This document shows positions 1-60,813 of a DNA stretch of 60,813 nucleotides, in pieces. This DNA comes from Amaricoccus solimangrovi (GTDB lineage: Bacteria > Pseudomonadota > Alphaproteobacteria > Rhodobacterales > Rhodobacteraceae), in contig NZ_VFRP01000025.1 of NCBI RefSeq assembly GCF_006385685.1, positions 1 to 60,813 on the forward strand, given 5' to 3'. How positions within the stretch are numbered: position 1 is the stretch's first letter; every line of letters begins with the position of its first letter. The translations under genes were made by a program, and so were the position numbers. A model generated the notes under the pieces. The model did no database searches. It was not told where the DNA came from and saw only the letters and a list, made by a program, of their open reading frames with translations.

Positions 1-124
1 GGCTCGACACCCGGATGTCGATCGCCGGGAGGGCGGCGAAAATCGCCTGACACACCGCGAGCGCGCCAAGCAGCCAGAGGAGCCAGTCGCGGGGCTTCAA
101 GGTTCGAACGCCGCCGTCGCGCAT
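1..124 (-). CDS. N-terminal fragment of a probable PAP2-family membrane phosphatase (cut by window edge)
   Basis: The first 41 codons of a leftward gene are present and the rest lies outside the window. After a short basic N-terminus (ATG at 124) there is a Trp/Leu-rich hydrophobic stretch (DWLLWLLGALAVCQAIFAAL) followed by PAIDIRVS. A first membrane helix followed by a short 'P-x-ID-x-x-VS' segment is typical of PAP2/LpxE-like lipid phosphatases, which are often encoded beside a response regulator and histidine kinase. A broken pair of that kind lies just upstream. The catalytic motifs are outside the window, so the family call is tentative. Confidence 0.4.
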   Translation of the reverse strand, partial: MRDGGVRTLKPRDWLLWLLGALAVCQAIFAALPAIDIRVSS

Positions 125-465
125 GTGCCATCCCGTGCCGTGACATGCATTGGAGGGGGTGACGGGCGGCGGACGCCTCGGTTCCCGCCATCTGGAGCGG
201 CGTCTTCGATCTCTTCGCGGAGCGCCGGAAGTGCGCGGGTGGCCCGCCGGGGCGGGAACCGCGAAGGCGCGCGATCGGAGTCGCGCCGGATAACCGCTCC
301 AGCGAAGCCATGGCGGCCTCCTCGGTCGCAATCGCGATGAGCCGGGGGCGCCGGAGCGCCGCGAAAGCAGGTGAGCCCGGATCATTGCCCGGAAAACCCG
401 CCTGGCGCCGGAGCGCCGCGAGCAGGTCATCCGGTCGTTCTCGATCAGCGGGATTCGCATGCATG
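125..465. other. Gap of about 340 bp without a convincing gene
   Basis: The stretch lies between the end of the kinase remnant and the phosphatase start. Frames here are open, as expected at this GC content, but none gives a recognisable protein. It contains an imperfect direct repeat of about 24 bp (347-372 and 404-427, core GGCGCCGGAGCGCCGCG). It may be decayed coding sequence or promoter DNA for the leftward phosphatase. Confidence 0.5.
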
Positions 466-1413
466 CTATTCGGCGGCGTCGGGCAGCCGGGCGCGGCCGG
501 TCTCCGGCGGGGGGAACATCAGCCGGACCGGGGTTCCGCCTTCCGGGCCATCGTCGATTTCCACCGCGCCGCCATGCAGCTGCATCGTGGCGGCGACGAT
601 CGCGAGGCCGAGCCCGACGCCGTCGGAGCCGCTCCGGTCCAGTTTCCGGAAGCGCCGGAGTACCGCGGCGCTCCGGTCGGCCGGAATGCCCGGGCCACGG
701 TCGCGCACGCTGATCTCGGGGCCGGGTCCTGCGGTCACCGTCACCACCTCGCCGGCGGGGGAATGCGAGAGGGCGTTCTCGATGACGTTTCGCAGCGCCC
801 GTCCGAGCGCCTCGGCATGGCCATGCACCGGGACCGCCGCCGCGTCCTCGAAGGCGATCCGGCGGTTCCGGTTGAGGGCGAGGGGTGTCAGCTCCGCGAC
901 GAGCGCGCGTGCGACCTCGCCGAGGTCGACCCGGGCCTCGGGACCGAATTCGAGCGCGGTCGCCTGGGACATGTCGAGCATCTGGTTGACGAGCCGCCGC
1001 ATCTTCTCGGCGTCCACCTCGAGCCTCGCCTTCTCGGGACTGTCGGGCAGCCGCCCGATGCTCAGCATCATGACCGAGAGCGGGGTCCGCGACTCGTGGG
1101 CCGCGTCTCCGGCGAAGTCGCGCGGCGCCGTGACCGAGGTCTCGATCCGCGCGAGCATCCGGTTCACCGAGGCGACGAGGGCCTGGGCTTCGCGCGAGGT
1201 CCGCGCCTCGCGCTCGATCGTGTCGAAGACGGGGTTGCCGAGTTCCAGCGTGGCCCCGAGACAGGCGCCGGGCCGACGCAGAAACGCCCGGCAGCGCGCG
1301 ACGGACTCGGGCATCGCGAGGGGCTTGACCACGTAATCGTCCGCCCCCGAGTCGAGATCCGCGACCCGGTCTCCGAGGCCGTCGCGCGCGGTCAGGACGA
1401 GGATCGGGGTCAC
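466..1413 (-). pseudogene. Collapsed two-component system: receiver fragment fused in frame to a histidine-kinase core
   Basis: Reading leftward from about 1413, the product begins inside an OmpR-type receiver domain ([10 protein letters not shown], then [11 protein letters not shown] containing the conserved Lys). It continues to [10 protein letters not shown], the receiver-effector linker. It then switches in frame to the end of a HAMP domain and a complete kinase core: His box [10 protein letters not shown] box [11 protein letters not shown] boxes DRGPGIP and GVGLGLAIV. The receiver N-terminus with its phospho-Asp, the DNA-binding domain and the sensor/membrane half of the kinase are missing. 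Upstream the frame runs straight into a transposase remnant, so no native start remains. It is best read as deletion debris next to an insertion element; an expressed chimera is unlikely but possible. Confidence 0.8.
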
Positions 1414-2356
1414 ACCCGCCAGGCCACGACGCAGCACAGCGCGATGCAGTTGGCCAAGCGATCGGCTGTGGCCAGGCGCAGATCCTCGATCCGGCAGCCG
1501 GTCTTCAGGGTCCTGAAGAAGGTCTCTATTTTCCAGCGCAGGGCATACCATTCGAGCTTGCGCACGGCCTCGGCGTGGGTCGTCACCGGCAGGTTCGTGA
1601 TCAGCTTCCAGAGGACGGGGGCCCTGTCCTCCGGCGGGTCGAGTTCCTCGGCATGGATGATCTGGAGCTCCTGGTGCCGGTATTTCCGCTGCTTTCCTAT
1701 CGGCGGGCGGACCGTCGTCGTCGCATGCCGGACGGACAGAACGGCACAATGCTCCTTGCCCTGCGCGTCCCGGAACCGCACCTCGTGGGTGCCGCTGGAC
1801 TGCACCTGCGTCATGACCTTGGCGATGGTCGTGCCGCCATCCTCCGCCAGGCGGTCGACACAGCTCCGGACCAGGAAGCCGGTCCCAAGTTCCTCGGCCA
1901 GGCTGTAGAGCTCGTAGATGTCGCTCTCGCGGTCGCCGACATGCACGCAGCGCTCCGGCGCGCCTGCCAGCTCGGTGGATAGGCGCAGATTGTCGAGCCA
2001 GCGCATGCTCTCCTTTTGCTCAATGGGGACACGGATGGGATTGATCTTGCGCTTGAGCGCAGCGGTGCGAAGGTGAATTCCGTGGTGTCCTGAAGGATCA
2101 GGATGGGACCATCGGTGGCCTTCATGCGCAGGGCAGAGGCAGCGAAATGGTCACCCAGGGTCTTATCTTCGCTGACATTGCCGTTGGAAAAGAACCGGTA
2201 GGCCGCCTTGGTGTTCGACCAGTCCTGGAACGCCGGGGGCGGCGATTTTCCCGGCCGCTCCCCGAGAGCCTCGAGCATCGCCCCGAGTCTGCGGTTCAGC
2301 CGCTCACCGCCCAGATCGCACCCGGCAGTTTCCGTTGCCACCCAGCTTTGCGCCAT
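1410..2356 (-). pseudogene. IS4-family (Tn5/IS50-like) transposase, internally deleted and truncated
   Basis: The N-terminal part (start 2356) has the Tn5-type DNA-binding region (DLGGERLNRRL, WSNTKAAYRFF) and the first catalytic Asp in ILILQDTTEF. Directly after EFTF the frame breaks. Homology resumes in another frame at about 2065 as [16 protein letters not shown] and runs through the second Asp (VGDRESDIY) and the YxxRWxIE catalytic Glu region ([17 protein letters not shown]). About a hundred central residues are missing. The C-terminus stops at 1410, fused to receiver-domain DNA, so the left end of the element is gone. It cannot be an active transposase. Confidence 0.88.
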
Positions 2357-2449
2357 GCTCGCACCTCACGCGTTCGGTGCACATGACGAATCATGATCCT
2401 ATCATTGTTGCCAAGGCCAATCTGGAAGGTGATTCAATTCACCGCACCA

Positions 2450-2468
2450 ACTTGTGGGTAACTGCAAG
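2450..2468 (-). repeat. Probable surviving terminal inverted repeat of the IS4/Tn5-like element
   Basis: The 19 bases acttgtgggtaactgcaag match the complement of the Tn5 outside end at 13 of 19 positions by eye, including the terminal ACTTGTG. They lie about 95 bp upstream of the transposase start, where the outer end of this family is expected. The partner end near 1410 is deleted. The exact boundary with the neighbouring IS256 fragment is uncertain. Confidence 0.5.
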
Positions 2469-2479
2469 CCAAGCCGGAT

Positions 2480-2593
2480 GCTTACCCATCAGGCGCTCGG
2501 CGGCAAAGCCGATCATTTCGCGCAACAGGTCCGCATCGGCGCTCTTTCCACCAGAGCGCGCAGGTCCATCATGGGTTTGGTCATCGGGGGCAT
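2480..2593 (-). pseudogene. N-terminal fragment of an IS256-family transposase with a frameshift
   Basis: Leftward from ATG 2593 (or 2584) the sequence reads MTKPMMDLRALVE, then a one-base deletion near 2546. It resumes in the next frame as KSADADLLREMIGFAAERLM. This is the start of IS256-family transposases of the ISRm3/ISRm5 kind. Homology stops at about 2480, close to the IS4 inverted repeat, as if the Tn5-like element had landed in it. Only about 35 of some 400 residues remain. Confidence 0.7.
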
Positions 2594-2719
2594 GCCTCGG
2601 TTCAGGTTGGCTCAGCAACCCGACCCTACCGGGAAACCCGATGACCGCCGCGAGCTACACCATCAGATGGGGCACGATGGCCGCCTCCGCCAACGTCACC
2701 CCGCGCCCCACGGAACGCT

Positions 2720-3411
2720 CCAGCTTCCATCTGGTGATGAATGTGCCTCAAGCTTCCCAAACAAGCCGCGCGGTGTACCTCGAGTGGAGGACCGGCGGGT
2801 GATCTCGGGGATCATCCATGTCATCCGGGGCGGGCTGATGTGGCGGGACGCGCCCGCCGTCTACGGACCGCCGAAGACGCTCTACAATCGCTTTATCCGC
2901 TGGAGCAGGATCGGCGTCTTCGACAGGATCTCGACCCGCCTCAAGGTCCACCGCACCGCCGCCAGCCTGCTCAAAGGGAGCTGTACCCTGCCGTATTGGG
3001 CGCACCAAGGGTGCTCTGAACCCGAAGCTGCACGCGGTGTGCCACACCGCAAGCCCTTGATCCTGCGCCTCACCGAGGGTCAGGTCAGCGATTATCGTGG
3101 CGCGGCGACCGTGCTGCCCGACGCGGACGTTCTTACCGCTGACAAGGGCTATGTCAGCGACCGGTCCCGCGTAGGCTTGTCTGAACTCGCGATCGCCCCC
3201 TGCATCCCCGGCCGGGCGAACCGCAAGGCGCCCCTGCCTTACGAGGCCGACCTCTACAAGCAGCGCAATCGGATCGAGGGCATGTTCGGCATGCCACCGA
3301 TTGGCACCGCATCGCCACCCGATACGACCGCTGCGCCCACCTCTTCATGAGCGCCATCTGCATCGCCGCGACCGTCTATGGATACGACAAGTGTCCACAG
3401 ATCCTGATCGG
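2720..3411 (+). pseudogene. IS5-family (IS427 group) transposase remnant with deletions and frameshifts
   Basis: Recognisable blocks in order are SSFPNKPRGVPRVEDRRV, GLMWRDAP, YGPPKTLYNRFIRW, KVHRTAASLL, LTEGQVSDYRGAA, LTADKGYVSD, IAPCIPGRANRKAPLPYEAD, and RNRIEGMFG. After a frame change the end reads RIATRYDRCAHLFMSAICIA. The segment carrying the first catalytic Asp (normally just before KAHRTAASL) is deleted, the Lys/Gly-rich loop is scrambled, and the last 35 residues are out of frame. The element is dead. It marks the left boundary of the catabolic island. Confidence 0.88.
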
Positions 3412-3425
3412 ATCCACCTCCGGGG

Positions 3426-4208
3426 TCAGCCCAGGTCGGCGTAGTCCGGCGTTTCCCGGCCGATGATCCGCCGGACGCTCGCGAGATGCAGCCGCGCGCT
3501 TTCGGCGTCCCCCGCGCGGATCTGCCGCGCCGTCTTCTCAGCCAGCTGTGGTGGCACAGGAACCAGCGGCCGGCCGGTCGAGAGCGCCTTGATCTGCGCC
3601 TCGGCGGCGCGCTCGAGATAGTAGAGGTCGTCCCAGGCCTCGGCGATCGTGGGCGCGATCACCATCACGCCGTGGTTCCGCATGAAAACCACGTCGGCGT
3701 CGCCGAGCGTGGCGGCGATGCGCGCGCCCTCCTCAGCGTCGAGCGCAAGGCCGTTGTAGTCGCGGTCATAGACTACGCGGCCGCGGAACTTCAGCGCGGT
3801 CTGCCCGGCGTAGACGAGTGGCTCGCCCTCGGTCATCGCCAGCGCCGTCGCCCAGGGCATGTGCGTGTGGAAGGCGGCCGCCGCGCGCGGCAGCAGCCGG
3901 TGCAGCTGGGCGTGGATGTGGAAGGCGGTCGCCTCGGGGGCGCCTTCGCCCTCGAGCACGTTGCCTTCGAAGTCGCAGATCACGAGATCCGCCGCGCGCA
4001 CCTCCTCGAAGGCGAGGCCGTAGGGGTTGACGACGAAGAGATCGGGGTGAGCGGGCACGACGGCGGAGAAGTGGTTGCAGATCCCCTCCTGCAGCCCGAG
4101 CCGGGCGGCCATACGGAGGCAGGCGGCGAGGTCGCGCCGGGCCTCGCGGATCTCGGGGGTATCGAGCCCCGCGCGGGTCGCGCGCTGGACGTCGAGCTCA
4201 TGCGCCAT
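3426..4208 (-). CDS. Class II aldolase/adducin-family protein
   Basis: A 260-residue cytosolic protein of the fold that includes L-fuculose-phosphate aldolase and related lyases and decarboxylases. The zinc-binding and catalytic set is visible: Glu92 in APEATAFHIH, His114 and His116 in FHTHMPW, and His179 in MRNHGVM. The closest style is the 'class II aldolase/adducin' enzymes that accompany amino-acid and organic-acid catabolic operons, so the substrate cannot be named. It is the last gene of a leftward operon (binding-fold protein, cyclodeaminase, amidohydrolase, LivH, LivM, aldolase). Its ATG overlaps the end of livM by 11 bp, which points to translational coupling. The position suggests cleavage of a late pathway intermediate. 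Confidence 0.85.
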   Translation of the reverse strand: MAHELDVQRATRAGLDTPEIREARRDLAACLRMAARLGLQEGICNHFSAVVPAHPDLFVVNPYGLAFEEVRAADLVICDFEGNVLEGEGAPEATAFHIHAQLHRLLPRAAAAFHTHMPWATALAMTEGEPLVYAGQTALKFRGRVVYDRDYNGLALDAEEGARIAATLGDADVVFMRNHGVMVIAPTIAEAWDDLYYLERAAEAQIKALSTGRPLVPVPPQLAEKTARQIRAGDAESARLHLASVRRIIGRETPDYADLG

Positions 4209-5244
4209 GGGTCTTCTCCATTTCCTTCTCGGGCTCCGGCTCCGGGTCGACCGCCGGCGACGGGCCGGGGCGGCGGAGCTTCACCGCGCCCAGGAGCCCC
4301 TGCGGCCGGACCAGCACCACGAAGAGCAGGAGCCCGCCCGCGATGTAAAGCCGGTAGTCCGAGATGCCGCGCGCGCTCTCGAAGATGCCGATGATCACGG
4401 CGGCGCCGAGGATGGTGCCGGGAACCGAGCCGAGCCCGCCGACGAGCACGATCGCGAAGACTAGGGTGCTTTCCCAGTTGGTGAACATGTCGGGCCCGAC
4501 ATAGCTCAGGAAATGCGCGACGATGGCGCCCGCGACGCCGCTGATTCCGGCGCCTAGGCCGAAGGCGAGCAGCTTGTAGCGGGCGACGTTGATCCCGACC
4601 GCGCGGGCCGCGATCTCGTCCTCGCGCACCGCGAGGAAGCAGCGGCCGATGTCGGAGGCGCTGATCCGGTTGGTGATCGCCACCACGACCGCGAGCAGCG
4701 CGAGCGAGAGCAGGAAATATTCCTGGTTGGTCCATAGCTGGTGCCCGAAGAGGCTGATCGGCGGGATGTTCGGCAGGCCGACGGCGCCGTTCGTCACGCT
4801 GTCCCAGTTGAGGAAGACGAGGCGGCAGATCTCGGCGAAGCCGATGGTGACGAGGAAGAGATAGTCGCCGCCGATCCGCGTCGCGGGATAGCCGATCAGC
4901 AGGCCGAAGGCCGCCGAGAGCGCGACGGCGCAGATGAGCGTGATCGGGAAGGGCAGGCCCAAGTGGATCGTGAGCAGCGCCGAGGTATAGGCGCCGATCC
5001 CGTAGAAGGCCGCCTGCCCGTAGGAGAGTTGGCCGCAAAAGCCGGTGATGATGTTCTGCCCGAGCGCCAGGATCGACCAGATCGCGATCATCGTGAACAT
5101 GCGGAACAGGTACTGGTCGGTGATGACGAGCGGCGAGAGCGCGGCGAGGCCGAAGCCCAGGGTCCAGAGGACGCCCGGCGGGATGGAGCGCAGCGTGCCC
5201 ACGAGCGAGCGGCCTTCGGTCGGTCCGGTGGTCATGTCGGTCAT
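4198..5244 (-). CDS. livM: LivM-type branched-chain amino acid ABC permease (module A)
   Basis: A 348-residue inner-membrane protein with about nine hydrophobic segments and the BPD_transp_2 signatures (GQNIITGFCGQLSYGQAAFY near residues 60-80; GGLGSVPGTILGA near 270; RPQGLLGAV near the end). It has the usual family length plus a charged C-terminal tail (residues about 325-348). It should pair with LivH, encoded 4 bp upstream. There is no ATPase gene in this operon; the matching LivG/LivF/LivK genes lie at 12.8-15.9 kb under the same kind of promoter. The substrate is unknown, and the neighbouring enzymes suggest a cyclic or N-substituted amino-acid derivative rather than leucine. Confidence 0.92.
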   Translation of the reverse strand: MTDMTTGPTEGRSLVGTLRSIPPGVLWTLGFGLAALSPLVITDQYLFRMFTMIAIWSILALGQNIITGFCGQLSYGQAAFYGIGAYTSALLTIHLGLPFPITLICAVALSAAFGLLIGYPATRIGGDYLFLVTIGFAEICRLVFLNWDSVTNGAVGLPNIPPISLFGHQLWTNQEYFLLSLALLAVVVAITNRISASDIGRCFLAVREDEIAARAVGINVARYKLLAFGLGAGISGVAGAIVAHFLSYVGPDMFTNWESTLVFAIVLVGGLGSVPGTILGAAVIIGIFESARGISDYRLYIAGGLLLFVVLVRPQGLLGAVKLRRPGPSPAVDPEPEPEKEMEKTHGA

Positions 5245-5248
5245 CCCC

Positions 5249-6133
5249 TCAGACCTTCACCTGGATCGGCCGGCCGAACAGGCCCTGCGGCCGCACGAGC
5301 AGGACGAGGATCAGGAGCCCCATCGCGATCCCGTCGCGATAGCCGGTGTCGAAATAGGCCGCCGCCAGCGCCTCGGCGACGCCGAGCACCAGGCCGCCGA
5401 CGAAGGCGCCCTTGATGTTGCCGATGCCGCCGATCACCGCCGCGACGAAGGCCTTCATCATCACGGTGAAGCCCATCATCAGGTAGACGGTGTTGTAGTT
5501 GATCGCGAAGAGGATGCCGCCCGCGACGCCGAGGAGGCCCCCGAGCACGTAGACCATCGCGATGGTGCGGTTGACCGGGATCCCCATGTAGCCCGCCGCG
5601 TCGATGTCCTGCTGCACCGCGCGCATCGCCTTGCCGATCATCGTCTTGCGCACGAAGAGGTCGGTCGCGAGCATGAGCGCGAGCGCCACGCCGAAGACCG
5701 CGACCTGGGTCGAGGTGACGCCGATACCGAAGACCTCGGCCCGCGCGACCGGGATGTCGAGCGGGAAGGGCTCGGTCGTGGTGCCCCAGATGAGCTGGGC
5801 GGTGTTGCGGATGATGAGCGCCACGGCGATCGCGCTCACCGTCGGCACCATGCGGTGCGCGGTCCGGGTCGGGCGGAAGGCGATGCGCTCGATGAAGAAG
5901 CCCATCGCGCCGCCGAGCAGAATCCCGAGCGGGATCGCCGCGATCGCCGGGACGCCGACGAGCATCAGCGCCATGGCGACATAGGTGCCGAACATCAGCG
6001 TGTCGCCATGGGCGAAATTGTGCATCTGCAGGACGCCGAAGACCATGCTGTAGCCGACGGCGATGAGCGCGTAGATGCTGCCGGCCGAGAGGCCGTTCAG
6101 GATCTGCGCGAAGAAATACTCCAGTCCGGTCAT
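5249..6133 (-). CDS. livH: LivH-type branched-chain amino acid ABC permease (module A)
   Basis: A 294-residue membrane protein beginning LEYFFAQILNGLSAGSIYAL, the usual LivH opening. It carries the conserved MVFGVLQMHNFAHGDTLMFG block (residues about 30-50) and the C-terminal VIGGIGNIKGAFVGGLVLG. Eight hydrophobic segments are apparent. It forms the heteromeric channel with LivM. It lies 7 bp downstream of the amidohydrolase gene, so enzyme and permease are co-transcribed. Confidence 0.92.
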   Translation of the reverse strand: MTGLEYFFAQILNGLSAGSIYALIAVGYSMVFGVLQMHNFAHGDTLMFGTYVAMALMLVGVPAIAAIPLGILLGGAMGFFIERIAFRPTRTAHRMVPTVSAIAVALIIRNTAQLIWGTTTEPFPLDIPVARAEVFGIGVTSTQVAVFGVALALMLATDLFVRKTMIGKAMRAVQQDIDAAGYMGIPVNRTIAMVYVLGGLLGVAGGILFAINYNTVYLMMGFTVMMKAFVAAVIGGIGNIKGAFVGGLVLGVAEALAAAYFDTGYRDGIAMGLLILVLLVRPQGLFGRPIQVKV

Positions 6134-6140
6134 CGCCCCC

Positions 6141-7508
6141 TCACGCCCGCGGCAGGAATTGTCCGGCGCCCGGCCACGCCGCGAGCCCCGCGTGCGAGAA
6201 GACCTCCGTGCCGCGCAGGAAGGTGGCCCGGATCCGGCCGGTGCAGCGCGTGCCGTCGAAGGGCGACCATTTCGCCTGGCCCTCGAAGGCGGCCGCGTCG
6301 ATCACGGTCTCGCCCTTCGGGTCGAGCAGGATCAGGTCGGCGTCGAAGCCGGGGGCGATCGCGCCCTTGCGGCCGTAGAGGCCGAAGATCCGCGCCGGGC
6401 CGGTCGCGATCATCCGGCCGATCAGCGCAGGATCGAGCCCCCGGTCGAGCGCCGCGCCGATGAAGATCGGCGTCGTGGTCTCGATCCCCGTCAGCCCCAT
6501 CGCCGCCTCCCAGATCGACGCGGTCTCCTTGAGCGCGATCGGATAGGGGCAGTGGTCGGAGGTGAGCGCGTCGATTGTCCCGGTCGCGACCTCGGCCCAG
6601 AGATCCTCGACCGTGGCGCGCGGCCGGATCGGCGGGCCGCAGCGGGCGATGCCGCCGATCCGCTCGAGGTCGTCCTCGTCGAGCACGAGATACTGTGGGC
6701 AGGTCTCGACCGTGACGATCCGGCCGGCGGATCGCGCGGCGTCGATGATGCGCGCGCCGTTGCCAGTCGAGAGATGCACGATGTGGAGCCGCGCGCCGTG
6801 ATGGCCGGCGAGATGGATCGCACGCGCCACCGCCTCGGTCTCGGCGATCTCGGGCTGGGCGGCGCCATGGGCGCGGCCGCCGTCGGCGCCGGCCGCGCGC
6901 AGGCGCGCCATGCTGCCCTGGATGATGTCGTGGTTCTCGGCGTGGAGCCCGAGCAGGGAGCCGACGGCGGCGATCTCGCGCAGGGCCTCGCTCAGCGCGT
7001 CGTCGTCGAGGCCGGGCAGGCCGCGCGCGTCGCCGGCCGCGCGGTCGGCGCGGCCCGAGCAGCTGAACGCCTTCATCGCCACCGCGCCCGCCTCGTGCAT
7101 CGGCGCGATCTGGTCGAGGTTGGCACCGGTGAGCCCGCCCCAGAGCGCGAAATCGACGCAGGCGTGCGCGGCCATCGTCTCGCGCTTCGCAAGGAACCGC
7201 TCCAGCGTGGTCGCGGGCGGGTTCATGTGCGGCATCTCGATCACCGTCGTGACGCCGGCCTTGGCCGCGCCGGCGGTGCCAGCCTCGATCTCGGGCAGGA
7301 TGTCGTCGTGGCCGGCGGTGAAATGCGTATGCGCGTCGATGGCGCCCGGGAGCAGCATCAGGCCCTCGGCGTCGATGACGCGGGTCGCGGAGGGGACGGC
7401 GGCGGCGCCGTCGACGAGGGCCGCGATCCGGCCGTCGCTTACTCCGACGTGAAGGCGCGCCGCTCGATCCTCGAGAACAACGGTGGCGCCGGCGATGACG
7501 AGATCCAT
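6141..7508 (-). CDS. Allantoinase/dihydroorotase-like cyclic amidohydrolase
   Basis: A 455-residue member of the cyclic-amidohydrolase branch (allantoinase, dihydropyrimidinase, dihydroorotase), which opens cyclic amides using a binuclear metal centre. The metal ligands are all in place: His60 and His62 (DAHTHF), Lys146 for carboxylation (AMKAFSC), His189 (GLHAEN), His245 (HIVHLST) and Asp318 (TSDHCPY). The ETCPQYL block is typical of allantoinases. The context (LIV-type permeases, a cyclodeaminase homologue, aminotransferase and RidA nearby, no ureidoglycolate or glyoxylate genes) argues against simple allantoin use. Ring opening of another cyclic ureide, hydantoin or lactam is inferred. Confidence 0.88.
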   Translation of the reverse strand: MDLVIAGATVVLEDRAARLHVGVSDGRIAALVDGAAAVPSATRVIDAEGLMLLPGAIDAHTHFTAGHDDILPEIEAGTAGAAKAGVTTVIEMPHMNPPATTLERFLAKRETMAAHACVDFALWGGLTGANLDQIAPMHEAGAVAMKAFSCSGRADRAAGDARGLPGLDDDALSEALREIAAVGSLLGLHAENHDIIQGSMARLRAAGADGGRAHGAAQPEIAETEAVARAIHLAGHHGARLHIVHLSTGNGARIIDAARSAGRIVTVETCPQYLVLDEDDLERIGGIARCGPPIRPRATVEDLWAEVATGTIDALTSDHCPYPIALKETASIWEAAMGLTGIETTTPIFIGAALDRGLDPALIGRMIATGPARIFGLYGRKGAIAPGFDADLILLDPKGETVIDAAAFEGQAKWSPFDGTRCTGRIRATFLRGTEVFSHAGLAAWPGAGQFLPRA

Positions 7509-7523
7509 GTCAGCCTGTCCGTT

Positions 7524-8570
7524 TCAGAAGTCGTAGTTGGTTTCGGGGTCGGCGAGGAAGTCGAGCCAGGTGCCGATCCCCGCCGCAGCCGCGCGGGTCG
7601 CGACCAGCCGGCCGAGGATCATGTCCTCGATCGGCATGCCCTCGTTCATCGAGAAGATGAATTCGTCCGCGCGTTCGCGCCCCGGCTTGGCGCCCGCCGC
7701 GATCTCGTGGAGTTCCGCGTGGAGTTTCGGCAGGCCGTTCGGGAAATGCCCGCCCTCGGCGACCCAGGTCAGCATGTCCCAGCGGTCGGTGACGAACTTG
7801 TCCGCCGAGAGATAGGCCTCCGGCTCCCAGACGGTGCCGACGTCGATCGGCATGACCAGCGCGCCCGGGGCGATCCAGTCGCGACGGAGGCAGGGATCGG
7901 GCAGCATCGCGAACTTGGTCGCCGAGACGACTACGCCCGCGTCGCGCACCGCCGCCTCGGCGCTCGGGGCGATAGTGATCGCCCGGCCGGTGCGCCGCTC
8001 CATCTGGTCGCGGAACCGCGCCGCGGCCTCGGGGCGGATGTCGTAGGTCGCGATCGTTTCTGGGCTCAGCACTTCGAGCAGGCCGAGCAATTGCGTCCGC
8101 ATCTGGACGCCGCAGCCGATCAGCGCGAGCTTTTCCACCTTCTCCGGCGCGAGATGCTTCGCCGTCACCGCCGAGGCGGCGCCGGTGCGCATCGCGGTGA
8201 TCCAGGTGCCGTCGATCACCGCGACCGGTAAACCGGTCTCGGGATCGTTGAGAAGCACGAGCGCGGTGAGATTGGGCAGGCCCTTCGCGACATTGGCCGG
8301 AACCTCGGCGTTCCACTTGATGCCGAGCCCGCCGCCGTCGCGGAGATAGGCGGCGTTGCCGTTCAGCCGCCCGCCGTCCTTCCAAGGCAGGCTCGCCTTG
8401 CCCGGCATCAGCGCCGTCCCGGCGTGCTGGACGGCGAGGCAGTCCTCGACCGCCGCGATCACGTCGCCCATGCCGACGCCGAGTGCGACGAGATCGGCGC
8501 GGGAGAGATAGAGCAGCCGGCCGGGCGGAAGCGCCGCGGCGCGCGCGGTCTCGCGGAAGGCCAGCGTCAC
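7524..8570 (-). CDS. Ornithine cyclodeaminase/mu-crystallin family protein
   Basis: A 348-residue protein of the NAD(P)-dependent OCD/alanine dehydrogenase/ketimine reductase family. Key positions are Lys85 (LGIKWNA), Arg128 (AMRTGAAS) and the Rossmann motif IGCGVQ at 151-156; GVVVSATK follows. The N-terminus is longer than in classical OCD, and the C-terminal region (NEGMPIEDMILGR) matches uncharacterised OCD-like proteins of Rhodobacterales. It overlaps the end of the upstream gene by 4 bp (ATGA). In this context it may reduce or deaminate a cyclic imine or imino acid produced from the imported substrate. Confidence 0.85.
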   Translation of the reverse strand: MTLAFRETARAAALPPGRLLYLSRADLVALGVGMGDVIAAVEDCLAVQHAGTALMPGKASLPWKDGGRLNGNAAYLRDGGGLGIKWNAEVPANVAKGLPNLTALVLLNDPETGLPVAVIDGTWITAMRTGAASAVTAKHLAPEKVEKLALIGCGVQMRTQLLGLLEVLSPETIATYDIRPEAAARFRDQMERRTGRAITIAPSAEAAVRDAGVVVSATKFAMLPDPCLRRDWIAPGALVMPIDVGTVWEPEAYLSADKFVTDRWDMLTWVAEGGHFPNGLPKLHAELHEIAAGAKPGRERADEFIFSMNEGMPIEDMILGRLVATRAAAAGIGTWLDFLADPETNYDF

Positions 8571-9511
8571 GCGCCTGCTCCGGCGGCGACGTCGGTCGCG
8601 ACCAGCGCCTCGTAGGGGACCGGGGTCTCGAACCAGCCGGTCTCCATCAGGAGCGTCCGGAAGCGCTCGAAATCAGCGCGGGAGATCACCGGCGCGGTGG
8701 CCCAGAGGCCGAGATCCTTGTAGGCGCCGATCCCGTGGATGAGTGCCGCGCGCGGATAGCCGGGGTAATAGGCGCCGACCTGATCGGCGATCGCCTCGGG
8801 GTCGGTCGCGGCGACCCAGTCGAGGGCGCGGCCGATCGCGGCGGCGAAGGCGGCGAAATCCGCGCGGCGCGCGTCGAGCGTCTCGGCGCGGGTGATATAG
8901 GCGCTCCAGGGCACGTCGCCGGTGAACCGGGCGAGGTCGGAGAGCGCGTGAAGCTCGCCCGCCGCCAGCGCCGGGGCGAGGGCGTGCATCGAGTGGTAGA
9001 TGACATCCGCCCCGCCGCCCGGGCCGCGGCCGGCGATGAAATCGGTGATCGCCTCGGGGTCCTCGTGCGCGAGCTCGATCACCTCGACCGCGTCGCTCAG
9101 CCCGGCTTGGCTAAGCGCGTGGCGCAGGCTGAGCGTCGAGGTGGTGATCGAGGCCGCGTCGAACACGGTCCGGCCCGCGAGGCTTTCGAGCGTGAAACCC
9201 GGTTCGGCGGCGCGGCCGGTGAGATACCAGGGGTTCTTCGCTACCAGCGCGCCGAAGTTCACGAGATGGGCGGAGCCCTCGGCGAACATCCGCATCGTGA
9301 CCATCGGGCCGCCGACGGTGAGGTCGGCCGCGCCGCTCAGCACGGCGGGAATCTGGCCGCTCTTGGCGAGATGGTCGCCGTGCTCGGCCCAGACGAATTC
9401 CACTTCGAGCCCTTCGTCGGCGAAGAAGCCTCGGTCCTGGGCGACGAAGTGCGGCAGGAAATAGATCCGCCCCTCGGTCGGGTCACCCTGGTTCATCCTG
9501 AGCTTTCGCAT
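8567..9511 (-). CDS. NMT1/THI5-like (SsuA/TauA-fold) protein without a signal peptide
   Basis: A 314-residue protein with the NMT1/THI5-type binding-protein fold: YFLPHFVAQDRGFFADEGLEV (first 20 residues quoted from position 17 on are YFLPHFVAQDRGFFADEGLE), GQIPAVLSGAADLTVGGP, SLAGRTVFDA and FAAAIGRALDWVA. Exported relatives begin with a signal sequence, whereas this one starts MRKLRMNQGDPTEGRIYFL. No in-frame upstream extension is possible, because the promoter -10 region lies only about 50 bp upstream. It is therefore predicted to be cytosolic. It is the first gene of the operon, ahead of the cyclodeaminase gene, and no permease or ATPase of the Ssu/Tau type accompanies it. An enzymatic or sensory role, as for yeast THI5, is possible. 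Confidence 0.8.
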   Translation of the reverse strand: MRKLRMNQGDPTEGRIYFLPHFVAQDRGFFADEGLEVEFVWAEHGDHLAKSGQIPAVLSGAADLTVGGPMVTMRMFAEGSAHLVNFGALVAKNPWYLTGRAAEPGFTLESLAGRTVFDAASITTSTLSLRHALSQAGLSDAVEVIELAHEDPEAITDFIAGRGPGGGADVIYHSMHALAPALAAGELHALSDLARFTGDVPWSAYITRAETLDARRADFAAFAAAIGRALDWVAATDPEAIADQVGAYYPGYPRAALIHGIGAYKDLGLWATAPVISRADFERFRTLLMETGWFETPVPYEALVATDVAAGAGA

Positions 9512-9557
9512 CGGCGCCTCTCGTCGGAATCCTGGCGCGCGGTGCGCCTTGAGTTCG

Positions 9558-9587
9558 CATAATGTATACTTTCATACTTGTGTCAAC
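9558..9587 (-). promoter_or_regulatory. Promoter and presumed GntR operator of the left module A operon
   Basis: On the minus strand a -35 box TTGACA (9586-9581) and a -10 box CATTAT (9564-9559) are 16 bp apart. The spacer holds GTATAC and a further GTAT half-site (plus strand aatgtatactttcatac). The same arrangement recurs at 16038-16067; 25 of 30 bases are identical there, including all functional elements. FCD-GntR proteins typically bind GTATAC-centred palindromes, so this is the likely site of the module A regulator. Upstream of the divergent aminotransferase there is also an AT-rich stretch (9627-9660) with a possible -35 TTGAAA at 9635. Confidence 0.72.
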
Positions 9588-9753
9588 GTCTGCTGGCCTG
9601 TAACGTGCGGCTCGACGATCCGGCGATTAACATGTTGAAATATATTCATTATATTTCCATGATCTCACTCGCTCCGCCTGCTTTCGACTCGCGCCGTAGC
9701 CAAGAGTTTTTGGTCGAGGCGTCCGCAACCCGCGAATTGAGGGATTCGAAACT

Positions 9754-11079
9754 ATGACCCGACCCGACCCGAAATCCCTCGCCGAGGCGCTCGATACGGC
9801 GCGCGACGCCTATCGCGCGCGCAACCCGCGCAGCGCGGAACTGCACGCGGCGGCGCGGGCGACGATGCCGGGCGGCAATACCCGGACCGCGCTCCACTTC
9901 GCGCCCTTCCCGCTCTACGCGGCGCGGAGCGCGGGCGCGCGGATCACCGACGTCGACGGGCACGACTATCTCGACGCGCTCGGCGAATACACCGCCGGCC
10001 TCTACGGCCACAGCCATCCGGTGGTGGTCGAGGCGGTGCGGGAGACGCTGGCCGCGGGGGTCTCGAACGGCGCCCCGGGGCCCGCCGATGTTGCGCTGGC
10101 GCGGCTGATCGCGGAGAGGTTCCCAGCGGTCGAGCAGCTGCGCTTCTGCAATTCGGGCACCGAGGCCAATCTCTACGCGCTGACGCTGGCGCGGATCGCC
10201 ACCGGGCGCGGCGCGGTGATGGCCTTCGAGGGCGCCTATCACGGCGGGGTGCTGAACTTCGGCGGCGGCGCGGCGATGCGGGCGGCGATGGACTGGCGGG
10301 TGGAGCGGTTCAACGATCCCGCCATCGGCGACAGGATCCGCGCGGCGGGCGACCGCCTCGCGGCGGTGATCGTCGAGCCGATCATGACCAACGCCGGCTG
10401 CATCCCGGCCGAGCCCGCCTTCCTAGCCGCGCTGCGCGAGGCCTGCGACGCGACGGGCGCGCTGCTGATCTTCGACGAGATCGTGACCTCGCGGCATGGG
10501 CCGGCCGGGGCGCAGGGGCTCTACGGGCTGCGTCCGGACCTGACGACGCTCGGCAAGTATCTCGGCGGCGGCTTCAGCTTCGGCGCCTTCGGCGGGCCGG
10601 CGGAGCTGATGGCGCGGTTCGATCCGTTCCGGCCGGACGGGCTGCCGCACGCCGGCACCTTCAACAACAACGTCTTCTCGATGCGGGTCGGCGCGGCGGC
10701 GCTGGAGCGGGCGTTTCCGCCCGAGCGGGCGGAGGCTCTCTTCGCGGACGGCGAGCGATTGCGGTGCGAGTTGAACGCGATCTGCGCGGGGCTCGATCTT
10801 CGGGTCCGGTTCACGGGGCGCGGCTCGATCATGGCGGTTCACTTCACAGCCGATCCGATCCTCCGCCCGGACGATCTCCCCGCGCAGACCGAGGAGCGAG
10901 CGCTCCTTCATCTCGATCTGATCGAAGCCGGGCTCTACAGCGCGCCGCGTGGGCAGTTCGCGCTGTCGCTCGCCATGGAGGCGGCGGATATGGCTGAGAT
11001 TTCCACGACGATCTCCGCCGCGCTCGAGCGCCGCCGCGCGCTCTACCCTCAGGACGCGGGGCTCGGCGCCCGGGCCTGA
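9754..11079 (+). CDS. Class III PLP-dependent aminotransferase (glutamate-1-semialdehyde aminomutase-like)
   Basis: A 441-residue fold-type I PLP enzyme. Visible landmarks are GGNTRTALHF, the phosphate-binding NSGTEAN (133-139), the cofactor Asp241 in LLIFDEIVTSR and the Schiff-base Lys268 in TTLGKYLGGG. It resembles HemL-like aminotransferases, but genomes of this kind carry a separate hemL and this copy sits in a catabolic cluster. Transamination of an amino-acid-like intermediate or decarboxylation product is therefore inferred. It is transcribed rightward from the region that also drives the left operon. Its 3' end overlaps the convergent GntR gene by 31 bp. Confidence 0.9.
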   Translation: MTRPDPKSLAEALDTARDAYRARNPRSAELHAAARATMPGGNTRTALHFAPFPLYAARSAGARITDVDGHDYLDALGEYTAGLYGHSHPVVVEAVRETLAAGVSNGAPGPADVALARLIAERFPAVEQLRFCNSGTEANLYALTLARIATGRGAVMAFEGAYHGGVLNFGGGAAMRAAMDWRVERFNDPAIGDRIRAAGDRLAAVIVEPIMTNAGCIPAEPAFLAALREACDATGALLIFDEIVTSRHGPAGAQGLYGLRPDLTTLGKYLGGGFSFGAFGGPAELMARFDPFRPDGLPHAGTFNNNVFSMRVGAAALERAFPPERAEALFADGERLRCELNAICAGLDLRVRFTGRGSIMAVHFTADPILRPDDLPAQTEERALLHLDLIEAGLYSAPRGQFALSLAMEAADMAEISTTISAALERRRALYPQDAGLGARA

Positions 11080-11732
11080 GCCTGGCGCGCGAGATAGACG
11101 CGCAGAATGTGATCCTCGATCAGCTCGTCGAGCACGCCGAGCTTGCCGACCTCGATCGCCTCGAGCAGGATCTCGTGATCGCGGATGTTGCTTTCGTTGT
11201 CGTAGTAGGCGTCCCGCTCCTGGGCGAGAAATACGAGAATGCCGCGCGCGAGCATTTCCCAGACGGTCATCAGGGTGGCGCTTTCCGAGAGCCGCACGAT
11301 GGACTGGTGGAATTCGAGATCCGCCTGACAGGCGGCGACGCGGTTCTCGGTGGTGGCCGGGACGCGCATCTGTTCCAGCGCGCGCCGGAGAGGGCGGAGG
11401 TTGGCCGGGTCCCTGCGGACAGCGGGGATCGCACGCCGCAGCGCGAGACGCTCGACCGTCAGGCGGATCCGCAGCATCTCGGTGGTCTCGTCCGAGCCGT
11501 GGTGCCGCACGAAGTTGCCGCGGTTCGGCTCGGTCCGGACCACCCCCTGCGCCTGCAGGAGCCGGAGCGCCTCGCGCACTGGGACACGGCTGACGCCGAG
11601 CGTCTTGCAGAGTTCGTTCTCGTAGAGCCGGTCGCCGGCGCTGATCTCGCCCTTGGCGATCAGGATCACGATATGGTCGGCGACCTGGTCGGGCAGACTG
11701 CGATGGCGAAATTCCTCGTTGTCGTAAGACAA
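11049..11732 (-). CDS. GntR-family (FadR/FCD subfamily) regulator of module A
   Basis: A 227-residue regulator. The winged-helix domain (residues about 10-75) contains ELCKTLGVSRVPVREALRLL. The FCD effector domain (about 85-215) has the Asp/His metal-site pattern (DLEFHQSIV, and NIRDHEILLEAIE near the end). It is the last gene of the leftward operon livK-ridA-livG-livF-FMN protein-gntR, 16 bp after the preceding gene, so it would be autoregulated. The GTATAC-containing promoters at 9558 and 16038 are its most likely targets. An acidic pathway intermediate is the usual kind of effector in this subfamily. Confidence 0.9.
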   Translation of the reverse strand: MSYDNEEFRHRSLPDQVADHIVILIAKGEISAGDRLYENELCKTLGVSRVPVREALRLLQAQGVVRTEPNRGNFVRHHGSDETTEMLRIRLTVERLALRRAIPAVRRDPANLRPLRRALEQMRVPATTENRVAACQADLEFHQSIVRLSESATLMTVWEMLARGILVFLAQERDAYYDNESNIRDHEILLEAIEVGKLGVLDELIEDHILRVYLARQAQARAPSPAS

Positions 11733-11748
11733 AATGTCACCTTTGACT

Positions 11749-12798
11749 TCAGAGTCTTGTTACGTGGTCAGAACTGAACGCGCCGACTCGGTCCACGCCC
11801 ATCCAGAAACAGATCGTGTAGAAGTCATCCAAGAATTTCGACAGAAAATCACCAACCGCGTCCTCTCCCTCGGCGATCGCCATGTATACGATCGGCCGGA
11901 CCATGGTCACAAGATCGGCGCCGAGGCAGGCTGCGACCACCGCGTCGGCGGCGTTCCGGACCCCGCCGTCGAGCACCACCGCGCCGCGCGTCCCGACCGC
12001 CGCCGCGACGGTTGGGAGCCGGGCGACCGCCGGAGCCCAGCGGTAGAGGTTACGGACACCGAGGTTCGAGATCGCGACCCCGGCGCAGCCGGCGTCGAGC
12101 GCGCGGGCCGCGTCGGCGGGATCGAGCACGCCCTTCAGATGCACCGGCAGGCCGAGCGCCGCGGCTTCGGCGACGAAGGCGGCGAGGTCGGCCCAGCTCC
12201 AGGCGGGGGAGGCGTGGACGGTGTGATCGCCGCCTTCGGCCGCGATCGGACGGAGCCCGCGCTCGCGGGTCGCGGCCTGGATGTCGAGGCCGCCGGGGAA
12301 GAGCCCGGGGCGGGGATGCGCGGGGGCGAGCGCGGTCAGCACAATGCCGCGCGCGCCGGAGTCCGCCGCGTGGCCCGCGAGCGCCAGCGCGCGGTCTAGC
12401 GGCCCCGCGCCCCGCAGCTGCAGCGCCACGCAGCCGTTGACCGCGGTGATCTCGGGCAGCGGGGTCAGGCATTCCTCCGAGATGACGATCGGTAGCCGCA
12501 GGCGCCCGGCGGCGCGGGCGATCGGCACCACGCCCATGGGATCGAGGATCCGGTCGGCGGCGAAGGCGCCGACCAGCAGCGGCGCCGCGACCCGGTGGCC
12601 GAGCCAGTCGACGCCGATATCGGTGTCGGCGATCCCGGTCAGGAGCCGGGGCACCAGCCGGTAGGCGTCGAAGGCGGCCTCGTTCGGGTCGCTGGCGCCG
12701 GGGTCCATGTCGCGCGGGCGGCCCTCGAGATAGCGTTCGAGCTCCGGGCCGATCCGGTCGCGGACCGCCGCCCGCAGCGAGGACGGGATCTCGCCCAT
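11749..12798 (-). CDS. FMN-dependent alpha-hydroxy-acid oxidase-fold protein with an altered active site
   Basis: A 349-residue TIM-barrel flavoprotein of the lactate/glycolate oxidase family. FMN-binding features are present: ISEEC around 107-110, Lys222 in LPVHLKGVLD, and VVLDGGVRNAADAV at 275-288. The segment that normally reads SNHGGRQ, with the proton-abstracting His, is SNLGVRN here (244-250), with Leu246 in the catalytic position. It is thus unlikely to oxidise 2-hydroxy acids by the standard mechanism. It may be a reductase or isomerase (as in type 2 IPP isomerase) or have another flavin role. It is one base downstream of livF and is followed by the regulator gene. Confidence 0.82.
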   Translation of the reverse strand: MGEIPSSLRAAVRDRIGPELERYLEGRPRDMDPGASDPNEAAFDAYRLVPRLLTGIADTDIGVDWLGHRVAAPLLVGAFAADRILDPMGVVPIARAAGRLRLPIVISEECLTPLPEITAVNGCVALQLRGAGPLDRALALAGHAADSGARGIVLTALAPAHPRPGLFPGGLDIQAATRERGLRPIAAEGGDHTVHASPAWSWADLAAFVAEAAALGLPVHLKGVLDPADAARALDAGCAGVAISNLGVRNLYRWAPAVARLPTVAAAVGTRGAVVLDGGVRNAADAVVAACLGADLVTMVRPIVYMAIAEGEDAVGDFLSKFLDDFYTICFWMGVDRVGAFSSDHVTRL

Positions 12799-12799
12799 G

Positions 12800-13537
12800 T
12801 CAGAGCTTCCCCAGATAGGCGTTCTTCATCTCCGGGTCGTTCAGCAGGTTCGCCGCCGTGTCCGCCATCACGATCTTGCCGGTCTGGATCACATAGCCCC
12901 GGTGCGCGATCGAGAGCGCGGCGTTGGCGTTCTGCTCCACGACGAAGATGGTGACGCCCATCTGGTTGAGCTGCTTGATGATCTCGAAGACGCGCTGCAC
13001 GAGAAGCGGCGAGAGGCCCATCGAGGGCTCGTCCATACAGATGAGCTTCGGGTCGGACATGAGCGCCCGGCCGATCGCGAGCATCTGCTGCTCGCCGCCC
13101 GACATCGTGCCGGCGAGCTGGCCGACGCGTTCCTTGAGCCGGGGGAAGAGGGTGAAGACCTTGTCGTAGCTCGCCGAGAGGTCGCCGCCCCGGGTATAGG
13201 CGCCGAGCTCGAGGTTCTCCATCACGGTCATTTCGGGAAAGACCCGCCGCGCCTCGGGCACCGGCGCGATGCCGGCCTTCACCCGCGCGCCGGTCTCCCA
13301 GCCGTCGATCCGCTCGCCCCGGAAGCTGATCGAGCCGCCCCGGAGCTTCGTGATGCCGAGGATCGACTTCATCGTGGTCGACTTGCCCGAGGCATTGCCG
13401 CCGAGCAGGCAGACGATCTCGCCCTCGTAGAGCTCGTAGTCGACCGAGCGCAGCACGTGGTGCGGCCCGTACCAGACGTCGATCTTCTCGACCTTAAGCA
13501 GCGGTTGCTGGGTGTCCAAGATAGGCCTCGATGACAT
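12800..13537 (-). CDS. livF: LivF-type ABC transporter ATPase (module A)
   Basis: A 245-residue nucleotide-binding subunit. Walker A is the slightly unusual GGNASGKST (normally GPNGAGKST), the signature is MSGGEQQML, Walker B is LICMDEP, and the switch His is replaced by Gln in VVEQNAN, as in most LivF proteins. The start overlaps livG by 44 bp. No permease is encoded in this operon; LivH/LivM at 4.2-6.1 kb are the evident partners. Confidence 0.92.
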   Translation of the reverse strand: MSSRPILDTQQPLLKVEKIDVWYGPHHVLRSVDYELYEGEIVCLLGGNASGKSTTMKSILGITKLRGGSISFRGERIDGWETGARVKAGIAPVPEARRVFPEMTVMENLELGAYTRGGDLSASYDKVFTLFPRLKERVGQLAGTMSGGEQQMLAIGRALMSDPKLICMDEPSMGLSPLLVQRVFEIIKQLNQMGVTIFVVEQNANAALSIAHRGYVIQTGKIVMADTAANLLNDPEMKNAYLGKL

Positions 13538-14297
13538 GTGTGTCGTTGCGTACGGTTTCGGCGTCGCCCTCGGCGATCTTCTTGCCCTGGTCGAGCACCA
13601 CCACGAAATCGGAGACCCGGTTCACCACGTCGAGCTTGTGCTCGATGATCGCCATGGTGAGGCCGGAGGCGCGGATCTCCTGGATGTTCTCGACGAGTTC
13701 GGCCGTCTCGTAGGGGTTCATGCCCGCCGTCGGCTCGTCGAGGAGCAGGAGCTTCGGATTGACCGCGAGCGCGCGGGCGATCTCGACCCGGCGCCGGTTC
13801 GCGTAGGACAGGGTGAAGACTGGATGATCGAGCCGGGGGAAGAGCCGGTGCCGGAAGAGCGAGAGATGCGCGAGCGCGGCCTCGCGCGCGGCTTCCTCGC
13901 GGCGGCGCAGGCCCTTGCGGCCGATGACCGTCTCCAGGAGGCCGGCGCGCACCGAGGTGTGCATCCCGATCATCACGTTCTCGATCACCGTGAGGTTGTT
14001 GAAGAGCCGGATGTTCTGGAAGGTGCGCGCGATCCCGGCCTGGGCGATCCGGTGCCCGGGCAGGCCGGTCAGGTCGACCCCCTCGAGCCGGATCGCGCCG
14101 GAATCCGGCGCGTAGATCCCGGTCAGCAGGTTGAAGAAGGTCGACTTCCCCGAGCCGTTCGGGCCGATGATCGTGACGACCTCGCCCCGCTCCAGCCGCA
14201 GGTCGACGCCTCCGACGGCCTGCACGCCGCCGAAGGCCTTGCCGAGACTCGAGACCTCGAGCAAGGGCGCCGCGTCGGAATGCGCGCGCTTGGTCAC
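13494..14297 (-). CDS. livG: LivG-type ABC transporter ATPase (module A)
   Basis: A 267-residue nucleotide-binding subunit. The start chosen is GTG at 14297, which overlaps the ridA stop codon (GTGA) and gives the family's usual length. A longer reading frame to 14453 would run through ridA. Walker A GPNGSGKST, Q-loop FQNIRLFNNLTV, signature region LSYANRRRVEIARAL, Walker B LLLLDEPTAGM and switch IIEHKLDVV are all intact. Confidence 0.92.
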   Translation of the reverse strand: MTKRAHSDAAPLLEVSSLGKAFGGVQAVGGVDLRLERGEVVTIIGPNGSGKSTFFNLLTGIYAPDSGAIRLEGVDLTGLPGHRIAQAGIARTFQNIRLFNNLTVIENVMIGMHTSVRAGLLETVIGRKGLRRREEAAREAALAHLSLFRHRLFPRLDHPVFTLSYANRRRVEIARALAVNPKLLLLDEPTAGMNPYETAELVENIQEIRASGLTMAIIEHKLDVVNRVSDFVVVLDQGKKIAEGDAETVRNDTHVIEAYLGHPATAA

Positions 14298-14698
14298 GCG
14301 GCCCGCCGGTGGGCGATGACCTCGATCTCGACCAGCAGCGTCGGATCGGCGAGGACGATCCCCACGGTCGAGCGCGCCGGCTTCGGATCGGCGAAGTAGG
14401 TCTTGTAGACGCCGTTCATCGCGGTGAAGTTCGCGACGTCGGTGATGAAGCACAGGCTCTTAACGACGTGGTCCGGAGTCAGACCCTCGGCGGCGAGCAG
14501 CGCCTTGATGTTCTCCATCGTCTGCCGGGTCTGCTCCTCGATCCCGCCCTCGACGATCTTGCCCGTGGCCGGATCGATCCCGACCTGGCCCGAGAGATAG
14601 ACGAAATCCTCGATCACCACGGCGGGCGAGAGTGGGGCGGGACCCATCGGCTTTTCGCCGTCGGCGACACCGGGATAATTGAGCGCTTTCTTGGCCAT
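14294..14698 (-). CDS. ridA: RidA/YjgF-family reactive imine deaminase
   Basis: A 134-residue RidA-type protein. These trimeric proteins hydrolyse reactive enamines and imines released by PLP and flavin enzymes. Family blocks are VYLSGQVGIDP, EQTRQTMENIKALL, and ARSTVGIVLAD with the conserved Arg, followed by VEIEVIAHR near the end. ATG 14698 is preferred because GGAG lies six bases upstream; an in-frame ATG at 14710 lacks this. Its presence between the binding-protein and ATPase genes fits a pathway with imine intermediates (aminotransferase and cyclodeaminase homologues are nearby). Confidence 0.9.
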   Translation of the reverse strand: MAKKALNYPGVADGEKPMGPAPLSPAVVIEDFVYLSGQVGIDPATGKIVEGGIEEQTRQTMENIKALLAAEGLTPDHVVKSLCFITDVANFTAMNGVYKTYFADPKPARSTVGIVLADPTLLVEIEVIAHRRAA

Positions 14699-14718
14699 CA
14701 CAGTCTCCATTCTCCTGC

Positions 14719-14770
14719 CCCGGGGGCCCGTGCCCCCGGGCGATCGACGGCCGGTCCCATGGCCGGCCGT
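14719..14770 (-). other. Two perfect hairpins between livK and ridA
   Basis: The gap between the binding-protein stop and ridA contains CCCGGGGGC-ccgt-GCCCCCGGG (14719-14740) and ACGGCCGG-N8-CCGGCCGT (14747-14770), with no following T-tract. Such structures after a binding-protein gene usually protect the upstream mRNA or terminate part of the transcripts, giving more binding protein than membrane subunits. Confidence 0.65.
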
Positions 14771-14778
14771 CCCGCGTC

Positions 14779-15933
14779 TCATTTGACGTAAGGGACGAAC
14801 TCGCCGTTCTTGACGGCGAAGATCACCATCTCCTTGCCCTTCACGTCGCCGTTCTCGTCGAACTGGAGATGGCCCGAGACGCCCTCCATGTTCATCGTGC
14901 GCATCACCTCGGACATCGTCTCCTTGGTGGCGCCCGCCTCGATCGCCGCCTTGTAAAGATAGGTCACGTCGTAGTTGTGCGCTTCCTGCTCGGTCGGCGG
15001 ATGGCCGAAGAGGCGCATGGTCTTCTCGCGGAACTCCGCCGTCTTCGGCGCGTCCGAGAGCGAGTTGAACGAGGCGAAGATCAGCAGCCCCTCGACCGCG
15101 TCGGCGCCGGCGAGGTCGATGAACGGCCCCTGGCGCAGCCCGTCGAATCCGGCTTTCAGCACCGACCCGTCGGTGGTCAGGCCGAGGCGATAGGCCTGGT
15201 TGAAGATGGCCCCGCCCTCGCCATACTGGCCGACGAGGAAGAGCGCGTCGGGCGAGGCGGCCATGATCTTGGTGAGCTGCGCCGCGAAGTCGCGGTCGAC
15301 GGCCGGCTGGTAGGTCTCGGCGGCGACGATCTCGGCGCCGAGCGCGTGCGCGGTCTCGGTCGCGGATTCGAGCGCGCCTTTGCCGTAGTCGCTGTTCTCA
15401 TAGATGATCGCGATCTTCTTGCGGCCCTCGACCTCGACGAGCTGCTGGATCACCACCGGCGCCTGGCCCTGGTCGTTGATGATGACGCGGAAGATGTTGT
15501 CGAAGCCCATGTGGGTCACCTTCCAGGCGGAAGAGTTCCCCGAGACCTCGGTCAGCCCGGCGCGCTTGTAGATCGGGAGCGCGGCCATGGTGGCGGAGGA
15601 GTTGATATGACCGATCACGCCGATTACCTCGGAATCCGAGGCGATTCGCTGCGCGACGGCGGCGGCGCCCTCGGGCTTGCCCTCGTCGTCGTAGAAGTCG
15701 ACGACCAGCGTCTTGCCGCCGACGCCGCCCGACGCGTTGATCTCCTCGACGGCGAGCTCGATGCCCGCCTTCATGCGCTGGCCCGTCTCGGCCGAGGGAC
15801 CGGTCATCGGGCCCGCGGCCGCGAGCTTCACGGTTTCCTGGGCCATGGCCCGGCCAGGCAGGACCGCCGCCATGGCGAGCGCGGTGGCGGTCATCGCTCC
15901 ATAGAGAAGCCGCCGACGCTTGGTATCGATCAT
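14779..15933 (-). CDS. LivK-like periplasmic substrate-binding protein (module A)
   Basis: A 384-residue type I periplasmic binding protein. The N-terminus has KRRRLLYGAM followed by a hydrophobic stretch ending at GRAMAQ, a cleavable signal with possible Tat character. The mature part starts ETVKLAAAGPMTGPSAETGQ and keeps GVIGHINSSATMAALP and NDQGQAPVV, features of Leu/Ile/Val-type binding proteins. It is the first gene of the operon and is followed by hairpins. As the amidohydrolase, aminotransferase and other enzymes are co-regulated, it probably binds the pathway's substrate rather than leucine. Confidence 0.9.
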   Translation of the reverse strand: MIDTKRRRLLYGAMTATALAMAAVLPGRAMAQETVKLAAAGPMTGPSAETGQRMKAGIELAVEEINASGGVGGKTLVVDFYDDEGKPEGAAAVAQRIASDSEVIGVIGHINSSATMAALPIYKRAGLTEVSGNSSAWKVTHMGFDNIFRVIINDQGQAPVVIQQLVEVEGRKKIAIIYENSDYGKGALESATETAHALGAEIVAAETYQPAVDRDFAAQLTKIMAASPDALFLVGQYGEGGAIFNQAYRLGLTTDGSVLKAGFDGLRQGPFIDLAGADAVEGLLIFASFNSLSDAPKTAEFREKTMRLFGHPPTEQEAHNYDVTYLYKAAIEAGATKETMSEVMRTMNMEGVSGHLQFDENGDVKGKEMVIFAVKNGEFVPYVK

Positions 15934-16037
15934 TCTCGTGCACCCTTTTTCACTGCGCGGCCGTCGCCCATCGCGCGGCCGGATCTGGACGATTGCCGGA
16001 GGCCTCCCTTTCCGTCCGGTGCAACCTTGAATATCTT

Positions 16038-16067
16038 CATAATGTATACTTTGATACGGAGGTCAAC
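16038..16067 (-). promoter_or_regulatory. Promoter and presumed GntR operator of the livK operon
   Basis: On the minus strand TTGACC (16066-16061) and CATTAT (16044-16039) are 16 bp apart, with GTATAC and a GTAT half-site in the spacer, matching the site at 9558-9587. On the plus strand TTGAAT (16027-16032) and TTTGAT (16050-16055), 17 bp apart, could drive the divergent dehydrogenase from the same site. One bound repressor would then close both directions. Confidence 0.7.
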
Positions 16068-16111
16068 CACGGAAGCGCGCGGGATTTCTCGCGGGCAGAG
16101 ACGTTAAAGCC

Positions 16112-17089
16112 ATGAAATACATGCATATCCACCTCGCATACGATCCAGATGGCCCCGCGGACCTTTGTCCGGTCGAGGCGCGAATCCGGAAAGAAATCGA
16201 ATCCTTGGCCTCGGACGAGGCCCGGATCGCCTTCACGGCGGCGCCCGAGGCGGCGGGGATTCCGCCCGAAACGGAGGTGCTCTACGCGGCGGGCGGGATC
16301 ACCGCCGCCGGCGCGCGCGCGGCCGCGCCCGGCCTCGCCTGGATGCAGATTACCTCCGCCGGGGTCGAGAAGCACATGAAGGGCTTCCCCGAGGGGCTCG
16401 CGCTCACCAACGCCTCCGGGGTGCACGCGGCCAAGGGCGGCGAATACGCGCTCGCCGCCGCCCTGATGCTGACCTACCAGGTTCCGAAATTCGTCGATGA
16501 CCGCGCCGCCCGCCGCTGGGAGCCGGTCTTCGGCCCGACGCTCGGCGCGAAGACGGTGACGCTGCTCGGCACCGGCGCGATCGGGGCCGGCGCGGCGCGG
16601 GCGCTCCGGCCCACCGGCTGCCGGCTGATCGGCGTCAACCGGAGCGGCGAGACCGAGGCGCCGGTCGATCACTGCCTCCGGACCGACGCGCTCGACACGG
16701 TGCTCTCGGAAACCGACATCCTGATCTCCACCCTGCCGCTCACGCCGCTGACCGAGGGGCTGGTCGACCGGCGCCGGATCGATCTCCTGCCGGAGGGGGC
16801 GGGCGTCGTCGTGCTCGGGCGGGCGCGGGTGCTCGACTACGCGGCGATCTTCGACCGGCTCGACGCGGGCACGCTCGGCGGCGCGGTGCTCGAGGTCTTC
16901 CCCGTGGAACCGGCGCCGGAGCATGACCGGATGTGGACCACGCCCCGCGTCATCGCCTCGCCGCATTGCAACGTCGACGACCACGCCACCTATATCGCCT
17001 CCTGCGACGCGATCTTCCTCGACAACCTCCGGCGCTATCTCGCGGGCGAGTCGCTCGCGAACCGCGTCGATCCCACCCTCGGATATTGA
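16112..17089 (+). CDS. D-2-hydroxyacid dehydrogenase family protein
   Basis: A 325-residue NAD(P)-dependent dehydrogenase. The Rossmann motif is GTGAIG (153-158), preceded by KTVTLL. The catalytic trio is Arg237 in LGRARVLD, Glu266 in FPVEP and His285 in IASPHCN. It would interconvert a 2-keto acid and a D-2-hydroxy acid. It is transcribed divergently from livK and immediately followed by an acid-sugar-dehydratase-like gene, so both may process the carbon skeleton left after nitrogen removal. Confidence 0.88.
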   Translation: MKYMHIHLAYDPDGPADLCPVEARIRKEIESLASDEARIAFTAAPEAAGIPPETEVLYAAGGITAAGARAAAPGLAWMQITSAGVEKHMKGFPEGLALTNASGVHAAKGGEYALAAALMLTYQVPKFVDDRAARRWEPVFGPTLGAKTVTLLGTGAIGAGAARALRPTGCRLIGVNRSGETEAPVDHCLRTDALDTVLSETDILISTLPLTPLTEGLVDRRRIDLLPEGAGVVVLGRARVLDYAAIFDRLDAGTLGGAVLEVFPVEPAPEHDRMWTTPRVIASPHCNVDDHATYIASCDAIFLDNLRRYLAGESLANRVDPTLGY

Positions 17090-17099
17090 AGGCCGCTCC

Positions 17100-18296
17100 A
17101 TGAACGTCGAAATCACCGCCCCGGCCGCGCATGCCGCCACTCTGCCGCCCGCGCGGATCCGCCGGATCGTCGCGGCCCCGCTCGCCGGCGCCAGCCCGAA
17201 GGGCGGCTGGTCAGAGGAGATCCAGCCGCAGGATTCGGTCCATACCCTGATCGCGGTCCATACCGACGCCGGCGTCATCGGCCATGGCAGCGTCTTCACC
17301 GACGGCCGGCTGGTCGCGGCGGGGCTCGAGGTGCTGGAGCCTCTGTTCCTCGGGGAGAACGCGCTCGAGCCCGAGCGCGTCGCCGAGAAGCTGCACCAGA
17401 ACACCTTCTGGATGGGGCGGGGCGGCACGCTCACCCATGTGATCAGCGGCATCGACATCGCGCTCTGGGACATCCTCGGCAAGATGACCGGCCTTTCAGT
17501 CGGCCAGCTGCTCGGCGGCCGCTATCGCTCGAAGGTGCAGCCCTATTGCTCGCTGCTGATGGACGAGCCCGCGGTCATGGCCGAGGAGCTCGCCACCTTC
17601 CGCGAGCGCGGGGGGTTCCGCGCCTTCAAGATCGGCTGGGGCCCATTCGGCCGGCGCGACAGCTATGCCTCGGACGAGGCGATCATCCGCGCCGCGCGCG
17701 AGGCGATCGGACCGGAGTCAAAGCTCTTCGTCGACGCGGGCGGGTCGGACGCACATTGGAACGCCAATCTCAAATGGGCGACGCGCACCGCCGAGATGCT
17801 CGCGGATTACGACGTGGCCTGGTTCGAGGAGGCGCTCCGGCCCGACGCGATCGAGGATTTCATCGCCCTGCGCCACGCGAGCCCGGTGCCGATCGCGGGC
17901 GGCGAGGTGCTGACCCGGCGACAGACCTTCCTGCCCTGGCTCGCGCGCGGCGCGCTCGACATCGTGCAGCCCGACGTGACCAAGGTCGGCGGCATTTCCG
18001 AGCAGCGGCGGATCGCCTGGATGGCGGATGAATTCGGCGTGACCTATGTCGGCCACGGCTGGAACACCGCGCTCGGGGTCGCGGCGGATCTGCAGATGGC
18101 GGCGGCGTTTCCGAAGGTCGACTACGTCGAGTTCATCGGCGGCAGCGCCTATGTCGACGGGATCCTGACCGAACCGTTCCGGCTCGACGCCGACGGCTAT
18201 CTCGAGATCCCCGACCGGCCCGGCCTCGGCGTCGAGCTCGACCTCGACCGGCTCGCCGCCTACGCGCCGAACGCGCGCGAACTCGGGACCGGGTGA
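17100..18296 (+). CDS. Mandelate racemase/muconate lactonizing enzyme-like (enolase superfamily) protein
   Basis: A 398-residue protein; ATG 17100 is 10 bases after the dehydrogenase stop. Enolase-superfamily residues are in place: Lys177 (AFKIGWG), metal ligands Asp212 (VDAGG), Glu243 (WFEEAL) and Glu269 (GGEV), Asp292 (QPDVTKVGG), the general-acid His319 (VGHGWN) and Glu344 (YVEFI). The His-Asp dyad places it in the mandelate-racemase subgroup, which is rich in acid-sugar dehydratases and racemases. Abstraction of a proton alpha to a carboxylate is predicted; the substrate cannot be read from sequence. Confidence 0.88.
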   Translation: MNVEITAPAAHAATLPPARIRRIVAAPLAGASPKGGWSEEIQPQDSVHTLIAVHTDAGVIGHGSVFTDGRLVAAGLEVLEPLFLGENALEPERVAEKLHQNTFWMGRGGTLTHVISGIDIALWDILGKMTGLSVGQLLGGRYRSKVQPYCSLLMDEPAVMAEELATFRERGGFRAFKIGWGPFGRRDSYASDEAIIRAAREAIGPESKLFVDAGGSDAHWNANLKWATRTAEMLADYDVAWFEEALRPDAIEDFIALRHASPVPIAGGEVLTRRQTFLPWLARGALDIVQPDVTKVGGISEQRRIAWMADEFGVTYVGHGWNTALGVAADLQMAAAFPKVDYVEFIGGSAYVDGILTEPFRLDADGYLEIPDRPGLGVELDLDRLAAYAPNARELGTG

Positions 18297-18299
18297 GTC

Positions 18300-19050
18300 A
18301 GGCGAGGTCCGGCCCTCGGCCTCGCCGTAGCTGACGACGTGGCCGAGGGGGCGGATGAGCTCGAAGCTGCGGTCGAGGATCGTCGCACCGGTCGAATCGT
18401 AGATCTTGTCGAGCGGCCGGCCCGCCAGCTCCGCGACCACCGGCACGAAGTTGGTCTCGCCCCGGTTCACTACCGCCGTGAGCCCGGCCGCGAGCGCCGC
18501 GGCTTCCTTCCCGGCGGTGCCCACGGTTCCGAGGACCGTCGCCCCGGCCGCGACGGCGAGCTGGATAAGCTGCGGCCCGACGCCGCCACCGACCGCGTTG
18601 ACGAGGACCACCTCGCCCGGGCGGATCGTCGAGACGGTATGGAGCATGTGCCAGGCGGTGAGCGCCTGGACCGGGAAGGCGGCGGCGGTGTCGAGCGGCA
18701 TCGGGTCGGGCACCGGGACGATGCGCTCCACGGGACGAGGCAGAAATTCGCGAAGGCGCCGGCGTCCTTGAGGAAGGCCGCGCCGCGCGCGCCGGGAGCG
18801 GGTCCCGCGGCGCCGGGGCCGAGCGCCGCGACCCGGCCCGAGAGTTCGAGCCCGCCGACGAGCGGATAGCCCTTCGGGTGCGGATAGGTGCCGCGCCAGG
18901 TCATCGTGTCGGCTAAGTTGCAGCGGCGTGGGCGACCTCGACCAGCACCTCGCCCGGGCCGGGCACGGGGATCGGATGCACTACCACCTCGACCGTGCCC
19001 GGCCCGCCGGGTCCGGGCGCGCCGATCAGGACGGCGCGCATCGCGCTCAT
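18300..19050 (-). pseudogene. Decayed quinone oxidoreductase (zinc-free MDR family)
   Basis: Starting at ATG 19050 (overlapping the hyuB stop), the product reads MRAVLIGAPGPGGPGTVEVV to HAAAT, then a stop. The next frame continues LADTMTWRGTYPHPKGYPLV and on to AGAFANFCLVP. A third frame supplies ERIVPVPDPMPLDTAAAFP, AVGGGVGPQLIQLA and DKIYDSTGA. The homology ends at about 18305, where the convergent enolase-family gene stops, so the last 90 or so residues are missing. Two frameshifts and a truncation make it non-functional. Confidence 0.85.
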
Positions 19051-20804
19051 CGCGCGGCCCGCCAGGCGGCGGTGGCGGCGGCGTCGACCGCGTCCCCACT
19101 GATCGCCACGCCATAGACCACGAGCGCGGTCTCCGCCGAGAGATAGCCGTCGCGCACGTCCTCGAGCACCGCCTCCGGGTCGCGTGCGCGCGGGTCGCCG
19201 TAGCCGCCGCCGTTCGGGCCGAGCGCCACGATCCGGTCGCCGGCGCGGGCCGTGTGATAGGCGACCTTGGAGGGCAGGGGCTCGGTCGCGCCGTCGGCCC
19301 GCGCGAGCGTGAGCTCGCCCGGCCGGCCCGGCTCGCCCGCGCCATAGGGCCAGGGGCGCTGGCCGTGGCCGTCGCCCTCGACCGAGAAGGCGCCGTCGGT
19401 CAGCATGGTGAACTCGCGGACCGAGCCGATGCCGCCGCGCCATTCCCCCGCCGCCGGCGCGTCGGAGCGGAGCTCGTAGCGCTCGACCCGGATCGGCAGA
19501 TGGGTCTCGATATCCTCGACCGGGTTGTTGCGGGTGTTGGCGTAGAGCGTGTCGACCGCGTCCATCCCGTTCATCCCGTGCCGGCCGCCATAGGCGCCTT
19601 CGAGGATCTCCATATGGACCCAGTGCGCGCCGCGGCGCAGCCCCGAGAAGGAGACGACGCGCAGGTTGCCGACCCCGGCCGAGACCTTCTCCGGCACGAC
19701 CTGCGACAGGGCGCGCATCATCGTATCGGCCATCGCATTGCCCGGGGTGAAGCGCGCGATGGTGGGCGCGGGGAAGATCGGATTGGCGATGCAGCCCTTG
19801 GGCGCCACGATATGGATCGGGCGCGTCAGCCCGGCATTCTGCGGCACCTCGCCGAATTCGGCGCTGTCGAGCAGGATCGAGCGCAAGGTGAGCCAGATCG
19901 CGCAGTCGGTGGTGCCCTCGAAGGGCATGTTGATCGGGCGGTCGGGCACCTGGTCCGCCGTGCCGATGAGGTCGATGGTGATCTCGTCGCCCGCGACGGT
20001 GACGGCGACCTTGATCGGCAGGTCTCGCCGCGAAGGGTCGGGGTCGTCGGAATAGCCGTCGTAGATCCCCTCGGCCGTATAGGTCCCGTCCGGCAGGGCG
20101 GCGATCGCGGCGCGCATCAGCCGCTCTGAATAGTCCATGAGATCGGCCGCCGCCGCGCGAATCGCGGCGATGCCGTAGCGGTCCGCGAGTTCGAGGAAGC
20201 GCGCGGCGCCGATCTCGGCCGCCTTGATCTGCGCCTCCATGTCGCCGACGACGAGCGCCGAGGCGCGGATGTTGTCGCGCAGGATCTGCCAGATGGCGCG
20301 GTTGGTCCGGCCTTCGTCGACCACCTTGATCGCCTTGAACTGCAGCCCCTCGGCATAGGCGTCCACCGCCTCGACGATCCCAGCGCTGCCCGGGGTGGCG
20401 GCGCCGACGTCGAGGTGGTGGGCGGTGGTGACCGAGAAGGCGACGAGCGCGCCGTCGAGGAAGATCGGGATCACGAAGGCGATGTCAGGCCCGTGCGAGG
20501 CTCCGCCGTAGGGGTCGTTGTGCAGGATCACGTCGCCCGGTCGGATCTCCTCGCCCCGCGCCGCCATGGCGCGTCGCACGCCCCGGATATAGCCCGGGAT
20601 CGGTCCCGATTGCAGCGGGGTCGACATCTTGCACTCGCAGAGCTGGTTGCCCTCGGCGTCGGTGAGCGCGGCGCCGAAATCCTCGGATTCGCGGATGATG
20701 CTCGAATAGCTCATGCGCATCAGCTTGTGGCCCATCTCGATCGCGATGTTCTCGAGCGCGCCCTGGATGACGGCGGCGGTGATCGGGTCGATGCTGGCGG
20801 TCAT
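19047..20804 (-). CDS. hyuB: Hydantoinase B / N-methylhydantoinase beta-type subunit
   Basis: A 585-residue HyuB-family protein (Hydantoinase_B domain along its length). Typical blocks are DPITAAVIQGALENIAIEMG, IIRESEDFGAALTDAEG, GDVILHNDPYGGASHGPDI, FEGTTDCAIWLTLRS and PEKVSAGVGNLRVVSFSG. With HyuA it forms an ATP-dependent amidohydrolase of the N-methylhydantoinase/5-oxoprolinase/acetone-carboxylase superfamily. The start overlaps the hyuA stop by 4 bp. It lies near the end of the long leftward operon of module B. Confidence 0.93.
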   Translation of the reverse strand: MTASIDPITAAVIQGALENIAIEMGHKLMRMSYSSIIRESEDFGAALTDAEGNQLCECKMSTPLQSGPIPGYIRGVRRAMAARGEEIRPGDVILHNDPYGGASHGPDIAFVIPIFLDGALVAFSVTTAHHLDVGAATPGSAGIVEAVDAYAEGLQFKAIKVVDEGRTNRAIWQILRDNIRASALVVGDMEAQIKAAEIGAARFLELADRYGIAAIRAAAADLMDYSERLMRAAIAALPDGTYTAEGIYDGYSDDPDPSRRDLPIKVAVTVAGDEITIDLIGTADQVPDRPINMPFEGTTDCAIWLTLRSILLDSAEFGEVPQNAGLTRPIHIVAPKGCIANPIFPAPTIARFTPGNAMADTMMRALSQVVPEKVSAGVGNLRVVSFSGLRRGAHWVHMEILEGAYGGRHGMNGMDAVDTLYANTRNNPVEDIETHLPIRVERYELRSDAPAAGEWRGGIGSVREFTMLTDGAFSVEGDGHGQRPWPYGAGEPGRPGELTLARADGATEPLPSKVAYHTARAGDRIVALGPNGGGYGDPRARDPEAVLEDVRDGYLSAETALVVYGVAISGDAVDAAATAAWRAAR

Positions 20805-22878
20805 TCCGCGCCTCCGAGCGTGATGAGGATGCTGCCGGCGGGCTCGACCGCGGCGGTGGCGCCGGGCGGGATGACGGTGGTCGAGTCGCTCTGGAGCACG
20901 ATCGCGGGGCCTTCGAAGATCTCGCCGACCGGCAGCGCGCGACGATCGTAGAAGGCGGTCTCGAACGAGCGGAGCGCGCCTTCGACGCGGAAGACGCAGG
21001 GCGCCGTCCGGACCTTCGCCGCGACGAGCGTTCCGCCGGTGACGGGGCGGAGCGCGGTCAGCTTGTCGATCGCGCCGATCCCCGTCACCTTGATGTTGAC
21101 GAGCTCGATCGGGCTCTCGCGGAAGGCGTGGCCGTATTCGGCGGCGTGGCGGGCGTGGAACGCCTCCCAGACCGCCGCGATCACCGTCGCGTCGAGCGGT
21201 CCCGCGGGCAGCGGCACGCGGAGCTCATAGCCCTGGCCGACATAGCGCAGGTCCCCCGCGCGTTCGAACCGGGTCGCGGCGGCCGCGATCCGGTCGGCTT
21301 CGAAGCGCGCGGCGAGATCCGCCTCCATCGCGTCGAGATCGGCGTTGAGCCGGTCGAGGTCGATGGTGGTCGAGACCTGGAACTGCGTTCGGGTCGCGTC
21401 GTACTTGACGTCGGTGGTGAGGAGGCCCATCGCGGAGGTGATGCCGGGATAGGGCGGCACGATCACCTCGCGGATGCCGAGCATCGCCGCGACCTCGGCG
21501 CCGTGTAGAGGCCCCGCGCCGCCGAAGGCGACGAGCGCGAAGCCGCGCGGGTCGATGCCCTTCTGCACCGTGCGCGAGCGGATGGCGTTCGCCATATTGG
21601 CGTTGATCACGGTCAGGACGCCCTCGGCGGCCTCTTCGAGCGGCAGGCCGAGGCCTTCGGCGAGGCCGGCGACGGCGGCGCGGGCGGCCCCGGCGTCGAG
21701 CTTCATTCCGCCGCCGAGGAAATCCTGCGCGTCGAGCCGGCCGAGCACGAGGTTCGCGTCGGTCACGGTCGGCTCGGTGCCGCCCCGGCCATAGGCGGCG
21801 GGGCCCGGCACCGCGCCGGCCGAGCGCGGCCCGACCCGGAAGGCGCCGCCCCGGTCGAGATGCGCGATCGAGCCGCCGCCAGCGCCGATCGTATGGATGT
21901 CGATCATCGGCGAGAGCAGCGGGAAGCCCGCGATCGAGGACGAACGCGCGTCGGTCTCGGCGAAGACGCCGTCGACGACGATGCCGATATCGGCCGAGGT
22001 GCCGCCGATGTCGAAGGTCATGAGATGGCCGCGCCCGGCTAGCTCGCCGATCCAGGCGCCGCCGAGAACCCCGGCCGCGAGGCCGGAGAGCAGCGTCAGG
22101 GTCGGCTTCTCGGAGACCATCCCGGCGGTCGCGGCGCCTCCGTTGGAGGCCATGATCCTGAGTTCGCCCGCGACCCCCGCCGCGCGGAGCGCGGTTTCGA
22201 GCCGGGCGATGTATTCGCGCACCTTCGGTCCGATGAAGGCGGCGAGCGCGGCGGTGGTGAACCGCTCGAACTCGCGGAACTGCGGTGCCACGAAGGCCGA
22301 GGTGGTGACGAAGGCCTCCGGCATCACCTCGGCGACGATCGCGCGGGCGCGCTCCTCATGCGCCGGGTTGAGATAGGAGAAGAGGAAGCAGATCGCGACC
22401 GAGCCGATCCCCTCGGCCCTGAGCTCCTCGGCCGCCGCGCGGACCGCCGCCTCGTCGAGCGGGACGATCTCGGCGCCGGTCGGGGGGCGAGGCGCCCCCG
22501 CACGGTCTTGCGGTGGCGGCGCTTCACCAGCGGCCGGTCCTGCCAGGGCAGCTCCTGGCGGATCGAATAGTGCTGGACGCGCTGGTGCCGCGCGATGTGG
22601 ATCACGTCGCGGAAGCCGTCGTTGGTGATCATCCCCGCCGGGACGCCCTTGTGCTCCAGCACCGCGTTGGTCGCCGTCGTCGTGCCGTGGAAGACATAGT
22701 CGATCTCGGCGGGCGCGATCCCGCTCGCCGCGCAGAGTTCGAGCACCCCCTGGAGCACGCCGCGCGAGGGATCCTCGGGCGTGGTCGAGACCTTGTGGAT
22801 CTCGAGCTTGCCGGTCGCGAGGTCGCAGTAGGCGAGGTCGGTGAAGGTGCCGCCCACGTCGACGCCGATGGTCTTCAT
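20801..22878 (-). pseudogene. hyuA: Hydantoinase A / ATP-binding N-methylhydantoinase subunit, interrupted by one frameshift
   Basis: The reading starts at 22878 with the ATP-binding motif [15 protein letters not shown] and includes [15 protein letters not shown] and [17 protein letters not shown]. At a run of six G (22482-22487; C on the coding strand) the frame breaks. A seventh base would join [11 protein letters not shown] to [12 protein letters not shown] and restore about 692 residues. The remainder is intact: [58 protein letters not shown]. All other genes in the operon are open, so this is either a recent one-base loss, a sequencing error in a homopolymer, or a slippage site. Confidence 0.88.
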
Positions 22879-22887
22879 GCTCTTCCC

Positions 22888-23622
22888 TTACTTCAGCGCG
22901 TAATCGCTGAAAGCGCCGACATATTCTTTCGGGAGCGGCCGGGCGTAGCCGTGCCGCTTCGAGGTGCCGAGCCCGAGCCCTACCAGCGCCTCGACCAGTT
23001 TCACGCCCGCGGAAACCCCGTCGATGGCCGGGGCGCCGATCTCGGCGGTGACCTTCTTCATCAGGTCCGACATGCCACCGCAGCCGAGCAGCACGCAATC
23101 GGCGTGGTCCTCTTCGATCGCGGCGCGGCAGGCCGCGATCACCAGCGCCTGGGCGTCCGAGCCCTCTTCCTCGAGGTCGAGCACCGGGATGTCGGTCATC
23201 CGGATCGAGCGGCAGCGGCCGTGCATGCCGTAGGCGTGGACGAGATGCTCCATCGAGGCGCGACCGCGCTCCAGCATCGAGACGATCGAGAAGCCGGTGC
23301 CGATCAGGCTCGCCGCGTGCATCGCGGATTCCGCGATGCCAACGACTGGGCCCGAGGCGATCTCGCGCGCCGCGGCGAGGCCGGGATCGCCGAAACAGGC
23401 GATCACATAGCCGTCGCAGCCCTCGGCCTCGCCCTTGCGTACCTCGTCGATCACGCCTACGGCGGCGAACGCCTCGTCGTAGAAGCCCTCGATCGAGGCC
23501 GGCCCCATCGTGGGCGAGACCGCGACGATTTCGGTCTCCGGCGCCGCGACCGCGCGGGCGGCGGCGCCGATCTTCTCGGTCATGGTCCAGGTAGTGTTCG
23601 GGTTGATCACCTTGATCTTCAT
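22888..23622 (-). CDS. Hydantoin racemase (Asp/Glu racemase superfamily)
   Basis: A 244-residue cofactor-independent racemase starting MKIKVINPNTTWTMTEKIG, the typical opening of hydantoin racemases. The two catalytic cysteines are at 76 (VIACFGDPG) and 181 (LLGCGGM), the positions established for the Sinorhizobium meliloti enzyme. It interconverts D- and L-5-monosubstituted hydantoins, so both can feed a D-specific hydantoinase. A longer open frame upstream is a shadow of the next gene. Its start overlaps the carbamoylase stop by 4 bp. Confidence 0.93.
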   Translation of the reverse strand: MKIKVINPNTTWTMTEKIGAAARAVAAPETEIVAVSPTMGPASIEGFYDEAFAAVGVIDEVRKGEAEGCDGYVIACFGDPGLAAAREIASGPVVGIAESAMHAASLIGTGFSIVSMLERGRASMEHLVHAYGMHGRCRSIRMTDIPVLDLEEEGSDAQALVIAACRAAIEEDHADCVLLGCGGMSDLMKKVTAEIGAPAIDGVSAGVKLVEALVGLGLGTSKRHGYARPLPKEYVGAFSDYALK

Positions 23623-24557
23623 GCGACGGTCAACGGCTCGGCTTCGACCTCGGAGATCAGCCCGTAGTGCCGCGGCTGGCGGTGGCGCTTGAAGTTGAAG
23701 ATCTCGTCGCGGATGTGGCGGCAGGCGTCGAGGTCGCAGGCCGCCGTGATCACCTCGTCGCCGAGCGTCGAGGACAACGCCACGATCTCGCCCGTGGGCG
23801 CGCAGATGCAGGAATGACCGAGCAGCATCGAGCCTTCCTCCATCCCGGCCTTGGCCGCCGCGGCGCCCCAGACGCCGTTCTGGTAGGAGCCCGCCTGCAT
23901 CGAGAGCAGGTGGTGGTAGGAAGTGAGGTGGTCGTGCTGCGGCACGGGCGGGTTGTGCGTCGGCGTGTTGAAGCCGCCGCAGATGATCTCGGCGCCCTTC
24001 AGCCCCATCACACGCCAGGTCTCGGGCCAGCGGCGGTCGTTGCAGATGAACATGCCGACCTTGGCGCTGTCCATCTCGTAGACCGGGAAGCCGAGGTTGC
24101 CGGGCTCGAAATAGCGCTTCTCGAGATGCTGCCACGGCCGGTAGGCCTCGTATTCCGCGTGGCCGGGCAGGTGCACCTTACGGTACTTGCCGACGATCCG
24201 GCCCTTGGTGTCGACCAGGATCGAGGTGTTGAAATGCCGGACCGGGCCGTCCTCGGTGGTGAGTTCGGCATAGCCGAGGTTGAAGCCGACGCCGAGTTCC
24301 GCCGCCGCCTCGAACAGCGGCAGGGTCGCGGCGTTCGGCATCTCGGTCTCGAACCAGGCGTCGACCTCGGCCTGGTCCTCGAAGAACCAGCGCGGGAAGA
24401 AGGTGGTGAGCGCGGTCTCGGGGAAGACCACGAAGGTCGCGCCGCGCCCGGCCGCCTCCCTGAGCATCGCGAGAAGCCGCCTCACCACCTGCTCCCGGGT
24501 CTCCGCGCGGGCGATCGGCCCGAGCTGCGCGACCGCGAGAGTGAGCTTTCTGGTCAT
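23619..24557 (-). CDS. N-carbamoyl-D-amino acid hydrolase (nitrilase superfamily)
   Basis: A 312-residue carbon-nitrogen hydrolase. The catalytic triad is Glu47 (VFPETALTTF), Lys127 (YRKVHLPGH) and Cys172 (MFICNDRRWPE), matching the D-carbamoylase triad. The blocks RYFEPGNLGFPVY, NPPVPQHDHLTSYH and CAPTGEIVALSS are characteristic of D-carbamoylases. It releases a D-amino acid, CO2 and ammonia from the ring-opened hydantoin. ATG 24557 gives the usual length. It sits between the racemase and livF in the module B operon. Confidence 0.95.
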   Translation of the reverse strand: MTRKLTLAVAQLGPIARAETREQVVRRLLAMLREAAGRGATFVVFPETALTTFFPRWFFEDQAEVDAWFETEMPNAATLPLFEAAAELGVGFNLGYAELTTEDGPVRHFNTSILVDTKGRIVGKYRKVHLPGHAEYEAYRPWQHLEKRYFEPGNLGFPVYEMDSAKVGMFICNDRRWPETWRVMGLKGAEIICGGFNTPTHNPPVPQHDHLTSYHHLLSMQAGSYQNGVWGAAAAKAGMEEGSMLLGHSCICAPTGEIVALSSTLGDEVITAACDLDACRHIRDEIFNFKRHRQPRHYGLISEVEAEPLTVA

Positions 24558-24594
24558 GATCCGTTTCCTTCGGTTCTTCGGGCTCCCGGGCGGC

Positions 24595-25314
24595 TCAGCC
24601 GCCGAGGTAGAGCGCCCGGACATGGGCGTTGTCGATGAGCTCGGCCGAGGCGCCCTCGAGGCCGATCCGCCCGGTTTCGAGCACATAGGCGTACTGGCTG
24701 ATCCGGAGCGCCATCCGCGAGTTCTGCTCGACCAGGATCACGCTCACGCCCTCGTCGCGGTTGATCTCGAGGATGAGCCGCGCGATGTCGCGCACCACGA
24801 GCGGGGCGAGGCCGAGCGAGGGCTCGTCGAGCAGCAGGAGCCGGGGCTTGGTCATCAGCGCGCGGCCGATCACCAGCATCTCCTGCTCGCCGCCCGAGAG
24901 CGTGCCCGCGTTCTGCCGCAGCCGCTCGCGCAGCCGCGGGAAGCGCGTCAGGATGCGTTCGAGATCGGAGGCGACGCCGGCCTTGTCCTCGCGGGTATGC
25001 GCGCCCATCAGGAGGTTGTCGCGCACGCTCATGTGCGGGAAGACCCGGCGCCCCTCGGGCACCATGGCGATGCCGCGCTCGACCAGCTTCGCCGGGGCGA
25101 TCTGATCGATCCGCTCGCCCTCGAACCAGATCTCGCCGCGGCCGGGCCGCTTCAGCCCGGTGATGGCGCGGAGCGTCGTCGACTTGCCAGCGCCGTTCGC
25201 GCCGATGAGTGCCACGACCTGGCCCTCGTCGAAGCCGATCGAGACGTCGCGGATCGCGGCCACCTTGTCATAGGAGACGGTGAGGTCGCGGGCTTCGAAA
25301 TAGCGTGTGCTCAA
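24595..25314 (-). CDS. livF: LivF-type ABC transporter ATPase (module B)
   Basis: A 239-residue nucleotide-binding subunit with Walker A GANGAGKST, signature LSGGEQEML, Walker B LLLLDEPSLGL and VEQNSRMAL. It overlaps livG by 4 bp and precedes the carbamoylase gene by 37 bp, so importer and hydantoin enzymes share an mRNA. Confidence 0.93.
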   Translation of the reverse strand: MSTRYFEARDLTVSYDKVAAIRDVSIGFDEGQVVALIGANGAGKSTTLRAITGLKRPGRGEIWFEGERIDQIAPAKLVERGIAMVPEGRRVFPHMSVRDNLLMGAHTREDKAGVASDLERILTRFPRLRERLRQNAGTLSGGEQEMLVIGRALMTKPRLLLLDEPSLGLAPLVVRDIARLILEINRDEGVSVILVEQNSRMALRISQYAYVLETGRIGLEGASAELIDNAHVRALYLGG

Positions 25315-26087
25315 TGCCCCAGCTCCGCGTCGTCCTCGCCGAGATAGGCGGCGATCACCGCCTCGTCGGCGCGGATCGCCTCGGGTTTGCCCTCGGCTAT
25401 CTTCGAGCCGAAGGAGATGACGACGATCCAGTCCGAGATCCGCATCACCGCGCGCATGTCATGCTCGACGAGCAGCACGGTGATGCCGCGCGCGCGGATC
25501 CCCTGCACCATCTCCATCGCGCGGTCGGTCTCGTCGGGGTTCATGCCCGCGAAGGGCTCGTCGAGCAGCAGCAGCCGCGGCCGCGCCGCCATGGCAATCG
25601 CGATCCCGAGCCCGCGCAGGTAGCCGTGCGGCAGGTTCACCGCCGTCTCGTCCTTGACATGGCCGAGGCCGAGATAGTCGAGGATCTCCGCCGCGCTGTC
25701 GCGGATGCGGAGCGTGTCCGCGCGCGCCCGGCGGGAGCCGGCGAAGATCCCGAAGGGCCCGGCGGTCAGGCCGAGCTGGTGGGCGACGACGACGTTCTCG
25801 AGCGCGGTCATCTCCTTGAAGACCGTGGTCTCCTGGAAGGTCCGCACCACGCCCATCCGCGCCACCCTGTGCGGCTTCAGCCCGCTGACCTGCCGCCCGT
25901 CGAAGCGCACTCGGCCGGCGGTGGGGGCGAGGAAGGAGGAGATGAGCTTGAAGAGCGTGGACTTTCCCGCGCCGTTCGGGCCGATCACCGAGCAGATCTG
26001 GCCCTGCTCGACGACGAAGCTCACGTCGTTGACGGCGGTCAGCCCGCCGAACTGCTTGGTCAGGCCCTCGACTTCCAGGAGGCTCAT
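25311..26087 (-). CDS. livG: LivG-type ABC transporter ATPase (module B)
   Basis: A 258-residue nucleotide-binding subunit with Walker A GPNGAGKST, Q-loop FQETTVFKEMTALENV and Walker B LLLLDEPFAGMN. The signature segment NLPHGYLRGLGIAIAM is less canonical than the usual LPYGxQRRLEIARAL. The start and stop each overlap a neighbour by 4 bp. Confidence 0.92.
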   Translation of the reverse strand: MSLLEVEGLTKQFGGLTAVNDVSFVVEQGQICSVIGPNGAGKSTLFKLISSFLAPTAGRVRFDGRQVSGLKPHRVARMGVVRTFQETTVFKEMTALENVVVAHQLGLTAGPFGIFAGSRRARADTLRIRDSAAEILDYLGLGHVKDETAVNLPHGYLRGLGIAIAMAARPRLLLLDEPFAGMNPDETDRAMEMVQGIRARGITVLLVEHDMRAVMRISDWIVVISFGSKIAEGKPEAIRADEAVIAAYLGEDDAELGH

Positions 26088-27058
26088 TCGCGGCCTCCGA
26101 GCAGCCGACGCAGGCTGAGAAGGCCGTTCGGCAGGAACAGCATCACCACGATCATCAGGATGCCGTAGAGCAGCGCCTGATATTCCTGGATGGCGCGCAG
26201 GAGTTCGAAGGCGATCACGAGCGCGAAGGTGCCGACGATCGGGCCGAGCACGAATTCGAGCCCGCCGAGGAAGCAGTAGAGCATGAAGTTGATGGAATCC
26301 GACACGGTGTAGGTCTGGGGATAGACGTTCTGCTGCAGGCTCGCGAAGGCGCCGCCGGCGATCCCGCCCATGAAGCAGCAGATTGTGAAGGCCATGGCGC
26401 GGTAGAGCGCCACGTCGATGCCGATCGAGGCCGCGAGCTCCTCGTTCTGCCGCATCGAGCGGAAGACCCCGCCGATGCGGCTCTCCTGCAGCCGCCAGAT
26501 CCCGGCGTAGCCGACTAGGAGCAAGACGGCGGCGAAGAGGTAGAAGTCCATCGGGCTGGCGATGCCGGGCGGCGTCGGAATGTTGGTGACGCTGCCCGCG
26601 CCGCCGAGATTGCCGATGTTGAGGAAGACGAGGCGCACCGCCTCGGTCAGGCTGAGTGTGACCATCGCGAAATAGATCCCGCGCAGCCGGAGCAGCGGCC
26701 AGCCGATCACGAAGCCGATCACCGCCGCGAAGAGCCCGGCGAGCGGCAGCGCCACCCAGAAGGAGAGGCCGAGCGCGGTGGTGAGGAGCCCGACGGTATA
26801 GCCGCCGATGAGCGCGAAGGCGCCCTGGGCGATGTTCACCCGGCCGATCGAGAAGGTGAGCCAGACGCCGAGGCTGCCGAAGGAGAGCAGGCAGGCGTTG
26901 GTGACGACGTTGAGCCAGTAGGGCATGCCGCCGAGAAAGAGCGGCACGCCGATCAGGAGCAGGGCCGCGAGCGGCGCGAAGACGAGAAGGAACCGGCCGG
27001 CCCCGCTTCGGGCGGGCGGCTGGACGACGGCGGGCGGGGAGGTATCGATCTGCGCCAT
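26084..27058 (-). CDS. livM: LivM-type ABC permease (module B)
   Basis: A 324-residue membrane protein with a Pro/Ala-rich cytosolic N-terminus (residues 1-22). It has the BPD_transp_2 blocks GRVNIAQGAFALIGGYTVGL and RLRGIYFAMVTLSLTEAVRL, the cytosolic loop RQNEELAASIGIDVALYR, and the C-terminal LPNGLLSLRR. It pairs with LivH, encoded 3 bp upstream. Confidence 0.92.
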   Translation of the reverse strand: MAQIDTSPPAVVQPPARSGAGRFLLVFAPLAALLLIGVPLFLGGMPYWLNVVTNACLLSFGSLGVWLTFSIGRVNIAQGAFALIGGYTVGLLTTALGLSFWVALPLAGLFAAVIGFVIGWPLLRLRGIYFAMVTLSLTEAVRLVFLNIGNLGGAGSVTNIPTPPGIASPMDFYLFAAVLLLVGYAGIWRLQESRIGGVFRSMRQNEELAASIGIDVALYRAMAFTICCFMGGIAGGAFASLQQNVYPQTYTVSDSINFMLYCFLGGLEFVLGPIVGTFALVIAFELLRAIQEYQALLYGILMIVVMLFLPNGLLSLRRLLGGRE

Positions 27059-27061
27059 GGT

Positions 27062-27922
27062 TCAGCCCCAGGGCTTGCCCATGATCCCCTGCGGGCGGAT
27101 CAGGAGGAACAGGATCAGCGCCACGAAGATCATCAGGTAGGTGAGGGAGCCGGGCAGATAGGCGTAGCCGAAGGCCTCGATGAAGCCGAGCGCCACCGCC
27201 CCGAGCAGCGCGCCCGAGACGACGCCGGCGCCGCCGATCATGATCATGATGAAGGCCTTGGTCGAGATCGCGGTGCCGATACCCGCGTTGACGCCGGAGA
27301 CGGTGATGAGAAGGCCGCCGGCGATCCCCGCGAGCGCCGCGCCGAGGCCGAAGCCGAGGGTCGAGATCCGCGCCGTGTCGACGCCCATCAGGAGCGTCGC
27401 GGTCCGGTCCTGCGCCAGCGCGCGCATCGCGCGGCCGGTCTTCGAATAGGTGACGAAGAGCAGTATCGCGACGATGAGCACGAGCGAGATCCCGAAGACG
27501 AGCGCGCGGTTCGCGGGCAGGAAGGCGTCGCCGATCCGGTAGACGCCGGTGACGATCGGCGGGATGCCGCGCTGCTTTTCGCCGAAGAGCGAGAGCGCCG
27601 CGTTCTCGAGCAGGAGCGCCGTGCCGACCGCGAGCAGCATCGTGTTCTCCTCGCGCGTCGAATCGCGCATCACGCGGCGGAAAAAGAACACCTCGAAGGC
27701 CATGCCGATCAGCCCGACGGCGACCGCGGCCATGGCGAGTCCCACCGCGTAGGGCAGGCCGAGCTGGGCGACGGTCCAGTAGACGATCAGGCCGCCGAAC
27801 ATGAACATCTGGCCATGTGCGAAATTCAGCACGTTCATGATGCTGAAGATGAGCGTGATGCCGAGGGCGATCAGCGCGTAGTTGGCGGCGAGGATCGCGC
27901 CATTGACGAGGATCTGTTCCAT
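27062..27922 (-). CDS. livH: LivH-type ABC permease (module B)
   Basis: A 286-residue membrane protein with the LivH hallmarks: ALIALGITLIFSIMNVLNFA near residue 20, AHGQMFMFGG, the cytosolic loop TGRAMRALAQDRTATLLMGV, and IMIGGAGVVSGALLGAVALG. It is the first gene after the binding-protein gene, across a 50-bp gap that holds a hairpin. Confidence 0.92.
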   Translation of the reverse strand: MEQILVNGAILAANYALIALGITLIFSIMNVLNFAHGQMFMFGGLIVYWTVAQLGLPYAVGLAMAAVAVGLIGMAFEVFFFRRVMRDSTREENTMLLAVGTALLLENAALSLFGEKQRGIPPIVTGVYRIGDAFLPANRALVFGISLVLIVAILLFVTYSKTGRAMRALAQDRTATLLMGVDTARISTLGFGLGAALAGIAGGLLITVSGVNAGIGTAISTKAFIMIMIGGAGVVSGALLGAVALGFIEAFGYAYLPGSLTYLMIFVALILFLLIRPQGIMGKPWG

Positions 27923-27941
27923 GCGGTTCCCGGAGCAGGTG

Positions 27942-27966
27942 CGGGACGGGTCAGGGGCCCGTCCCG
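27942..27966 (-). other. Perfect intercistronic hairpin after the module B binding-protein gene
   Basis: CGGGACGGG (27942-27950), a 7-base loop and CCCGTCCCG (27958-27966) form a 9-bp perfect stem just after the stop codon at 27973. There is no T-tract, so mRNA stabilisation or partial termination between the binding protein and the permeases is more likely than full termination. Confidence 0.65.
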
Positions 27967-27972
27967 GTCAGG

Positions 27973-29175
27973 TCAGGACGCCACGCTGCCGATCGAGAGC
28001 GTGGTGAAATCGCCGCCCTTCGTCTCGGTGATGACCATGGGCACGCCGATCTGACGCTTCTGCCCGTAGTCGGCCATGCCGACATAGGTAAGCGCGGCGT
28101 CTTCCTTCAGGAACGGGTTCCTCTCCGAGAAGCCGTCGACCGCCTTCTGGAAGAGGGCGATGTCGCCGATGCCGGCGGCGCCGGTCCGCCGCAGCGTCAT
28201 GAGGATCATCTCGAGCGCGTAGGCCTTCGTGCCGGCCTCGTCGTTCCACTCGCCGGCGACGGCGTTATACTTCTCGATGAAGTCTTCCATGTAGGCCGAG
28301 CGGATCTCTGGCGTCGAGGCGCCGCCGATCGAGACGAGCCCGTCGCCGTACTCGCCCGCGACTTCGCGGATGATCTTGATGTCCTGCGCCGCCTCCGACG
28401 AGAAGAGGCCGACATAGCCCATTTCGCGGGCCGAGCGCATGATCTGCGGGCAGTGCGCCGGGGCGACGGCCGACATCACGATGAGATCGGGATTTTGGCC
28501 GACGATGTTCGCGACGACGGGGAAGAAGTCGGTGACGCTCGGCTCGTAGGTGTCCTGGGCCAGGATCTCGAGCCCGAGCCCCTCGGCGACCTTCACCGCT
28601 TCGTCGCGCTGAAGGAGGCCGTCGGAATCGTTTCTGGCGAGGAAGGCGACCTTCTTCACGCCGCGCTCGTCGCGCAGGATCTTGTACATGACCGGCGCCA
28701 CCTGATAGCTCGCGATCATCCCGAGAATGGCGTTCCGGGCCGGGGCCGTGTAGAGCGAACGGTCGAAGGCGTAGGGAATGTACATCGCCTGGTTCTTCTC
28801 GGCGATCGGCCGGACCGAGGTCGCGGTCGTGTCCATGTTCGGGCCGATGAAGTAGCGGATACCCTCCTCTCCGGTCAGGCGCTCGGCCCCCGAGACCGTG
28901 AGCTTCGGGTCGTTGCGGTCGTCCACCGAGACGATCTCGATCCGGTAGAGTTCGCCGTCGATCTCGACGCCGCCCCTGGCGTTGTACATCTCCGCCGTCG
29001 CCATCGCGGAATACTTGTTCACGAGGCCCCAGGAGGCCTCGGGTCCGCTCATCACGCCGAGCTGGCCGATCTTCAACACCTTGCCCTCGGCGCGCACGCG
29101 CATCGGCGCGCCGATCGCGCTTGCCAGTGTCAGCGCGCCGGCGCCTTTGAGGATATCGCGGCGGGTGGTCGTCAT
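27973..29175 (-). CDS. LivK-like periplasmic substrate-binding protein (module B)
   Basis: A 400-residue type I binding protein with a Tat-like signal (TTTRRDILKGAG, then a hydrophobic core to about residue 29). The mature part begins GKVLKIGQLGVMSGPEASWG; it includes RYFIGPNMDTTATSVRPIAE and AFLARNDSDGLLQRDEAVK. GAGGGG-like purine-rich sequence precedes ATG 29175. It heads the operon that also encodes hydantoin-processing enzymes, so hydantoins or carbamoyl amino acids are the likely ligands (inference). Confidence 0.9.
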   Translation of the reverse strand: MTTTRRDILKGAGALTLASAIGAPMRVRAEGKVLKIGQLGVMSGPEASWGLVNKYSAMATAEMYNARGGVEIDGELYRIEIVSVDDRNDPKLTVSGAERLTGEEGIRYFIGPNMDTTATSVRPIAEKNQAMYIPYAFDRSLYTAPARNAILGMIASYQVAPVMYKILRDERGVKKVAFLARNDSDGLLQRDEAVKVAEGLGLEILAQDTYEPSVTDFFPVVANIVGQNPDLIVMSAVAPAHCPQIMRSAREMGYVGLFSSEAAQDIKIIREVAGEYGDGLVSIGGASTPEIRSAYMEDFIEKYNAVAGEWNDEAGTKAYALEMILMTLRRTGAAGIGDIALFQKAVDGFSERNPFLKEDAALTYVGMADYGQKRQIGVPMVITETKGGDFTTLSIGSVAS

Positions 29176-29225
29176 CTGTCTGCCCCTCTGTGTTCAACGG
29201 AGTTCAGGCTGTGGATATTCCCGTG

Positions 29226-29253
29226 AGTGGAATATTGTCCTCTGGATAGAACA
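29226..29253. promoter_or_regulatory. Presumed IclR operator upstream of the module B importer operon
   Basis: A 28-bp block containing agtggaa, gtcct and atag..aca at fixed spacing recurs at 30416-30443 with 20 of 28 bases identical. It includes TGGAA...TCC, similar in form to the IclR box of E. coli (TGGAAAT..TTCCA). It lies about 50 bp upstream of the livK start codon. The regulator gene lies between the two copies. Confidence 0.6.
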
Positions 29254-29368
29254 CATGCTGTTGAGGCGAGGGGCGCGGTGTCAACCAGGTCGAAGGGACA
29301 TTCGGGGCAAAAGGAGAAGATTGCGCGCCAGGGAGGCAGTGCTGCTCAAACAGCGCGCAGCGGGAGGA

Positions 29369-30289
29369 TCAGCCGAGGGGAAGGCCTGTCGGCGCGACGG
29401 GAAACCCCGACGGAACGCGCCCGAGCACGGAGGCGTTGATCGCCGCGGCGGCGCGGATGATCTCCTGCGCCAGCACGGGTTCGCGCGGCGCCATGTTGCT
29501 CAGGAGACCCGAACACGTGAAGACGTAGGCGACCTCACCCTGCTTGTCGAAGATCGGCATGCCGAGCGCCATGAGCCCCTCGGTGAACTCCCCGACGCTT
29601 CGCGCATAGCCTCGCCGGCGCGTCTCGGCTATCTCGTGGCGGACCTCCCCCTCGCTCAGCAAACTGGAGCGGGTATAGCGCACGGGCGACCAGCCCCGCA
29701 TCCAGGCCTCGATCCTCTCCTCGGATTGCCAGGCGATGTAAGCACGTGAATTGGCTGTTGAATCCCGAGGGAAATGATGGCCGATCGGGAAGGAGACCTC
29801 CATCGCATTCGGCAGGTTGAACTTGTCGATCACGACGAAACTGTCATCCGGCAAAGGCTGCGCCAGCACCGATGGAATGCCGATCCGCAGCACGAGCCGC
29901 GTCAGTTCCGCGCGGATTCGGTCGAGCACGGGACCTCCGTGCAGCGACGAGGCGACCGCGATGATCCCGGAGCCGAGTTCGTAGGTCTTGAGCCGCCCGT
30001 CAAACCGGAGCCATCCGAAATGGGCCAAAGTCTTCAAGATGTTATGGCAGTGGCTCTTCGAAATCGCGAGGGTCGACGAAATCTCGGCCAAGGTCGCGAC
30101 ATGGGGGGGTGTCCGATTGATGTAGTCGAGGATCAAGATCGCATTTTCCAGCGCCGGGACAATCCCCGGCGCCCGCGTGCGCGGAAGCGCCTGGTCCTCG
30201 GCGATGAGCTGCCAGCGATTGCCCTCCCGGCGCAGCTGCGATCGGTAGAGCCCAGCCGGGTCGTCCCGCGGTCCGTCTTCCTCCACCAT
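29369..30289 (-). CDS. IclR-family transcriptional regulator (module B)
   Basis: A 306-residue regulator with a 45-residue N-terminal extension, a winged-helix domain (about 48-110; TLAEISSTLAISKSHCHNIL) and an IclR effector domain (about 125-295; RRRGYARSVGEFTEGLMALG). ATG 30289 is preceded by AGGAG at good spacing. It shares the same domain plan and many identical blocks with the second IclR at 41375 (KSHCHNIL/KSHCHSIL, SFVVID, SVGEFT), so the two are paralogues. It is flanked by the two operator-like blocks and probably controls both flanking units. Confidence 0.92.
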   Translation of the reverse strand: MVEEDGPRDDPAGLYRSQLRREGNRWQLIAEDQALPRTRAPGIVPALENAILILDYINRTPPHVATLAEISSTLAISKSHCHNILKTLAHFGWLRFDGRLKTYELGSGIIAVASSLHGGPVLDRIRAELTRLVLRIGIPSVLAQPLPDDSFVVIDKFNLPNAMEVSFPIGHHFPRDSTANSRAYIAWQSEERIEAWMRGWSPVRYTRSSLLSEGEVRHEIAETRRRGYARSVGEFTEGLMALGMPIFDKQGEVAYVFTCSGLLSNMAPREPVLAQEIIRAAAAINASVLGRVPSGFPVAPTGLPLG

Positions 30290-30415
30290 GCGCGCTCCTT
30301 TCGTCGTTCCGTCCCGGGAAGGCGATTCCGCCGGTCGCGCCGTGTCAAGTTTCGCGGCGCCACCGCTTTCGTTTCATCCCCTCTTGACGTGTCTCGCCGT
30401 CTCAATCAATCCTTC

Positions 30416-30443
30416 AGTGGAACAACGTCCTTCATATAGTACA
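30416..30443. promoter_or_regulatory. Presumed IclR operator and promoter region of the D-hydantoinase unit
   Basis: The block shares agtggaa, gtcct and atag.aca with 29226-29253 in the same orientation and spacing. A possible -10 TATAGT (30435-30440) lies inside it for the rightward hydantoinase gene 50 bp downstream, with no good -35, as expected for an activator-dependent promoter. Confidence 0.6.
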
Positions 30444-30489
30444 AATTCGCCCTTCCGGCGATTTTAACCCCACCCCGCAGGAGCAGCCC

Positions 30490-31869
30490 ATGGATCTTGT
30501 CGTCCGCAACGGAACGGTCGTGACCGCGAGCGGTGTGTCGAAAGCCGACCTCGGCATCGCCGATGGGCGCATCGCCCAGATCGGCGGAGATTTCGCCCGG
30601 GACCTGCCGGCCATCGACGCGGCCGGCTGCTTCGTGATGCCGGGCGGCATCGACGTGCACACCCATCTCGATTCGACCGACTTCAACACCCAGTCGGCCG
30701 ACAATTTCGAGACCGGCACCATCGCCGCGGCCTGCGGCGGCACCACGACGGTGATCGATTTCTGCGCCCAAGCGCATGGCCAGAGCCTCGCCGACGCGAT
30801 CGCCAACTGGGATTCGAAGGCCGGCGACAAGGCGGCGATCGACTACGGCTATCACATCATCATCGTCGACATGAACGACGCGGTGTTCGAGGAGCTCGGC
30901 ACGTTGCCGGAGAAGGGCATCACCTCGTTCAAGCTCTTCATGGCCTATCGCGGCATGAACATGATCGACGACGTGACGCTCCTGAAGGCGCTCGACCAGG
31001 CCAAGCGCTCCGGCGCGCTCGTCATGGTCCACGCCGAGAACGGCGACGCCGCCGACTACCTGCGCGACAAGTTCGTGGCCGAGGGCAAGACCGAGCCCTA
31101 CTACCACGCGCTGAGCCGGCCGTCGCGGGTGGAATCCGAGGCGACGGCGCGCGCGATCGCGCTGGCCGAGATCGTCGGCACCTCGATCTATGTCGTGCAT
31201 CTCACCTGCGCCGACGCGCTCGACGAACTCATCCGCGCCAAGCGCCGCGGCGTCGATGCGATGGCCGAGACCTGCACCCAGTATCTCTACCTCACCAAGG
31301 AAGACCTCGCCCGGCCCGACTTCGAGGGGGCGAAATTCGTCTTCACCCCGCCGGCGCGCACGGTCGAGGATCAGGAGGTGCTCTGGGACGCGCTCGCGAA
31401 CCGGGTGCTGGAGACGGTTTCCTCGGACCATTGCTCCTGGCTCTTCAAGGGCCACAAGGACAAGGGCAAGGATGACTTCCGCAAGATCCCGAACGGGGCG
31501 CCGGGCGTCGAGGAGCGGCTGATGATGGTCTATCAGGGCGTGAACGAGGGGCGGATCTCGCTGACCGAATTCGTCGACCTGGTGGCGACCCGGCCGGCGC
31601 AGGTCTTCGGCATGTTCCCGAAGAAGGGCACGATCGCGGTCGGCTCGGACGCGGATATCGTGATCTGGGACCCTGAAGCGGAGTTCACCATCACCCAGAG
31701 CGCGATGAACAACGCGATGGACTATTCCTCCTACGAGGGCCACGCGGTGAAGGGCCTGCCGCGCGACGTGCTGCTGCGCGGCAAGCAGATCGTGCGCGAC
31801 CGGGAATACATCGGCACGCCGGGCGAGGGGGAGTTCCTCCGCCGCGACCGCTACGTGCCCCGCAACTGA
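30490..31869 (+). CDS. hydA: D-hydantoinase / dihydropyrimidinase
   Basis: A 459-residue cyclic amidohydrolase. Metal ligands are His57 and His59 (DVHTHL), carboxylated Lys148 (SFKLFMAY), His181 (VHAENGD), His237 (VVHLTC) and Asp313 (SSDHC). Tyr153 in FMAYRG is the substrate-binding tyrosine of this family. It opens D-5-substituted hydantoins or dihydropyrimidines to N-carbamoyl acids. AGGAG lies six bases before ATG 30490. It is transcribed away from the IclR gene and followed 3 bp later by an FAD dehydrogenase. Confidence 0.94.
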   Translation: MDLVVRNGTVVTASGVSKADLGIADGRIAQIGGDFARDLPAIDAAGCFVMPGGIDVHTHLDSTDFNTQSADNFETGTIAAACGGTTTVIDFCAQAHGQSLADAIANWDSKAGDKAAIDYGYHIIIVDMNDAVFEELGTLPEKGITSFKLFMAYRGMNMIDDVTLLKALDQAKRSGALVMVHAENGDAADYLRDKFVAEGKTEPYYHALSRPSRVESEATARAIALAEIVGTSIYVVHLTCADALDELIRAKRRGVDAMAETCTQYLYLTKEDLARPDFEGAKFVFTPPARTVEDQEVLWDALANRVLETVSSDHCSWLFKGHKDKGKDDFRKIPNGAPGVEERLMMVYQGVNEGRISLTEFVDLVATRPAQVFGMFPKKGTIAVGSDADIVIWDPEAEFTITQSAMNNAMDYSSYEGHAVKGLPRDVLLRGKQIVRDREYIGTPGEGEFLRRDRYVPRN

Positions 31870-31872
31870 CCA

Positions 31873-33117
31873 GTGCGCGACGTCCTCGTCATCGGCGCCG
31901 GCATCGTCGGCGTCTCGGTCGCGCTTCACCTGCGCCGCCGCGGGCTCGACGTGCTGCTCGCCGACCGGGGGCGGCCGGGCCACGGCACCTCCTTCGGCAA
32001 TTCCGGCATCATCCAGCGCGAGGCGGTGGCGCCCTATGCCTTCCCGCGCGCGCCCCTGGATCTGCTCGCGGCGCTGGCGCGGCGGGGCGTCGACATCAGC
32101 TACCACCCCTCGGCGCTGCCGGCGACCGCCGGCGCGCTCCTGCGCTACTGGTGGCATTCGGCGCCCGCGCGGCACCGCCGCATCACGGCGGTCTATGCGA
32201 CGCTGATCGCACAGTCGCTCGCCGAGCACGCGCCGCTGGTCGAGCTGGCGGGAGCCGGGGATCTGGTCCGCAAGGCGGGCTGGCTCGACGCCTACCGCAC
32301 GCCGCGGCGGCTCGCCGAGGCGGCGGCGCGGGCCGAGGCGAACGCGCGGAGCTATGGCGTGCTGAGCGAGGCGATCGACGGCGCGGAGCTCGCGCGCCGC
32401 GAGCCGCATCTGATGGAGCCGATGGCCGGGGCGATCCACTGGTCCGATACCTGGACCATCCGCGACCCCGCCGCGCTGGTGGAGGCCTACGCCGGGGCCT
32501 TCGAGGGGCTCGGCGGCGCGCGCGCGACCGGCGAGGCGACGGGGCTCGCGCCGCGCGGCGCGGGCTGGAGGCTCGCGGTCGACGGACGCGAGGAAAGCGC
32601 GGAGGCGGTGGTGGTCGCGGCCGGGCCATGGTCGGACGGGATCACCCGCGGCCTCGGCTACCGCCTGCCGCTCTTCGTGAAGCGCGGCTACCACATGCAT
32701 TACGGGACCGATCCCGACCGGCCGCTCGGCAACTGGCTCGCCGATCTCGAGACCGGTTATCTCATGGCGCCGATGCGGGCCGGGATCCGGCTCACCACCG
32801 GCGCGGAACTGGCGCGCCAGACGGCGCCGGCCACGCCCCGGCAGCTCGCCGGCGCCGAGAAGGTCGCGCGGCGGCTCTTCCCGCTCGGCCTGCGGCTCGA
32901 CCCGGCGCCCTGGCTCGGCAGCCGGCCCTGCACGGTCGACATGCTGCCGGTCATCGGGCCGGCGCCGAAGCACGACAAGCTCTGGTTCGCCTTCGGGCAC
33001 GGGCATCAGGGGCTGACGCTCGGCCCGGCGACGGGCCGGCTTCTCGCCGAGCTGATGACCGGCGAGAAGCCCTATGTCGATCCGGCGCCCTTCGCGGCGA
33101 CGCGGTTCCGGGCCTGA
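31873..33117 (+). CDS. FAD-dependent D-amino-acid dehydrogenase-like oxidoreductase (DadA family)
   Basis: A 414-residue DAO-family flavoprotein. The start is GTG 31873, three bases after the hydantoinase stop. The N-terminal dinucleotide fold is VIGAGIVGVSVALHL, followed by TSFGNSGIIQREAVAPYAFP, typical of DadA-like proteins. The C-terminal part has CTVDMLPVIGPAP and FAFGHGHQGLTLGPATGRLL. Coupling with the D-hydantoinase points to oxidation of the released D-amino acid to its keto acid. Sarcosine or proline-like secondary amines are an alternative. Confidence 0.9.
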   Translation: MRDVLVIGAGIVGVSVALHLRRRGLDVLLADRGRPGHGTSFGNSGIIQREAVAPYAFPRAPLDLLAALARRGVDISYHPSALPATAGALLRYWWHSAPARHRRITAVYATLIAQSLAEHAPLVELAGAGDLVRKAGWLDAYRTPRRLAEAAARAEANARSYGVLSEAIDGAELARREPHLMEPMAGAIHWSDTWTIRDPAALVEAYAGAFEGLGGARATGEATGLAPRGAGWRLAVDGREESAEAVVVAAGPWSDGITRGLGYRLPLFVKRGYHMHYGTDPDRPLGNWLADLETGYLMAPMRAGIRLTTGAELARQTAPATPRQLAGAEKVARRLFPLGLRLDPAPWLGSRPCTVDMLPVIGPAPKHDKLWFAFGHGHQGLTLGPATGRLLAELMTGEKPYVDPAPFAATRFRA

Positions 33118-33121
33118 CGGC

Positions 33122-33775
33122 TCAGGCGGCCGGCGTCGCCTCGAGATAGGCGATCACCTCGGCCCCATCGACGACGTCGGCGTAGCGCAGGTCGATGTCG
33201 GTGAGGTTCGCCTCGTGCGCGATCGGGGACCGCTCGCCAACCGCGTCGCGCACCACGATGCCGTGCAGGTTGCGGTTATGCGCCGATTCCGCCGTGGCGC
33301 GGACGCAGCCGCTGGTGCTGCAGCCGGTGATGATCAGCGTGTCGATCCCGCGGGCGTTGAGATAGGCGTCGAAGGGCGTGCCGTAGAAGGCCGAGGCGCG
33401 CGGCTTGTTGAAGAGGGGCTCGTCGTCGCGCCGCTCGAGGCGCGGGTCGAGCTCCGCCATCTGGTCCGCGAGCGGGTTCGCGGCGCCGCTCCGCATCTGC
33501 GGCAGCTTGGCGCCGATCGGGCCCTTCACGTCGACCCGGTCGGGGCGCATCGTGGTGAAGAACACCGGATGCCCCGCCGCCCGCGCCGCCGCGAGAATGT
33601 CGCAGGTCCGCGTGACCACGGATTCGAGCCGGGTCGTGCCATGCTGCGACTTCTTCGGGTCGAGCCAGGAGCCGGCGAGGTCGATCACCACCACCGCCGG
33701 ACGCTTGCCGAAGCCGTTCCGGCCGCCGAACCCATGCTGGACGTAGAAGTCGCGAACGTCGTCTTCGTAGCTCAT
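33122..33775 (-). CDS. Isochorismatase-family cysteine hydrolase (N-carbamoylsarcosine amidase/NicF-like)
   Basis: A 217-residue cytosolic hydrolase with catalytic Asp32 (VVVIDLAGSW), Lys124 (FNKPRASAF) and Cys157 (TGCSTSGCVRATA). The downstream blocks VVRDAVGERSPIAHEANL and DIDLRYADVV are typical of N-carbamoylsarcosine amidohydrolase and maleamate amidohydrolase. It is the last gene of the module C operon and ends only 4 bp from the convergent FAD enzyme. Hydrolysis of an N-carbamoyl or amide compound is well supported; the exact substrate is not. Confidence 0.9.
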   Translation of the reverse strand: MSYEDDVRDFYVQHGFGGRNGFGKRPAVVVIDLAGSWLDPKKSQHGTTRLESVVTRTCDILAAARAAGHPVFFTTMRPDRVDVKGPIGAKLPQMRSGAANPLADQMAELDPRLERRDDEPLFNKPRASAFYGTPFDAYLNARGIDTLIITGCSTSGCVRATAESAHNRNLHGIVVRDAVGERSPIAHEANLTDIDLRYADVVDGAEVIAYLEATPAA

Positions 33776-33782
33776 TTTCGCC

Positions 33783-34139
33783 TCACGCCTTCAGAGCCGT
33801 CACCTGGATCTCGACCTTGAGACGCGGATCCGCGAGCCTGGCCTCGACGCAGGCGCGGACCGGCGCGCCGCCCTCGGGCAGCCAGGCGTCCCAGACCGCG
33901 TTCATCGCCTCGAAATCACCGATGTCGGGCAGCCAGACATAGGCGCTGAGGAGCGCGGTCTTGTCGGTGCCGGCCTCGGCGAGCAGCGCGTCGATCTTCG
34001 CGAGCGTCTGTTCGGTCTGGACGGTGATGTTCGCCTCGGGATCGTCGGCGACCTCGCCCGCCGTCATGACGAGCGTGCCCGAGAGCGGGAAGGTCACGGC
34101 ATGCGAGAGGCGGGTGCCGGGTTGGATGCGGGTAATCAT
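33783..34139 (-). CDS. RidA-family protein (module C)
   Basis: A 118-residue RidA/YjgF-like protein, starting at ATG 34139 (MITRIQPGTRLSHAV). It keeps QTEQTLAKIDALLAEAG, the conserved-Arg region GAPVRACVEARLADP and VEIQVTALK. It belongs to the more divergent RidA subfamilies and is only distantly like the module A copy. Removal of reactive imines or a ring-opening deamination is the probable role. Confidence 0.87.
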   Translation of the reverse strand: MITRIQPGTRLSHAVTFPLSGTLVMTAGEVADDPEANITVQTEQTLAKIDALLAEAGTDKTALLSAYVWLPDIGDFEAMNAVWDAWLPEGGAPVRACVEARLADPRLKVEIQVTALKA

Positions 34140-34161
34140 GGATCGTCCTTTGGGTCTTCGG

Positions 34162-35202
34162 TCAGGCGGAAAGGGGCTCCGCCGCGACGGCGGCGGGGTT
34201 GGCGCGCGCCCAGGCGGCGTAGCTCGCGATCTGGGCCGCGATCGGTCGGGGCTCCCAGCCGGTGTCGCGCCGGAGTGCTCCAATATCGTACCAGGCGTGC
34301 TGGCCGTGGCGCAGGGCCGGATCGAAATCGGCGTCGGCCGGCGCGTCGTCCGGCACCCAGTCGACCGCGACCGGCACGGCGGCGAGCATCTCCGGGAGCG
34401 GGATCGGGCGGCCGGTCGCGATGTTGTAGATGCCGTTCGCGCCCTCGGTCCCGAGGATCGCCAGCATCGCCTCGGCCACGTCCTCGACGCTGATCCAGTC
34501 GCCGGCGGTGTCGCGGCTACGCTCGGTGACGCGGATCGGCGTGCCGGCGAGCAGATGCGCCATCATCGCGCGCGGCAGGTGCATGAGCTTGCGCCCGCCG
34601 GTCGGCCGCTCCATCGGGCCGAATACGCGGGTGAAGCGCACCACCGGCGCCGGGATGCCGTGGAGTTCGGAGAACCGCTTCGCGACGAGTTCGCCGCCGA
34701 GCTTGCCGATGCCGTAGTATTCGGAGGGGCGGAAGAACCGCTCCTCCTCGGCCAGCGCGGCGGGGGCGACCGCCGGGTCTCCCACGCCGTAGACCGCGGC
34801 GCTGCTGACGTGGAGGACGCGCCGGAGCGCGCCCGCCGCGCGCGCGGCCTCGAGCACGTTGAGCGTGCCCGAGATGTTGACGTCGATGAAGCCGTGCGGC
34901 CGCTCGTATTCCCAGGCGGGCACATGCGTGATCGTCGCGCCATGGACCAGGATTTCCGGCGCCGCCGCGCCCACCATCTCGGCGAGCGCGGCGCGGTCGG
35001 TGACGTCGCAGAGCACGAAGTCGATCCGGCCCCGCCAAGGCGCGAGATGGGTGACCGCCGCCGCGTCGAGTGGTGCCAGGTCGAGCGCCGTGACGCGGGC
35101 GGAGGGCATGGCCTCGAGCAGGCGCGCGATCAACACGCTCATCACGAAGCCGCCCGCGCCGGTGACGAGGACGCGGGGGCCCTCGGGGTCGGTCCCGGCC
35201 AT
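34162..35202 (-). CDS. NAD-dependent epimerase/dehydratase family protein (D-erythronate dehydrogenase-like)
   Basis: A 346-residue extended-SDR enzyme with the nucleotide motif VTGAGGFVM (13-21), Ser133/Ser134 in LHVSSAAVYG and the catalytic pair Tyr163/Lys167 (EYYGIGK). RFTRVFGPMERPTGGRK and DWISVEDVAEAM follow family spacing. The closest style is the DenD-like dehydrogenases acting on sugar acids. Its start overlaps the M20 hydrolase stop by one base. Its place in a carbamoyl-amino-acid operon is unexplained. Confidence 0.85.
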   Translation of the reverse strand: MAGTDPEGPRVLVTGAGGFVMSVLIARLLEAMPSARVTALDLAPLDAAAVTHLAPWRGRIDFVLCDVTDRAALAEMVGAAAPEILVHGATITHVPAWEYERPHGFIDVNISGTLNVLEAARAAGALRRVLHVSSAAVYGVGDPAVAPAALAEEERFFRPSEYYGIGKLGGELVAKRFSELHGIPAPVVRFTRVFGPMERPTGGRKLMHLPRAMMAHLLAGTPIRVTERSRDTAGDWISVEDVAEAMLAILGTEGANGIYNIATGRPIPLPEMLAAVPVAVDWVPDDAPADADFDPALRHGQHAWYDIGALRRDTGWEPRPIAAQIASYAAWARANPAAVAAEPLSA

Positions 35203-36452
35203 CAGTAGGCGAGCTTGTGCAGGCCCGCGGCCAGTACGCGGATGCCCTCGACGATATCCTCGATCGAGGAGAATTCCTCCGGCGTGTGGCTGCGGCCGTC
35301 CTTGGAGCGGACGAAGATCATGCAGACCTTGGCGATCGCCGCCATCTGCTGGCTGTCGTGGCCCGCGCCGCTCGGCATCGTCATGAAGGGCACGCCCTGC
35401 TCCTTCGCCGACTGCTGGAAGGTCTTCACCAGATCGGGGTCGGACAGGCAGGGCTCGTGGTCGACGTAGTGCTCCCAGGAGATCCCGAGACCGCGCCGCG
35501 CCGCGACCTCGCGCATCAGCCCCTCGTGCGCCGCGTACATTTCGGCGCGTTTCTCGGGCACCGGATGGCGGGCGTCGATGGTGAAGCGGACCTCGCGCGG
35601 GATGACGGCGGGGCGATTCGGATAGGGCACGATCCGGCCCACGGTCGTCACCGCCGGGCGGCCCATCCGGTGCGCGGTGTTGAGGACGCCCGAGGCGATC
35701 TCGGCGAAACCGGCGGCCGGGTCGTTGCGGATGTCCATCGGGAAGCCGCCGGCGTGGTTCTGCACGCCGGTCAGGAGCACGTCGTAATGCCGGATGCCGG
35801 TGATCGCGTCGACGATCGCGACCGGAAGGCCCGCCTGTTCGAGAATCGGCCCCTGTTCGATGTGGAGCTCGACGAAGCTTTCGATGTCGTCGCGCTTCGC
35901 CTCGGGGATGCGCGCAGGATCGAGGCCGATCGCGAGCATCGCCTCGGCCATGGTCTCGTCGTCGTAGCCCTTCATCGCCTCGGCGTCGCCCGGCGCGATG
36001 CGGCCGGTGATCCCGCGCGAGCCCCAGAAATTAGTGCCGGGGAAGCGGCTGCCTTCCTCCTCGCAGAGGCTGAGCGCCTCGAGGCTGCGCTTCGGCTGGC
36101 CGAACTGCTCCTTGAGCGCCTTGATCGCGATGAGGCCAGCGAGCGCGCCGAGCGTGCCGTCGTAGCGGCCGCCGGGGCGCTGGGTGTCCATGTGCGAGCC
36201 CGAGACGATCGACTTGCCTCCCTCGGAGCCTTCGATCCGGCCCCAGACGTTGCCGACCGCGTCGCGGGTGACGGCGAGGCCCGCCTCCTCGCACCAGCGT
36301 GCATAGGCGTCGTTGGCGGCGACCCATTCGGGCGAATAGACGGTGCGCCAGACGCCGGTCTCGCCGTAGGCGCCGAAGGCCGCGGTCTCCATGATCAGCC
36401 GCTCGACATAGGCGGCGTCGATCTCGACGCGGGGGGAGGTCATGACGTTCAT
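35202..36452 (-). CDS. M20-family N-carbamoyl-L-amino acid hydrolase / ureidohydrolase
   Basis: A 416-residue binuclear-metal amidohydrolase of the hydantoinase/carbamoylase branch of M20. Metal ligands are His87 (GSHMDTQ), Asp98 (GGRYDGTLG), Glu132/133 (CEEEGSRF), the His in ELHIEQGP and the C-terminal GRSHTPEE. The lid-domain motifs GVQNHAGGFPMD and PSGAGHDSQQ are intact. Relatives act on N-carbamoyl-L-amino acids, allantoate, ureidoglycolate or beta-ureidopropionate. It supplies the L-side counterpart to the D-carbamoylase of module B. Confidence 0.92.
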   Translation of the reverse strand: MNVMTSPRVEIDAAYVERLIMETAAFGAYGETGVWRTVYSPEWVAANDAYARWCEEAGLAVTRDAVGNVWGRIEGSEGGKSIVSGSHMDTQRPGGRYDGTLGALAGLIAIKALKEQFGQPKRSLEALSLCEEEGSRFPGTNFWGSRGITGRIAPGDAEAMKGYDDETMAEAMLAIGLDPARIPEAKRDDIESFVELHIEQGPILEQAGLPVAIVDAITGIRHYDVLLTGVQNHAGGFPMDIRNDPAAGFAEIASGVLNTAHRMGRPAVTTVGRIVPYPNRPAVIPREVRFTIDARHPVPEKRAEMYAAHEGLMREVAARRGLGISWEHYVDHEPCLSDPDLVKTFQQSAKEQGVPFMTMPSGAGHDSQQMAAIAKVCMIFVRSKDGRSHTPEEFSSIEDIVEGIRVLAAGLHKLAY

Positions 36453-36495
36453 CTCTGGTCCAGTTGTTTGTTGGGCAGGTCGGGCGCGGCGCGCG

Positions 36496-37245
36496 TCACC
36501 ACATCACGTCGCCGCCGTTCGGCGAGATCGACTGGCCGACCATGTAGCCGGCCTCGTCGGAGGCGAGATAGACATAGGCCCAGGCGATCTCCTCGGGCTG
36601 GCCGATGCGGCGGATCGGCAGGGTCGAGAGCTTCCACTTGTTCCAGTCGTCGTCGCCGGCGTTCCACATCGGCGTGTCGGTCGGCCCCGGGCAGACGCAG
36701 TTGATCGTCACGCCGCGCGCCGCCACCTCCTGCGCGACCGAGACGCTGAGCCCGACGACGCCGGCCTTGGCGGCGCAATAGACGGCGTTGCCCGGCGCGG
36801 GCTTGTGCGAGAGTTGCGAGGCGGTGTTGATGATCCGTCCCTTGCCCCGCGGCAGCATGTGCGCGAGGGCGGCCTTCATGCCATAGGCGACACCGTTGAG
36901 ATTGATGTCAATCACCCGGTGCCACTGTTCCCAGTCCTGATCGGGGAAATCGGCGTTGGCGCCGAGGCCGGCGTTGTTGACGACGATGTCGACCGCGCCG
37001 AACCGCGCGACCGCCGCCGCGACCGCCGCCTCGACCTGGGCGCGGTCGGTGACGTCGCATTCCAGCGCGAAGGCGTCGACGCCGAGGCCGGTCAGCTCGG
37101 CTACGAGCGCCTCGCGCGGCTCGGTCCGGCCGAGATCGGCGAGCGCCACGTCGGCGCCCTCCTGGCCGAACAGCCGGCAGACGGCGGCGCCGATCCCGGT
37201 CGCCGAACCGATCACCAGCGCCTTCTTCCCTTCGAGTCTCTTCAT
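36496..37245 (-). CDS. Short-chain dehydrogenase/reductase
   Basis: A 249-residue classical SDR, started at ATG 37245 (MKRLEGKKALVIGSATGIG). The cofactor motif SATGIGAAV, NNAGLG (90-95), catalytic Ser143 and YxxxK (Tyr156, Lys160 in YCAAK) are intact, and CPGPTDTPMW and GQSISPNGGDVMW close the protein. The C-terminal GGDVMW style is common in hydroxy-acid or sugar-acid dehydrogenases; the substrate is unknown. Confidence 0.88.
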   Translation of the reverse strand: MKRLEGKKALVIGSATGIGAAVCRLFGQEGADVALADLGRTEPREALVAELTGLGVDAFALECDVTDRAQVEAAVAAAVARFGAVDIVVNNAGLGANADFPDQDWEQWHRVIDINLNGVAYGMKAALAHMLPRGKGRIINTASQLSHKPAPGNAVYCAAKAGVVGLSVSVAQEVAARGVTINCVCPGPTDTPMWNAGDDDWNKWKLSTLPIRRIGQPEEIAWAYVYLASDEAGYMVGQSISPNGGDVMW

Positions 37246-37273
37246 CTTGCTTGGTCCATTCACGGGTTCGATG

Positions 37274-38146
37274 TCAGGCGCCGGGACGTTTGGGCGTCCA
37301 GGCGAGGACGCGCTCCTGCAGCTTGCGGCAGAGCGCGAAGCTCGCCATCGCATAGGCGAGGATGACGAGGGTGATGAGCGCCATGCGGCCGGTGTTGGAG
37401 AAGTATTCCGACCAGATCACCATCCGGCCGATGCCGCTCTCGACTCCGATGTATTCGGCGCCGATCACCGCCGACCAGGCGAGGCCGAGGGTGAGGAACA
37501 CGCTCGAGAAGAGCTCGGGCAGGATCGCGGGCAGGATGATCGAGCGATGGATCCGGAGCCGCGAGGCGCCGAGGACGCGGGCGTTCTCGATGTATCTGGC
37601 CGGCACGTTGGCGACGGCGTTGACCGTGCCGATCAGGTAGATGACGCCGACGCCATAGGCGACGAAGACGATCGCCGCCCAGTTGGTCGCGCCGAACCAG
37701 AACTGGAACAGCGGGATCATTGCGAGCAGCGGGCACATCCGCGCCAGATGGAGCGAGGGCGCCACGAGCTTGCGCACCCGCGACGACCAGGACAGCGCGA
37801 GGCCGAGAAGGACGCCCGCGAGGCCGCCGAGCACGAGGCCGACCGTCAGCCGGAACAGCGTCAGCGCCGAGTGGAACACCAGCGCCAGCACCGCGCCGAG
37901 CAGGGTCTGCGCGCCGCCGAGCTGCGGCACCGGCGCCCACATCTCGATCTTCCAGTAGTCTGAGAGGCCGGTCAGGGCGCGGCCGAAGATGAACTCCCAG
38001 GGCGGCACGATCGGCGATTCCCGGAGCGGGCTTCGCGGCGCCATGTGGCCCGCGATCTCCCAGCCGACGATGAGCGCGATCACCACCATGGCGCTGATCC
38101 AGTCGCGGCGCAGGCCCGCGCCGAGGCGGCGGATCGCGCCCATCAC
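37274..38146 (-). CDS. SsuC/TauC-type ABC permease (module C)
   Basis: A 290-residue BPD_transp_1 permease with about six hydrophobic segments. The EAA-like loop reads NARVLGASRLRIHRSIILPA (residues about 190-210), followed by ILPELFSSVFLTLGLAWSAV. Relatives import sulfonates, taurine, nitrate, pyrimidine precursors or formylaminopyrimidine. It overlaps the ATPase gene by 4 bp. A second permease of the same family lies on the other side of the ATPase. Confidence 0.9.
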   Translation of the reverse strand: MMGAIRRLGAGLRRDWISAMVVIALIVGWEIAGHMAPRSPLRESPIVPPWEFIFGRALTGLSDYWKIEMWAPVPQLGGAQTLLGAVLALVFHSALTLFRLTVGLVLGGLAGVLLGLALSWSSRVRKLVAPSLHLARMCPLLAMIPLFQFWFGATNWAAIVFVAYGVGVIYLIGTVNAVANVPARYIENARVLGASRLRIHRSIILPAILPELFSSVFLTLGLAWSAVIGAEYIGVESGIGRMVIWSEYFSNTGRMALITLVILAYAMASFALCRKLQERVLAWTPKRPGA

Positions 38147-38910
38147 GCGGCCCCCGGCGTGTGCTGCTCGAGCTCGAGATGGCCGAGGATGGTCTTCGAG
38201 ATCGCGATGCCGCGCGGGCTCGCGCGTTCCTCCTCGTCGCGGGGGCGGGTGAGGTCAACGCGGATGTCGTCGACGATCCGCCCGGCGCGCAGAACGAGGG
38301 CGCGTTCCGCGAGGACCAGCGCCTCCTCGATGTCATGGGTGACGAAGATGATGGTCCGCCCGGTGCTGCGCCAGAGGTCGATCAGCAGGTTCTGCAGGTC
38401 GCGCCGGGTCACGTAGTCGAGCGGACCGAAGGGCTCGTCCATCAGCAGGATCGGCGCGCCGCCGGCGAAAGCGGTGGCGATCGCCACGCGCTTGCGCATG
38501 CCGCCCGAGAGCTCCTTCGGCCAGCTGTCGCCGAAGCGGCCGAGCCCGACCTTGTCGAGCCATTCGCGCGCGACGCCCTGGCGCTCCGCCGCCGGGATCC
38601 CCTGGGCGAGCAGGCCGAATTCGACGTTGGCCTGCACCGTCATCCAGGGGAAGACCGTGTCCTCCTGGAAGACCATGCCGCGGTCGATGCCGGGCCCCTT
38701 GACCGGCCGGCCGTCGACCGCGATCTCGCCGGCGGTCAGCGTGTTCAGCCCGGCGAGCGAGCGCAGGAGCGTCGACTTGCCGTGACCGGAACGGCCGAGC
38801 AGGCAGACGAACTCGCCGTCGCCGATCGTTGACGAGATCCGGTCGAGCGCCCGGACCTCGCGGCCCGAGGCGTGGCGGAAGACGCAGGAGGCGTTGGTGA
38901 TCGAGATCAT
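38143..38910 (-). CDS. SsuB/TauB-type ABC ATPase (module C)
   Basis: A 255-residue nucleotide-binding subunit started at ATG 38910. Walker A is GRSGHGKST, Q-loop FQEDTVFPWMTV, signature LSGGMRKRVAIA, Walker B ILLMDEPFGPLD and switch FVTHDIEEAL. It serves the two flanking permeases. Confidence 0.93.
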   Translation of the reverse strand: MISITNASCVFRHASGREVRALDRISSTIGDGEFVCLLGRSGHGKSTLLRSLAGLNTLTAGEIAVDGRPVKGPGIDRGMVFQEDTVFPWMTVQANVEFGLLAQGIPAAERQGVAREWLDKVGLGRFGDSWPKELSGGMRKRVAIATAFAGGAPILLMDEPFGPLDYVTRRDLQNLLIDLWRSTGRTIIFVTHDIEEALVLAERALVLRAGRIVDDIRVDLTRPRDEEERASPRGIAISKTILGHLELEQHTPGAA

Positions 38911-38923
38911 CGGTCTCTCCGGT

Positions 38924-39772
38924 TCAAAGCGCGCCCTCGGGCATCCAGCGGGTCGCGGCGCGGCGGGCAAGCATCAGGAGCGCGTCGGCGATGACCGCGA
39001 TCAGCGCGAGCAGGAGCAGTCCGCCCATCATCGAGGCGATGTCCTGAACGCCCCAGGTGGTGATGATGACCCGCCCGATGCCCCGGTCGGTCCCGAGCAG
39101 CTCGGTGATCGCGGCGAGCCCCCAAGCGGCGCCAAGCGCGGCACGCAGGCCACCGAAGAGCTCGGGCACCGATCCGGGCAGCGAGACGCGGTGGAAGATC
39201 ATCCAGGGCCCCGCGCCGAGCGTGCTCGCGCTCTCGGCGAAGGAGGGGTGCAGGTGCTCGACGGCGCGGAGCGCGTAGAGATGCAGCACCACGGCCGAAT
39301 AGAAGGCGACGAGGATGATCTTCGAGTTCTCCGAGACGCCGAACCAGATCAGGAAGAACGGCGCCGCGACCAGGATCGGCACGGTGCCGAGGATCGCCAC
39401 GATCGGCCGGGTGATCTGGTGGATCACGTTCGAATGCGCGCTGCCGAGCCCGGTCAGCGTGCCGATGACCGCGCCGACCGCGCAGCCGAGGAGCGCGGTA
39501 TAGGTGGTCGAGACCAGATGCGGCCAGTAGCCGCCGGGCGGCAGGCCGAGGCCGACGAAGTATCGGCTGTCGAAGAAATGCGTCACCGCCGCTGCGATCA
39601 CCTGCCAGGGCGGCGGCAGGTAGCGCCCGATCACGAGGTGACCGAGCGTCCAGACGATGAAGAAGAGCGCGATCCCGCCGAGCGTCCACCAGATCTCGGG
39701 CGACGGCCGCGCCGGCGCGGTGGCCTTGTCCGCCACCGGCATCGCATCCCGCGTCGCGTCTATGTCGGTCAT
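38924..39772 (-). CDS. SsuC/TauC-type ABC permease, second subunit (module C)
   Basis: A 282-residue permease with the EAA loop ESASTLGAGPWMIFHRVSLP and the segment GSVPELFGGLRAALGAAWGL. The extended N-terminus (residues 1-30) is polar. Two different permease genes around one ATPase suggest a heterodimeric channel, which is less common in this family than a homodimer. Confidence 0.9.
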   Translation of the reverse strand: MTDIDATRDAMPVADKATAPARPSPEIWWTLGGIALFFIVWTLGHLVIGRYLPPPWQVIAAAVTHFFDSRYFVGLGLPPGGYWPHLVSTTYTALLGCAVGAVIGTLTGLGSAHSNVIHQITRPIVAILGTVPILVAAPFFLIWFGVSENSKIILVAFYSAVVLHLYALRAVEHLHPSFAESASTLGAGPWMIFHRVSLPGSVPELFGGLRAALGAAWGLAAITELLGTDRGIGRVIITTWGVQDIASMMGGLLLLALIAVIADALLMLARRAATRWMPEGAL

Positions 39773-39792
39773 GCCGCGATCTTCCGTCGCGG

Positions 39793-39817
39793 GGACCGGC
39801 GGGCGCGCCGCCGGTCC
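39793..39817 (-). other. Perfect intercistronic hairpin after the module C binding-protein gene
   Basis: GGACCGGCGG (39793-39802), loop GCGCG and CCGCCGGTCC (39808-39817) form a 10-bp perfect stem in the 58-bp gap between the binding-protein stop and the permease. It is the third such hairpin after a binding-protein gene in this window. Confidence 0.65.
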
Positions 39818-39830
39818 GCCGGGGTGGGGG

Positions 39831-41144
39831 TCAAGCCGTCGCCGCCTGGGCGAAGCGCTCGGCGTCGAGGAAGTTGAAATTGGCGAGATGAACCTTCGCC
39901 TGGTCGAGCATCGCCTGCCGCTCCGGCCCGACAGTGTCGGTGGCCGAGACCTTGCCGAGCATCGCCTCGGTCCGGTCCTTCATCCCGGCCATCTCCTGCC
40001 AGATGCCCTTGGCCGCGAAGATGCGGTCGAGATCGTAGGGCTCGTCCGGGATGGTGCCGGCCTTCACGAACTGCTGGATCTGGTAGGTGTAGATGTTCCT
40101 GTAGTTGAGCGCATAGCTCTCGTCTTCCCAGACCTTGGACTGGTCCTTCCACTGGAAGAACGGGTCGAGGTCCTCGAAGATGAACTTGATCGATTCCGCG
40201 TCCATCTGCGCGCCGGTCTGCGCGTTGATGAAGGGCGCGTATTCGGTCAGCGCCTGGGTCTGGTTCGGCCCGAAGATATAGTCGAGCGTGCGGTACATCC
40301 CCCCGACGAAGCGATAGACGGTGTCGCGGTTGTTCTCGAGGTAATCCGTCGTGGTCTGGATCAGGTCGTAGTTCAGGAGGCTGTTGAGCGGTGAGCCGGT
40401 GCCGCTCGCCATGTATTTGACCATCTGGCGGGTCGACATGATCGGCTTCCAGCCCGCCTGGAACTGGAGCTGGTAGATCTGCACCGCGCCGCCCGGGGCG
40501 GCGAAGTCGATGCCGTTCGAGATCGCGAGCTGGACCGCCTTCGGATCCTCGACCGGGATCGTCTCGGTATCGGCCATGCTCATGCCGCCGAGACTGAGAG
40601 CGAATTCGTTCCAGGGATGCGTGCTCGGGCTCGCGGTGATCGCGAACTTCTTGCCGCGCATCTGCTCGACGGCGGCCTTCGCTGCGTCGTCCCAGCTCAT
40701 GCCCTCGGCGATGAACTCGTCGACCGACTTGTACTTCGCCGGGTCGCCGACGATCGTGGAGCCTTGGAAGTAGCTGTAGACGAGGATCGGATGCAGGTTC
40801 GGCACCCGGTCGAGCTGCTGGATCGCGAGGCCGAACCAGTAGCTCGTGATGTCGAGCTCGCCGTTCATCAGCTGCGGCACCACCTGGGTCTCGAGCAGCG
40901 AGCGCGGCACGCCGCCCGCCATGGTGATGCCGTTGTCCTTCAGGAAGTCCTTCTGCGATGCGAGCACCGTCCAGCAATGGTTTGTCACCGCGAAGCCGCC
41001 GAAGCGCACCGTGGTCTCGGGAATGGCCGGCACCGTCTGAGCCCGCGCCCAGACCGGCGGCAGGGCGGCGGTCGCGGCGAGCGCCGCGGCACCGGTCTGC
41101 AGGAACTTGCGCCGTCCGACCGGCGCGCTCGGGAACCCGCTCAT
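39831..41144 (-). CDS. NrtA/SsuA-type substrate-binding protein with Tat signal (module C)
   Basis: A 437-residue binding protein with a clear Tat signal (GRRKFLQTGAAALAATAALP) and cleavage likely after ARAQ. The mature part has the NMT1/nitrate-binding fold: VRFGGFAVTNHCWTVLASQK, VVPQLMNGELDITSYWFGLA and KKFAITASPSTHPWNEFALS. It is first in the operon, facing away from IclR2. With the M20 hydrolase and the N-carbamoylsarcosine amidase-like enzyme downstream, a nitrogenous ureido or carbamoyl compound is the likely ligand (inference). Confidence 0.9.
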   Translation of the reverse strand: MSGFPSAPVGRRKFLQTGAAALAATAALPPVWARAQTVPAIPETTVRFGGFAVTNHCWTVLASQKDFLKDNGITMAGGVPRSLLETQVVPQLMNGELDITSYWFGLAIQQLDRVPNLHPILVYSYFQGSTIVGDPAKYKSVDEFIAEGMSWDDAAKAAVEQMRGKKFAITASPSTHPWNEFALSLGGMSMADTETIPVEDPKAVQLAISNGIDFAAPGGAVQIYQLQFQAGWKPIMSTRQMVKYMASGTGSPLNSLLNYDLIQTTTDYLENNRDTVYRFVGGMYRTLDYIFGPNQTQALTEYAPFINAQTGAQMDAESIKFIFEDLDPFFQWKDQSKVWEDESYALNYRNIYTYQIQQFVKAGTIPDEPYDLDRIFAAKGIWQEMAGMKDRTEAMLGKVSATDTVGPERQAMLDQAKVHLANFNFLDAERFAQAATA

Positions 41145-41155
41145 GAATCGCTCCT

Positions 41156-41181
41156 ATGTACTTTACTGAATATGATGTACT
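41156..41181. promoter_or_regulatory. Direct repeat in the module C control region
   Basis: ATGTACT occurs at 41156-41162 and again at 41175-41181, 19 bp apart (about two helical turns), directly before the binding-protein start and facing the IclR gene. It sits in an AT-rich patch and is a plausible regulator-binding site, but it does not match the module B IclR blocks closely. Confidence 0.35.
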
Positions 41182-41374
41182 GCATAAAGAATGTTTTGGG
41201 CCAAGCCGGAAGCGCCTCCCCGAGCCCCGGCAAGCGCGAGACTGTTCAAACGGGTCGCAGAGCGCCCAAATCTTCGCCGCCTTGAAAACGCGCGCGGCGC
41301 CCACGTATGATGCGGATCGCGCCGGGCTGCCCCGGGGCAAAACCGAACCCAGGCAGCAGGCGGAGGTCTATGGA

Positions 41375-42319
41375 ATGAAGTCGGAAGGTCAGTCGCTGAG
41401 CCTGATCGAGCGGATCCGGGAAAACGATCGGACAAATGCGATGCGCGAGATCATGCTGCGCGCTCCGGCTGGAAAGTCGCGCGCGGATCTGCTCGCGGGG
41501 GAGGAGGCTTGCGCCGCCGAGGGGCGCCGCGATTTCCCGCAGGGTGTGGTGCCCGCGCTGGCCAATTCGCTGCTGATCATCTCGCTGCTGAACAGTCGGG
41601 CTCCCGAACCCCAGACGCTCGCCGACATTTCCCGGCTGTTGGGCATTACCAAGAGCCATTGCCACTCGATCCTGCGCACACTCGTCTATTTCGACTGGGT
41701 GCGCTTCGACGACCGGCGCAAGACCTACGAGCTGCAGCCGAGCGCGCTTTCGGACGTCTCGTCACTACTGAACTCGCCGGCCCTCGAGACCATCCGCGTC
41801 GAACTCGCCACGCTCGTCGAGGAGACGGATGTTCCCTGCGTCCTGGCTCAGCCGCTCGCGGACCGCTCCTTCGTCGTGATCGACACGTTCCGGAGCCGCA
41901 ACTACGTGCAGGTCTACTACCCGGTGGGTCATCGCTTCCCGAGTGATGCGGTGGCACACCTGCGCGTGATGCTGGCCTGGAGCGACGCCGCGGCGACGGA
42001 GGAATACATCCGCACCTGGCGGCCGCACCGATATACCAGCAGGACAGCGACCGAGCTCGAGGAGATCCGCGCCGAAGTCGCGCGCACCCGCGCCCGCGGC
42101 TACGCGCTCAGCGTGGGCGAGTTCACCGACGGCATGACCGCGATCGCCGCGCCGATCTTCGGCACGGACGGAGGGATCGCCTACATCGCGAGCTTCTCCT
42201 TCCTGCTCGCCGACCGGACCTTCGACGAGAAGCAACTCGCGGCAGCGCTGCGCAAGGCGCTACAGCGCATCCACGCGGGGACGCGGGCGCTCACCCCGTC
42301 CGACTGGATTTCCTCCTGA
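41375..42319 (+). CDS. IclR-family transcriptional regulator (module C)
   Basis: A 314-residue regulator. ATG 41375 is chosen because GGAGG ends eight bases before it; the frame stays open further upstream but without a ribosome-binding site. The HTH domain (about 62-125) has TLADISRLLGITKSHCHSIL. The effector domain has DRSFVVIDTFRSRNYVQVYY and ARGYALSVGEFTDGMTAIA. It is paralogous to the module B IclR and likewise faces an importer operon. Confidence 0.9.
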   Translation: MKSEGQSLSLIERIRENDRTNAMREIMLRAPAGKSRADLLAGEEACAAEGRRDFPQGVVPALANSLLIISLLNSRAPEPQTLADISRLLGITKSHCHSILRTLVYFDWVRFDDRRKTYELQPSALSDVSSLLNSPALETIRVELATLVEETDVPCVLAQPLADRSFVVIDTFRSRNYVQVYYPVGHRFPSDAVAHLRVMLAWSDAAATEEYIRTWRPHRYTSRTATELEEIRAEVARTRARGYALSVGEFTDGMTAIAAPIFGTDGGIAYIASFSFLLADRTFDEKQLAAALRKALQRIHAGTRALTPSDWISS

Positions 42320-42409
42320 GCGCGGCCGTTGGCTCTGCCGCACGCCCTACGGTCTGGGGAGATCCTAGGGATTCCTGTTGGGGATGGGACGTGCTTCACG
42401 GTTGTCTCC

Positions 42410-42565
42410 ATGGAGGAGGCGGCGTTGGGAATTCGGCTTGTCTTGAGCGAGCGTGAGTGGGAGCGGGTCGCGTCGCGCATCATCGGAGACGAGCGGAGGC
42501 GGGGGAGCAGAGGTCGCGACAGCCGACTGTTCGTCGAGGCGATGCTTTGGCTGGGGCGCACCGGC
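42410..42565 (+). pseudogene. N-terminal fragment of an IS5-family transposase
   Basis: The reading from ATG 42410 gives MEEAALGIRLVLSEREWERV, then IGDERRRGSRGRDSRLFVEA and MLWLGRTG. This matches the opening of IS5-family transposases (LSDxxWxRI...GRxGxDNRxFVEAVLWIxRTG). Homology stops where the WRDLP block should follow. A CTAG (42365-42368) directly before GGATTCCTG could be the old target site. No catalytic residues remain. Confidence 0.7.
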
Positions 42566-42806
42566 CGCGCGCGACGGACAAGCCGTCCCCGCGGCGGCGG
42601 CTGGCCCCGCTGGCGCTGATGGGCATGCGGTCGTCAATTTCGGCCTCCGCCTCCGATGAGCGACCGAAGACTTTCGGCGGGGCCGCGGAGCGCGCAGGGC
42701 GCGGCGGGGTAGCACTAGCGAGCGTCATCACGCGGGATCGCGAGGCCCTGCCTGTGTTTCGGCGTGCAATTGAGTCAGAGCCCTTATTGCATGCCTTTCC
42801 ACAGTC
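42566..42806. other. Decayed spacer between the IS5 fragment and the RES fragment
   Basis: No frame gives a recognisable product here, and the sequence appears to be scrambled junction DNA. The following gap at 43065-43192, before the GntR stop codon, is equally featureless. Confidence 0.5.
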
Positions 42807-43064
42807 ATGGGGGTTCCGACCGATGTCGCAAGGGCCTCCCGGCAGTCCCTCGCGCGAGCCTGGTCGCTCGCGTTTCACGAGCATCCCGCCAAACCAGACG
42901 GCATCATCTATCCGTCACGGCTCAACGGGCAGACGAACATCGCCGTGTTCGAACGAGCCATCGGGAAACTCGGAGCGGTTCGGACGACGAAACTGCTCGC
43001 CGCGCCGGGATTCGCTGCCACGCTGAACGAGCTGAGGGTCAGCATTGTCGTACCAGACCGCTAG
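42807..43064 (+). pseudogene. C-terminal fragment of a RES-domain protein
   Basis: The 85-codon frame reads MGVPTDVARASRQSLARAWS, then KPDGIIYPSRLNGQTNIAVF and ERAIGKL. The segment 'DGIIYPSR..G..NIAVFER' is the C-terminal hallmark of RES-domain toxins (NAD+ phosphorylases of type II toxin-antitoxin systems). The N-terminal half with the catalytic Arg/Glu region and any antitoxin gene are absent, so this is a remnant beside transposon debris. Confidence 0.72.
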
Positions 43065-43192
43065 GGGCGCGGTCAGCGCTCCGGTGCGCTGGCGGCAAGG
43101 GGAACCGCCTGCGCGGCCGGTGTGAAGTCCCCGCGGCCGGCGGACAATTCCGTCCTCCCGCGGCGAGTGCCAGCCTTTGCGAACACGTCCCG

Positions 43193-43948
43193 TCAGCGGG
43201 ACCGGGAGGCCAACCTGCGCGCGCTTCCGGGCTCCGGATCCGGCGCGAACTTCCTGAGCACCGTCGAGAGAGAGTCCTCGTTGTCAGGCGATGCGTCGAG
43301 GTCGAGCATCGCTTCGAGGTCGTCGAGGTGGTGCGACATGGCCGCGTTGGCGGCGGCGCGGTCGCCGGAGCGGATCGCGGCGAGGATGGTTCGGTGATCG
43401 ACGGCGCCGCATTTGCGGCCGTCGTCGCGTTCGTAGAGAGAGGCCACCAGCGAGAGGCGCGCGAGAACGTTGCGCAGCATCTCCTCCATGACCGCGTTCC
43501 CGGCGGCGCGCGCGAGTTCGACATGGAAGTTGCCGGAGAGCCGTTGTTTCGCGCCATCGTCCGCGCCCGAGTGGATCGCTTCTTCCTCGAGCGTGAGCCG
43601 CGCGAGGCGCTCGAGATCCTCCGGCGTGGCCGAGGTCATCACCGCGGCGACCGTGGCCATCTCGAGCACGCGCCGGGTCTCGAGCAGCTGCTTCGCCTCC
43701 GCGCGGTCCGGCGAGGCGATGAAGGAGCCGTGGTTGCGGCGCAGCTCGACCAGATGCGCGCGCTCGAGGATCGCGATGGCGCCCCGCACCGCCGTGCGGC
43801 TGACCCCGAAGTGGCGCGCGATCACGTCCTCCATCAGCTTCGTGCCAGGGCGCAGCGCGCGCTCGGAGACGGCTTCCATCAGTGTCGCGCAGATCCTCTC
43901 GGACGCATCCTCGGCGGTTTGTTCGAAGCTAGTTCTGGGCGCGGCCAA
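43193..43948 (-). CDS. GntR-family (FCD) regulator facing the polar-amino-acid importer
   Basis: A 251-residue FCD-type regulator. The start proposed is TTG 43948, because AGGAGG lies seven bases upstream and the HTH domain begins soon after; the ATG codons upstream lack a ribosome-binding site. The HTH (about 20-75) has VIARHFGVSRTAVRGAIAIL. The effector domain has DDGAKQRLSGNFHVELARAA and DHRTILAAIRSGD. It is clearly paralogous to the regulator at 47240 (RRNHGSF, TRRVLE, NVLARLSLV blocks shared). Confidence 0.87.
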   Translation of the reverse strand: MAAPRTSFEQTAEDASERICATLMEAVSERALRPGTKLMEDVIARHFGVSRTAVRGAIAILERAHLVELRRNHGSFIASPDRAEAKQLLETRRVLEMATVAAVMTSATPEDLERLARLTLEEEAIHSGADDGAKQRLSGNFHVELARAAGNAVMEEMLRNVLARLSLVASLYERDDGRKCGAVDHRTILAAIRSGDRAAANAAMSHHLDDLEAMLDLDASPDNEDSLSTVLRKFAPDPEPGSARRLASRSR

Positions 43949-44118
43949 GTGAGGTCCTCCTGATATCGAATAGTGTTTTCGCATGCGTACCATGATTCGG
44001 CGAGATCGCCATTGCCGGGTACATCGAATGCCCAAGTTCTGGCCAGCGGTGGCCAATGGATGAGCGATCGTTCATGGTGGCGGCATCTTTGATGGAAATG
44101 TACGAACAGGAATCACTA

Positions 44119-44140
44119 AAAGTTTGCGAATGAATTTTCG
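44119..44140. promoter_or_regulatory. Candidate GntR operator before the polar-amino-acid binding-protein gene
   Basis: The sequence aaagtttgcgaatgaatttt plus CG holds AAAGTTT, CGAAT and TTTCG in order. The same three blocks, with one base less between the first two, occur at 48096-48116 before the importer controlled by the paralogous regulator. Both lie upstream of binding-protein-importer genes facing the two GntR genes. Confidence 0.4.
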
Positions 44141-44218
44141 AAAATGCCATCATCAAGCTGTAAGGCGCGGAGCTCGACCTCCCGAATGCCGCGCACGGAA
44201 GGCATGGAAAGGGATAGC

Positions 44219-45148
44219 ATGAACGGCATCCGGAAATACCTCGGCTCGGCGCTCGTCGGAGCGACGGCCGCGCTGATCGGAGCCACGGCCTTTGCCCAGG
44301 GCTCGGCGGAAGTGATGAAGCCGAGCGCCGAGATCGCGGCGCTGCCCGGCGTCGCGCTCAACGAGACGCTGGCAGCCACGCTTCCCGACTCGGTCAAGTC
44401 GGCCGGCGTGCTCAAGGTCGCGACCGACCTCACCCCGCCGATCAGCTTTCATGGCGAGAGCGGCGGGCTCGTCGGCATCGACGCCGATCTCGCCGCGGCG
44501 CTCGGCGTGATCCTCGGCGTCGAGGTTCGCATGACCGACGTGGGCGCGGGGGCGGCGATCGTGCCCTCGATCATGTCGAGGCGGTTCGACGTCTCGATCT
44601 CCGGCATCAACGACGATCCGGAGCTCGAGAAGCAGGTCGATGTGATCGACTACATGTACGACGCGACAACGATCATGACGATCCAGGGCAACCCGCTCGG
44701 CATCGCCGCGATGGCGGATCTCTGCGGCAGGAAGGTCGCCGTGCCGGTCGGCACGTTCCAGAACCGTCTGGTTACCGCCGCCTCGGAGAAATGCGAGACG
44801 CCGATGGAGATCATGTCGCTTCCGAAGATGCCGGACGTGCTGCAGGCGGTCCGGACCGGCCGGGCGGATGCGACGGTCAACGGCTATGCGACCAGCGTCT
44901 ACACCACCGCGAACCAAGTCGGGAACGGCAAGGGGCTCGAGGCGCTGCCGGATATCCGGCTCGCCGTCGGCTATCTCGGGATGCTGACCGCGAAGGACAA
45001 CGCGGAACTGCGCGACACGCTCGTCGCGGCGCTCCAGCAGATGGTCGACGCCGGCGGCTACAAGGCGATCATGGAAAAATGGGGCCTCGGCCCGCTCGCG
45101 GTCGAGACCGTGAAGGTCAACGACGCCGCCAGCATGCCCGTGGAGTGA
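44219..45148 (+). CDS. Family 3 (polar amino acid type) substrate-binding protein
   Basis: A 309-residue periplasmic binding protein with a signal peptide (MNGIRKYLGSALVGATAALI, cleavage near AFAQ). Family 3 blocks are GVLKVATDLTPPISFHGESG, GIDADLAAALGVILG, RFDVSISGINDDPE, KVAVPVGTFQN and GRADATVNGYATS. Two cysteines (ADLCGRKV, SEKCETP) could form a disulfide. ATG 44219 follows GGAAAGGG. The permease gene begins 5 bp after the stop, but no ATPase gene follows. Confidence 0.9.
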   Translation: MNGIRKYLGSALVGATAALIGATAFAQGSAEVMKPSAEIAALPGVALNETLAATLPDSVKSAGVLKVATDLTPPISFHGESGGLVGIDADLAAALGVILGVEVRMTDVGAGAAIVPSIMSRRFDVSISGINDDPELEKQVDVIDYMYDATTIMTIQGNPLGIAAMADLCGRKVAVPVGTFQNRLVTAASEKCETPMEIMSLPKMPDVLQAVRTGRADATVNGYATSVYTTANQVGNGKGLEALPDIRLAVGYLGMLTAKDNAELRDTLVAALQQMVDAGGYKAIMEKWGLGPLAVETVKVNDAASMPVE

Positions 45149-45153
45149 GCGGG

Positions 45154-45993
45154 ATGGCCGCCACCGAATCCTCGACCAGTCAGCATCTCATGCCGCCCGT
45201 CGCGACCAGGATCCGGTGGGGGCAGGTCGTTACGGGCAGCGTCGCGATCTTCGTCGTCCTGTGGATCGGCTGGTTCCTCAGCCAGAGCCCGAACGTGCTC
45301 TGGGGCGAGATCCCCGCCTATCTCGTCGATCCGCGCATCCTGGGCGGCATCGTCCTGACGCTGGAGCTGACGGTCGGCGCGATGATCTTCGGCATCGCCG
45401 CCGGCGGCGCGCTCGCGGCGATGGCGACGAGCCACAACATCGTCTTGAAGGCGATCGCCGCCGCCTTCGTCTGGTGGTTCCGGGGCGTGCCGCTGCTGGT
45501 GCAGGTGTTCTTCTGGTACAACATCGCGCTCTTCGTTCCGATGATCGGCTCCGGCGACTACGCGATCTCGGTCAACGACCTCGTGACGCCCGCGGTGGCT
45601 GGCTTCCTGGCGCTTGGGCTCCACGAGGCGGCGAACATGGCGGAGATCATCCGGGCGGGCCTGCGCGCGGTCCCACAGGGCCAGCGCGAGGCGGCGGCGG
45701 CGCTTGGCCTGAGCCCCCTGAAGACGCTCTGGACCGTGGTGATGCCGCAGGCGATCCGCATCGTCATCCCGCCGACCGGCAACCAGGCGATCGGCCTGCT
45801 GAAGGCGAGCGCCATCGTCTCGGTCATCGGCATGAAGGACCTCTTGACCATGGCGCAGCAGATCTACGCGGCGAACTTCATGGTCATCGAACTCTTGTTC
45901 GTCGCCTCGATCTGGTACCTCGCGCTGACCACGGTCGCGTCGATCGGCCAGCACTATCTCGAAAAGCATCTTGCCGCCAAGGACCGCCGCTGA
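45154..45993 (+). CDS. Polar amino acid-type ABC permease (HisM/GlnP-like)
   Basis: A 279-residue permease started at ATG 45154. It has a first helix GSVAIFVVLWIGWFL, then VLTLELTVGAMIFGIAAGGA, WWFRGVPLLVQVFFWYN and the EAA loop QREAAAALGLSPLKTLWTVV-type sequence (residues about 185-205), with a long periplasmic insert around 130-150. Transporters of this type normally have an ATPase encoded next to the permease; none is present here, so it must borrow one from elsewhere. Confidence 0.9.
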   Translation: MAATESSTSQHLMPPVATRIRWGQVVTGSVAIFVVLWIGWFLSQSPNVLWGEIPAYLVDPRILGGIVLTLELTVGAMIFGIAAGGALAAMATSHNIVLKAIAAAFVWWFRGVPLLVQVFFWYNIALFVPMIGSGDYAISVNDLVTPAVAGFLALGLHEAANMAEIIRAGLRAVPQGQREAAAALGLSPLKTLWTVVMPQAIRIVIPPTGNQAIGLLKASAIVSVIGMKDLLTMAQQIYAANFMVIELLFVASIWYLALTTVASIGQHYLEKHLAAKDRR

Positions 45994-46033
45994 GGCGGTC
46001 CACAGGCCGGCAACCAACTGGGAGTCCTGAGAC

Positions 46034-47164
46034 ATGAAGCTTGGAATCGACGCGCAGAAGCTGCCCGAGTTCCGCAAGCGCGGGCCCATGGCGAGCCTCG
46101 ATCTGGTCCGGGACCTCGGGCTCGGCGGGATCTTCTTTCCCACCGCGCTCGACATGAGCCCGACCCTCGACGCGGGCTTTCTGCGCGAACTCCGGGCCAA
46201 AGCCGATGACCTCGGGCTCTATCTCGAAAGCGGGCTCGGCAAGATCAATCCCTACTGCAGCGCCGAGGCGCCGGAACTGCGCGCGGCGGGCGGCGGGGAC
46301 ATCATCGCGGGGCTCATCCGCATGATGGAGGCGAGCGTCGCGATCGGCTGCGCGGAACTCTGGGTCTCGCCCGGCAACTTCAAGGCCGCCTATCGCGGCC
46401 GGCTCGCCGTCGACCGGTTCCGCACCGACGTGACCTGGGACGAGCAGCTTCTGGCGATCGAGAAGGTCCTGAAAAAGCTCGCGCCGGCGGCGCGCGCGAA
46501 CGGCGTTCACATGAACGTCGAGACCCACGACGAGATCACCTCCTTCGAGATCCTGCGGCTGATCGAGGCGGTCGGGGAGGATTGCGTCGGCGCGGTCTTC
46601 GACACCGCGAACATGGTCCAGCGGGGCGAGCATCCGGTCTGGGCGGCGAAGCGGCTCGCGCCGCATATCCGTCAGACCCATGTCAAGGACGCGCTCGTCG
46701 CCCGCGCGCCCGGCGGCCTCGATTTCCAGCCCCGGACCGTCGGCACCGGCGTGGTCGATTTCACCGCGATCCTGCCGATTCTCGCGGGAGTGAATCCGGA
46801 TCTGACGCTGTCGCTCGAGATCGCGCAGTCGACGGCGGACAACCGGCGCCAGGCGAACCCCCGCCAGTGCATCGAGATCGACGATCCGGTCTGGCGGGCC
46901 GGGCACCCGGACCTGACGCCGGAGGAGCTGGATGCCTATTTCGCCATGGTCGACGCCATCGAGGCGCGTATCGCCGCGGGCGAGGTAGAGAGCTGGGAAA
47001 GCTACGAGACGAGCCGCTACGGCTATCCGACCTACGAGCATCAGTCCTACGGCTTCGGCGAGGCGGTCGCGCTCATTCGCGACTCCGCGCGCCATATCGA
47101 GGAGGTCTGCGCGGAGCGGGGGCTTCCGCTCACGCGCCAGCGGCAGCCCGAGAAAATGGCCTAG
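46034..47164 (+). CDS. Sugar phosphate isomerase/epimerase-like TIM-barrel protein (AP endonuclease 2 fold)
   Basis: A 376-residue protein of the xylose-isomerase-like barrel family. The metal-ligand pattern is visible: Glu in NVETHDE, Asp in VFDTANM, His in IRQTHVKDAL and Glu in LSLEIAQ. It is longer than usual, with a C-terminal extension rich in Tyr and Glu (VESWESYETSRYGYP). It is the last gene of the three-gene unit behind the polar-amino-acid transporter. Relatives isomerise or epimerise sugars and 3-keto derivatives, and the substrate here is unknown. Confidence 0.85.
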   Translation: MKLGIDAQKLPEFRKRGPMASLDLVRDLGLGGIFFPTALDMSPTLDAGFLRELRAKADDLGLYLESGLGKINPYCSAEAPELRAAGGGDIIAGLIRMMEASVAIGCAELWVSPGNFKAAYRGRLAVDRFRTDVTWDEQLLAIEKVLKKLAPAARANGVHMNVETHDEITSFEILRLIEAVGEDCVGAVFDTANMVQRGEHPVWAAKRLAPHIRQTHVKDALVARAPGGLDFQPRTVGTGVVDFTAILPILAGVNPDLTLSLEIAQSTADNRRQANPRQCIEIDDPVWRAGHPDLTPEELDAYFAMVDAIEARIAAGEVESWESYETSRYGYPTYEHQSYGFGEAVALIRDSARHIEEVCAERGLPLTRQRQPEKMA

Positions 47165-47201
47165 CCGGGGTTCACCACCCAAAACGGTCTTCGCAGAACC
47201 G

Positions 47202-47240
47202 GGCCGGCGCCTTCCGCGAAACGGAAGGCGCCGGCCTTTT
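47202..47240. terminator. Strong rho-independent terminator between convergent genes
   Basis: A perfect 15-bp inverted repeat (GGCCGGCGCCTTCCG at 47202-47216 and its complement at 47222-47236) with loop CGAAA is followed by TTTT on the plus strand. It ends the TIM-barrel transcript and sits directly at the stop of the convergent GntR gene. Confidence 0.9.
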
Positions 47241-47962
47241 CAGCTGACCTTGGCCGACATCCGCTCGAGGATCGCGAGGAGGCCGCCCTCCTCCGTGGAG
47301 GCCGCCCGGAAGACGATGCCGGCCTCCATGTCATCGAGATGCACCGCCATCGCGCGGCGCGCGCCCGCGAGGTCGCCACGCTCCAGATGCGACAGGATCG
47401 CCTCGTGGTGCGCCGTGCCGCAGGAGCAGGCCGTGGCGCGCTCGTAGAGCGCGTTGACGAGCGACAAGCGCGCGAGAATGTTCTCGAGCATGCGGTTCAG
47501 CACCGTGTTTCCGGTGAACTCGGCCAGCAGATAATGAAAATCCCCGGCGATCCGCTTCTTCGCGGCGCGGTCATGGCCGGCGTGCACCTGGTTCTCGTGG
47601 GCGATCGTCCGCGCGAGCTGGCTGACCTGCTTCGGTCCGAGCTTGCCCTTCAGCGCGTCCATCACCGCGATCTCGAGCACCCGCCGCGTCGCGAGCAGGT
47701 TGCGCGCCTCCGCCTCGCCCGGCGTCGCCACGAAGGAGCCGTGGTTGCGACGACGCTCGGCCAGGCTCTGCTGCGCCAGCATCGAGAGCGCCCCGCGAAC
47801 CACCGTGCGCGACGTCCGGAAGTGACGGGCGATGGTCTCCTCGACGAGCTTGTCGCCCGGCTTCAGTTCGCCCTCGAAGATGGCCGCGCGCAATGTCGCG
47901 CAAATATCTTCGCAAATGTCGTCACTGTGAATCGGGGCTTCTTTCATCGCGAATCGCGCCAT
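47240..47962 (-). CDS. GntR-family (FCD) regulator facing the PotABCD-like importer
   Basis: A protein of about 240 residues. The start is uncertain: ATG 47962 gives MARFAMKEAP, while 47947 and 47974 are alternatives and none has a strong ribosome-binding site. The HTH (about 15-75) has ETIARHFRTSRTVVRGALSM. The FCD domain has HDRAAKKRIAGDFHYLLAEF and GTAHHEAILSHLERGD. It is paralogous to the GntR at 43193, suggesting duplication together with the importer-facing arrangement. Confidence 0.88.
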   Translation of the reverse strand: MARFAMKEAPIHSDDICEDICATLRAAIFEGELKPGDKLVEETIARHFRTSRTVVRGALSMLAQQSLAERRRNHGSFVATPGEAEARNLLATRRVLEIAVMDALKGKLGPKQVSQLARTIAHENQVHAGHDRAAKKRIAGDFHYLLAEFTGNTVLNRMLENILARLSLVNALYERATACSCGTAHHEAILSHLERGDLAGARRAMAVHLDDMEAGIVFRAASTEEGGLLAILERMSAKVS

Positions 47963-48095
47963 ATCTGGAATCATCCACTTGCGCAGATGTACCTTGGCGA
48001 CGCCTTTCGCCGCAAGCCGAAGCCGCGCTCGCTGCCGCAGGTTTCGACAAGTATGGACAGACTCTGCACAGGATATGATCATCCTTTATGCGGAT

Positions 48096-48116
48096 AAAGT
48101 TTCGAATATCATTTCG
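48096..48116. promoter_or_regulatory. Candidate GntR operator before the PotABCD-like operon
   Basis: AAAGTTT, CGAAT and TTTCG occur in this order within aaagtttcgaatatcatttc plus G, matching the site at 44119. Further TTCGCAT and TTTGCGAT half-sites follow up to 48130. The position, between the divergent regulator and ATPase genes, suits an operator. Confidence 0.4.
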
Positions 48117-48193
48117 CATTGATTTGCGATCAGAAGGCCGTCAAGCCTCGACTCAACCGAGGACGATGGAATGGCGAGGACAGGACAGCGGAT

Positions 48194-49255
48194 ATGACCG
48201 AGACGGGACTTTGGATCAGCGACGTCAATCACAGCTACGAGGGCAAACAGGTCCTCCACGGCGTGAACTTCAACGTTCCGGCGGGCAAGGTCGTCGCGCT
48301 GCTGGGGCCGAGCGGTTGCGGCAAGTCCACGATCCTGCGCGCGATCGCCGGCCTGATCGTGCCGGACCAGGGCCGCATCACCCTCGACGGGCGCGACCTC
48401 ACCCGCGTCGCCGTGCGTGACCGCAAGCTCGGCATGGTGTTCCAGAACTTCGCGCTCTTCTCGCACATGACCGTGGCCGAGAACATCGCCTACGGCCTCG
48501 CCGGGCTCCCGAAGGCGGAGCGGGTGGCGCGGGTCGAGCGGCTGCTCGATCTCGTGCGGCTCCGGCCCTTCGCGGCCCGCTTCCCGCCCCGGCTCTCGGG
48601 CGGGCAGCAGCAGCGCGTCGCGGTGGCGCGGGCGCTGGCGACCGACCCGGCCGCGCTCCTGATGGACGAACCCTTCGGCGCGCTCGACCGCGCGCTCCGT
48701 TCGGAGCTGCAGGCCGAGCTCGTGCGGATGCAGGAGGACGTCGGGATCACCACCGTCATGGTCACCCATGACCAGGAGGAGGCGCAGGCCGTGGCCGAGC
48801 AGCTCGTCGTGATGAACGAGGGGCGCGTCGAACAGGTCGGCTCCCCCGAGGAGATCTACGACAATCCCGCGAGCCTTTTCGTCAATGGATTCATCGGCCA
48901 TGCCAACCGGATCCCGGCGACCGTGACCGGTCCCTCCCGGCTCAAGGCGCGCGACGAGACCGAGCTGGGGTTCAACCGCGCGCTGAACTTCCGGCCGGGG
49001 AGCGAGATCGTCGTCACCTGCCGCCCCGAGGACCTGGCGCTCTCCACCCGGCCGGAGCAGGGCGCCTTCGCAGCGCGCTTCGACCGCGCGGTGATGATGG
49101 GACCGCTCCTGAACATCGAGGCGACCCTGCCCGAGGGCAGCCAGTTCAAGGCGCAGGTGCCGCGCGACGGCACAGCGCGCCCGGACCGGGGCCAGACCAT
49201 CTGGCTCCGACCCAACCCCGCCCGCCTGCAAGTCTTTCCCGCACCCCAAGCCTGA
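48194..49255 (+). CDS. PotA/FbpC-type ABC ATPase
   Basis: A 353-residue nucleotide-binding subunit with a C-terminal TOBE domain (about 270-350). Walker A is GPSGCGKST, Q-loop FQNFALFSHMTVAENI, signature LSGGQQQRVAVARAL, Walker B ALLMDEPFGALD and switch MVTHDQEEAQ. ATG 48194 is used; the open frame upstream has no support. It is first in an operon of binding protein, two permeases, M24 protein and cyclodeaminase homologue. Confidence 0.93.
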   Translation: MTETGLWISDVNHSYEGKQVLHGVNFNVPAGKVVALLGPSGCGKSTILRAIAGLIVPDQGRITLDGRDLTRVAVRDRKLGMVFQNFALFSHMTVAENIAYGLAGLPKAERVARVERLLDLVRLRPFAARFPPRLSGGQQQRVAVARALATDPAALLMDEPFGALDRALRSELQAELVRMQEDVGITTVMVTHDQEEAQAVAEQLVVMNEGRVEQVGSPEEIYDNPASLFVNGFIGHANRIPATVTGPSRLKARDETELGFNRALNFRPGSEIVVTCRPEDLALSTRPEQGAFAARFDRAVMMGPLLNIEATLPEGSQFKAQVPRDGTARPDRGQTIWLRPNPARLQVFPAPQA

Positions 49256-49266
49256 TTGGAACCGAG

Positions 49267-50307
49267 ATGACCTTCAACCTCTCCCGCCGCGCCTTCACCC
49301 TCACCGCGCTCTCGGCGCTCGCCGCCCCGGCGCTGATCAGCCCGACCAAGGCGCTCGCCCAGTCCGGCCGGGTCGTCGCCGCGACCTTCCCCGGCACCTG
49401 GGAAGACGCATACCGGACGATCCTGACCCCTATGGTCAAGGAAGCCGGCTACGACCTCACGATCGCGCCCGCGCTCGCCCAGGACCAGATCGCCAAGCTG
49501 ATGGCGAGCCCGGGCCAGCCGCCCTATGACGCGCTGCTCGTCTCGCCGGGCCAGTCGGCGATCCTGATCGAGGCCGGGCTGATCGAGAAGATCGACCCGA
49601 CCAAGCTCAAGAACTGGGACAAGCTCGCCCCGATGGCCCAGAATGAATGGGGTCCCTACGTCACCGTCGAGGTCAACGGCATCGCTTACAACCCCGAAGT
49701 CGTCGAGAAGCCCTCGGGCTACAAGGCGCTCTTCGAGGATCCGCAATACGCGGGTCAGGTCGCGCAGATCGGCTTTGGCTCCAACACCGCGACGATGGCC
49801 TGGACGGAGATCAACAAGCTCTACGGCGGCACCTACGACAACATGCAGCCGGTTTTCGACCTCATCAAGGACCACCTCAAGGACCTGATCATCGCGACCT
49901 CCGGTTCGAACCAGATGACGATGTACCAGCAGGGCGAAGTAGCCGTCTTCATGGCTTCGACCGGCAACGTCGCGAAGCTCAAGGAGCTCGGGATGCCGGC
50001 CGAATTCGCCCACCCGGAAAGCGGCTCCCCGGCGGTCCCGGTCTCGATCCATCTCGTCAAGGGCGCGAGCGATCCGGACGCGGTCTACGCCTACATGGAC
50101 GCGGCGATCTCCGCGGCGGCGCAGACCCAGCTCGGTGAGGCGCCGACCGCGATGATCCCGACCAACACCGAGGTGCCGTTCTCCTCCGTCGTCGCGGAAT
50201 ACGTGACGCCCGAGCAGCTGGCGGCGGCGGTCTATCCGGACTGGGCGGCGATCAACAAGCACCGCGCCGAATGGACCGAGACCTTCGACCGCATCGTCTC
50301 CCAGTAA
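49267..50307 (+). CDS. PotD/Fbp-type extracellular solute-binding protein
   Basis: A 346-residue family 1 binding protein with a signal containing SRRAFTLTALSALAAPALIS (possible Tat) and cleavage near KALAQ. The mature part has VVAATFPGTWEDAYRTILTP, PPYDALLVSPGQSAILIEAG, GPYVTVEVNGIAYNPE and ASDPDAVYAYMDAAIS, as in spermidine/putrescine and Fe(III)-type binding proteins. The cluster enzymes suggest a cationic or guanidino-type amine as ligand (inference). Confidence 0.9.
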   Translation: MTFNLSRRAFTLTALSALAAPALISPTKALAQSGRVVAATFPGTWEDAYRTILTPMVKEAGYDLTIAPALAQDQIAKLMASPGQPPYDALLVSPGQSAILIEAGLIEKIDPTKLKNWDKLAPMAQNEWGPYVTVEVNGIAYNPEVVEKPSGYKALFEDPQYAGQVAQIGFGSNTATMAWTEINKLYGGTYDNMQPVFDLIKDHLKDLIIATSGSNQMTMYQQGEVAVFMASTGNVAKLKELGMPAEFAHPESGSPAVPVSIHLVKGASDPDAVYAYMDAAISAAAQTQLGEAPTAMIPTNTEVPFSSVVAEYVTPEQLAAAVYPDWAAINKHRAEWTETFDRIVSQ

Positions 50308-50330
50308 GCCGGAGAGGGAGGACAGCACCG

Positions 50331-51161
50331 ATGATCCGCAAAGACACACTCCTGGCCTGGCCCATGATCGCCTTCATGGTGCTGTTCTTCCTCGCGCCGC
50401 TCCTGCTCCTCCTCGGCATCAGCCTGAGGGGAGCGGAGGGCGGCTGGGGGATCGGGAACTTCGTCGCCTTCCTCGACGACCCCTTCGAGCGCGGCGTGCT
50501 GGTCCGCACGCTGCTGCTCGGGGCCAAGGTGACGGGGCTCGTGAGCCTGCTCGCGCTGCCGCTCGTCATGCTCTACTGGCACGCGGGGCCGAGGCTGCGC
50601 GGCGTGATCCTCGTCTGCGCGCTCCTGCCGATGCTGACGGCGAACGTGGTGCGCACCTTCGCCTGGGTGGTGATCCTCGGCCGCAACGGCCCGATCAGCC
50701 AGACGATGCTCGCGCTCGGCCTCGTCGACCGGCCGTTCTCGCTGCTCTACACCGAGATGGGGCTCATCATGGCGCTGGCGCAGATCGAGCTTCCGCTCCT
50801 GCTCCTGCCGGTCTTCTCGGTCCTGAACCGCGCCGACCGCGCCACTCTCGACGCCGCCGAGGTGCTCGGCGCCGGTCGCTGGCGCGCCTGGTTCAGCGCG
50901 ATCTTCCCGCAGATCATCCCCGCGGTCCTCGCCGGATGGGTGCTGGTCTTCGCCTCCGCCACCACCTCCTACGTGACGCAGAGCGTCATCGGCGGCGCGC
51001 GGCTCATCTACCTGCCGCGGTTCGTCTATCGCGAGGTCGGCGTGCTCTTCCAGTGGCCCTCCGCCGCCGCGATCTCGATCCTTCTGCTGATCTCCACCGG
51101 TATCATCATGCTCGGGCTCACCATGCTCGCCAGACACGAAAGGCTCCGCGCCCATGGCTGA
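50331..51161 (+). CDS. PotB-type ABC permease
   Basis: A 276-residue permease with six predicted helices. The first helix is WPMIAFMVLFFLAPLLLLLG and the EAA loop is DAAEVLGAGRWRAWFSAIFP (residues about 175-195). GGAGAGGGAGGA precedes ATG 50331. It overlaps the next permease by 8 bp. Confidence 0.92.
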   Translation: MIRKDTLLAWPMIAFMVLFFLAPLLLLLGISLRGAEGGWGIGNFVAFLDDPFERGVLVRTLLLGAKVTGLVSLLALPLVMLYWHAGPRLRGVILVCALLPMLTANVVRTFAWVVILGRNGPISQTMLALGLVDRPFSLLYTEMGLIMALAQIELPLLLLPVFSVLNRADRATLDAAEVLGAGRWRAWFSAIFPQIIPAVLAGWVLVFASATTSYVTQSVIGGARLIYLPRFVYREVGVLFQWPSAAAISILLLISTGIIMLGLTMLARHERLRAHG

Positions 51162-51993
51162 CACCGCTCTCATCCCCGCCGAGCGCGCCCGCCCTGACCT
51201 CGGCGCCATCCTCTACTGGGGTTTCGTCTGGGGCGCCGGGATCCTCGTCCTCATCTACCTGATCGGCCCGATCCTGCTCGCGCTGCTCATGTCCTTCAAC
51301 TCTGGCACCACGCTCGCCTTCCCGCCGAAGGGCCTGTCGCTGCGCTGGTACGCGGCGCTGCTCGATCCCGTCCAGTCCGAGCCGATCCACACGGCGGCGA
51401 AGAACTCCTTCGAGATCGCGCTCTGCGTCGTGGTCATGGTGACGCTGATCACCGCCCCCGCCGCCTGGGCGCTCGCCCGAGCCCCGCGCAAGATGGTGAA
51501 CGCGGTCGAGCCGATCCTGCTCGCGCCCTTGGTGCTCCCGAGCCTCGTCTACGCGCTCGCGGCGCTCCTCGCGCTCAGCCTGCTCGGTCTCGGGCCGTCG
51601 TTCATCGCAGTCCTGATCGGACACAGCGCCGTCTTCGCCCCGCTCATGTTCCGTACCGTGCTCGGCCTCGCCCAGCGGATGAACCCCGCGCTCGAGGAAG
51701 CCTCGGCGACGCTCGGCGCCTCCCGCGCGCGGACCTTCCTGCGCGTCAGCCTGCCCGGGATCGCCCCCGGCATCCTCGCCGGCGCCTTCTTCGTCTTCAT
51801 GCAGTCGCTCGACAATGTCTCGGTGACCCTCTTCCTCGGCGAGCCTGGACGCACGATGCTGCCGCTCCGTCTCTTCGCGATGCTCGAGGAAAGTCTCGAC
51901 GGACGTGTGGCGGCGGTCTCGGGCCTGCTGATCCTCGCCGCGGCGCTGCTCATGTTCACGCTGCGACGCTTCACCGGCCGCGCCGCGCGCTGA
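51154..51993 (+). CDS. PotC-type ABC permease
   Basis: A 279-residue permease with a first helix in residues about 20-48, the periplasmic segment SGTTLAFPPKGLSLRWYAAL typical of PotC-like subunits, and the EAA loop EEASATLGASRARTFLRVSL. It completes the importer with the upstream ATPase, binding protein and permease. Confidence 0.92.
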   Translation: MADTALIPAERARPDLGAILYWGFVWGAGILVLIYLIGPILLALLMSFNSGTTLAFPPKGLSLRWYAALLDPVQSEPIHTAAKNSFEIALCVVVMVTLITAPAAWALARAPRKMVNAVEPILLAPLVLPSLVYALAALLALSLLGLGPSFIAVLIGHSAVFAPLMFRTVLGLAQRMNPALEEASATLGASRARTFLRVSLPGIAPGILAGAFFVFMQSLDNVSVTLFLGEPGRTMLPLRLFAMLEESLDGRVAAVSGLLILAAALLMFTLRRFTGRAAR

Positions 51994-52024
51994 ACCTCGA
52001 ACCAACAAGAAAAAGGATGCTCCG

Positions 52025-53440
52025 ATGACCACCCTGACCGCCAGCCGGCCCCGTTCGATCGAGACCCTTCTGGGAGACTTCGCGCCTGATTTCGATTTCG
52101 TCCCGGCGCCGCCGATCCCGGTCGCGGAATACGCGGAGCGGATGCGCAAGGTGAAGCGCGAGGGCGTCTCGGCGGGCCTCGACGCGCTGATCGTCCACAG
52201 CGACACAGTCGGCTGGTTCCACGCCTCGAACCATTACCTGCGCTATCTCTGCGACTGGATGCGCGAGGGCGTGCTCATCATCCCGATGGACGAGGACAAG
52301 GCGCCGGTGCTCGTCTCCTTCTTCACCCAGTCGGTGATCCTGCCCCCGGGGGGCGAGCCGGTCGGGGTGGAGCGGATCCTCCAGGTCGGCGCCGTCGGGC
52401 GCGAATACGCCGACATCCCCGGCGACAGCGGCGTGAAGACGATCCAGGCGGTGACGAAGGTCCTCGCCGAGTTCGGCCTCTCGCGGGGCAGTATCGGGAT
52501 CATCGGTGACAAGCGCTCGGCGCCCTTCAAGGCGGCGCTCGCGGGGGCGATGACGGGGGCGCGATTCTCCGACCAGCACGCGATCATCGACCGGACGCAG
52601 CGGATCCGCAGCGCCGCCGAAATCGCCGTGACCCGGACCGCGGCGCAGCTCATCAGCATCGCGACCCAGGCGGCCTATCACGTCGCGCGGCCGGGCGTGA
52701 CGGACTACGAGATCTTCGCCGCCTTCACGATGGCGCAGATGGCGCGCGGCGGCGAGACCGGCGACGGCTACCAGATCGGCGCCAACGAATGGGGCACGCA
52801 TTGCGGCAAGCCCTACGGCCGGGTGATCCGGAGGGGCGACCTCATCAACCTCTATGTTTCGAATGTCACCTACCAGGGCTATACCGCGCAGACCGCGCGC
52901 ATGATCGCCATGGGTACGCCAACCGAACGGCAGGAACTGGTGCTCGACGCCTGCGCGCGCGGCGTGAAGGCGGCGGAGAAGCTGATCCGCCCCGGCGCCA
53001 CCTTCCGCGACATCAACAACGCGGCCTTTATTCCCTACATCGAGGCTGGGCTGATCAAGGATTCCGAGGCGCGCACCATGCCCTACAACTGGAGCACCGC
53101 CGAGGACGGCGGCTTCCGCGAACTGCCGGTCCAGTACGTTCCCGACGCTGACTACGAGGCGCAAGGGAGGCGGTTGACGCACGTCTATCCGGCGACGCCA
53201 GGCCCGCACAATCCGAACCTCGGTCACGCGGTGGGGATGGCGGGCGGGCAGAACGCCTATAACATCTCCTCGCACAATTACGACCGGCTGGAGGAGGGAA
53301 TGATCTTCGTGCTGCACACCCAGTGGCTCGAGCCGATGTCGGCGGGCTGCAACATCGGCGACCTCTATCTCGTCACCGCCGACGGATTCGAGAACCTGAG
53401 CCGGCACACGCCGCTCGAAACCCACCGCGTCGCCGTCTGA
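52025..53440 (+). CDS. Creatinase-like M24-family protein lacking most metal ligands
   Basis: A 471-residue 'pita-bread' protein: a creatinase N-terminal domain (about 35-195; GLDALIVHSD, YLRYLCDWMREG) and an M24 catalytic domain (about 200-470). In M24 metallopeptidases five residues bind metal. Here the two Asp positions are Tyr277 and Gln289 (NLYVSNVTYQGYTAQTAR), the first Glu is replaced around 431 (FVLHTQW) and the second is Gly445 (CNIGDLY); only His401 (LGHAVGM) is kept. This resembles creatinase, which works without metal, but a 45-residue insert (352-396) sets it apart. A metal-free C-N hydrolase is plausible. It follows the importer genes directly. Confidence 0.82.
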   Translation: MTTLTASRPRSIETLLGDFAPDFDFVPAPPIPVAEYAERMRKVKREGVSAGLDALIVHSDTVGWFHASNHYLRYLCDWMREGVLIIPMDEDKAPVLVSFFTQSVILPPGGEPVGVERILQVGAVGREYADIPGDSGVKTIQAVTKVLAEFGLSRGSIGIIGDKRSAPFKAALAGAMTGARFSDQHAIIDRTQRIRSAAEIAVTRTAAQLISIATQAAYHVARPGVTDYEIFAAFTMAQMARGGETGDGYQIGANEWGTHCGKPYGRVIRRGDLINLYVSNVTYQGYTAQTARMIAMGTPTERQELVLDACARGVKAAEKLIRPGATFRDINNAAFIPYIEAGLIKDSEARTMPYNWSTAEDGGFRELPVQYVPDADYEAQGRRLTHVYPATPGPHNPNLGHAVGMAGGQNAYNISSHNYDRLEEGMIFVLHTQWLEPMSAGCNIGDLYLVTADGFENLSRHTPLETHRVAV

Positions 53441-53456
53441 AATCCGGGAAGCGCCG

Positions 53457-54455
53457 ATGAACAAGACCCTGATCCTCTCCCGCTCGCAGGTGGAAGGCCT
53501 CGTGACCATGGCCGAGGTCATCGAGGCGGTGGAAGCCGCCCATGCCGACATGTCGCGCGGCACCGCCGCCCAGCCCGCGCCGGGCGCGATATCGCTCCCC
53601 TCCGGGACCGGCGCCTTCCTGACCATGACGGCGCTCGCCGACCGCCAGGGGCTCGCCGCCGTCAAGCTTCTCGCCGACATCCCCGACAACGCCGCCCGCC
53701 GCCTGCCGACGCAGCGCTCGGTGCTGATGCTGGTCTCGAAGGAGACCGGCGCCTGCGAGGGGATCATCCACGGCCAGATCCCGACGCGCATCCGCACCGC
53801 CGCCGCGAGCGCCGTCGCGACCCGTCACCTCGCGCGGGAGGACAGCCGCGTGCTCGGCCTGATCGGCGCCGGGGACCTCGCCGTCGAACATGTGAGGGCG
53901 CTGACCCACGTCCGCCCCTTCGAACGCGTCGTCTTCTGGACCCGCAACCCCGAGACCGCCGCGCGCTTCGCGGGCCGGATCGCCGAGGCGCATCCGGGCC
54001 TCGAAGTCGCCGCCATGGCGACGCCGCGCGACGTCTTCGCGGAAGCCGACGTCGTCTCGACCCTCACCCCCTCGCGCGAGCCGGTGGTCGAGGGGGCCTG
54101 GTTCCGGCCGGGCCAGCACGTGAACGCCGTCGGCGCGCCACCGAGACCCGATCACCGCGAGATCGACGCCGCCGGGATGGCCCGCGCGCGGGTCTTTCTC
54201 GACAGCCGGGAGACCGCGACGCATGAATCGGGCGACCTGCTGCTCGCGATCGCCGAGGGTGCGCTCGCCGCGGCCGACGTGGGACCCGAGATCGGCGACG
54301 TCATCACCGGCGTGGCCCCCGGCCGGACCTCACCCGCGGAGATCACCCTCTACAACTCGGTCGGGATCGCGATGCAGGACGTCGCCATCGGCGCCCTGCT
54401 TCTTGCGCGGGCCCGCGCGGAGGGAGTGGGTCTCGAGATCGACCTCGCGGGATAG
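53457..54455 (+). CDS. Ornithine cyclodeaminase/mu-crystallin family protein (second copy)
   Basis: A 332-residue protein, 16 bp after the M24 gene. Landmarks are the Lys in AAVKLLADIP, the Arg in TRIRTAAASAVATRHLA and the Rossmann motif LIGAGDLAVEHV, followed by NAVGAPPRPDHREID. It is closer to typical OCD/ketimine reductase proteins than the copy in module A. Its position suggests handling of an amino or imino acid formed from the imported substrate. Confidence 0.88.
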   Translation: MNKTLILSRSQVEGLVTMAEVIEAVEAAHADMSRGTAAQPAPGAISLPSGTGAFLTMTALADRQGLAAVKLLADIPDNAARRLPTQRSVLMLVSKETGACEGIIHGQIPTRIRTAAASAVATRHLAREDSRVLGLIGAGDLAVEHVRALTHVRPFERVVFWTRNPETAARFAGRIAEAHPGLEVAAMATPRDVFAEADVVSTLTPSREPVVEGAWFRPGQHVNAVGAPPRPDHREIDAAGMARARVFLDSRETATHESGDLLLAIAEGALAAADVGPEIGDVITGVAPGRTSPAEITLYNSVGIAMQDVAIGALLLARARAEGVGLEIDLAG

Positions 54456-54532
54456 GCGCGCGACCGGAAGGGCCGGCCATGCATGATCCCGCCCCTGAAA
54501 CGCGCTCTGCCATCCGGCCGCATCCGTGCGTG

Positions 54533-54870
54533 GTGCCGGTCGGGTTGACGGGCTGCTCCAAGTCGGGCATCGGCAGCGCGGCTGGCGTCCCTGCGCGGGA
54601 TACCGTTCCACGACTTCGACGTCGATGCCGCGGCGGCCGCCGGCATGCCGGGAACGGACATCTTCACCTCCTTGGGTGAGCGAGCCTTCCGGAGCGCCTC
54701 GTCATCTTCTGGGAGCGCGTCCGCGCCCGCCCAGGCCGACCGCTCCTGAAGGTCGACGAGTTGCGCGCCGATCAGGCCGATCTCCCTTCGGCGCCGGATC
54801 CCGATGTACGTCCAAGGCCGACACAGTGGTGGGCAGTCGGCGCGAGTCCGATGCATCGGAAGTCGCTTGA
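54533..54870 (+). pseudogene. Remnant of a shikimate kinase gene
   Basis: A P-loop segment reads VGLTGCSKSGIG. After a frame change comes LRGIPFHDFDVDAAAAAGMP, then TDIFTSLGERAFR, the shikimate-binding part of shikimate kinases. Further blocks in shifted frames are GRPLLKVDELRAD, LRRRIPMY and KADTVVGSRRESDASEVA, the C-terminal lid and adenine-binding region. The middle of the protein is deleted and at least three frameshifts are needed. It is orphaned from aromatic biosynthesis genes and looks like a relic of an older insertion. Confidence 0.68.
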
Positions 54871-55145
54871 GCGACCTTGAGGGCGACCTGTCTCTCACCG
54901 CTCCGCCGGGAGCGAAATGACCGCCCTCGTTGTCGTCATGAGCTGAGGCCGTTGGCCCCAAGGACAGCGCGGGACCCCGCGGTGCAACAATGACCTCATT
55001 CTGATCGGCGTCTTTGGGCCGCTCGCGATAAGCTGGTCGCACGCGTCGGCTTGATGAAGTCGATGCCGGAAAAGTCTCTTTCGTTGCCTGAACCCGAGCA
55101 AGGCGAATGGCAAATGCTGGATGCTGCTCCGCGCTCCCGAAGGCG
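54871..55145. other. Unassigned DNA between the kinase relic and the terminator hairpins
   Basis: No frame on either strand gives a recognisable product. Local GC content falls slightly (for example 54970-55120), consistent with decayed foreign or intergenic DNA. Confidence 0.5.
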
Positions 55146-55193
55146 GTCCGGCGCCGTGAGCAAGGCGCCGGACGCGGGGAGCCTGCTCCCCGC
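55146..55193 (-). terminator. Two tandem perfect hairpins downstream of tctC
   Basis: GTCCGGCGCC/GGCGCCGGAC (55146-55155 and 55164-55173, 8-base loop) is followed directly by GCGGGGAG/CTCCCCGC (55174-55181 and 55186-55193, 4-base loop). They lie 32 bp past the tctC stop codon on the minus strand. No long T-tract follows. End protection or termination of the marR-tctC transcript is the likely role. Confidence 0.65.
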
Positions 55194-55225
55194 GCCGAAC
55201 GGGCTGATTTGGGACCCGCGTGGGT

Positions 55226-56203
55226 TCAGTTGGTCGCAGGCGCGATGCCGAGCGTTCGCGCCGCCGTCGCCCACCTCCGGCGCTCGTTCGAGAGATAGGT
55301 GGCGTAGCCCTCCGGACCGGTCACCCGCACCGTCTGGCCCGAGGCTTCGAGGCGCTGCCGGAGGGCGGGATCATCGGCGGCGGCGCGGAAATCGCGGGCG
55401 AGTTGCTCGCGCCGCTCCGAGGTGATGCCGCGCCAGCCGAAGGCGCCGAGCACGCCCTCCATGGCGAGATCGGGGTAGCCGGCCTCGGCGACCGTCGGGA
55501 CATCCGGGAAGCTGGGAGCCCGGGCGTCATTGGTGACGGCGATGAGCCGGATCTTGTCTTCGGAGGCGAGGCCGCGCGCGGGCGCCAGCGGCACCAGCGC
55601 GATCTGGATGACGCCCGATGCCAGATCGGCGATCATCTCCGGTCCGACACCCTTGTAGGGAACATGCGTCATCTCGATCCCCGAACTCCGCAGCAGTTCC
55701 CGGAACACCAGGTTCGGAGCACCCGGCGCGGAGGACCAGTTCAGCGCGCCCGGCCTGCTCCTGGCCACGGCGATCAGCTCATCGAGCGAGGCCGCGCCGA
55801 GCCCCGGCGTGACCGCGAACGCTACATGGTCGACGGTGAGGGCCGCGATCGGCATGAGGTCGACGTCCGGATCATAGGGCAGTTCCGCCCGCAGCGCCGG
55901 CGCGACCATCGACGGGCCCGACGGCGCCAGCATCAGCGCGGTGCCGGGATCGGCCCCCATGAAGGCTTTCACGGCCAGCGTTCCCTCGGCGCCCGGGACA
56001 TTCTCGACCACCACACTCTGGTTCCAGCGCCGCCCCAGCCGGTCCGCGAAAACACGCGCCATCAGATCCGGCGCCGACCCCGGAAGGCCGGACGTGATGA
56101 AGGTGACGGCCCCCTCCGGCCAATCCTCGGCGGCCCTCGCGGTCCCGGAGGCGGCGATGAGCGCCGCCGCCAGGCAGGCAAGCTTGAGTGTCAGTCTGTT
56201 CAT
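55226..56203 (-). CDS. tctC: TctC/Bug-family tripartite tricarboxylate transporter binding protein
   Basis: A 325-residue periplasmic protein with a signal peptide (residues 1-24, ending GTARA). Bug-family blocks are WPEGAVTFITSGLPGSAPDL, VVVENVPGAEGTLAVKAFMG, HVPYKGVGPEMIADLASGVI, and LGAFGWRGITSERREQLARD. It delivers a carboxylated substrate to TctAB. Its start overlaps the marR stop by 4 bp, and the membrane subunits are encoded divergently. Confidence 0.93.
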   Translation of the reverse strand: MNRLTLKLACLAAALIAASGTARAAEDWPEGAVTFITSGLPGSAPDLMARVFADRLGRRWNQSVVVENVPGAEGTLAVKAFMGADPGTALMLAPSGPSMVAPALRAELPYDPDVDLMPIAALTVDHVAFAVTPGLGAASLDELIAVARSRPGALNWSSAPGAPNLVFRELLRSSGIEMTHVPYKGVGPEMIADLASGVIQIALVPLAPARGLASEDKIRLIAVTNDARAPSFPDVPTVAEAGYPDLAMEGVLGAFGWRGITSERREQLARDFRAAADDPALRQRLEASGQTVRVTGPEGYATYLSNERRRWATAARTLGIAPATN

Positions 56204-56739
56204 CCGATCCTCTCCTCCGCCTTGCGCGCGGGCTTCCGCCGCCCCGCTCCGGGACGGTCGTGGTCCGCGTTCGCCTCGATCACGCGCGCCATCAGGTCGG
56301 CGAGCTGTGAAACCTCCTGTTCCGAAAGCACCCGCAGCATCCGGGCCTGCGCGCCGAGCGCGAGCGGCGCGGCGCGCTCCCGCGTCTTCCTCCCCTCATC
56401 CGTCAGTTCGAGCAGCCAGGCCCTGCGGTCGTTCGGGTCCGGGCACCGGCGCACCAGTCCGCGGTTCTGCAGGGCATCGATGATCTGACCCGCCGACGCG
56501 GGGTCGAGCCCGCGCGCCTCCGCCAAGGCCCTCTGTCGCATCCCGGGCGACCGGCCGATGCTCACCAGCATGCCGTAGGCCGCGGCGTCGAGGCCGACCG
56601 GCCTCAGCGCCTCACCCAGCATGGAGACGTGGACGCGGTGAAACCGCCGGGCGAGATGTCCGGGCACCCGCGCCCGCATCGGCACGAGCGCTTCGGGACA
56701 ATTCGATTCTCGCAGTTCCGGGCGGTCTTCGGATGTCAT
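56200..56739 (-). CDS. MarR-family regulator of the tct genes
   Basis: A 179-residue winged-helix regulator started at ATG 56739 (56754 is an alternative). The wHTH region (about 40-125) includes LDAAAYGMLVSIGRSPGMRQ, GLDPASAGQIIDALQNRGLV and CPDPNDRRAWLLELTDEG with the wing Asp-Arg pair. It lies between tctC and tctBA and faces an AT-rich palindromic region, so it should repress both directions until a carboxylate or aromatic ligand binds. A much longer open frame on this strand beyond 56754 is a shadow of tctBA. Confidence 0.9.
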   Translation of the reverse strand: MTSEDRPELRESNCPEALVPMRARVPGHLARRFHRVHVSMLGEALRPVGLDAAAYGMLVSIGRSPGMRQRALAEARGLDPASAGQIIDALQNRGLVRRCPDPNDRRAWLLELTDEGRKTRERAAPLALGAQARMLRVLSEQEVSQLADLMARVIEANADHDRPGAGRRKPARKAEERIG

Positions 56740-56750
56740 GGGGAGCAGTC

Positions 56751-56793
56751 CCATATCGTATGAAAACATATCATATATAAACTTATTATATGG
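56751..56793. promoter_or_regulatory. MarR operator and divergent promoter region (tctC/tctBA)
   Basis: A 43-bp AT-rich block in otherwise GC-rich DNA. Outer inverted repeats CCATAT (56751-56756) and ATATGG (56788-56793) enclose CATATCGTATG (56752-56762) and CATATCATATATAA (56767-56780). CATATC is repeated 15 bp apart. It sits right at the marR start and 70 bp before tctB, as expected of an autoregulated MarR operator overlapping both promoters. Confidence 0.65.
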
Positions 56794-56865
56794 ATTCTGC
56801 AAGCGTGGTCGGAACGGCGGTGATACGCTCCGCCGTCGTTTCCGCGCGCGAGAGGAGCCAGCGAG

Positions 56866-57423
56866 ATGTCCGCGAAGGCCGGGGAGAGCGAAGCGGCGGA
56901 GAACGCTCCGGCGCGAAAGGCCGCAGGAAGCGCGTCCGGCCTTTCGCGCGGGGAGGTGGCGCGCGGCCTCGCGCTGGTCGGTCTCGCCGCCGTCGGTCTT
57001 TGCGCCGCCGCGCCGCTGCCGGGAGTGGAGGGGCTCAGCCTTGGCGCTGGAACGATGCCGCGGATCTACGCCACGCTGCTCGGGCTGGCCGGCCTGGCGA
57101 TGATGGCGCGCAAGAGGAGATGCGCGCCGGAACGGGTTTCGCGACCGCCGTCGCGGTTGACAGGCCTCTTCGTCCTGGCGGTCCTCGCGTTCGCCGTACT
57201 CGTGAAGGGCGCGGATGTCGCGGTGGCCGGACACATCCTCCATATTCCGCGACTGGGGCTGGCCGGCGCGGTCTTCACCGCGTTCTGCTTGGCCGTCGTG
57301 GCCGATCGGCAGTCCTCCTGGCGCTCCGGAATCCTGGCCGGAGCCGCCATCGCCGGCGCCAGCGTGCTGCTCTTCACAGGGCTTCTGCGCCTTCCGCTGC
57401 CCGCGTGGCCAGCGGTGCCCTGA
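56866..57423 (+). CDS. tctB: TctB-type small membrane subunit of the tripartite tricarboxylate transporter
   Basis: A 185-residue protein with a polar N-terminus (1-30) and four hydrophobic segments. The first is GLALVGLAAVGLCAAAPLPG, and GAGTMPRIYATLLGLAGLAM is the conserved TctB region. It carries the LILP-like end LLRLPLPAWP. It is followed by tctA after 3 bp. Confidence 0.88.
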   Translation: MSAKAGESEAAENAPARKAAGSASGLSRGEVARGLALVGLAAVGLCAAAPLPGVEGLSLGAGTMPRIYATLLGLAGLAMMARKRRCAPERVSRPPSRLTGLFVLAVLAFAVLVKGADVAVAGHILHIPRLGLAGAVFTAFCLAVVADRQSSWRSGILAGAAIAGASVLLFTGLLRLPLPAWPAVP

Positions 57424-57426
57424 GCC

Positions 57427-58896
57427 ATGCCGGAGTTCGCCGCGCATCTCTGGCTTGGGCTCACCGTCGCGGCGGCTCCGACGAACCTCGCGTTCTGCTG
57501 CGTTGGCGCGTTGCTTGGCACGATCGTCGGGATCCTTCCCGGGATCGGCGCCGTGGCGACCGTTGCCATGCTGTTGCCGATGACGTTCGGCCTGCCTCCC
57601 TCGGGCGCGCTGATCATGCTGGCGGGTATCTACTACGGGGCGCAGTACGGCGGATCGACCACCGCGATCCTGTTCAACATTCCGGGCGAGCCCACGGCCA
57701 TACCCTCGGCCCTGGACGGCCATCAGCTCGCGCGGCGGGGCCGGGCCGGGCCCGCGCTGTTCATCGCCGCGCTGGGATCCTTTGTCGGGGGCACCGTCGC
57801 GACCTTCCTGGTAGCGGCGCTGGCGGCGCCTCTGGCCCTCGCCGCCCTGCTGTTCGGTCCCATGGAATATGTCTCGCTCATGGTGCTTGGACTCATCATG
57901 GCCGTCATGATGGCGCCGACCCCGATGCTGAACGGCGCCGCCGCCGTACTCTGCGGCCTTTTGCTCTCGACCGTCGGCCTCGACCTCGAGTCGGGACTTC
58001 CCAGGATGACGCTCGGGGTCGGCGGTCTCGAGACCGGCATCGGCTTCGTGAGCCTCGCGACGGGGCTGTTCGGCTTCGCCGAGATCCTGCGGATCCTGCG
58101 GGATCGGCCGGTCCCGACGCCCGAAACCGGGCCGACCGGCCGCCCGATCCCTTCGCGCGCGGACCTGCGCGAGGCCGCGCCGGCGATCGGGCGCGGCACC
58201 GCCGTCGGCGCGGTGGTCGGCCTGCTGCCGGGAAGCGGGGCGCTCACGGCTTCCTTCGCCGCCTACGCGCTGGAAAAGGCCATCTCGCGCGATCCCGCGC
58301 GTTTCGGGCGCGGATCGCCGCGGGGACTCGCCGCGGCCGAAAGCGCCAACAACGCCGCCGCGCAGACCTCTTTCATCCCGATGCTGTCGCTGGGTATTCC
58401 GCCGAACGCCATCATGGCGATGATGATCGGCGCGCTCGCGCTTCATGGCATCGTTCCCGGGCCGCGGATCGTCGCGGAACAGCCCGAGCTCTTCTGGGGC
58501 CTGATCGCCTCGATGTGGATCGGCAACGTCCTGCTGCTGGTGCTCAATCTTCCGCTTGTCGGGCTCTGGATCCGCCTGCTCCGCGCGCCGCGCCACCTGC
58601 TCTATCCCGCGATCCTCGTCTTCTGCTGCGTCGGCATCCTCGGCGTCCGGGGCTCGGCCCTCGACGTGGTGGCGGCGGCGGCCTTTGGCGTCGCGGGGGA
58701 CTGGATGAGGCGACATGATCTTCCGTCGGGGCCGCTCCTGCTGGCCTTCGTCCTCGGGCCGATGCTCGAGGACAATCTCAGGCGGGCGGTCATCGTGGCG
58801 CGGGGCGAGATCGCGAATGTCGCGGACAGGCCGCTGAGCGTGATCCTGCTCGCGCTGGCGGCCGGCCTGCTGGTCGCCGCCGCCTTCCGGAGGTGA
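57427..58896 (+). CDS. tctA: TctA-type large membrane subunit of the tripartite tricarboxylate transporter
   Basis: A 489-residue protein with about eleven hydrophobic segments. The TctA signatures are complete: GTIVGILPGIGAVATVAMLL, GIYYGAQYGGSTTAILFNIP, GEPTAIPSALDGHQLARRGR, and AAESANNAAAQTSFIPMLSL with GIPPNAIMAMMIGAL. It forms the sodium- or proton-coupled channel with TctB and receives substrate from TctC. Confidence 0.95.
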   Translation: MPEFAAHLWLGLTVAAAPTNLAFCCVGALLGTIVGILPGIGAVATVAMLLPMTFGLPPSGALIMLAGIYYGAQYGGSTTAILFNIPGEPTAIPSALDGHQLARRGRAGPALFIAALGSFVGGTVATFLVAALAAPLALAALLFGPMEYVSLMVLGLIMAVMMAPTPMLNGAAAVLCGLLLSTVGLDLESGLPRMTLGVGGLETGIGFVSLATGLFGFAEILRILRDRPVPTPETGPTGRPIPSRADLREAAPAIGRGTAVGAVVGLLPGSGALTASFAAYALEKAISRDPARFGRGSPRGLAAAESANNAAAQTSFIPMLSLGIPPNAIMAMMIGALALHGIVPGPRIVAEQPELFWGLIASMWIGNVLLLVLNLPLVGLWIRLLRAPRHLLYPAILVFCCVGILGVRGSALDVVAAAAFGVAGDWMRRHDLPSGPLLLAFVLGPMLEDNLRRAVIVARGEIANVADRPLSVILLALAAGLLVAAAFRR

Positions 58897-59088
58897 AGCG
58901 CCGGCGCCTGAAGGACGGCCCGGTCGCTTCGGTGCCGGGCATGGCGGCCAATGCGTCGTCACCACCGCCCCAGGCTGCTCGGCGGCGCTCGACCGGGGCG
59001 CCGCGGACTTCCGGGAGCAGGAAGGGTCGCTCCGGACCGGCCACGAGCAAGCGATGGACGCGGCCGGCCCAGGCGGATCCCCGCGCCT

Positions 59089-59853
59089 TCAGCCTGCGAC
59101 GACTTCGAACTCGGCCGTGTCGATGGTGAACGAGCCGTCCGGCTCGATCTCGAAATGCGCGGCGATCTCCCGCGAAGCCCCCGTCTGAAGCGACCGGATC
59201 GCGGCCTGATGCGCCGGGGAGGTCCGCATGCGCTCGATCCAGACCGGATAGTCCATCCTGAGCCGCCGCGTCCGCGCGTGTTGCGACGCGAAGCCCGCGC
59301 GCGCCAGCGCCGCCTGCCATTCGGCGATGGTGTAGTCGCGCACATGCGACGGATCGCGCAGCAGTTCCACCGCCTGCAGATGCGTGTCGAGCGCCGCCGG
59401 GCCCGGCGAGACGACGTCGATGAAGACGGCCGTGCATCCGGGTTTCAGGACGCGCCGCGCCCGCCGCAGGCCGGCCTCGAAATCCCGCCAGTGATGCGCC
59501 GAGAAGCGGCAGGCGAGGAAATCGAACGTGGCATCCTCGAAGGGCAGTTCCTCCGCCGCCGCCGCCCGGGTCGCGACATTGGCGAGGCCACGCTCCCGGG
59601 CACCCCGCGCCACGGCCGCGAGCATCTCCGCGGAGAGATCGACCGCTGTCACCGCGGCGGCGTGGCGGGCGAGACGGTAGGCGACGTGGCCGCCGCCGCA
59701 TCCGAGGTCGAGCGCGTGGCGGGGCTTGCGCTCCGCCGCGAGGCGTCCGACCGCGTCGAGATCCTCGCCCTCGGCGTGGACGGCGCTGCGCGCATAGGCT
59801 TCGGCGCGCGGGCCGAACTGGTCCTGAACGACGCTGTCATGGGGTCGGGTCAT
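59089..59853 (-). CDS. SAM-dependent class I methyltransferase (UbiE/COQ5-like)
   Basis: A 254-residue enzyme. ATG 59853 is preferred because GGAGG lies five bases upstream. SAM motif I is HALDLGCGGGHVAYRLA, with Asp in TAVDLSAEML, then ELPFEDATFDFLACRFSAHH and RRVLKPGCTAVFID. The C-terminal part is a substrate lid of unknown specificity. It is convergent with tctA across a 190-bp gap that shows no gene, and divergent from the XRE regulator. Confidence 0.88.
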   Translation of the reverse strand: MTRPHDSVVQDQFGPRAEAYARSAVHAEGEDLDAVGRLAAERKPRHALDLGCGGGHVAYRLARHAAAVTAVDLSAEMLAAVARGARERGLANVATRAAAAEELPFEDATFDFLACRFSAHHWRDFEAGLRRARRVLKPGCTAVFIDVVSPGPAALDTHLQAVELLRDPSHVRDYTIAEWQAALARAGFASQHARTRRLRMDYPVWIERMRTSPAHQAAIRSLQTGASREIAAHFEIEPDGSFTIDTAEFEVVAG

Positions 59854-59920
59854 GGGATCCTCCTTCCCGACGCGACCTGCCCGTTTCATTAACCGGGTAC
59901 AATGGACAAGTTTATCCTAT

Positions 59921-59926
59921 TATAAT
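59921..59926 (+). promoter_or_regulatory. Candidate -10 box for the XRE regulator
   Basis: A perfect TATAAT lies only 8-13 bases before ATG 59934, with a weak TACAAT 17 bp upstream as a possible -35. No ribosome-binding site fits between them. If used, the transcript would be almost leaderless. The flanking TTATCCTATTATAA is partly symmetrical and could be an autoregulatory site. Confidence 0.45.
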
Positions 59927-59933
59927 CGGTCTC

Positions 59934-60716
59934 ATGCAGGGCGAGGAACAGCGGAGACTGCTCGGGCGCTTCATCCGGTCCCACCGGGAGCGGTTGCGGC
60001 CGGACGCGCCGACGGGCCGGCGCCGCACACCGGGGCTCCGCCGCGAGGAGCTGGCGGCGCGCGCGGGGCTCAGCGTCACCTGGTGCGCCTGGATCGAACA
60101 GGGCCGCGACATCGGCGCCTCGCCCGCGGCCCTGGCGCGGCTCGCGGCGGCGCTGGCGCTCACGCCGGCCGAGCGGGCGTATCTCTTCGAACTCGCCGGA
60201 CGCCGGGATCCCGAGGCGCCCGCGCCCGGGACGCTCCCCGAGGCGCCGGGCTCGGTGCGCGCGCTGGTCGCGGCGGTCGCGCATCCGGCCTACGGGCTCG
60301 ACCGGTTCTGGACCGCGCGCTGCTGGAACCCGGCGGCGGCGGACCTGTTCGCGGGCTGGCTCGGACCGGGACGGGAGCGGAACCTGCTGCGCTACACCTT
60401 CACCGATCCTTCGGCGCGCGATCTGCTGCCTGACTGGGAGGACCGCGCGCGCCGGCTGCTGGCCGAGTTCCGGGCGGACTACGGACGCGCGCTCCACGAT
60501 CCGGACATGGCGCCGCTGGTCGATCGGCTGCGGGCGGAGTCGGATCTGTTCGCCCGTGCCTGGGACGAGCAGGGCGTCGCGGCGCGGGAAGGCGGGCCGC
60601 GCGGGTTCCGGCATCCGGTCCGGGGCCTCCTCGCCTATGAGCAATACACGTTCAGCCCGCTCGAACGCCCCGACTACAAGCTCGTCACGCTCTGGCCGGT
60701 GGTCGCCGCTGCCTGA
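59934..60716 (+). CDS. XRE-family regulator with MmyB-like ligand-binding domain
   Basis: A 260-residue regulator. An N-terminal helix-turn-helix (residues about 8-80; RTPGLRREELAARAGLSVTW, CAWIEQGRDIGASPAALARL) is followed by an MmyB-like domain (about 105-258; RFWTARCWNPAAADLFAGWL, RYTFTDPSARDLLPDWE, YEQYTFSPLERPDYKLV). Such proteins usually control a divergent short-chain dehydrogenase or methyltransferase gene, here the methyltransferase at 59089. The stop codon is 5 bp from IS21 debris. Confidence 0.92.
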   Translation: MQGEEQRRLLGRFIRSHRERLRPDAPTGRRRTPGLRREELAARAGLSVTWCAWIEQGRDIGASPAALARLAAALALTPAERAYLFELAGRRDPEAPAPGTLPEAPGSVRALVAAVAHPAYGLDRFWTARCWNPAAADLFAGWLGPGRERNLLRYTFTDPSARDLLPDWEDRARRLLAEFRADYGRALHDPDMAPLVDRLRAESDLFARAWDEQGVAAREGGPRGFRHPVRGLLAYEQYTFSPLERPDYKLVTLWPVVAAA

Positions 60717-60721
60717 AACCG

Positions 60722-60813
60722 CGACGGTGACGGCCTGATCGGGGAAAATGCTGTCCCATGCGCTGAAGGGCTGGTTGGCGGCGATGGCGAGGCTCCTGGT
60801 CTCGTAGCGCCGG
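60722..60813 (-). pseudogene. Fragment of an IS21-family helper ATPase (IstB) at the window edge
   Basis: Leftward from the edge the translation is RRYETRSLAIAANQPFSAWD followed by SIFPDQAVTVA, matching the IstB C-terminal block 'RYExRSLxIxSNQPFxxWxxIFPDxAMTVA'. The next expected residues (ID-RLVHH) are missing, and the frame runs into the XRE gene end. The element is therefore truncated on this side; its main part would lie to the right of the window. Confidence 0.8.

Follow-up and report, generated by a model that had tools for sequence, protein, structure and literature searches.

ABC importers of the HAAT type (LivKHMGF) consist of two BPD_transp_2 permeases, two ABC ATPases and a Peripla_BP_6 binding protein, and these components are usually, though not of necessity, encoded together. 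For GntR regulators of the FadR type, the consensus site is given as GTM-N0-1-KAC, with secondary half-sites of lower strength at 7-12 nt from the centre, and additional half-sites beside the GT-N-AC palindrome are reported for many GntR sites (PMC4494728). The operator type described below, GTATAC with an extra GTAT half-site, fits GTM-N0-KAC and is in itself already known for FadR-type GntR proteins (PMC4494728). In the case of the FadR-subfamily (FCD) regulons, no description with the present regulon content or substrate was found, and a literature search outside the subscription journals yielded no published account of the cluster. What is new is that, as judged from sequence, the same enzyme core, operator core and GntR gene are found in five further genomes together with an unrelated importer.

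The window, i.e. the whole stretch of 60,813 nucleotides that was analysed, contains an operon (9511->3426) with the genes for an NMT1-like protein, an ornithine cyclodeaminase (OCD) family enzyme, an amidohydrolase, LivH, LivM and a class II aldolase, in that order, and a second one (15933->11049) with LivK, RidA, LivG, LivF, an FMN-dependent dehydrogenase (FMN_dh) and GntR (Table 1). According to Pfam, operon 1 encodes a pair of PF02653 permeases and lacks an ABC ATPase; operon 2 has a Peripla_BP_6 protein and two ABC_tran proteins and lacks a permease. The HAAT/Liv parts list is complete only when both operons are taken together, which confirms, from gene content, an earlier sequence-only reading in which the importer was seen as halves in two operons; both operons are tight, and neither is self-sufficient. 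The likeness to HAAT systems lies in the permeases, the binding protein and the ATPases, which are best matched by the LivG and LivF NCBIfam models; the differences are that the genes are split here, whereas the seven other Liv sets found in this genome are contiguous, and that none of the five proteins reaches the cut-off, equivalog or subfamily, of its Liv model (bits/cut-off: LivH 217/379, LivM 207/366, LivG 259/362, LivF 246/441, binding protein 169/477), so that they are of the same kind and should not be named a branched-chain amino-acid transporter.

Table 1. Genes and promoters of the two operons and of the divergent units (positions in the window).
Feature	Position	Strand	Remarks
Class II aldolase family protein (end of operon 1)	3426..4208	-	NF005068
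LivM-type permease	4198..5244	-	PF02653; NCBIfam below cut-off
LivH-type permease	5249..6133	-	PF02653; NCBIfam below equivalog cut-off
Cyclic amidohydrolase, allantoinase/hydantoinase-like	6141..7508	-	
Ornithine cyclodeaminase/mu-crystallin family enzyme	7524..8570	-	
NMT1/THI5-like protein, first gene of operon 1	8567..9511	-	PF09084, predicted fold
Promoter, operon 1	9559..9586	-	TTGACA, CATTAT; candidate operator GTAT-N6-ATAC between; GTATAC 9564-9569
Class III aminotransferase	9754..11079	+	own promoter-like site 9627-9655
GntR regulator (putative) with FCD domain, starting with TTG (end of operon 2)	11049..11732	-	PF00392 + PF07729
FMN-dependent dehydrogenase family enzyme	11749..12798	-	
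LivF-type ATPase	12800..13537	-	Pfam, NCBIfam
LivG-type ATPase, start uncertain	13494..14279	-	Pfam, NCBIfam
RidA-family imine deaminase	14294..14782	-	
LivK-type periplasmic binding protein, hydrophobic N-terminal segment	14779..15933	-	
Promoter, operon 2	16039..16066	-	candidate operator between TTGACC and CATTAT; GTATAC 16044-16049
D-2-hydroxyacid dehydrogenase	16112..17089	+	
Enolase-superfamily (MR/MLE) protein, start uncertain	17088..18296	+	

The promoters of the two operons lie 6.5 kb apart and are, as previously noticed, identical at 25 of 30 bases (9558-9587 versus 16038-16067). A promoter scan recovered them as TTGACA-16-CATTAT at 9586-9559 (10/12 consensus) and TTGACC-16-CATTAT at 16066-16039 (9/12), and gave four promoter-like sites in the first control region and one in the second, where shuffling gave a mean of 0.1 per region. 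The GTATAC with its GTAT half-site, which in operon 1 overlaps the first base of the -10, is a candidate operator of one GntR regulon. The proposed genome scan was carried out with the 19-bp core GTATNAAAGTATACATTAT: at up to 3 mismatches there are two matches in 4,862,969 bases, namely these two promoters, and both are exact. At the sequence level there is support for a single importer whose two operons share a dedicated GntR-type operator; 'direct evidence', as the shared promoter had been called, is too strong a term.

Seven other Liv-type ATPase sets were found in the genome, each contiguous and with its own permease pair. Because each of these sets is complete in one place, none of them offers a stray partner for either importer half. 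Nor do trees contradict a single importer, the earlier suggestion having been that another pair might match one half better: LivG/LivF cluster with C114, another Liv set of the genome (100/99), and so, in the best tree, do LivH/LivM, albeit weakly (60/63). With L036-L040 as the sister, the tree is rejected for LivG/LivF (1.3e-6) and not for LivH/LivM (p 0.341), and in view of the weak permease tree the two halves may have separate origins. The trees comprise neither LivH loci L134, L135, L143 and L144, in whose stretches fewer than four of the Liv genes could be located, nor the Liv genes of L053, and L145, which holds two sets, is represented by the better-scoring copy of each gene.

It is in principle conceivable, though rather unlikely, that these are two decayed importers that share only a regulator, LivHM working with the ATPases of another set and LivKGF with other permeases. 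ATPases can serve several permeases, as in the MsiK-type sharing among sugar importers, and LivG/LivF are 55% identical to C114 while no identity of LivH/LivM within the tree set exceeds 39%; moreover, the genome has 35 PF02653 permeases, 19 of which adjoin no LivF-like ATPase of the group with >=37% identity, lie outside the assigned sets and could thus include another partner for LivKGF. Against this stand the seven other LivF-like ATPases (>=37% identity), each of which adjoins its own G, H and M, the nearest set in the best trees, which is the same for both halves, and the operator itself, of which the genome has just two copies, one ahead of each half.

The same enzyme core, i.e. RidA, the D-2-hydroxyacid dehydrogenase, the FMN enzyme, the NMT1/THI5-like protein, the allantoinase-like amidohydrolase and the enolase-family protein, occurs together with a GntR gene in five further genomes, one of which belongs to another class. 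The importer in the core is in all five a family-3 binding protein with a fused permease-ATPase (Pfam SBP_bac_3; BPD_transp_1/ABC_tran). This PAAT-type importer has the same place in the enzyme core and the same kind of operator, but belongs to an unrelated ABC family and comprises two proteins instead of five. The proposed check on whether the LivHM/LivFGK order is conserved in relatives thus had an unexpected outcome, as LivH and LivM are absent from the core in these five, and a cluster intermediate with a Liv importer was not found among the genomes searched. With LivH as probe, 72,556 plasmids gave no match at E 1e-50, 34 of 41 genomes (own included) had Liv homologues, with 41% as the highest identity outside the window, and the best match in 10 congeners had E 1.9e-40 and 35% identity. 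The NMT1-like probe gave seven weak matches on plasmids and, in 385 genomes of the class, 12 matches (26-30%) in 10 other genomes; ten of the 12, one stretch for each genome, were fetched and none of these has the cluster. With the FMN_dh probe (390 genomes) the cluster was found in G485 and was absent at the 34-35% matches in G588, G472 and G672, and a scan of species genomes (26 loci) found it in Aureimonas only. The amidohydrolase probe had 8 matches besides its own in a first search, of which five were fetched (G1506 with the cluster; G358, G417, G1438 and G1358 without), and 13 in a second, of which three were fetched, with the cluster in G485 and not in G417 and G1734, whose contigs measure only 6.2 and 8.6 kb; the other ten matches have 35-40% identity.

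The GTATAC operator core recurs in the control regions of all five relatives' clusters with differing flanks, and since a GntR gene accompanies it in each, the gene at the end of operon 2 probably does encode the regulator, as had been presumed. Its product combines an N-terminal GntR helix-turn-helix (PF00392, 62.3 bits) with an FCD domain (PF07729, 62.0 bits), the combination that defines the FadR subfamily; the NCBIfam regulator models all stayed below their cut-offs, with TIGR03338 as the best (101.1/271.5 bits). The form with the extra half-site, GTATACNNNNATAC, is present in the clusters of only three of the six genomes, and in three whole genomes (the window's, G485 and Aureimonas) all of its five matches are at clusters (reversed control 0). 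In G875, G877 and G1506, ATCGTATACGA occurs at five distinct places, four at clusters and one elsewhere in G1506. TTGAC-N12-GTATAC has six matches in the six genomes, i.e. five cluster promoters and one unrelated place in G485 (reversed control 1); this spacing is absent from the three boxes of G485, the second box of Aureimonas and the G875 box (one base longer). A leave-one-genome-out operator matrix, run on the fetched stretches (20.9-60.8 kb each), ranked a cluster site first in 6/6 genomes and the window's two sites first and second (10.4 and 9.9; third GTATAC site, at 11884, 9.3), although this is not an independent test because the training sites were chosen for holding GTATAC.

The count of bare GTATAC was rejected as evidence: the window has three, of which one lies within the FMN_dh gene, and 6 of 100 shuffles reach that number; the cores of the five relatives hold 8 against about 4.8 expected by composition, and their fetched stretches have another 3 beyond the cores. 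The argument therefore rests on position and on the genome-wide specificity of the longer motif.

We consider it likely that the two operons constitute one catabolic GntR regulon with one HAAT-type importer, swapped in for the PAAT type, whose genes landed in two operons. Without effector, GntR dimers would occupy GTATAC and the extra GTAT half-site between -35 and -10 and so keep RNA polymerase off; GntR would leave both promoters in response to the compound taken up or to an early intermediate. Operon 1 would then supply LivHM at the same time as operon 2 supplies LivKGF, and these would assemble into one importer for the compound that the enzymes degrade. Judged by the five other genomes, which pair the same enzyme and operator cores with an unrelated importer, the Liv importer would have replaced the one with the family-3 binding protein while regulator, operator core and enzymes were retained. 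The substrate is probably amino-acid-like with a cyclic amide or ureide, which is a guess.

Some GntR proteins act as activators and the CATTAT -10 boxes are imperfect, yet activation of the two promoters instead of repression seems rather unlikely: in both, the box is placed between -35 and -10, which fits blocking, and TTGAC is found at the same distance from the box in the ridA promoters of Aureimonas, G877 and G1506. That the promoters are alike only by copying or chance, without a common regulator, might be read from the 25 identical bases, but is most improbable given the recurrence of the core beside the same enzymes with other flanks, the placement of the five differences (four between TTGAC and the GTAT half-site, one at an operator N, none on the fixed letters of GTATNAAAGTATACATTAT) and the 0 of 100 shuffled windows with a match to that motif.

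With one repressed regulon as the preferred reading, the locus would represent a natural case of importer exchange within a fixed regulon, with a five-part importer held together by a common operator and not by one operon. It also supplies a putative pair of regulator and operator, along with six gene sets of the pathway that can be compared, which narrows the search for the substrate. A wider proposal is tentative, and we hold it to be somewhat doubtful: an undescribed catabolic regulon, of scattered occurrence in two or more classes of a single phylum, might have exchanged its importer between unrelated ABC families while keeping regulator, operator core and enzymes, the two halves being joined here only by the operator, and a cytoplasmic protein of binding-protein fold might be a pathway enzyme. 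The predicted fold of the latter (encoded at 8567..9511) has its matches among thiamine-precursor binding proteins and in Thi5 and DszB, but its identity is only about 14-16% to Thi5 and 14-15% to DszB; no hydrophobic signal segment was seen at its N-terminus.

As to the extent of the regulon, the sequence-only reading had put four units in it: the count of 15 genes is correct, but a single regulon of all 15 is too wide, because the aminotransferase has its own promoter-like site without the operator (best matrix score there 4.2, versus 14.5 at 16044). The operator is located at the promoters of the two operons, and the divergent dehydrogenase/enolase unit, which shares the control region of operon 2 and has that site 68 bp upstream of its dehydrogenase gene, probably belongs to the regulon; the scan of this region found no promoter-like site for the dehydrogenase gene. 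At the far end of operon 1, the class II aldolase protein is 70% identical to the product of a gene adjoining the Aureimonas cluster.

One importer divided over two co-controlled operons is a well-supported reading of the stretch between 3.4 and 18.3 kb of the window, which holds two tightly packed leftward operons and two rightward units (see the table). The split proposed in the sequence-only reading is borne out by gene content and coordinates, and by domain content the importer belongs to the Liv/HAAT type; its proteins score under the cut-off of each named Liv model. Judging from gene spacing, operon 1 and operon 2 would each form a single transcript.

Features in and around the cluster, in window coordinates
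Feature	Position	Direction	Content (in gene order for the operons)
Transposase remnant	2454-3350		IS4/5-type (DUF4096), adjoins the cluster
Operon 1	9511->3426	leftward	NMT1/THI5-like (8567-9511, -), ornithine-cyclodeaminase family, allantoinase/hydantoinase-like amidohydrolase, LivH, LivM, class II aldolase
Promoter-like site	9627-9655		TTAACA-17-TATATT, the aminotransferase's own (promoter scan)
Aminotransferase unit	9754-11079	rightward	class III aminotransferase
Operon 2	15933->11049	leftward	LivK, RidA, LivG, LivF, FMN-dependent dehydrogenase, GntR
Dehydrogenase/enolase unit	16112-18296	rightward	D-2-hydroxyacid dehydrogenase, enolase-superfamily protein
Second catabolic set, next door	19047-30289	-	hydantoinase A and B, Asp/Glu/hydantoin racemase, complete Liv importer, IclR regulator

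Counting the window's own, the genome encodes eight LivF-like ATPases with an identity of at least 37%, and it has 35 PF02653 permease matches. Since each of the seven other ATPases lies beside its own H, M and G (fetched stretches L041 and L128-L132, and window 24-28 kb), no unpartnered Liv-type ATPase pair that could serve LivHM was found in this group. The survey covers the 14 of the 35 permeases that belong to these seven sets and the two of the window pair, 19 remaining; that LivKGF works with other permease partners is unlikely. In trees built from 29 Liv sets, LivG/LivF of the window group with the set on contig C114 of the same genome (L041; support 100/99), their nearest relative, and the window LivH/LivM do so in the best tree, weakly (60/63). 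One origin of the two halves is compatible with the trees but not proven by them. Grouping the window permeases with the C82 set or with that at 24 kb of the window was rejected (p 1.4e-5 and 0.0029, respectively); with L036-L040, the tree test did not reject the grouping for the permeases (p 0.341) and did so for the ATPases (p 1.3e-6). The C114 set encodes LivH and LivM in a single frame of 610 residues (L041:8633-10462, minus strand), which contains two BPD_transp_2 stretches.

The two 30-bp promoter stretches are identical at 25 bases, and in promoter scans their boxes lie within the 16-bp spacers of TTGACA/CATTAT and TTGACC/CATTAT, touching the -10. The hexamer GTATAC by itself is unremarkable in the window; the core GTATNAAAGTATACATTAT matches the complete genome at exactly two places when as many as three mismatches are permitted, and has no match in any of 100 window shuffles. 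A regulon of 15 genes had been proposed, of which 12 stand firmly behind an operator, two probably and one doubtfully, because a matrix scan found no operator at the aminotransferase's promoter-like site, and the dehydrogenase/enolase unit starts 68 bp from an upstream operator and has no promoter-like site in the promoter scan.

More interesting than the operon split is that the importer seems to have been exchanged within a recurring regulon. Five other genomes, i.e. G485 (same family), Aureimonas pseudogalii (G790, stretch L067), G875, G877 and, from another class of the same phylum, G1506, carry the same core of RidA, D-2-hydroxyacid dehydrogenase, FMN enzyme, NMT1-like protein, amidohydrolase, GntR and enolase-family protein, with 31-54% identity to the window's proteins. 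In all five, the core importer pairs a binding protein of family 3 (SBP_bac_3) with a fusion protein of BPD_transp_1 and ABC_tran. None has LivH or LivM within the core, and in G485 another Liv set lies about 9 kb outside it. Among NCBIfam models, the Aureimonas fusion protein matches those of cystine, glutamine and ectoine transporters best; of the best 25 of 83 models, none passes its cut-off. With one genome against five, we infer that the exchange went from the other importer type to the Liv type rather than the other way round. A LivH probe of ten congeners found nothing closer than E 1.9e-40 and 35% identity, so that the window importer looks absent at least from these. With one probe and one threshold, and in samples that overlap one another, the cluster occurs in 1/385 genomes of the class (the own genome only), 2/390 of the order, 3/397 of the order of Aureimonas, 2/388 of the phylum (three weaker matches left out) and 2/379 of the family (ten left out). 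In G875, a 909-residue frame (L097:875-3604, minus strand) joins importer permease, ATPase and FMN_dh enzyme, and would, unless it is a sequencing error, link a transporter and an enzyme of the pathway in one protein.

The cores of the relatives contain eight GTATAC boxes, all before transcription units: before ridA in all five, before the NMT1-like gene and at the gntR/binding-protein divergence in G485, and before the enolase gene in Aureimonas. Here the G485 ridA is ORF 4248-4649 of L053, and the G875 box lies inside a TTG-extended ridA reading, 40 bp before the matched part. Outside the cores, the fetched stretches hold three boxes (G875 5700; G1506 8658 and 8758). The full form GTATACNNNNATAC has five matches in three whole genomes, all at clusters (reversed control, 0), and does not occur in the stretches fetched from G875, G877 and G1506. 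The boxes of these read ATCGTATACGA, a form found at five distinct places in the latter three genomes, four of them at clusters. TTGAC-N12-GTATAC matches six times in six genomes (reversed control, 1), namely at both window promoters, at the promoter of ridA in Aureimonas, G877 and G1506, and at an unrelated place in G485. A matrix trained without the scanned genome ranked a cluster site first in all six stretches, a test that is not independent because the training sites were chosen by their GTATAC; in the window the two promoter sites came first and second, a third, in the FMN_dh gene, being close (9.3 vs 9.9). In G485, the ridA box has another operator-like site 35 bp away (L053, joined coordinate 24536), TATCGTAAACTATC, which is weaker (score 13.0). 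The G1506 box at 8758 of L121, AATCGTATACGATT, is a second perfect one and lies 158 bp upstream of the one before ridA.

The relatives' GntR proteins share 30-36% identity with that of the window; the stretch SRVP(V/I)REALR is common to all six in the alignment, and the three scanned have GntR+FCD domains. PMC4494728 gives FadR-type GntR proteins the consensus GTM-N0-1-KAC and describes additional, weaker half-sites at 7-12 nt from the middle of GntR sites; the putative window operator is of this kind. No account of this cluster was found among the papers searched.

The NMT1/THI5-like protein, present in all six clusters, is probably a cytoplasmic enzyme and not the importer's binding protein: it starts nearly at the mature fold (L.NQGDPSEAR..YY), a crude hydropathy measure detects no strongly hydrophobic N-terminal segment, and its predicted fold (pLDDT 86.9) most resembles those of Thi5, DszB and thiamine-precursor binding proteins.

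At the cluster's edge, 108 aligned bases of the remnant region are 85% alike to L052 14575-14681, just upstream of the G485 cluster, and window 2767-3376 shows 63% likeness to L067 4006-4681, which lies upstream of ridA in Aureimonas. Together with the transposase remnant, this likeness to stretches beside sister clusters suggests that the cluster may be mobile.
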